Below are positions 1 to 26,334 of a DNA stretch of 26,334 nt, one piece after another. Source of the stretch: Desulfobacterales bacterium HSG17 (GTDB lineage Bacteria > Desulfobacterota > Desulfobacteria > Desulfobacterales > Desulfococcaceae); the NCBI GenBank assembly GCA_030377945.1, contig JAUCGD010000027.1, positions 1-26,334 of the forward strand, given 5' to 3'. The number at the start of each line of letters is the position of its first letter. Within the stretch, counting starts at the first letter, position 1. The notes under the pieces were generated by a model. The model had not been told where the DNA came from. It did no database searches and saw only the letters and a program-made list of their open reading frames with translations. The position numbers were made by a program, and so were the translations under genes.

Positions 1-84
1 ATAGTATTTGTCAGGAAATGTCTGATTTACATAAAAGACAGAAAATTTAATACTAATTTTTTAAACGGCTAAAGTGGAATACGT

Positions 85-2034
85 ATGTATGAACATCTTT
101 TTTCACCCCTGAAATTAGGGAAGACAGAATTAGCAAACCGTATCTGTCTCCTGGCCCATCGGACCAATTTTGGCAGAGGCGGAGTATTAAACGACCGCCA
201 TATTGCCTATTACCGCCGACGTGCCCAGGGAGGATGCGGATTGATTATCGTTGGTGAGCTATCTATTCATCCTGATGATCGGCCCTGGGAAAGTCTGATT
301 GATTTACAGGAGCCAGGAGTTACAAAGGATCTGAAAAAGCTCACAGATGCTGTCCATGAATTTGACACCCGTGTATTTGCCCAGTTAAACCACCACGGAT
401 TTCAGAGCAGCGGACATATTACCCGTAAATCCGTATGGGGGCCTTCGGCTGTTTCCGATATAGTATTCGGGGAAACCTGCAAGCCTATGGAAACAGAAGA
501 CTTTGCAGAACTTTTGGATGCCTTTGTCCAGGCTGCCATCAAGGTTAAAGAAAGCGGTTTTGACGGCATAGAGATTGACATGGGGCCGGAATCCCTGCTC
601 CGACAGTTTTTGTCTCCCATCTGCAACCACAGAGGAGATGAATACGGCGGAAGCCTGGAAAACAGGATGCGCCTGCCTTTGCAGGTTGTGGATGCTGTCC
701 GTAAGGCTGTTGGCAGAGATTTTACAATTGGTGTCTGCCTTTGTGCAGATGAAAAATTCTGGGGAGGCATAAGTCCTGAAGAATCAGTACCCATGGCCCA
801 GACCCTGGAAAAAACAGGACAGATTGATTTTATTAACGTATCAGTTGGAACCTATTATAATCTCCATATGATTATGCCTTCTCTGCATATTCCCTACGGG
901 TTTACAATTGAAACAGCCGAGACTGTGAAAAACGCTGTAAGCCTGCCTGTTTTTGCAAGTTACCAGATAGGTTTTCCAGGCATGGCAGAGAACATTATTG
1001 CAGAAGGGAAAGCTGATGCCGCAGGTTTTGTAAGATCCGTAATCTGTGATCCTGACATGGCTGTAAAGGCCAAAGAGGGAAGAATCAAAGACATAAGATA
1101 TTGCGTCAAGGATAATAAAGGCTGCATAGGCCGCCTGAACCAGTCCAAGTCTCTTGGCTGTATCCAGAATCCCCAGATTGGACATGAACCACTTACAGGC
1201 GAGGATGTTCTTGTACCTGCGGCAAACAGGAAAAAGGTCATGGTCATTGGAGCAGGGCCTTCAGGAATGGAAGCTGCACGGGCAGCCTGTGAACGGGGGC
1301 ATGAGGTAGCGGTTTATGAAAAGGAATCTGAAATTGGGGGGCAGGTCAATCTTATCGGGAAACGTCCTGGACGTGAATCCATGCCCGGAGTTGTTCGTTA
1401 TCTCAAGCACATGCTGGAAAAACTGGAAGTACCTGTTCACACCGGGGTTACCGTAACTCAGGAATTAATCCTTGAAGAAAAACCAGATGCAGTGGTTATT
1501 GCAACAGGTTCCATACCTGAAACAAAACCCTTTCCAGGCACTTACGGTCCGCCTTCGGTTCTTACAGGATGGGATGCTATCAAAGGAACGTATCCTGTGG
1601 GAGAAAAGGTTCTTTTTATTGATGAAGACGGTGGACACCATGCTATGGCAACAGCCGAACTCCTGGCTGGTCAGGGCAAAAAGGTGGATATAATCACCAG
1701 CGACCTTTTCATTGGTATTGAACTGGCACCTCGTGGTGAACTTTACCTGGGAAGACAGCGGCTGCTTCAGCAGGGAGCCACTTTTACCACGGATGTTGAG
1801 GTTCTTGAGATAAATGATAAAAAGGTCAAAGCGCGTGATATTTACACCAACGAACCTGTTCTTTATGAAGATTATGATACCATAGTGCTTGATGTCGGTA
1901 ATGTGGCCGAAGATGCTCTGTATAAACAGATCAAAGGCCAGGTTAAAGAGGTTTACAGGACAGGGGATTGTGTAGCGCCAAGGGGTATTGACATGGCTAT
2001 AATCGAAGCAAGAAATGTGGGAGAATTATTGTGA
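85..2034 (+). CDS. FadH/Old Yellow Enzyme-family NAD(P)/flavin oxidoreductase (mycofactocin-type, copy 1)
   Basis: This 649-residue protein has the layout of 2,4-dienoyl-CoA reductase (FadH) and trimethylamine dehydrogenase. An FMN TIM barrel (about 1-335) is followed by a cysteine region and an FAD/NAD(P) half starting with KKVMVIGAGPSGMEAAR (about 387). Two family signatures are altered. The 4Fe-4S motif normally reads C-x2-C-x3-C-x11-C; here C340, C347 and C359 are present but the second position is Asp343. The barrel motif that usually carries a catalytic Tyr (H-G-Y-L or H-S-Y-L) reads G-P-E-S-L-L, with Ser170 at the Tyr position. It overlaps the next gene by 4 nt (GTGA). The company of ETF genes and mftF suggests the mycofactocin FadH/OYE group (inference). 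The ATG has only a weak upstream purine stretch; the 84-nt leader has a weak promoter-like TTGTCA at 8-13 with a poor -10. Confidence 0.88.
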   Translation: MYEHLFSPLKLGKTELANRICLLAHRTNFGRGGVLNDRHIAYYRRRAQGGCGLIIVGELSIHPDDRPWESLIDLQEPGVTKDLKKLTDAVHEFDTRVFAQLNHHGFQSSGHITRKSVWGPSAVSDIVFGETCKPMETEDFAELLDAFVQAAIKVKESGFDGIEIDMGPESLLRQFLSPICNHRGDEYGGSLENRMRLPLQVVDAVRKAVGRDFTIGVCLCADEKFWGGISPEESVPMAQTLEKTGQIDFINVSVGTYYNLHMIMPSLHIPYGFTIETAETVKNAVSLPVFASYQIGFPGMAENIIAEGKADAAGFVRSVICDPDMAVKAKEGRIKDIRYCVKDNKGCIGRLNQSKSLGCIQNPQIGHEPLTGEDVLVPAANRKKVMVIGAGPSGMEAARAACERGHEVAVYEKESEIGGQVNLIGKRPGRESMPGVVRYLKHMLEKLEVPVHTGVTVTQELILEEKPDAVVIATGSIPETKPFPGTYGPPSVLTGWDAIKGTYPVGEKVLFIDEDGGHHAMATAELLAGQGKKVDIITSDLFIGIELAPRGELYLGRQRLLQQGATFTTDVEVLEINDKKVKARDIYTNEPVLYEDYDTIVLDVGNVAEDALYKQIKGQVKEVYRTGDCVAPRGIDMAIIEARNVGELL

Positions 2035-3989
2035 GTGAATTCAAATATCTATTTTCGCCGCTGAAGATCGGGTCAGTGGTGATACCAAACAGGCTCCATT
2101 TTGCTCCCCACATGACCAATTATGCGGAAGACAACCTGATAAGCGACAGGCATATTCACTATTATCAGGAGCGCACAAAAGGGGGATGCGGACTTATAAC
2201 AACCGAAGAGATGGGAATTCATCCAACTGACCATCCCTATGATAAACTGGTGGATGCATATGAGCCGGAAACCATTCCCGGATTTCAAAAACTGACCCGC
2301 GCTATTCATGAATACGACGGTAAAATCTTTGCACAGCTTAACCATAATGGAATGCAGGGAGACAGCAAAATATCCCGACTTCCGGTGTGGGGCCCGTCTG
2401 CGGGAAAAGACCCCATTTTCAGGGAAACATCCAAGGAAATGGAGATAGAAGATATAAAGGAGTGTATAGAATACTTTGCCATAAGTGCCATAAATGCAGT
2501 TGAAGGCGGTTTTGACGGTATTGAAATACAGCTTGGGCACAGTTCTCTGGTGCGCCAGTTTCTGTCTCCTTTGACAAATCACAGGGAAGATGAATACGGC
2601 GGCAGTTTTGAAAAACGTATGCGCTTTGCACTTGAGGTAAATACTGCTGTAAGAAAAGCAGTAGGCCCTGATTTTGCATTGGGTGTCCGGCTGAATGCAG
2701 ATGAAATGCACCCCAAAGGCGGGCTTACCCATGAGGATGCAAAACAAATTGCCATATGCTTTGACCAGAGCGGTGATCTTGATTTTATGGATCTGAGTGT
2801 GGGAACTTTTTACAACCTTTATCTTGTTGAAGGATCAATGCACACACCTCTGGCATATACAGCTCCTCTTGCCGCAGGTATCCGCTCGGTTATAAATTTG
2901 CCGGTATTCTGTACCAACAGGATCAATGATCCCCATCTTGCAGAAAAAATTCTTGAAGACGGACAGGCTGATATGATCGGCATGGTTCGGGCCCTAATCT
3001 GTGATCCTGAACTTCCCAACAAGGCAATGGAAGGCAGAACCGAAGATATAAGAAACTGCATTGCCTGCAATCAGGGCTGCATCGGACGCATGGGGCTTGG
3101 TCATAAACTGGGATGTCTGCATAATCCGGCAGTTGGTGAAGAAAAAGAACTGGGCATGGGAACCCTTGCTCCTTCAGATACACCCAAAAAAGTGGTGGTT
3201 ATCGGGGGAGGTCCTGCCGGGCTTGAAGTTGCACGGGTAGCAGCATTAAGAAAACATAAAGTAACCCTGTTTGAAAAAAGCGAAGATGTTGGAGGACAAA
3301 ACATCATTGCAGGAAAGGCCGCAGGCCGCCAGGAAATAACAGGCGTAACCCGCTGGCTGGTGAGCCAGTTGAACAAGCTGGATTTTGATATGCGCCTTGG
3401 GGTTGAAGCTGATGAAGAAATGATCCTCAAAGAAGATCCTGATGTGGTTGTTATAGCCACAGGATCAATTCCCAAAACAAATCCTTTTCCGGGCGAATAT
3501 TCTGCACCCCAGGTTATTACAACTGTTGACATCCTGACCGGAGTTCATGAGACCGGAGACAAGGTACTGCTTATTGATCTTGACGGACACCATCAGGCAA
3601 CAGGAACTGCCGAACTGCTGGCAGATCAGGGTAAAAAAGTACATATGCTCACTTCATCCCTTTTTATCGGGTCAGCCCTGGGACCTCTTCAGGATCTTTA
3701 TCTTACCCGGCAGAGACTTGCCCGCAAGGGGGTAACTTATACACCTGATATTGCAGTACTGGAGATACAGGGAACACTGGCTAAAGGACTTAATGTCTAT
3801 TCCAACGAAATGTTTGATTTTGACGGATATGATACAATAGTTCTGGCAGCAGGGAATGTGGCTGATGACGGTCTTTACCATGCACTTAAAGGCAGGGTAA
3901 AGGAAATATACCGGGTGGGCGACTGTGTGGCCCCAAGAAAAACCGACATGGCTATTATTGAAGGCCATCGTATAGGACGAATGATATAG
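2031..3989 (+). CDS. FadH/Old Yellow Enzyme-family NAD(P)/flavin oxidoreductase (mycofactocin-type, copy 2)
   Basis: This 652-residue paralogue of the preceding gene has the same architecture: FMN TIM barrel, Fe-S linker, then an FAD/NAD(P) half beginning KKVVVIGGGPAGLEVARV near residue 385. Its 4Fe-4S motif is complete (C343, C346, C350, C362), so it should carry the cluster that copy 1 probably lacks. The barrel motif reads L-G-H-S-S-L-V-R-Q-F, with Ser172 where FadH and OYE relatives have the proton-donating Tyr; a His is retained. The start is GTG at 2031, inside the stop of copy 1 (4-nt overlap), pointing to translational coupling and perhaps to a heteromeric enzyme. The substrate is unknown. 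It is likely soluble and cytoplasmic, passing electrons between NAD(P)H, flavin and a partner such as the adjacent ETF (inference). Confidence 0.88.
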   Translation: MSEFKYLFSPLKIGSVVIPNRLHFAPHMTNYAEDNLISDRHIHYYQERTKGGCGLITTEEMGIHPTDHPYDKLVDAYEPETIPGFQKLTRAIHEYDGKIFAQLNHNGMQGDSKISRLPVWGPSAGKDPIFRETSKEMEIEDIKECIEYFAISAINAVEGGFDGIEIQLGHSSLVRQFLSPLTNHREDEYGGSFEKRMRFALEVNTAVRKAVGPDFALGVRLNADEMHPKGGLTHEDAKQIAICFDQSGDLDFMDLSVGTFYNLYLVEGSMHTPLAYTAPLAAGIRSVINLPVFCTNRINDPHLAEKILEDGQADMIGMVRALICDPELPNKAMEGRTEDIRNCIACNQGCIGRMGLGHKLGCLHNPAVGEEKELGMGTLAPSDTPKKVVVIGGGPAGLEVARVAALRKHKVTLFEKSEDVGGQNIIAGKAAGRQEITGVTRWLVSQLNKLDFDMRLGVEADEEMILKEDPDVVVIATGSIPKTNPFPGEYSAPQVITTVDILTGVHETGDKVLLIDLDGHHQATGTAELLADQGKKVHMLTSSLFIGSALGPLQDLYLTRQRLARKGVTYTPDIAVLEIQGTLAKGLNVYSNEMFDFDGYDTIVLAAGNVADDGLYHALKGRVKEIYRVGDCVAPRKTDMAIIEGHRIGRMI

Positions 3990-3997
3990 GAGAGACC

Positions 3998-4996
3998 ATG
4001 TTTGACATCTGGATATTGGTCCAACAAAGAGAAGGAAGCATTGAAGCGCCCACCTTTGGCCTGACAGCCGAGGCCAGGCGTATAGTTTCCGAACTTGGAG
4101 GAGAAGGCATTGTAACTGCCGTGGCTCTCGGAAGCGTTTCAGAGGAAGAACTGGCATCACTGGGTTCCTATGGGGTGAGCCGGGTTCTGAATTTGAACGG
4201 CAGTCAAATGACGCGGTATCAGGGAGAATACTTCTCAAGGGCTTTGCACAGTGCTGTTAAAGAAGAAACGCCCACATGCATACTTGGGGCACAGACTGCT
4301 GAAACTGATGATCTTTTTCCGCGTCTGGCAGCTCTTTTGCAGACAGCCCTGGTAACGCGGGCAATGGATTTTCATATGGAACAGGGGCAAGCAGCCAGAG
4401 CTGTCCGCCCCCTTGCAAACGGGTATCTGTTTGAAGAAGTTGAACTTGATGCCAAGGTTCTGCCCATTGTCTCTTTCCTGCCTTCGGTGCTTTTTGATAC
4501 GGAACCGGATAAGGATAAAGATGCAAAAATTATAAAGATAGAGCCTGATGTTCCAAATGATGCCCTGAAAACAAAGGTAACAGAAATAATTGAGGCCGCT
4601 CCCGAAGATCTTGATCTGGAAGAAGCTGATATTATCGTAGCAGCAGGCCGCGGAGCCGGTAAAGGTGAAGAATTTAATATTATTCATCAAATGGCAAAGG
4701 CCATTGGCGGAACAGTTGGCGCAACCCGGCCAATTATTGACTGGGGAACCCTGCCCTATGAAAGGCAGATAGGCCAGACCGGCAAATATGTTGCTCCCAG
4801 GCTGATTATCAATTGCGGCATTTCCGGTGCAAATGAATATACTGCCGGAATTGAAAAATCCAAGCAGATAATTGCCATAGATCAAAATCCCAGGGCCAGG
4901 ATTTTCAGGTTTGCCGACCTTGGAGTTGTCGGCGATCTCCATGAAATCCTTTCCCAGGTGATAGCGCGAATAGAGGAATTAAAAAATGAAGCATAA
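3998..4996 (+). CDS. etfA: Electron transfer flavoprotein alpha subunit (mycofactocin-associated type)
   Basis: This 332-residue protein has the ETF alpha arrangement: a Rossmann-like N-terminal part starting MFDIWILVQQREG and a conserved C-terminal FAD-binding domain (about 210-330). FAD-site motifs visible are RGAGKGEEF (about 218), GATRPIIDWG (about 242), QIGQTGKYVAPRLIINCGISGA (about 257-278) and the DQNPRARIF segment. ETF alpha and beta together form a heterodimer that accepts electrons from dehydrogenases and hands them to a membrane Fe-S protein. The ATG has a good site, AGGAGA at 3988-3993, overlapping the stop of the upstream gene. Unusually, the beta subunit is not adjacent: a cytochrome and an Fe-S oxidoreductase lie between. 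The reading frame overlaps the cytochrome gene by 11 nt. Confidence 0.92.
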   Translation: MFDIWILVQQREGSIEAPTFGLTAEARRIVSELGGEGIVTAVALGSVSEEELASLGSYGVSRVLNLNGSQMTRYQGEYFSRALHSAVKEETPTCILGAQTAETDDLFPRLAALLQTALVTRAMDFHMEQGQAARAVRPLANGYLFEEVELDAKVLPIVSFLPSVLFDTEPDKDKDAKIIKIEPDVPNDALKTKVTEIIEAAPEDLDLEEADIIVAAGRGAGKGEEFNIIHQMAKAIGGTVGATRPIIDWGTLPYERQIGQTGKYVAPRLIINCGISGANEYTAGIEKSKQIIAIDQNPRARIFRFADLGVVGDLHEILSQVIARIEELKNEA

Positions 4997-5711
4997 AATA
5001 GCAAATATGACAGCTTGTTATCTTCTGCTGTTGTTTCTTTTGGCAGGAATGTTCCTTGTGGCAGGAATGCCTGCACTGGCATCTGCTTTAGAAGATAATG
5101 CCAAAGCTGATGTCAAACCTGAAACAAAACCCGAAACAAAACCCGAAACAAAAATTGAATCGGAATACACAGCAGAAGATTGTATGGCATGTCACAGCAC
5201 AGGAAGCGAGGAAAGCTCTCTTTTGATTTCCCCTGAAACATATGAAGCATCTGTTCACGGCCAGTCCGCAACATGCCTGGAATGTCATACAGGCATAACA
5301 GATGAAGAGCATATGAATGGAGACGGTATTGAGCCGGTGGACTGCAAGCAGTGTCATGAGATGGACAAAAATAAAAACGATCTGTTTTCAAAGATGTCAT
5401 CTTTCCAGATAGCATCTCATAAAAAAGCGGATTTTGGAAAAAACTATACAATGGATAACTGCCTTGGATGCCACCAGGGAACAGGCGCTCATGGAGAGAC
5501 AGAGCCCATAAATGACCAGGACTGTTATAAATGCCATGACCCCAATATCAAAGATGCCATGTGGGGATATATGCACCCGGATACGGAGAACAAGGCTTTG
5601 CCTGCTGTTTTTGCTTACATGTGTCTTGGCGCATTTATCCTGATTGCATTGCTGAGACGGTTCCTGGATCTTGTTTTTGACAATTTTCCCGGTACAATTA
5701 AAAAAAGCTGA
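4986..5711 (+). CDS. Membrane-anchored pentaheme c-type cytochrome
   Basis: This 241-residue exported protein starts with an N-terminal hydrophobic segment (about 11-35) that looks like a signal peptide or anchor. A Pro-Glu-Thr-Lys tandem repeat (about 44-56) follows, then five CxxCH heme c sites: C66-H70, C97-H101, C120-H124, C159-H163 and C180-H184. A hydrophobic helix near the C-terminus (about 206-223) should tether it to the inner membrane with the hemes in the periplasm. The start ATG lies inside the end of the ETF alpha gene and is preceded by GAGG at about 4973-4976. Its place between ETF and a membrane Fe-S oxidoreductase suggests that it carries electrons away from that complex in the periplasm (inference). 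I cannot assign it to a named cytochrome family. Confidence 0.9.
   Translation: MKHKIANMTACYLLLLFLLAGMFLVAGMPALASALEDNAKADVKPETKPETKPETKIESEYTAEDCMACHSTGSEESSLLISPETYEASVHGQSATCLECHTGITDEEHMNGDGIEPVDCKQCHEMDKNKNDLFSKMSSFQIASHKKADFGKNYTMDNCLGCHQGTGAHGETEPINDQDCYKCHDPNIKDAMWGYMHPDTENKALPAVFAYMCLGAFILIALLRRFLDLVFDNFPGTIKKS
5118..5153 (+). repeat. In-frame 12-bp tandem repeat (three units)
   Basis: Three consecutive copies of CCYGAAACAAAA (first unit CCT, next two CCC) encode three Pro-Glu-Thr-Lys units in the linker between the membrane segment and first heme of the cytochrome. Units this similar can expand or contract by slippage without breaking the frame, so linker length may vary between strains. 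Confidence 0.85.
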
Positions 5712-5723
5712 AGGAGATAAGCC

Positions 5724-7625
5724 TTGAAATCATTAATAACATCATTTGATACTTTACTCATCGCTGCCGCCTTCATCATCATGATAATGGGCCTTTCCGG
5801 GCGCTGGTCTTTATGGCAGAAAAAAAAGGACAGAAACATTTCCGGTGACTGGGGCAGGGTAAAAGATTATATTGTAAAACATGCTGAAATACTTAAACGT
5901 CCCAATGTCGGCGCAGCCCATATGGCAGTATTCTGGGGTTTTGTTCTGCCAATGACTGTAATTGTACTGGCACAATTCGGATTTTCCATACCAGGTGTTC
6001 CTGCACGTATTCTCTCCTTTTTACAGGAAGCAGCAGGAATTGTCATGCTGGCAGGAACCTTTTACCTGTTCTTTCGCAGGATTCAGTCAGGAGAAAGCGA
6101 AGGACCAAAAAGAACCCTTATTCCCATGTTCATCATGCTGGTTATCCTGGTAACAGGTTTTCTGGCAGAAGCATCACGTATCCGTATAACAGGAAGCTGT
6201 TTTGAATGGGCTTCACCCCTGGGCTGGGCATTGTCTTTTGGCACACCTGCTTCGCCTTTGTTCATGCAGCTTATGATTCGGGTTCATTTTTTCGCAGTTC
6301 TGCTCCTGATTGCTTCCATACCCTTTACTTTTATGCGCCATGTGGCAGCCTCACCCTTGAATATATTTTATAAAAAACAGGGACCAAAGGCAGCATTAAG
6401 AGAGATTAAACCGGAAATCGGTGAAACAGGCGCAAAAACAGCAGAGGATTTTTCCTGGAAACAATTACTTGAAACCGAAGCCTGCGTATCCTGCGGCAGA
6501 TGCGAAGAAAACTGCCCGGCTGCTATCTCCGGCAAATCCCTTTCACCAAGAAAGATTATCCGAAAAATTCTGGAACAGGCAGAAGCAGCAGCGTGTCAGG
6601 AATGCTTTATCAGCACATCTCCAAAGCAGCTTCTTGAAAATACAATCTCCGGCGATGAAATCTGGGCATGTACAACATGTATGGCCTGTGTAGAACACTG
6701 TCCTGTATTTGTTGAAGCAATGGACAAAATTGTGGATATGCGGCGCTACCAGGTAATGGGCAAGGGGAATCTGCCTTCTGAAGCACGACCCATGATCCGC
6801 GATCTTGAACTTTACGGAGATGTCCAGGGTAAAGGCGCTGCTCATCGGGCAGACTGGGCCATGCACCGTGATGTTCCTCATATAGCAGATGTAAAAGATG
6901 CCGAAGTTCTGTTTTGGGTCGGCTGTTCAGGCGCATTTCATCCCAGAAATAAGGAAACCGCCCTGGCAATGGTAAAAATCCTCAAGGCCGCAGACATTAA
7001 TTTTGGCATACTGGCACAAGACGAACTCTGCTGCGGTGATCCGGCCAGAAGGCTTGGGGAGGAAACCCTGTATCAAAATCTTGCAAAGCAAAATATTGAC
7101 AGATTTACGCAGCATAAGGTGAAAAAGATCGTTACTCTCTGTCCCCATTGCCTTAATACCCTGAAAAACGAATATCCTGAACTGGGCTGCAATATTCCTG
7201 TGGTTCATGCAACGGAATTTGTTATGGATCTCATAAGCAAAAACAAGATAACTTTAAAATATCCTGTGGCTGAAAAAATGGCTGTTCACGATGCCTGTTA
7301 TCTGGGAAGATACAACGAAGTTTACCAGCCCCCAAGGGATATATGCAAATCAGTTCCGGGGACTCAGCTCAAGGAACTTAAACGCAACAAAGAAAACGGG
7401 TTCTGCTGCGGAGGCGGAGGCGGAAGAATGTGGCTTCATGAAAACACAGGGCAGAATATCAACCTTATTCGCGCCCAGGAGATTGCTGAAGCTGATGTTG
7501 ACATGATCGGAACATCCTGTCCCTATTGCCTGGTAATGCTGGATGACGGGGTAAAATCCCTGGAAAACGAAAATATTCCACTAGTGGCTGATATTATTGA
7601 CATTGTGGCAGATGCTATTCAGTGA
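5724..7625 (+). CDS. Membrane-bound Hdr-like Fe-S oxidoreductase (ETF:quinone oxidoreductase type)
   Basis: This 633-residue protein has an N-terminal membrane part of about five helices (about 10-27, 63-85, 98-118, 130-147, 180-203) resembling the NarI/HdrE cytochrome b type. Two 4Fe-4S ferredoxin motifs follow: CVSCGRCEENCP from C254 and CTTCMACVEHCP from C316. The C-terminal half has two CCG domains of heterodisulfide-reductase D type, with CCGD at 436-439 and FCCGGGGGR at 560-568. Proteins of this layout next to ETF genes are thought to take electrons from ETF and pass them to menaquinone; that role fits here. The start is TTG, chosen because AAGGAG (5711-5716) lies 7 nt upstream and the protein then begins with its first membrane helix. 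The gene starts 12 nt after the cytochrome stop. Confidence 0.9.
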   Translation: MKSLITSFDTLLIAAAFIIMIMGLSGRWSLWQKKKDRNISGDWGRVKDYIVKHAEILKRPNVGAAHMAVFWGFVLPMTVIVLAQFGFSIPGVPARILSFLQEAAGIVMLAGTFYLFFRRIQSGESEGPKRTLIPMFIMLVILVTGFLAEASRIRITGSCFEWASPLGWALSFGTPASPLFMQLMIRVHFFAVLLLIASIPFTFMRHVAASPLNIFYKKQGPKAALREIKPEIGETGAKTAEDFSWKQLLETEACVSCGRCEENCPAAISGKSLSPRKIIRKILEQAEAAACQECFISTSPKQLLENTISGDEIWACTTCMACVEHCPVFVEAMDKIVDMRRYQVMGKGNLPSEARPMIRDLELYGDVQGKGAAHRADWAMHRDVPHIADVKDAEVLFWVGCSGAFHPRNKETALAMVKILKAADINFGILAQDELCCGDPARRLGEETLYQNLAKQNIDRFTQHKVKKIVTLCPHCLNTLKNEYPELGCNIPVVHATEFVMDLISKNKITLKYPVAEKMAVHDACYLGRYNEVYQPPRDICKSVPGTQLKELKRNKENGFCCGGGGGRMWLHENTGQNINLIRAQEIAEADVDMIGTSCPYCLVMLDDGVKSLENENIPLVADIIDIVADAIQ

Positions 7626-7683
7626 ACAGTTGTCAGTAAACAATAAATAGTGAGCAGTGAACTGCTCACTGATAACTGTTCAC
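7622..7683. repeat. Nested inverted repeat in the gap before ETF beta
   Basis: An outer pair, GTGAACAGTT (7622-7631) and AACTGTTCAC (7674-7683), is perfectly complementary. Inside it, GTGAGCAGT (7650-7658) and ACTGCTCAC (7661-7669) form a second perfect inverted repeat. All arms are variants of a cagtgaacagt-type word, the style of small palindromic elements scattered between genes in some genomes. It begins at the stop codon of the upstream gene and ends 21 nt before the ETF beta ATG. It may be a mobile palindromic repeat or an RNA processing or attenuation hairpin. Confidence 0.75.
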
Positions 7684-7704
7684 TGTAAAAAATGTGAGGA
7701 TAAA

Positions 7705-8589
7705 ATGAAGATAATCGTTTGTGCAAAACAGATTCGTTATACATATGCCAGGACAGGAAAAAATCCTGACATGAAGTATATCAATCCTGAAGATTCCATA
7801 TTCAGGGTTAATCCTTATGATGAGGCAGCCACAGAGCTTGCTCTGCGTCTGAGAGATACTGTCGGAAACGGGGAGATCAGTCTTTTGACTCTGGGAGACA
7901 TGATTGCTGAGTATCAGGTTCGCCGATGTCTGGCAACCGGACCGGATCATCTTTTTCAGATAGGTTTTAACGCTCATAAAAATCCTGATCCACTTTCCCA
8001 GCCTGATCCCTGGGTTAAGGCAGACCTTATAGCAAAAGCTGCAAAATCCCTTGGAGCTGATCTTATCCTTTGCGGAAAAGAATCCATGGACAGGGCAAGC
8101 GGTCAGGTTGGCGCTCTTGTGGCACAGCAGCTTGATCTGCCTTTTGTTTCGGCAATAACTGATATTTCCTTTGATAAATCAAGCAAAAAAGTTAAGGTTC
8201 AGAGAAGCGCAGGCCGGGGAGTCAGGGAATTTATAGAATGCTCCCTTCCGGCTGTTTTCAGTGTTGATCTGGGCGCAGAACTCCGGCTGCCCACTGTTGA
8301 GTCCAGAAAATTGGCAGATGCCTATGAAATCCGCACTCCTGAAATCAGCAAAGAGACAATCCCTGCAAAGATTACCTGCAAGGATATATTTCAACCCCGG
8401 CCAAGAGCAAAAATCATTCCAGCCCCTGCCAGCAGCATGAATGCTTATGACCGTATTCTTCAACTGCTGACAGGAAGCAAGGTTGAGAAAAAAGGTGAAA
8501 TGCTCACCGGAAGCACGGATTCACAGGTTCAAGGAATTATCAACTTCTTAAAAGAAAATGAGTTTATTGAATCAGAAAAAGCCATCTGA
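7705..8589 (+). CDS. etfB: Electron transfer flavoprotein beta subunit (mycofactocin-associated type)
   Basis: This 294-residue ETF beta begins MKIIVCAKQI and carries the family core NPYDEAATELALRL. The AMP/nucleotide-site segment LCGKESMDRASGQVGAL lies near residues 121-137, and CSLPAVFSV comes later. I chose the ATG at 7705, preceded by GAGGA (7696-7700). A GTG-initiated extension from 7657 exists, but its codons lie inside the inverted repeat and look non-coding. It should pair with the ETF alpha encoded at 3998-4996. Its last 32 nt (8558-8589) also hold the remnant start of an mftF gene, showing that etfB and mftF originally overlapped. The neighbouring HEPN/ATPase cassette now separates them. 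Confidence 0.92.
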   Translation: MKIIVCAKQIRYTYARTGKNPDMKYINPEDSIFRVNPYDEAATELALRLRDTVGNGEISLLTLGDMIAEYQVRRCLATGPDHLFQIGFNAHKNPDPLSQPDPWVKADLIAKAAKSLGADLILCGKESMDRASGQVGALVAQQLDLPFVSAITDISFDKSSKKVKVQRSAGRGVREFIECSLPAVFSVDLGAELRLPTVESRKLADAYEIRTPEISKETIPAKITCKDIFQPRPRAKIIPAPASSMNAYDRILQLLTGSKVEKKGEMLTGSTDSQVQGIINFLKENEFIESEKAI

Positions 8590-8624
8590 AATTCCTCCTG
8601 AGTACAGGCTGAGATCATCGGCAG
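8552..8624 (+). repeat. Left copy of the duplication flanking the cassette (mftF 5' end)
   Basis: This 73-bp stretch matches 12292-12364 at 70 of 73 positions; mismatches are at 8562, 8590 and 8598. The offset between copies is exactly 3740. Beyond it the similarity continues patchily, with gaps, to 8658 (matching up to 12410), where both copies end in GCCTGTACT. It spans the end of etfB and the first 22 codons of an mftF copy. Confidence 0.95.
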
Positions 8625-8629
8625 TATAA
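8558..8629 (+). pseudogene. Truncated duplicate of the mftF start
   Basis: The ATG at 8558 opens a frame of 23 codons, then TAA at 8627-8629. The peptide begins MSLLNQKKPSEIPPEYRLRS, against MNLLNQKKPSDIPLEYRLRS in the intact gene at 12298. The fragment overlaps the end of etfB by 32 nt. A two-base loss after codon 22 relative to the intact copy shifts the frame into the stop. It is the ancestral mftF start left behind on the left side of the inserted cassette. Confidence 0.85.
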
Positions 8630-8658
8630 AACTATCCTGCTGATGATAAGCCTGTACT
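8601..8658 (+). terminator. Long hairpin, probable terminator after ETF beta
   Basis: AGTACAGGCT (8601-8610) pairs perfectly with AGCCTGTACT (8649-8658), and ATCATCGGCAG (8614-8624) pairs with CTGCTGATGAT (8637-8647) with one G-U. This gives about 21 paired positions around a 12-nt loop. TTTTCCTTTCCTTTCT follows, a loose T-rich tract. The equivalent part of the intact mftF (12341-12410) forms a weaker version, so this structure appears to have arisen by small deletions in the broken copy. If functional it would end etfB transcription before the cassette. Confidence 0.6.
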
Positions 8659-8700
8659 TTTCCTTTCCTTTCTGCTAAAAGATTCCTTTCATTATTTACA

Positions 8701-8742
8701 GTTACAAGGCATTGCACCTCCTGTAAGCCAAAGCCTTGTAAC
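8701..8742. promoter_or_regulatory. Perfect 10-bp inverted repeat upstream of the HEPN-like gene
   Basis: GTTACAAGGC (8701-8710) and GCCTTGTAAC (8733-8742) are exact reverse complements separated by 22 nt, ending 33 nt before the ATG at 8776. The position suits an operator or a leader hairpin for the two-gene cassette. TTGTAA within the right arm could serve as a -35, but I see no convincing -10. Confidence 0.5.
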
Positions 8743-8775
8743 AAAATACCAATTGTCATACTACACAAGGTTAAA

Positions 8776-9384
8776 ATGAGTAGAGATAAAAGACCGGCAA
8801 CTACTTATCTTGATTACCGCTATGCTGCTGAAGTTCATATTGCCGCGTGTAAAGAACTCAGAAAAAGACTGAAAGAAAGTCATGGTCTCTATCGTGATGA
8901 AAAAGACAGGAAAAAAGTCAAACAGGAATTATATTATTTGAGCGGTTATATTATTGAATGTATGATAACTTACGCCCTTGGTTCCTTGCTTGACCGTTTG
9001 AATCCAGACGATAATATTCATGAAGAAAATATTTTGGAAATTGATAAATTGTTGAAAGTTCCAGGACAACAGGATAAACGTAAAATTTCATTTAATTTTT
9101 TTAAAGAAGGCAGCCATTCAATTGAACGTAAATTAAACCATATAAAACAGTATGAAATCAGGGATAGCATTCCAATTATACACAAGGAATACCATAAAAA
9201 TTCTGATTTGAGCGATAAATTTAAACAGCTTCACGAGTCATGGCTACCCCATCACAGATACAAACTTGCAGATGACGTAAAAGGTATATTAGAGAATGAT
9301 AAATTACTATACGATTTTATAGAATTTACAATACAATTTACAAACATGACATACAGCGCTTTTCAATACAGAACACAGGATTGA
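8776..9384 (+). CDS. HEPN-like helical protein, first gene of the inserted cassette
   Basis: This 202-residue, highly charged, mostly helical protein is not a member of any family I can name with certainty. Two segments resemble a bacterial HEPN group: ELYYLSGYIIECMITYALGS (about 55-74), like the hydrophobic 'YLaGYaiEcaLKa' helix, and ESWLPHHRYKLADDVKG (about 155-171), like the 'W-x-x-x-x-RY' element near the end of those domains. A canonical R-x4-6-H RNase motif is not obvious; the nearest is R-K-L-N-H near residue 115. The ATG is preceded by AAGG at 8767-8770. It is followed after 4 nt by the ATPase gene, so the two are probably co-translated. HEPN proteins paired with large P-loop ATPases often act in anti-phage systems, so a toxin-like or ATPase-regulated role is plausible but inferred. 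Codon use is visibly AT-rich compared with the flanking operon. Confidence 0.6.
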   Translation: MSRDKRPATTYLDYRYAAEVHIAACKELRKRLKESHGLYRDEKDRKKVKQELYYLSGYIIECMITYALGSLLDRLNPDDNIHEENILEIDKLLKVPGQQDKRKISFNFFKEGSHSIERKLNHIKQYEIRDSIPIIHKEYHKNSDLSDKFKQLHESWLPHHRYKLADDVKGILENDKLLYDFIEFTIQFTNMTYSAFQYRTQD

Positions 9385-9388
9385 TAAC

Positions 9389-12286
9389 ATGCTTGAAACT
9401 CTTAATAAAATTCGTGAAATTGCATTTGATTTTGATAATTATCAGCAGAATAAAAAAATCCTGGATTATCGTATCCAGCTAAACAATGATTTGGGGATAA
9501 GTGCCTATATTTTAACAGAACATAAAGGGGTAACAGATTATCCTGCCTGCTGTTCAGATAAAATGATTAAAATAAAAGAATTTACTGAAGATGAACTTGC
9601 AGAAGATGATTTTCATAAATTCGTATTTGATAATAAGCAAAAAATAAACCTGGGATACCGCGAAAGACTAAGGTCTTTGCTTGAACCGGATATTGAAAAC
9701 AATTTTGATGCAGATGGAAAATTTCCACCGATAATATCATTTTACAGTTATAAAGGCGGATTAGGACGTACTACTACACTTGCAGGTTTTGCAATCCATT
9801 GTGCATATCACCTGGGAATGAGAGTTTTAATTATTGACGGTGATCTGGAAGCTCCGGGTGTGCCTGCATTTTATGATATAGATGCTGATATTTTAGCAAA
9901 AACAAACGGTATAGTTGAGTATTTTCTGAACAGGAAATTTAACGAAAATATAGATTTAAGTGATTATATAATTCAACTGGATAAAAAATACAGCGGCCTT
10001 GGGGGCGATATTTTTATTTTACCGGCAGGAAATCTTTCTGATAATTTTGAAAATGAAAAATACAGGGTTGACGACTTTGAATTTAATGAAAACCACAGAC
10101 TTCAACAATATAATATTCACCGCACTCATTACCTTGAAGGTCTTGCCCGCTTGAATATTTCCAATCCTGAAAGTATTATGCTTAATTTTGCAGCAATGCT
10201 GAAAGATTTAATAAACAATCCTGATTACAGCCCTGATCTTATACTGATAGATTCTCGGACAGGTTTCAGCGAAATACTGGGGATATTTGTTTTACATATT
10301 TCAGATATAGTTGCAGGATTTTTCAGGGATGAATTACAGGCAAAACCAGGGCTGCATTTTCTTTTTGAAAAAATTGTCGAAAATAAAAAAAAGCAGGAAT
10401 TAGTACTGATAAATTCAATAACATCTGATAGAAAGAGAATAAAAACATTTGAGGAAAATATCAAACTTCTGGCGGAAAAATTTGATACAGGTGAAGGACC
10501 GTACAGTTATTATTTTGCAAGTATTGATGAAGATAACAGGTTAAAAAATCTTGGAGGCGATTCTGAAACAGAAGATGCTGCCTTTATTGAAATGATTACT
10601 CAAAAACAATTCCATTCATATGATAATTTATTTAAAATATTGGAAGGCTGTATAGAAAACAGAAAAACGGACAAAAACGAATTTCATAACAAAATTGACT
10701 CCGGTCAAATAATAATAGAGAGCAAAAAGCAGATATTAAAAGATCTGTATCCTTTTTGTAAGAATATATTCAGTGATAAATTTGATTTTAACACCACTGA
10801 AAAAGATTTTTTAAAAGAAAGATTTTATTACAGGAATGTAATGCTGAATATTTTTAATCCTGATAAATTTCTGATACTGGCAGTTAAAGGAACCGGGAAA
10901 ACTTTATTTTATAAGGCATTGCAGTCAAAATATGTTGTTAACAAACTTAAAACAATGGCTAAAAAAAGCGGAGAATACTATTTTATAAATGTAATAAAAA
11001 ATGAACAGGGAGAATTTCAAAATTTTTATCCTGTTGATAAATTCAGAAAAGAGCAAATAAAAGGAGAATCAGATATTTTTTTCCATCGTTTCTGGATTAT
11101 ATATTTATGGAAATCCGTTTTACTAGAAAGTAAAAGATTAGATATATCTTTTAGTACAGATTTTGAATTACGTGAATTTGTAAGACCCTCTAATCCCAAT
11201 GATTCAGGAATATCATTAGATTTTGTTAAATTGATTAATGATGACAGACTGTTTACCATGATCGAAAAAAATCTTAAAGACTGGGATAAAAGTTTAAATG
11301 CCGGGAATCAGTATTTATTCGCAACGTATGATTTTCTTGACAACATTGTTAAACCTGATTTTTGGGAAACAGGCTACGGTATAGTACCGCTTTTAGAATT
11401 CTGGCGTTATAACCCATATAAACGGATTCTGCCCAAACTTTTTATACGAACAGATCTTTTTAAAAAAATATCAGGTATTACCAATTACGGAAGCCTGGAA
11501 AAAAGTCATTCTTTTAACCTGGAATGGCAAAAAGAAGAATTATTTGCTTTATTATTCAAACAGGTGCTGGCAAAATCAGCACATCTTTTTTTTAATCTCA
11601 TGGAATATAACAAAATTTCACAGGATATTATAAATGAGATAAAAAAAATTGCTGAAAAAAATGATAACCAGATACCTTTGCAGTTCAAATATATACATCC
11701 AATGGTAAGAACTTTTTTCGGATCAAGGATCGGATTTCAGAAAAGAGGGGGAGATTCATATACATGGTTTTATATCAACCTTAGAAATGCTGATGATACG
11801 ATCAGTATCCGCCCTTTTTTAAATATGCTGAGTCTTGCAATTAAAGAAACTGAAAACAGACTTTATGATTTGCGAAAATACATTGAGATACTTCCGTATC
11901 AATATTATGCAAATGCAAAAGTAAGATCAGAATGTGTTAAAGCATATTTTAATGATCTTGCAAAAAATTCAGAAGGTAACAAACCTTTGGAATGTATCTT
12001 TGACTTTATAAAAAATGAAAATAAAATACCTGTTGATTTAAAACGGCATACACTCACAAGAAGTGGATTGAACAGACTTCTTGGATTAATTCTGGAAGAT
12101 AAAGACTATAAAGATATTTTGCAGGGTCAGACTGATTCCAAGCTTAAAGATTTAATGATTTCAAACGGAATATTAAAAGAAACACCTAGACCAGGAGGCG
12201 TGATATTATATAATTTTGCCTATTTGTATAAATTTTACCTGGGTTTAAAAAGTAATCCTAAATCTTCAGCAAATATACGAAAATGA
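9389..12286 (+). CDS. Large dual P-loop ATPase, ParA/MinD-like plus STAND/AAA-like, second gene of the inserted cassette
   Basis: This 965-residue cytoplasmic protein contains two separate nucleotide-binding modules. The first has a deviant Walker A, YKGGLGRTT (about 121-129), then LIIDGDLEAPG (about 147-157) and LILIDSRTGFSEI (about 284-296). These are the hallmarks of the KGGxGRTT branch of the ParA/MinD superfamily found in signalling and conflict proteins. The second has FLILAVKGTGKTLF (Walker A at 500-505), resembling stand-alone P-loop ATPases of the KGxGK(S/T) type, possibly Sll1717-like. The roughly 110 residues ahead and 400 behind match nothing I recognise; the C-terminal part may include a winged helix. 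The gene is AT-rich and fills most of the cassette. Its TGA lies in ATGA (12283-12286), giving an overlapping potential start in frame with mftF. A sensor/activator role for the upstream HEPN-like protein is inference. Confidence 0.75.
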   Translation: MLETLNKIREIAFDFDNYQQNKKILDYRIQLNNDLGISAYILTEHKGVTDYPACCSDKMIKIKEFTEDELAEDDFHKFVFDNKQKINLGYRERLRSLLEPDIENNFDADGKFPPIISFYSYKGGLGRTTTLAGFAIHCAYHLGMRVLIIDGDLEAPGVPAFYDIDADILAKTNGIVEYFLNRKFNENIDLSDYIIQLDKKYSGLGGDIFILPAGNLSDNFENEKYRVDDFEFNENHRLQQYNIHRTHYLEGLARLNISNPESIMLNFAAMLKDLINNPDYSPDLILIDSRTGFSEILGIFVLHISDIVAGFFRDELQAKPGLHFLFEKIVENKKKQELVLINSITSDRKRIKTFEENIKLLAEKFDTGEGPYSYYFASIDEDNRLKNLGGDSETEDAAFIEMITQKQFHSYDNLFKILEGCIENRKTDKNEFHNKIDSGQIIIESKKQILKDLYPFCKNIFSDKFDFNTTEKDFLKERFYYRNVMLNIFNPDKFLILAVKGTGKTLFYKALQSKYVVNKLKTMAKKSGEYYFINVIKNEQGEFQNFYPVDKFRKEQIKGESDIFFHRFWIIYLWKSVLLESKRLDISFSTDFELREFVRPSNPNDSGISLDFVKLINDDRLFTMIEKNLKDWDKSLNAGNQYLFATYDFLDNIVKPDFWETGYGIVPLLEFWRYNPYKRILPKLFIRTDLFKKISGITNYGSLEKSHSFNLEWQKEELFALLFKQVLAKSAHLFFNLMEYNKISQDIINEIKKIAEKNDNQIPLQFKYIHPMVRTFFGSRIGFQKRGGDSYTWFYINLRNADDTISIRPFLNMLSLAIKETENRLYDLRKYIEILPYQYYANAKVRSECVKAYFNDLAKNSEGNKPLECIFDFIKNENKIPVDLKRHTLTRSGLNRLLGLILEDKDYKDILQGQTDSKLKDLMISNGILKETPRPGGVILYNFAYLYKFYLGLKSNPKSSANIRK

Positions 12287-12291
12287 TACAC

Positions 12292-12364
12292 AAGAAAATG
12301 AATTTATTGAATCAGAAAAAGCCATCTGATATTCCTCTTGAGTACAGGCTGAGATCATCGGCAG
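12292..12364 (+). repeat. Right copy of the duplication flanking the cassette (intact mftF 5' end)
   Basis: This is the intact counterpart of 8552-8624 (70 of 73 identical) and covers 6 nt upstream of the mftF ATG plus its first 22 codons. The repeated stretch begins 5 nt after the stop of the ATPase gene, so the cassette ends almost exactly where mftF begins. Confidence 0.95.
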
Positions 12365-13818
12365 AGTATAAAATCATGTCTGCCGGTAATCAATCTGATC
12401 AGCCTGTACTGATTCTCTCTTTTCCATTAAAACTGGTTTACATAAACCAGTTCTGGAAACCTGTGCTGGATTTCTTTACAACACATGATTTTTTCTCACT
12501 TGAACAAATTGCAGAAAATCTCCCTGAAATAAGCCAGCAGCAGGTTGAATTTTTTTTAAACGACCTGGTGCGTAAAGGATTTTTTGAACAGAGAGGTTTT
12601 CCGTTTATAAAGGATGATGATCTCCCTTTTGTTTCTATTATCATACCTGTAAGAAACAGACCTCAAGATATTTCAGCCTGCCTCAAATCCCTTGAAAAAC
12701 TTGACTATCCCGAAGATAAAAAAGAGATTATTGTTGTTGATGATGCTTCTGACGATAATACACCTGAGATAGTAAAAAATTTCTCTGGAGTCAGACTCAT
12801 CCCCCTGACAGAACACAGCCAGGCTTCCTTTTGCCGAAACCGAGCTGCACAGGCTGCAAAAGGTGATATTTTGGCTTTCATAGATTCCGACTGTCTGGCA
12901 GATACTTCATGGCTTAGAGAACTTGTTCCGGCATTCAGGGATGAGTCTTTGGGTGCTCTGGGCGGTCTTGTGGATTCATATTATAGTGAAAAAAAGCTGG
13001 ATCAATATGAAAAGGTCAAGTCAGCCCTTAAAATCGGTTCCTGGTTTAAAAGATCAATGGAAGATGAAAAATTCTTTTATGTACCCACCTGCAATTTCCT
13101 GGTAAGGCGTGAAATATTTCTCAAACTGGAAGGTCTTAAGGAAGAACTTCATGTGGGTGAGGATGTGGATTTCTGCTGGCGATTGCAGGACAGCGGCTCA
13201 ATGTTGGAATACAGGCCAGCAGGCAGGGTTTTTCACAAACACAGAAACAGCCCTTTGCCCTTCTGCTCCAGGCGCTTTGATTACGGAACCTCAGAACCGC
13301 TGCTTCAAAAACTCCATCCTGACAGGATAAAAAAACTGTATCTGCCTCCCAATGAATCCCTTTTCTGGATGCTTTTACCTTTATCCTTGTTTTTTAAATC
13401 AATTATGCTATTAATTCTCTGCATTGGCATCTTTACAGCAGACAGCCTGAATCGTTACACAAAATTGCAAAAAAGAAAGCTGCCCATTGGATTTTTCACT
13501 ATCTGTAAAGCTGTAATACGCAGCTATCTTTCATTTTTATATCATTGTTGCAGTTTTATGTCCCGGTATTATTTGATACTTGCCATATTATTTCTGCCTT
13601 TTGTGCCAAAATTTTCAGCTGTTATTTTTTGTATGCATCTGACAGCAGGAATTGCAGAATATCGAATAAAAGAGGCTGACATGAACCTGTTTATATTTCT
13701 TTTCTATTTTACCTTAGAGCAGCTTTCATATCAGGCAGGAGTCTGGTGGGGATGTATCAGGCACAAAAATATTAATCCTCTTTTGCCAAGAGTAGTACAT
13801 AGAAGGGACAAAATTTGA
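12298..13818 (+). CDS. mftF: Mycofactocin-system glycosyltransferase with PqqD-like N-terminus
   Basis: This 506-residue protein has an N-terminal PqqD-like region (about 1-95). A family 2 glycosyltransferase domain follows, with FVSIIIPVRNRPQDI (about 105-119), EIIVVDDASDDNTPEIV, the nucleotide-sugar DSD motif (D196-S-D198) and GEDVDFCWRL with E288-D289. Hydrophobic segments then sit at about 352-380, 415-440 and 455-480. This order matches MftF, which adds glucose units to premycofactocin at the membrane. I place the start at ATG 12298 because the duplicated copy at 8558 has the homologous ATG. ATG 12283 in the ATGA overlap with the ATPase would add five residues specific to the insertion junction. 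No Shine-Dalgarno is visible, so translation probably depends on coupling. Codons 15-38 lie in a hairpin-forming stretch (12341-12410). The downstream transporter reading frame begins at or just after its stop. Confidence 0.85.
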   Translation: MNLLNQKKPSDIPLEYRLRSSAEYKIMSAGNQSDQPVLILSFPLKLVYINQFWKPVLDFFTTHDFFSLEQIAENLPEISQQQVEFFLNDLVRKGFFEQRGFPFIKDDDLPFVSIIIPVRNRPQDISACLKSLEKLDYPEDKKEIIVVDDASDDNTPEIVKNFSGVRLIPLTEHSQASFCRNRAAQAAKGDILAFIDSDCLADTSWLRELVPAFRDESLGALGGLVDSYYSEKKLDQYEKVKSALKIGSWFKRSMEDEKFFYVPTCNFLVRREIFLKLEGLKEELHVGEDVDFCWRLQDSGSMLEYRPAGRVFHKHRNSPLPFCSRRFDYGTSEPLLQKLHPDRIKKLYLPPNESLFWMLLPLSLFFKSIMLLILCIGIFTADSLNRYTKLQKRKLPIGFFTICKAVIRSYLSFLYHCCSFMSRYYLILAILFLPFVPKFSAVIFCMHLTAGIAEYRIKEADMNLFIFLFYFTLEQLSYQAGVWWGCIRHKNINPLLPRVVHRRDKI

Positions 13819-13832
13819 CAATAAGGGCAGCA

Positions 13833-15026
13833 ATGGAAAATTACGAAACCAGGCAGTTATCCTATGCAAAGTTTTTGAGCATTATCTGTTTGATTGCTTT
13901 TTTTTGTTTTGCTGCGTCATACATGCGGCTGCCCATTGTTCCCCTTTATGCAAAATCTCTTGGTATTGACACTGCTCATATTGGAATAATCAATTCCATT
14001 TTCTATCTGTCAGCCGGTACCCTGTCGCTTCCATTAGGAATTCTTTCAGATCAACTGGGAAGAAAACGTCTTGCTGTATCAGGATTATTACTTTTATCGG
14101 TTTCATCTTTTCTGCTTTATTATAGTGAAACATTTATTTCACTTAGTGCTGTTTATCTTGTTTATGGTTTTGGCATGGCTTTATTTGGCCCGACCATGAT
14201 GTCTATGGTAGCTGATTTTTCTCCTTCAACTCATCTGGGACGTTCCTATGGATGGTACACAACAGCTTTCTACTGCGGCATCAGCCTGGGTCCGGCTTTA
14301 GGCGGATTTATTGGCAAAAATTTCGGATTTATCCAGGTTTTTTTTGTATCTGGTATTTTTTTATTGTTAAATATATTCATTACTCTTATTTTTCTGCCAG
14401 GTCCCCCTGCTGCTGTTGCTGCTTCTCATTCAAAAACAAAAATCATTTCAACCATTAAAAAAGATATTCTTGGAAACCGCCCCCTTATAGGATGCTGGAT
14501 TGCAACACTTGCAGGAACTTTTGGACTTGGGACATTTATTACCTTTGTTCCCCTTCATGCTCAAAATCAGGGATTGAAGCTTGATCAGATCGGCATTGTG
14601 TTCTTTGTCCAGGGAATAGTCAATGCGCTTTCACGGATTCCCCTGGGATACTTGACTGACAAGGCTGGTGATCGTAAAAATCTTGTTGTACTTGGCCTGA
14701 TCGGTTTTTCCATATCTGTTGCAGGATTTGGAATATCAATAAAGATAGACCATTTTATGATCTGCGCTATGGCGCTTGGCTTTAGTATGGCAATGGCTTT
14801 TACCTCTATCGGTGCCCTTATTGCAGAAACAGTTCCTCCTGAATCAAGAGGACTTGCAATGGGCGGATATAATTCAATAATTTATTTCAGCATGATGATC
14901 TGTTCTGCGTTGATGGGATATATCATTCAAAGAGCAGGTTTTAATAAGGGCTTATCAATAGCCGGTATTATTATTTTTGTTTTAATTGCTTTCTTTTATT
15001 ATTTGATTAAAGAACGCACAACATAA
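13833..15026 (+). CDS. Major facilitator superfamily transporter
   Basis: This 397-residue protein has about 12 hydrophobic helices and the MFS loop 2-3 motif GILSDQLGRKR (about 70-80). A second half repeats the pattern with LGYLTDKAGDRKN. The longer frame from TTG 13815 overlaps the mftF stop. I prefer ATG 13833 because AAGGG lies just upstream (about 13822-13826). The substrate cannot be deduced. Its place directly after mftF in the same transcript suggests a link to a glycosylated cofactor or to its substrates, such as alcohol or aldehyde import or export, but this is conjecture. Confidence 0.88.
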   Translation: MENYETRQLSYAKFLSIICLIAFFCFAASYMRLPIVPLYAKSLGIDTAHIGIINSIFYLSAGTLSLPLGILSDQLGRKRLAVSGLLLLSVSSFLLYYSETFISLSAVYLVYGFGMALFGPTMMSMVADFSPSTHLGRSYGWYTTAFYCGISLGPALGGFIGKNFGFIQVFFVSGIFLLLNIFITLIFLPGPPAAVAASHSKTKIISTIKKDILGNRPLIGCWIATLAGTFGLGTFITFVPLHAQNQGLKLDQIGIVFFVQGIVNALSRIPLGYLTDKAGDRKNLVVLGLIGFSISVAGFGISIKIDHFMICAMALGFSMAMAFTSIGALIAETVPPESRGLAMGGYNSIIYFSMMICSALMGYIIQRAGFNKGLSIAGIIIFVLIAFFYYLIKERTT

Positions 15027-15059
15027 AACACCAACCTAAAACCAAAAGGAGACAAAAAA

Positions 15060-15332
15060 ATGCCAAAGTATGTTATCGAACGTGAACTGCCAGGAGCTGG
15101 AAATCTTTCAAATGAAGAAGTACAGGGAATTTCCCAGAAATCATGCCAGGTTTTAAATAATCTGGGCCCCCAGATTCAGTGGGTGCAAAGCTATGTAACA
15201 GATGATAAAATCTATTGCATTTATATTGCACCAAATAAGGAGATGATTGAAAGTCATGCCAAAGAAGGTGGATTTCCTGCAAACAGTGTTTCAGAAGTAA
15301 AACGGATGATTGACCCCACAAGTGCTGAATAG
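15060..15332 (+). CDS. DUF4242-type small protein
   Basis: This 90-residue soluble protein begins MPKYVIERELPGAGNLSNEE, the typical opening of DUF4242 (SCO4226-like) ferredoxin-fold proteins, some of which bind nickel. The later segment IYCIYIAPNKEMIESHAKEGG contains the conserved His-Ala region. The ribosome binding site AGGAGA (15047-15052) sits 7 nt before the ATG. It follows the transporter by 33 nt and precedes the ABM protein by 35 nt, so it belongs to the same operon end. A role in small-molecule binding or stress is possible; no specific function can be given. Confidence 0.8.
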   Translation: MPKYVIERELPGAGNLSNEEVQGISQKSCQVLNNLGPQIQWVQSYVTDDKIYCIYIAPNKEMIESHAKEGGFPANSVSEVKRMIDPTSAE

Positions 15333-15367
15333 CTTTATTAAAAAACTCAAAACCGGAGTAATTCATT

Positions 15368-15679
15368 ATGGCTGAAAACAAAGTTACAGTTGTGGCAAAA
15401 TGCAAGGCAAAACCAGGAATGGAAGACAAGGTCAGGGCTGAACTCATGGCCCTTGTGGACCCGACCCGCTCTGAACCGGGCTGCATTAATTATGATCTGC
15501 ACTGTTCAGGAGAAGACAAATCGCTTTTTATGCTGTATGAAAACTGGAAAAGCAAACAAGACCTTGATGACCACCTTGCAAAGCCCCATTTACAAGAATT
15601 TATTGGAAAAGCTGAAAGTATCCTTGCCGAACCTGTTGAGATTGTCCTTTGGGAGATGATAACTAAGGTTCAGGGTTAA
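15368..15679 (+). CDS. Antibiotic biosynthesis monooxygenase (ABM) domain protein
   Basis: This 103-residue dimeric alpha-beta barrel-type protein has VTVVAKCKAKPGMEDKVRAE at the N-terminus. The family core DPTRSEPGCINYDLH and FMLYENWKSKQDLDDHLAKPH follow, as in YgiN/ABM quinol or small-aromatic oxygenases and related proteins. A GGAG (15355-15358) lies 9 nt upstream of the ATG. It is the last gene of the plus-strand run and is followed by a hairpin at 15703-15725. In an anaerobe its activity is more likely quinone-related or a binding role than oxygenation (inference). Confidence 0.85.
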   Translation: MAENKVTVVAKCKAKPGMEDKVRAELMALVDPTRSEPGCINYDLHCSGEDKSLFMLYENWKSKQDLDDHLAKPHLQEFIGKAESILAEPVEIVLWEMITKVQG

Positions 15680-15702
15680 GATTGATTTGTTGTATGGAAT
15701 AT

Positions 15703-15725
15703 AAGGGCAGGCCATGCCTGCCCTT
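15703..15725. terminator. Bidirectional hairpin between convergent genes
   Basis: AAGGGCAGGC (15703-15712) and GCCTGCCCTT (15716-15725) form a perfect 10-bp GC-rich stem with a 3-nt loop. It lies 23 nt after the ABM stop and touches the stop codon of the minus-strand gene. T-tracts are short on both sides, so efficiency is uncertain, but the location between convergent genes supports a shared terminator. Confidence 0.75.
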
Positions 15726-15979
15726 TACAAAGATGGTTTAATTTTTAAATCCAATTCTTTCAAAACCATTCTCCAATCCCTGTTATCAATCCTGCCATCC
15801 CTGACAGCTTTCAATCCTTCCAGAATTTCTTGTCCAATATCTTCAGTATCATAATATTCTAGTTCAAATTGTTTTTTCAGATTAGAGATCAGTGTCTCCA
15901 ATTTGATTTCATCACAGATATCTATTCCTAATGATTTGAAGGTTTCTTTTTTACCAATTAGAGTTGTTTTTAACAGCAT
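15725..15979 (-). CDS. Small hypothetical protein
   Basis: This 84-residue protein begins MLLKTTLIGKKETFKSLGI. It is rich in charged residues, ends ...RMVLKELDLKIKPSL, and is predicted soluble and helical. I chose the ATG at 15979-15977 because GGAGG (about 15984-15988 on the complement) lies just upstream; a longer frame from 16021 lacks a site. I do not recognise a family. Size and character would fit an antitoxin or a small regulator, but no toxin partner is next to it: the neighbour is a transposase fragment. Confidence 0.6.
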   Translation of the reverse strand: MLLKTTLIGKKETFKSLGIDICDEIKLETLISNLKKQFELEYYDTEDIGQEILEGLKAVRDGRIDNRDWRMVLKELDLKIKPSL

Positions 15980-16189
15980 ATTGCCTCCATTTACATGTAT
16001 AACTGTAAAATAATTTGGCACTCCTCAGTTGCACAAATATCAACAGAAGAATGCAGGATGTCTCAAAAAATAGTGTGAATATGGTTATTATAACTCATTA
16101 TTTTTGTATTGTAAATAATCTCATTATTAGTACAGTGCTGAAGCACGACTTTTTTAGAAGCAGTTATTCTACCCAAATGTTAATGTTAG

Positions 16190-16831
16190 CTAGCGAATAA
16201 TTGCCTTCGCCACACTTTTTCGCGCTGATTCAACTGCACCTGTGCGATCTTTCACCTGCACATCAATATCCATCTTATTGATACTTACGGTTACATATTT
16301 TTTCAGATTATATTTTTCAATGATTTTATCAACTTTTTCTTTTATCTTCTTTTTATCCTGGAGTATACCGCGAGTTACCGATGATTTAACATTTTGAACT
16401 TCTTTTAAAGCCCCATTAAAAGCTGCCTCTTGAAGTTCCTGTTTGTCATTTATGCAAATGTCGAATTCATCATCGCTAAACACAAATGAGATTTGCTTAA
16501 AAACCTTGTACTTTTTCGCGAGATTTTCAAGCCTTTTTTGAATTTTAGCTTTACCTTTCAGTTTTCCGCCTTCAATAGTAGAACGAATTTCTTCAAGCAT
16601 CACAATTGTAGCATCTAAGAGTGCTTGTCGTTTGTGGGCCCGTTGCTTCATCAACTCAGAATTGCAGCAAACAACTAACCTTTCATTGGGATAATCAGGA
16701 GTGGCGATTTCAAAAAGATTTACTTCATCAAACAGGCCAAGCTGAATTTGTTCCTTTTTGACAAGCTTTTGGATTGAACCGGATTTTAATGCTGTGATCC
16801 AGTCAATTCCTTCGAGATGTTGCAGTTTCAA
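16190..16831 (-). pseudogene. Internal fragment of an IS1634/IS4-family transposase
   Basis: The 213-codon frame matches the middle-to-late part of IS1634-type transposases. It has EGIDWITALKSGSIQKL, then LGLFDEVNLFEIATPDYPNE with RLVVCCNSEL, then QRAHKRQALLDATIVMLEEI, the typical 'DW-tAL', 'sPdYPgERLvvC-N' and 'R-kR-eLL-AT' blocks. It begins after an in-frame TAG with only a TTG available. The N-terminal half with the first catalytic Asp region is missing, as is the C-terminal end, and no terminal inverted repeats are apparent nearby. It is a relic, showing past IS activity in the gap between the operon and the giant-protein genes. Confidence 0.82.
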
Positions 16832-16970
16832 AACAGACTAATATGTCAATAATAAATTTACTATTAAATTATATTACATGCCTACACAACACACCGACAT
16901 AAATATATTTTTATTAATAATATCGATTTATTAGATCTGATTTTGGCTGTATTTTTTAAGGAACTTCAGC

Positions 16971-19900
16971 TTAGAATAATGAAATTGAATTGATAAAACA
17001 TCCTGCACCTCCCACATTTTCAGATGGGGGCGGTTGAGGATAATATATTTCATTGCTGTTCTTGTTCGGCTGAGTCTCTTCAGGCATATCAATATCATCA
17101 TCTGCTATGACTTCATCAGGGGATGCAGTGAAAAACCTGACCGGGGGTGACCATTGAGATTCATTATTCTGATTATCATAGAATTTAACACGGCAATAAT
17201 ATTCAGAATTGTATGAAATTGCAGATTCAGGGATTAGAAAATCAGCCAGGTGTTCAGTTGTACTGATATCTGCAACAGGGCTTGAAAAGTCAGAAACAAT
17301 ACTTAACTGCCACCTGGTTTGAAGATGTGAATATCCTTCATGGGAATGTGTAAATAATGATGCTCTCAGTGTAAGGGGCAATAAAACTTTGTTTTCATCA
17401 TTTCCCGGATATATTATTTCCGGTTGAAGGGCTTGAATGATTTCTTTGACTGGTTCACCAGGGTCAGGTTTGTCATCAGAATCAGGTTCATCCGTATCTG
17501 TTTGAGGTGTGTCCGGTTCTTCAGTTTCTGGTTCTTCAGGCTCCGGTGTTTCAGGTTTTGGTGTTTCTTTTACTGTTATTTCTATTTCAGCGGTGCCAGA
17601 GTCACCGTTAAAGTCAGTGGCTGTAAATATAATATTGTATATACCGGGTTTATTAAAGATAATTTCTCCGGGGTTCAGCAATCCTGAATTTTCCGGTCCA
17701 TTGTCAAAATCCCAGTAATATAAAAAGGGCGGTTCTCCGTATACTACGCTGGCCGTTAAATTAACTGATTCTCCTGCTATGATTGTTAAATCTGAAGACG
17801 GAGATATTATATAAACAGATGGAATTGTGTTAACAGGTTCCGGTTCTGGTGGTGCAATTGGTATAAGTTTAAAATCCGTCTGTGCTATTCCTGCTTCATT
17901 TATATTTATCTGTGTTGTTATGGGTTCATATCCATCTGCGTTTATGCTTATTGAAAAGTTCCCAGGTTCCTGGATCATGAGAAAACGTCCGCCAGGACGG
18001 CTGACAGATGATGCATTGGCATCTGTTGTTACTATTGCACCTGTTACAGGAAGACCTGTTTGAAAATCTGTTATGCTGCCTTTAATAAATCCTCCAAGAG
18101 GTGCCTGGGGTCCGTAAATTTTAAGATCATATCCTGTTCCAGTACCTGAAATATCTGCATCATGATGGGCTATTCTCACATAGTATATTCCCTCAGCCTC
18201 ACATGTCCATGAAAGCAGTTCCCCTTTGCCTTCAAGATTGTCCTGCCATTGATCCTGCTGCATCAGTTGAGTAACTCTGTCGCTGGCAAACAGGGTTATG
18301 ACCGTATCGGTATTATTACCCGGATTTGTTGTTTCTATAACATATGGCTGTCTCGTAACAGCGTAAAACTGCACCCAGTCCTCATCTCCTGGCTCATGAA
18401 AATTATGGGTTTGAATTCCAGGAGTTTCAAACCCTTCTGAAAGACCGGCTGAGTTCAGGGTGATATAGCCTGCTTGAATGGCTGTATTATCATCTTCAAA
18501 AACATCAGGTGCAAACTCCTGGGTTATGACAGATGTTAGAGGTTCTGAAATGTTGCCCTGGGTATCGCGGACATATGCGGTTATCATATAGTCTCCGTAT
18601 GAAGTGAAACTATCATATGTTCCCTGGAAAAAGCCGGAATTGTTATCCAGTTCGATAGTTGGCAGATTTTCAATAGGATCTCCGGGAAACTGGAATTCAA
18701 CAGGCGGACTGATAACAGCCCAGACTTTTTCAATATTCCCTGTTGTATTAATATTTTCAATTTCAATGGAAGCGGAAACTTGCCCGTAAAGGCTTTGATT
18801 CGAAGATATTCCCTGTGCTGTGGGAGCATTTCCTGTCAGGAATATCCCGGTTCCCGGTACATTTTTTCTTGCCAGTATTCCGTCATATTTCTCATTGCCG
18901 ATTCCGTTTCCATTATCATCTATCTGGGGGGTCTGTGTTCCTGTTGCAAACCATATGGCATTTTTTGCATGAACAAAAGCTGTATATATACTTGAACCGT
19001 TGGCTATCCTGTTCCAAAAAAATTGTGAGAAGGAAATATCGCCGTTTGAAAAAAAATATGCGGTTTCAATTCCTGATGTGCTTGTTATAACTATGCGGTT
19101 TTTACCTTCAGGCGAAATCAGCTCAGGAATAAAGCTTGCTGATAAAGGTGCATCGTAAATTACAGCAATCTCTCCTGGAATTTTTTTCTGCAAGGCATCC
19201 AGCCATTTATCAAGGTTTTCAGCTTTAAGTTTTTCAGTTTGATTGAGGTTAAAGGCTTTGTCTTGTCCATTTCCAATAAGATAAAGGATCACATCTTTTG
19301 TATTGTTTTCCGCCCATGCACCCAATGCAAATTCCAGGTTGCTCAGGCTGGAAAAACCGTCAATTCCAGGGGAAAAAACTACACTGCTTAAAAAATAGAT
19401 ATCATCATCAGAATAACCCTGGAATTTAAGAGATTCATATGCAAGACCGGTGTTATTTTCAACAGCAGGCCAGAGAGAGTCGCTTTCAGTTCCGCCTGCT
19501 ACAATAACAGCTTTTCGATGCAGAGGATCATTAACACGGATACGGGTAAATGCAGGTGAGGAAGTATTGCCTTTGTTGTCTCTTGCATAAACTGCAATTT
19601 CATAGGTTCCGTTAAAGTTAAAATCATCATACACTGCTTCATAACGGCTTCCTTCATTTTGAGTATATTCAACAGACGGAAGTGACTGCACAGTATTGTT
19701 TGAATCTCCGGGAGAATATCCTGGCGGGCGGATTACTGCCCATACCCTTGCTATGCCGTCTTCATCTGTTACTGAGTCTGCCCGGAGTATGGCTGTATTT
19801 GTATTGATTATGTTCTGTTCAGGGGACACTTGGCCAATAACCGGGTTTTCCCCTGAAATCTGTGTGGCATTTCCAATGTATGTTTTCTGCGCTAAAACTC

Positions 19901-22340
19901 CGTCTGATGCATCAGAAATACCGTCTCCTGTATCGTCAATAAGCGGATTTTGATATTCCATTGTTTGGCTTATGGCGTTTTCTGCTGATTTAAATGCCTG
20001 GAAAACATCCTTGCCGTTAAAAATATCAGTCCAGAAATAGTTTGAAAAGGAAATAGAACCCTGTGTTACAAAATAGGCGCTTTCACCAGGAGATGTGCTG
20101 AAAAGGATAATCCTCTCTTTGCCGTCCGGCGGTTTAAGCTGTGAAAGGAAACTGCCGGATTCGCAGGCATCATAGATAAGGATAACCTTTGCAGAAGTCT
20201 GATTTTGCAAATCATCAAGCCATGAGTCAAGATCAGGTGCTGAAAGGTTTTCGTTTTTACTCATACGGAAAATATTGTTTCCGCCGTGGTCTGTTATGTA
20301 TAAAACCAGGGTTTGGGCATCTTTGCCCCAATCGGTTATGGCATTCCGAAGATTTGCTTTTGTCGGAATCCCGTCCACATCATCAGGTTTTCCGTTATTA
20401 TCCAGGTCAAGTTCGGTATCTTCTGTAAGATAAAATATGTCATCCTTTGTAAATCCCTGGTAATTTAAGGTACGATAGGCAAAGTTTGCACACATGCGAG
20501 TGGAATCCCAGAGATTATTACCTGTATATGGGCCGCCTCCTGCAACTATTATGGCCCTGAATGTCTGGGCAGAGTCTTTTAACTGAAATGCCTGAATGCG
20601 GTTATTTTCCGTATCTGACACATATATCATGCCATTTGAGCTTATGCAAAGATCATAGGGAAATTTAAATAATCCTGCACCTGAACCGAAATCTCCGAAA
20701 GATGTTAGAAAATTTCCATTTGAATCAAATTTTTGAATACGATTATTTCCATTATCTGCTACATAAATATTTTCATTTTCATCAATTGCCAGCCCGGTCG
20801 GAAGATCAAATTGCCCGTGTTGGTTTCCTGTTTCCCCCCATTTTTCAATAAATGTTCCATCCAGGTCAAATTTCTGGATACGATCCAGACTGTCTGATAC
20901 ATATATGAGTGAATCTGAGCCAGCTATTCCTTTTGGTTTATAGAATTCTCCAGGTTGAGTACCTTTTTTCCCCCAGTTTTTTATAAATATGCCTTCATAT
21001 GTTAATTTACATATCCTGTGATTTCCAGTATCCGCAATATATACATTGCCTTTGTCATCAACTCCGATACCTTCAGGGCTGTTAAACTGTGTTTCTCCAT
21101 CTCCAGGATTGAGCCATTGTGCAGAATAGTCTCCTGATGTGCTGAATTTTTGAACCCTGTTATTTGAAGTGTCTGTGACAAATATAAAACCATTGTAATA
21201 TGCAATACCAAAAGGTGTATCAAACTGCCCTGGTTCTGCACCAGGTTCACCCCATTGAGTTTGAAAAATACCTTCTTTGTTAAATTTTTGAATCCTGTTA
21301 TTATTTTTATCAACTACATAGATATTTCCATTTTCATCTTGTGAAATACCTGCCGGCCTTTCAAATTCACCGCTTTTTCCTCCCCTGCTTTCCCAGTTAG
21401 AAATAAATTTACCATCTTCAGTAAATTTCTGAATTCGAGCCTTTCCCTGGTCTGCAACATATAAATGCCCGTTTTTATCAACAGTTATTCCGGCTGGGGC
21501 ATAAAATTCTCCGTCTTTGCTTCCTTCTGTACCCCATTTATCAATAAAATTGCCTTGCAGGTCGAATTTCTGTATGCGGTCGTTTCGCATATCAACTGCA
21601 TATAAATATCCATTGTAAAACTCCAGTCCAAAAGGATAGTCAAACTGACCGTTTTCTTTTCCTTTGGTTCCCCATTTTTTTACAAACTCCACGGACAGTT
21701 TATTGCTAATATATTTTACATTAAACTTCTGAATGCAGTTCCTTTCCGTATCTGAAATAAAAAAAATACCATTGTTATCTGTTGCAATGCCTGAGGGAAA
21801 AAGAAATTCACCATTCCCTTCTCCTTTTTCGCCCCATTTTCCTATGACACTGCCCTCACTGTCAAATACATAAATACAGCTGTTATCCTTATCTGCTGCA
21901 TAAATATATCCTTTTTCATCGGTTTCCACAGAGAAAGGTGTGAACAAGCTTCCTTCTGCAAGCCCCCATTTCATAACAAATACGCCGTCTGAAGTATATT
22001 TTCGTATAAACCTGGTATCTGTTACATAAATAAAATCATCTGAGTCAGATGCTATGCCCTGGGGAGGGAAAAAGTAAGGCTCGTTTATTATATCCCACCT
22101 GGTTATAAACTGACCGTCTGCCGTAAATTTTTGAACCCTGAAATTTTCTGTGTCTGCAATATATACATAACCTCTACTGTCAGTAGTTAAATCCTGAGGA
22201 TGATTGAAATACCAGGGCTGCTGCAATGTTGGCCACATGCGGATAAATCTGTACTCTTCAGCAATTGTATAAACAGGATACAGCAATAAGATTATAAGGA
22301 TGTAATATATTGTTTTAATTATACTGTATAAAGGATTCAT
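16971..22340 (-). CDS. Giant secreted protein: 12 NHL repeats, one active-looking and one degenerate caspase-like domain, adhesion modules
   Basis: This 1789-residue exported protein has a signal peptide at about 1-26. Twelve NHL repeats (about 27-590; e.g. IYVADNGNNRIQKF) should form two six-bladed propellers. A C13/caspase-fold domain (about 590-810) has His685 in TDHGG and Cys726 in YDACESGSF. An Ig-like domain (about 820-940) and a second caspase-like domain (about 945-1160) follow, where the same positions are Asn1024 and Pro1065. Then come an Ig-like region, a PPC-type beta domain (about 1280-1410), a carboxypeptidase-regulatory-like domain (about 1415-1490) and a PKD domain (about 1510-1590). 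A Pro/Glu/Asp/Thr linker (about 1593-1628), an Fn3-like domain (about 1640-1745) and a tail ending GGAGCFINSISLF complete it. Acidic calcium-type loops flank the protease core. The ATG is preceded by GGGAG 9 nt away. It likely acts at or outside the cell surface; substrate unknown. Confidence 0.88.
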   Translation of the reverse strand: MNPLYSIIKTIYYILIILLLYPVYTIAEEYRFIRMWPTLQQPWYFNHPQDLTTDSRGYVYIADTENFRVQKFTADGQFITRWDIINEPYFFPPQGIASDSDDFIYVTDTRFIRKYTSDGVFVMKWGLAEGSLFTPFSVETDEKGYIYAADKDNSCIYVFDSEGSVIGKWGEKGEGNGEFLFPSGIATDNNGIFFISDTERNCIQKFNVKYISNKLSVEFVKKWGTKGKENGQFDYPFGLEFYNGYLYAVDMRNDRIQKFDLQGNFIDKWGTEGSKDGEFYAPAGITVDKNGHLYVADQGKARIQKFTEDGKFISNWESRGGKSGEFERPAGISQDENGNIYVVDKNNNRIQKFNKEGIFQTQWGEPGAEPGQFDTPFGIAYYNGFIFVTDTSNNRVQKFSTSGDYSAQWLNPGDGETQFNSPEGIGVDDKGNVYIADTGNHRICKLTYEGIFIKNWGKKGTQPGEFYKPKGIAGSDSLIYVSDSLDRIQKFDLDGTFIEKWGETGNQHGQFDLPTGLAIDENENIYVADNGNNRIQKFDSNGNFLTSFGDFGSGAGLFKFPYDLCISSNGMIYVSDTENNRIQAFQLKDSAQTFRAIIVAGGGPYTGNNLWDSTRMCANFAYRTLNYQGFTKDDIFYLTEDTELDLDNNGKPDDVDGIPTKANLRNAITDWGKDAQTLVLYITDHGGNNIFRMSKNENLSAPDLDSWLDDLQNQTSAKVILIYDACESGSFLSQLKPPDGKERIILFSTSPGESAYFVTQGSISFSNYFWTDIFNGKDVFQAFKSAENAISQTMEYQNPLIDDTGDGISDASDGVLAQKTYIGNATQISGENPVIGQVSPEQNIINTNTAILRADSVTDEDGIARVWAVIRPPGYSPGDSNNTVQSLPSVEYTQNEGSRYEAVYDDFNFNGTYEIAVYARDNKGNTSSPAFTRIRVNDPLHRKAVIVAGGTESDSLWPAVENNTGLAYESLKFQGYSDDDIYFLSSVVFSPGIDGFSSLSNLEFALGAWAENNTKDVILYLIGNGQDKAFNLNQTEKLKAENLDKWLDALQKKIPGEIAVIYDAPLSASFIPELISPEGKNRIVITSTSGIETAYFFSNGDISFSQFFWNRIANGSSIYTAFVHAKNAIWFATGTQTPQIDDNGNGIGNEKYDGILARKNVPGTGIFLTGNAPTAQGISSNQSLYGQVSASIEIENINTTGNIEKVWAVISPPVEFQFPGDPIENLPTIELDNNSGFFQGTYDSFTSYGDYMITAYVRDTQGNISEPLTSVITQEFAPDVFEDDNTAIQAGYITLNSAGLSEGFETPGIQTHNFHEPGDEDWVQFYAVTRQPYVIETTNPGNNTDTVITLFASDRVTQLMQQDQWQDNLEGKGELLSWTCEAEGIYYVRIAHHDADISGTGTGYDLKIYGPQAPLGGFIKGSITDFQTGLPVTGAIVTTDANASSVSRPGGRFLMIQEPGNFSISINADGYEPITTQININEAGIAQTDFKLIPIAPPEPEPVNTIPSVYIISPSSDLTIIAGESVNLTASVVYGEPPFLYYWDFDNGPENSGLLNPGEIIFNKPGIYNIIFTATDFNGDSGTAEIEITVKETPKPETPEPEEPETEEPDTPQTDTDEPDSDDKPDPGEPVKEIIQALQPEIIYPGNDENKVLLPLTLRASLFTHSHEGYSHLQTRWQLSIVSDFSSPVADISTTEHLADFLIPESAISYNSEYYCRVKFYDNQNNESQWSPPVRFFTASPDEVIADDDIDMPEETQPNKNSNEIYYPQPPPSENVGGAGCFINSISLF

Positions 22341-22681
22341 GATTCATTTCTCCCCTCCTGAAGCAATTTGGGACTAGCTTAAACTGTTTTATCAAAAGTT
22401 TAGCAGAAAAAGTGAGAATTTGCAAATAGGATTTAATGTGCTGAAAATATGTAGTTTTATTTAGTAGTAATCAGGTGGAGACGCATCGGCTCTCCCTGCA
22501 AAAGTATTGAAAGTGAATGCATTGCACCGGGAATACCGTGTAAAGAAATTCTTGATACGCATATCTGTGATTAATGGAAGAAAGAGCATAACTGCGGAAT
22601 ATGATCCGCAGTTATGCTTTTGTGGTTTTTATTAAGGTATTGAAAAAAATAGGTTCAATGCCTGACAGCTATTATATACTT
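22341..22681. other. Intergenic region between the two giant minus-strand genes
   Basis: No convincing gene lies in these 341 bases. The left end holds the ribosome binding region of the 1789-aa gene (GGAGGGGAG on the complement, about 22350-22358). The right end holds a strong hairpin (22585-22618). A cysteine-containing open frame on the plus strand (about 22458-22574) has no start codon or ribosome site and is treated as a possible relic. Confidence 0.6.
22585..22618. terminator. Strong hairpin terminator
   Basis: AGCATAACTGCGG (22585-22597) pairs perfectly with CCGCAGTTATGCT (22606-22618) around an 8-nt loop; A/T pairs extend the stem by about three positions. On the minus strand it lies 64 nt past the stop of the 1207-aa gene and is followed by a pyrimidine-rich CTTTCTTCC, so it most likely ends that transcript and isolates the 1789-aa gene as its own unit. 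Confidence 0.8.
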
Positions 22682-25600
22682 TTACAATCCCGATTGCTTT
22701 AAAGCATAAATGACCTCGTCAAGCCCAACCATGTTGTTCCCATTTACATCTACACCTGCTATCACATAATCCAGTCGAATTTCAGCAGATACATCTATTC
22801 CTGCCAGTACCTTCAAAGCAATGATTGCATCTTTCAAATCAATGCCTTTATCCTCATTTATATCACCAACGACAACAGCCGGTGTGCCTCCGCATTCTCG
22901 TTTAACACCAATTTGCAGCGGAATGGACTGATATCCTGATTTATCCTTTGCATAAACTGCAATTCGGTAAAAACCGTCAACATCCAAATCATCAAAAGTG
23001 GCTTTATATACTCCTTCCACTTCCAGATCGGAAAGTTTCCGTGTAGGTATAGCCGTGACAGGGTCAGTCTTATCCGTACTGCTGTCCGGGGGTAATACCC
23101 TGGCAAAAACCGAACTCACACCGTTTAAAGTAGTGATGTTTTCAGCTGTTACAATAACAGATTGCTCACATACCAGAGTTTCTGTGCTTACAGAAAGGTT
23201 TCCGATGGTCGGCGGAAGTGAGGCTGCCACCCTTCCCCTGCCTATTATTATATCATTTTCAAGAAGGCTTTGTGCAATATTGTCAGGCTTACCGTCGCCG
23301 TTTATATCAATCCATGCGGTCTGGTCATACTGCATATATGCCCTGCCATTTAAATATGCCTCATACAGCTTGCCTTTTGAAAAAACAGATTCCCAGAAAT
23401 GGTATGAAAAAGAGTGCCTGCCGCTGTTTAAAAACCAGGCTTTCTGATTTGTTGCTGTGCTTGTTACCACATACCGTTTGCTGTCAATACCTGAAGGCGG
23501 CAGAAAGTTTGATAAAAAGCTTCCTGAGATACAGGCGTCATAAATTAAAATTACATTGCATCCAATGGCGGTTTGCAGTTCATCAAGCGCTTCATCAATA
23601 TCTTTGGATGAAATGGGTTCGTCAATTCCTATTTGAAAAGAGTCGTTTCCGCCATGACCGCTCATGAAAATCAAAACTTCTTCAGGCGGTCCGCTGGCTG
23701 ATGTGTCCGGTACAGGGGTTTTTGCCCATGTTTCGATGGCGTACCCCAATTTTTCTCCAACTGCCTCATCGTCTTTATCATCAATGCCATCCCCGTCTAT
23801 ATCCACCGAATCTTCATGGGTAAGAAACTGGATCTGGTCATGGCCGTACCCCTGTGCATATAGTGTTTGATAAGCTTTTCGGGTAACGAGTTTTGTGGAG
23901 TTCCACAGGGTATTGCCGGGATAGGGGCCTCCGCCTGCAACAATGATTGCTCTTTTATTGAAGCGCTTAAATTGTTCAAAGCTGACTGCACCCTCAAGTT
24001 CGTATGGTGTTTCACCTGTTTTTACAACTTCCAGGCTGTATTGACCCACATCCGGTTGAGCCGGGATTATAAAAGAAATCTCTTTATTGTTAGTAATGGT
24101 GACTGGTGTAATTTCGAATTTTTCATCAATAATCGGTGTATCAGGCTGGGAATGATCCCTTCTGAATATATAAACCTGAATGCCTTCAGCAAATTGCTCA
24201 CCCCGCAGGGTAACCGCCAGTGCATCGTTTACCGTTCCGACATTGGGATAAGCGCCGGTAATTGTAAGAGGCGGTGTGTCATCATCCTTTATGGTAACCG
24301 ATACATCTTCAGGGTCGAAACCGCTGTAATATCCATCATCACTGATAACTGATTCGGTAATGATGACTGCATTCCTGTCTCCGTCCCATATACCGTCATC
24401 AACTGCGGTTATGGTGAGTGGTTGAGGGGTACTCCAGTTGTCAGGGGTGAAAGTAACGGTTGAAGGGCTTACCGTGCAGGCTTCCGGGTTGGAGGTAATC
24501 AGGTTTAGAATTACATTTGCTGTGGGTTTGTTTCCCTTTAAGCTGACGTTGACATTGCCGGAACTTTCGGGTTCACTTACGGTCAATGAAGCAGGATTGA
24601 TTTGAACCAGGTCTGTGTATGCGCTTCCGCTGATTCTAACATCGTCATATCTTGCTTTAATATAGCCTGATTCATCAGCATCAGCATAAACCCTTGCGGT
24701 CAAGTCATTCCAGTTAAAACTCGGCGGATATACAGGTGTTAAAATCGGGAACTTTTTTACTTCATCACCGCAACTGAAAATGATTTCCGAACCAATCAAT
24801 TGTATTGCCAAATAGTATTCCTGGTCAAAAGATATCGGAGTGGAAAATTCTTCTTTAACTATTGTTCGATAATCACTGTAATCCGGGCCACCATATGTTT
24901 CTGCATACGCACGCGCCGTAAGCTGCTCATTTTCATCAATTTGCAGAGCAATTTCTGCCCATACGTCCCCCTCTGTGCCATTATAGGGCAAACCGCTTCC
25001 TGGTCCCCTGCTAATGTTATAGGGTAAAAAACTTAGTCTTGCGACACCCCTGGCCCCTGGCTCCATTTCACTTCCGCTCTCTATCATAACTTTTGCGCCT
25101 ATATATGAAATATTATCCATATCCAGAAAGTATGCACGCATATTTGATCTTTCATCAATGCCTCTGGTAGCTAACCTGAGGCTGCCGTCTACAATTTCCC
25201 TGGTATTTTCGAATTCCGTCCATCTATAAGAATCAATTTTTTCCGATTCAAAGTCGTCGTATGGGGTTCCGTCCTTTGTTGTATAAACATCATCAACAAG
25301 AGCACTGATATATCCGTGCCACTGATTTCCGCCGTCTACACCATAATAAAGTGACTTATTTTTATCCGCATTTAAATTGACTTGAGATCCGAATTGATAA
25401 CTCAACTGATCATTATTGCACTTAAAAATAACTTCGGAATTCGTAATCTCAATTGAAAAGATGTATTCCTTATCAAGAGCAATAGAAGTCGGAAATGTCT
25501 GTTTGTAAAGATCTGCACCGCTTATTGCATCGACTTCTGCACTTGCTAATAGGTTATTATTGTGATCAAAAGTTAACTGTATGAAACAATCGAAATCTTC

Positions 25601-26305
25601 TATAGTTATGCTAATACCTACCCAGGCGTCTGGAGCTGAATTAGAAATAACCTGAGCGTAAGTATCGCTTTTAATAAGCACTTTAGCCTCAAAGTAAGGT
25701 GATTCTTTTTCTTTCGCTTTTATCAGGCGGTAATTTTCTTGATCATACCCCTCTATGGCAAGGTTAAGTTTCCCGTTTATAATTTCACTGGCTTCCTTGT
25801 AATTCCTCCATTTATTACGATCAATTTCTACTGCTCCAAAATCATCATAAAGCATCTGGGTAGAAAAACTTCCGACATTTTCGTATAATTGACTGCTGCC
25901 GAGGCTGTCTTCGGCATAAATATGGAAAGTGAAATCGTTTGCGCTCATACCTGAAGGTGTTGTCCAGGTATTACCGTAAGTCCCATCTCCTGCTGAACCG
26001 TCACTGTGTTTACCATCATCGTAAAGGTTGATCGTACCCAATAGACTGGTTCCGCCTTCAGCATAGATCCTGGCTTGATTGGAATCGCTGAGTGTAGAAT
26101 CATCATCTTGTATTTGGCAGGTTATCAACACATCCTTTCCCGGATATACAAGTACAGGACTTGCCTTTACAATGCTGACTGTCGGAGGCGCTGCATATGC
26201 AATTGTGCTTCCACCCGGATCGAAGATTGTAAAACTGAAAAAAAGGGTTAAAATTGAAGTGACAATAAAATTTCCTAACAGACTTTTCATTTTCCAAAAC
26301 AACAT
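22682..26305 (-). CDS. Large secreted caspase-like (C13-type) protease with lectin-like, Calx-beta, IPT and dockerin-like domains
   Basis: This 1207-residue exported protein has a signal peptide at about 1-38 ending near TIAYAAPP. An Ig-like region (about 39-150) is followed by two related concanavalin/LamG-like regions starting near YDDFGAVEIDRNKWR (about 155) and YDDFESEKIDSYRW (about 352). A Calx-beta-like domain (about 565-665), an IPT/TIG-like domain (about 675-770) and a caspase-fold protease (about 780-1000) come next, with His884 in SGHGG and Cys925 in YDACISGSF. A beta domain and a C-terminal dockerin-like module (about 1148-1207) end the protein, the latter with two calcium-loop segments, DINEDKGIDLKDAI and DVNGNNMVGLDEVI. 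The His-Cys spacing (41) equals that in the 1789-aa neighbour, and the core opening RAIIVAGGGPY is shared, so the two are paralogous there. The start ATG follows GGAG 7 nt upstream. Likely extracellular; substrate unknown. Confidence 0.88.
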   Translation of the reverse strand: MLFWKMKSLLGNFIVTSILTLFFSFTIFDPGGSTIAYAAPPTVSIVKASPVLVYPGKDVLITCQIQDDDSTLSDSNQARIYAEGGTSLLGTINLYDDGKHSDGSAGDGTYGNTWTTPSGMSANDFTFHIYAEDSLGSSQLYENVGSFSTQMLYDDFGAVEIDRNKWRNYKEASEIINGKLNLAIEGYDQENYRLIKAKEKESPYFEAKVLIKSDTYAQVISNSAPDAWVGISITIEDFDCFIQLTFDHNNNLLASAEVDAISGADLYKQTFPTSIALDKEYIFSIEITNSEVIFKCNNDQLSYQFGSQVNLNADKNKSLYYGVDGGNQWHGYISALVDDVYTTKDGTPYDDFESEKIDSYRWTEFENTREIVDGSLRLATRGIDERSNMRAYFLDMDNISYIGAKVMIESGSEMEPGARGVARLSFLPYNISRGPGSGLPYNGTEGDVWAEIALQIDENEQLTARAYAETYGGPDYSDYRTIVKEEFSTPISFDQEYYLAIQLIGSEIIFSCGDEVKKFPILTPVYPPSFNWNDLTARVYADADESGYIKARYDDVRISGSAYTDLVQINPASLTVSEPESSGNVNVSLKGNKPTANVILNLITSNPEACTVSPSTVTFTPDNWSTPQPLTITAVDDGIWDGDRNAVIITESVISDDGYYSGFDPEDVSVTIKDDDTPPLTITGAYPNVGTVNDALAVTLRGEQFAEGIQVYIFRRDHSQPDTPIIDEKFEITPVTITNNKEISFIIPAQPDVGQYSLEVVKTGETPYELEGAVSFEQFKRFNKRAIIVAGGGPYPGNTLWNSTKLVTRKAYQTLYAQGYGHDQIQFLTHEDSVDIDGDGIDDKDDEAVGEKLGYAIETWAKTPVPDTSASGPPEEVLIFMSGHGGNDSFQIGIDEPISSKDIDEALDELQTAIGCNVILIYDACISGSFLSNFLPPSGIDSKRYVVTSTATNQKAWFLNSGRHSFSYHFWESVFSKGKLYEAYLNGRAYMQYDQTAWIDINGDGKPDNIAQSLLENDIIIGRGRVAASLPPTIGNLSVSTETLVCEQSVIVTAENITTLNGVSSVFARVLPPDSSTDKTDPVTAIPTRKLSDLEVEGVYKATFDDLDVDGFYRIAVYAKDKSGYQSIPLQIGVKRECGGTPAVVVGDINEDKGIDLKDAIIALKVLAGIDVSAEIRLDYVIAGVDVNGNNMVGLDEVIYALKQSGL

Positions 26306-26334
26306 TTTCCACTCCTTTCATTATAGAAATAATA

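Follow-up and report, generated by a model that had tools for sequence, protein, structure and literature searches.

Genes and repeats between etfB and mftF

In the window (the whole stretch of DNA analysed, 26,334 nt), an etfB-like gene and mftF are separated by an AT-rich block of two genes, which is bracketed by a 73-nt direct repeat whose copies (8552-8624 and 12292-12364, offset 3740) are identical at 70/73 positions. The block is foreign-looking, with a GC content of 0.31-0.33 (GC3 0.24-0.27) compared with 0.43-0.48 (GC3 0.39-0.42) in the six upstream genes. The features of the locus are as follows.

7657..8589, + strand: etfB-like gene (PF01012, E 4.9e-25); C-terminus intact, last 32 nt overlapping the old mftF start
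8552..8680, + strand: left copy of the junction with a broken mftF start (ATG 8558, TAA 8627-8629; core 8552-8624)
8600..8659, + strand: left-copy hairpin; RNA fold -34.7 kcal/mol, z -7.25, 0/200 shuffles as stable
8701..8742, + strand: perfect 10-nt inverted repeat GTTACAAGGC/GCCTTGTAAC upstream of ORF A; DNA fold z -2.55, RNA fold z -3.87
8776..9384, + strand: ORF A (202 aa), a probable HEPN-fold protein in which Rx4-6H is not conserved
9389..12286, + strand: ORF B, 965 aa, KGGxGR ParA-like ATPase domain plus Sll1717-type P-loop ATPase
12283..13818, + strand: mftF (TIGR03965, 329.8 bits, cut-off 280)
12292..12364, + strand: right copy of the 73-nt core, with ENEFIESEKAI-stop kept in the etfB register
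12341..12410, + strand: right-copy hairpin within the working mftF coding sequence; -36.0 kcal/mol, z -6.42, 0/200 shuffles as stable

The label 'mycofactocin operon', which was given to this region in the initial annotation, is fair but loose. Curated cut-offs are passed by mftF and by one of two adjacent OYE-family genes at 85-3989, both of which have mycofactocin OYE_2 (TIGR03997) as their best match with only the second exceeding the cut-off, whereas the remaining OYE gene and the two ETF genes score below theirs (etfB reaches 90.3 bits with mft_etfB TIGR04503, cut-off 200). No mftA, mftB or mftC model is among the matches listed for the 15 window proteins (for the MFS gene and both OYE genes, the best 25 each), all of which come from ORFs of at least 80 aa, longer than would be expected of mftA. 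The glycosyltransferase TIGR03965 is named as a core partner in excerpts of a mycofactocin survey (PMC3023750). The closest source of the MftF protein is Desulfonema limicola (P0105, 85% identical over 98%); a scan of genome contigs with MftF returned four weak, irrelevant loci, the viral contigs yielded one distant glycosyltransferase, and the listings from a literature search on mycofactocin in Desulfobacter contained nothing on the etfB-mftF junction. On the minus strand, two very long genes (16971-22340 and 22682-26305) both carry a peptidase C13 (caspase-like) domain; PKD and NHL propeller domains are also present in the former, which gives weak PADLOC matches to PD-T4-6 and caspase. Directly upstream of etfB there is an imperfect inverted repeat at 7609-7696 (34-nt arms 76%, 25-nt arms 80%) that is MITE- or REP-like by look. 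Of 535 segments of 84 nt, sampled in 21-nt steps as far as 15026 with the cassette left out, the one from 7603 folds most stably; etfB may really begin at a codon downstream of the GTG given for it.

When 8530-8775 is aligned with 12270-12520, the resulting score of 172.5 is matched by 0/1000 random pairs of segments of the same size (maximum 94.5; 87.5 in a smaller run of at most 200 random pairs). The homology continues beyond the 73-nt core into 8625-8680 and 12365-12432, where 42/56 columns are identical with additional gaps; this distal stretch alone scores 42, a value equalled by 0/1000 random pairs (maximum 29.5), and the tail at 8681-8730 provides a weak hint of homology that 20/1000 shuffles equalled. 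The left copy opens with ATG 8558, to which ATG 12298 is the homologous mftF start, and overlaps by 32 nt with etfB, which stops at 8589. Its mftF frame runs for 23 codons, MSLLNQKKPSEIPPEYRLRSSAV, before the TAA at 8627-8629, and a profile built from the MftF of 10 close relatives matches it with an E value of 1.6e-8 in a search of three sequences. In the working mftF a further ATG, at 12283, overlaps the stop codon of ORF B (ATGA). When read in the etfB register, ENEFIESEKAI-stop, comprising the last 11 etfB codons, is found in both copies, with etfB ending only at the left one, so a remnant of etfB persists in the right copy. Thus the overlapping etfB-mftF junction itself has been duplicated and, as both copies keep the end of etfB, the older order of etfB followed by mftF with a 32-nt overlap can be read from the sequence. 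The repeat around an AT-rich block, the broken left start overlapping etfB beside a working right start, and the overlapping original order had all been put forward in the initial annotation, and each was borne out here.

The same annotation had argued from a divergence of 4% between the copies. This figure holds for the core, but the argument leaves out that the copies diverge by 25% directly past the 73 nt (core 70/73 vs distal 42/56, Fisher p = 0.001; 33/35 vs 42/56, p = 0.023, when only core positions past the etfB stop are counted). The three differences within the core are at 8562, which is silent in etfB and alters mftF, and at 8590 and 8598, both of which fall after the etfB stop.

Each copy contains a stable hairpin. 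The 5' arm is common to both, whilst the 3' arms differ and each nonetheless pairs with the 5' arm, which suggests either selection for the hairpin or arm-to-arm copying; indeed, the left 3' arm is nearly the reverse complement of the common 5' arm. The stability of the right hairpin was reached by 0/1000 synonymous-codon draws, and its segment is the second most stable of the 535. The left hairpin is followed by the pyrimidine-rich TTCCTTTCCTTTC and is untranslated in the mftF frame past the TAA, so that it is terminator-like and may end etfB transcripts; it is absent from the output of a simple terminator scan. Scanning the window with Rfam gave no family at or above its gathering score, and a 22-nt string of the hairpin arm had 0 matches in the viral contigs. 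A reading of the hairpins as integron attC sites was dropped, the arms being without R'/R'' core boxes.

The bracketed gene pair and its relatives

ORF B has the ATPase motifs KGGLGRT at residue 122 and KGTGKT at residue 500, and matches NF047398 with 123.3 bits (cut-off 90) and NF047389 with 46.7 bits (below its cut-off of 75). Among the PADLOC models, which as used have no curated cut-off, it matches both PDC-M28B (2e-23) and PDC-M28C (5.6e-18), fused here in one protein. Comparison of the ORF B family with PDB sequences gave eight matches, to ATPases of the ParA, MinD and iron-sulfur-carrier type over short N-terminal stretches. Residues 860-908 of ORF B have a weak PADLOC match (E 0.0013) to Csx23, a type III CRISPR-associated protein.

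For ORF A itself there is no PADLOC match; it aligns with small ORFs, 4/6 of which match PDC-M28A (E 5.6e-14 to 0.0072), and it probably has a HEPN fold. The HEPN RNase motif Rx4-6H is not conserved in its family: the pattern is found in 8/11 sequences and missing from 3/11, and, as judged by eye on the alignment, no R-H pair recurs family-wide, which leaves a plain RNase mechanism uncertain. Excerpts of a HEPN survey describe HEPN-T members in which D replaces the H and a conserved H is found elsewhere (PMC3710099), a variant motif with which H114 and R161 of ORF A are compatible. The ORF A family gave nothing at E 1 against PDB sequences, and a first structure model of ORF A was set aside as too poor (pLDDT 45.5). 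ORF A and ORF B are the only ORFs of at least 80 aa between the repeats, and no integrase, recombinase or transposase model is matched there. The profile matches and family comparison uphold the earlier description of the cassette as HEPN and ATPase genes, and its further description as free of integrase and transposase is correct among ORFs of this size.

The small HEPN-like ORF and the ATPase form a recurrent unit. In 6/6 opened loci with enough upstream sequence (plasmids of Pantoea, Nostoc and Calothrix, and viral contigs L016, L017 and L019), a small ORF precedes the ATPase with a spacing of -4 to +11 nt. These were drawn from 12 plasmid records matching ORF B, three of which were opened, and from 14 viral loci, likewise with three opened; among the others, L018 breaks off within the N-terminus of the ATPase, and L020-L029 are ten partial matches. 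A further search with the L017 ATPase matched 26 plasmid records. The small ORFs of Nostoc and Calothrix match PDC-M28A (2.4e-10 and 5.6e-14, respectively) and score just over the cut-off of the Pfam HEPN model. In Calothrix the ATPase is split in two genes, and the plasmid locus (L015:4177-7507) has a three-gene form, with HEPN, B and C separate and a type III restriction gene nearby. PHROG tail and integrase genes lie near the pair in L017 and L019, and an endolysin gene in L016. In P0103, a protein from a Desulfobacterales MAG, the N-terminus of ORF A runs into the N-terminus of ORF B, and the gene order thus recurs in a related host; P0103 may be a deleted or broken form of this cassette at another locus. 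Desulfonema limicola has no match to ORF A or ORF B in protein lists of 97 and 6, whose reach is restricted by the way candidates were selected and by clustering at 90%, and 0/398 genomes of one other phylum match in a search run without a positive control. Against the viral contigs no match to ORF A was confirmed and the L017 ATPase found solely its own contig, two ATPase queries found no match in phage records, and the DNA of the Pantoea pair found none in E. coli.

Probable origin of the bracketed block

The duplicated junction, the broken left frame, the intact right gene, the deviating composition and the recurrence of the pair elsewhere are explained most economically by a defence-like module that was acquired and whose arrival duplicated the target junction. 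It is probable that a horizontally acquired HEPN/double-ATPase module was inserted at the overlapping etfB-mftF junction by insertion-duplication. An incoming two-gene module related to PDC-M28 would have entered this junction in a bacterium that has its nearest MftF relative in Desulfonema limicola. At least some 130 nt of junction sequence would have been duplicated in the process, the second copy probably being either carried by the incoming DNA or copied during repair. The left copy completes etfB and would be an mftF start in decay, and the right copy maintains an intact mftF, with its start now within nucleotides of the ORF B stop. The arrangement is not that of a transposon, for which a short target duplication, terminal inverted repeats and a transposase would be expected: 73-130 nt of junction are duplicated rather than a short target, and no transposase model is matched. 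Listings from a literature search on integrase-free insertions held nothing on the etfB-mftF junction.

Two versions of this explanation name a route. In the first, which is possible but tentative, the cassette molecule already bore a related etfB/mftF junction and a single crossover (Campbell-type integration) produced the flanking repeats. Such a route would make an integrase unnecessary and would leave an insert flanked by direct repeats of the entire gene junction, as is seen. The left distal part, which in frame reads V, a stop and then NYPADDKPVLFLSFLLK, also includes PADDKPVL, resembling the LPDDQPVL of other relatives, and scores 45 to MftF P0109 and 41-43 to P0106, P0108, P0112 (43) and P0126, but 28 to that of Desulfonema limicola. 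However, it scores 42 to the right copy, barely under P0109, and the whole left copy has its best match in the right copy (107 vs 96). Moreover, a single donor does not simply explain both a core at 96% and an adjoining stretch at 75%, and the DD motif would be expected from hairpin-arm copying too.

The second version, local duplicative repair, appears rather unlikely. Replication would have stalled at the hairpin at the mftF start, the junction would have been copied twice and foreign DNA captured by microhomology, after which the left copy would have decayed, partly through hairpin-templated copying. This accords with the strong hairpin found within the duplicated segment of both copies, with the left 3' arm being close to a reverse complement of the shared one, and with the left copy being closest to the right; templating does not, however, explain 8/24 mismatches just past the hairpin (8657-8680). 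Alignment of both repeats with the MftF of relatives, which the initial annotation had proposed as a way to find the native copy, was carried out, and the match scores would fit a copy brought by a donor and a locally made, decayed copy alike and do not decide between them.

Outside these two versions, site-specific integration at the 5' end of mftF, with att-like segments and an integrase that acted in trans or has since been lost, is improbable: regeneration of the target gene's 5' end would be as in the dusA islands, but the ORFs between the repeats include no integrase, and the repeated segment comprises 73-130 nt of the target's coding sequence, as opposed to the 21-bp repeat given for dusA (PMC8409611). 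An assembly artefact joining two genomes at the repeat would be in keeping with a window that is a single contig, but is very improbable, as the longest exact string common to both copies is 27 nt, such that an assembler with k > 27 would not merge them there, the copies differ through both substitutions and indels, and on either side the reading frames and operon spacing fit together.

If insertion-duplication is the correct reading, the locus would be a snapshot of a small defence-like module entering a metabolic operon without its own integrase whilst the downstream gene survives, and an exact, testable empty site is predicted.

Putative function and comparison with known systems

ORF A and ORF B are a candidate phage-defence module, a role suggested by their family, by carriage in prophages and plasmids and by restriction-system neighbours in two plasmids. 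ORF B would sense or regulate, and ORF A would be the effector. A more speculative idea, which we regard as a long shot, is that the repeats make the module switchable. Direct-repeat recombination would excise it precisely, and etfB and mftF would overlap once more; when inserted, the left copy, through which translation would no longer run, would expose its hairpin as a terminator insulating the cassette, and the coupling of mftF would shift from etfB to ORF B (ATGA).

The closest likeness in gene content is to PDC-M28, a PADLOC candidate with parts A, B and C: ORF B matches B and C, and the order of small protein followed by ATPase is the same, although B and C are fused in the 965-aa ORF B and ORF A has no PADLOC match. 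Literature searches turned up papers that mention other PDC-M systems but did not find the terms 'PDC-M28' or 'KGGVGR', and DefensePredictor reports HEPN systems with no ParA, MinD or PDC term in its main text (PMC13092281). If the assignment is correct, a fused PDC-M28-type HEPN/ATPase pair is now placed in a sulfate-reducer-like genome and in prophages. The module differs from HEPN-T (PF05168) and HEPN-MNT toxin-antitoxin pairs in that the partner is a double ATPase and not a nucleotidyltransferase, and in that Rx4-6H is not conserved. In its setting it recalls the P2/P4 prophage and satellite hotspots, described in excerpts as small variable defence loci of 1-5 kb between conserved genes, for which homologous exchange is proposed (PMC9122126). 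The relatives of ORF A and ORF B in viral contigs lie similarly among tail, integrase or lysis genes, but the flanks of the present module are a metabolic operon and not phage genes. Among the literature examined, and as far as the extracts go, the nearest described insertion at a gene's 5' end that supplies the gene start anew is that of the dusA islands (PMC8409611); these carry an integrase and a 21-bp repeat, whereas no integrase lies between the repeats described here and the repeat itself is a 73-130 nt copy of the junction.
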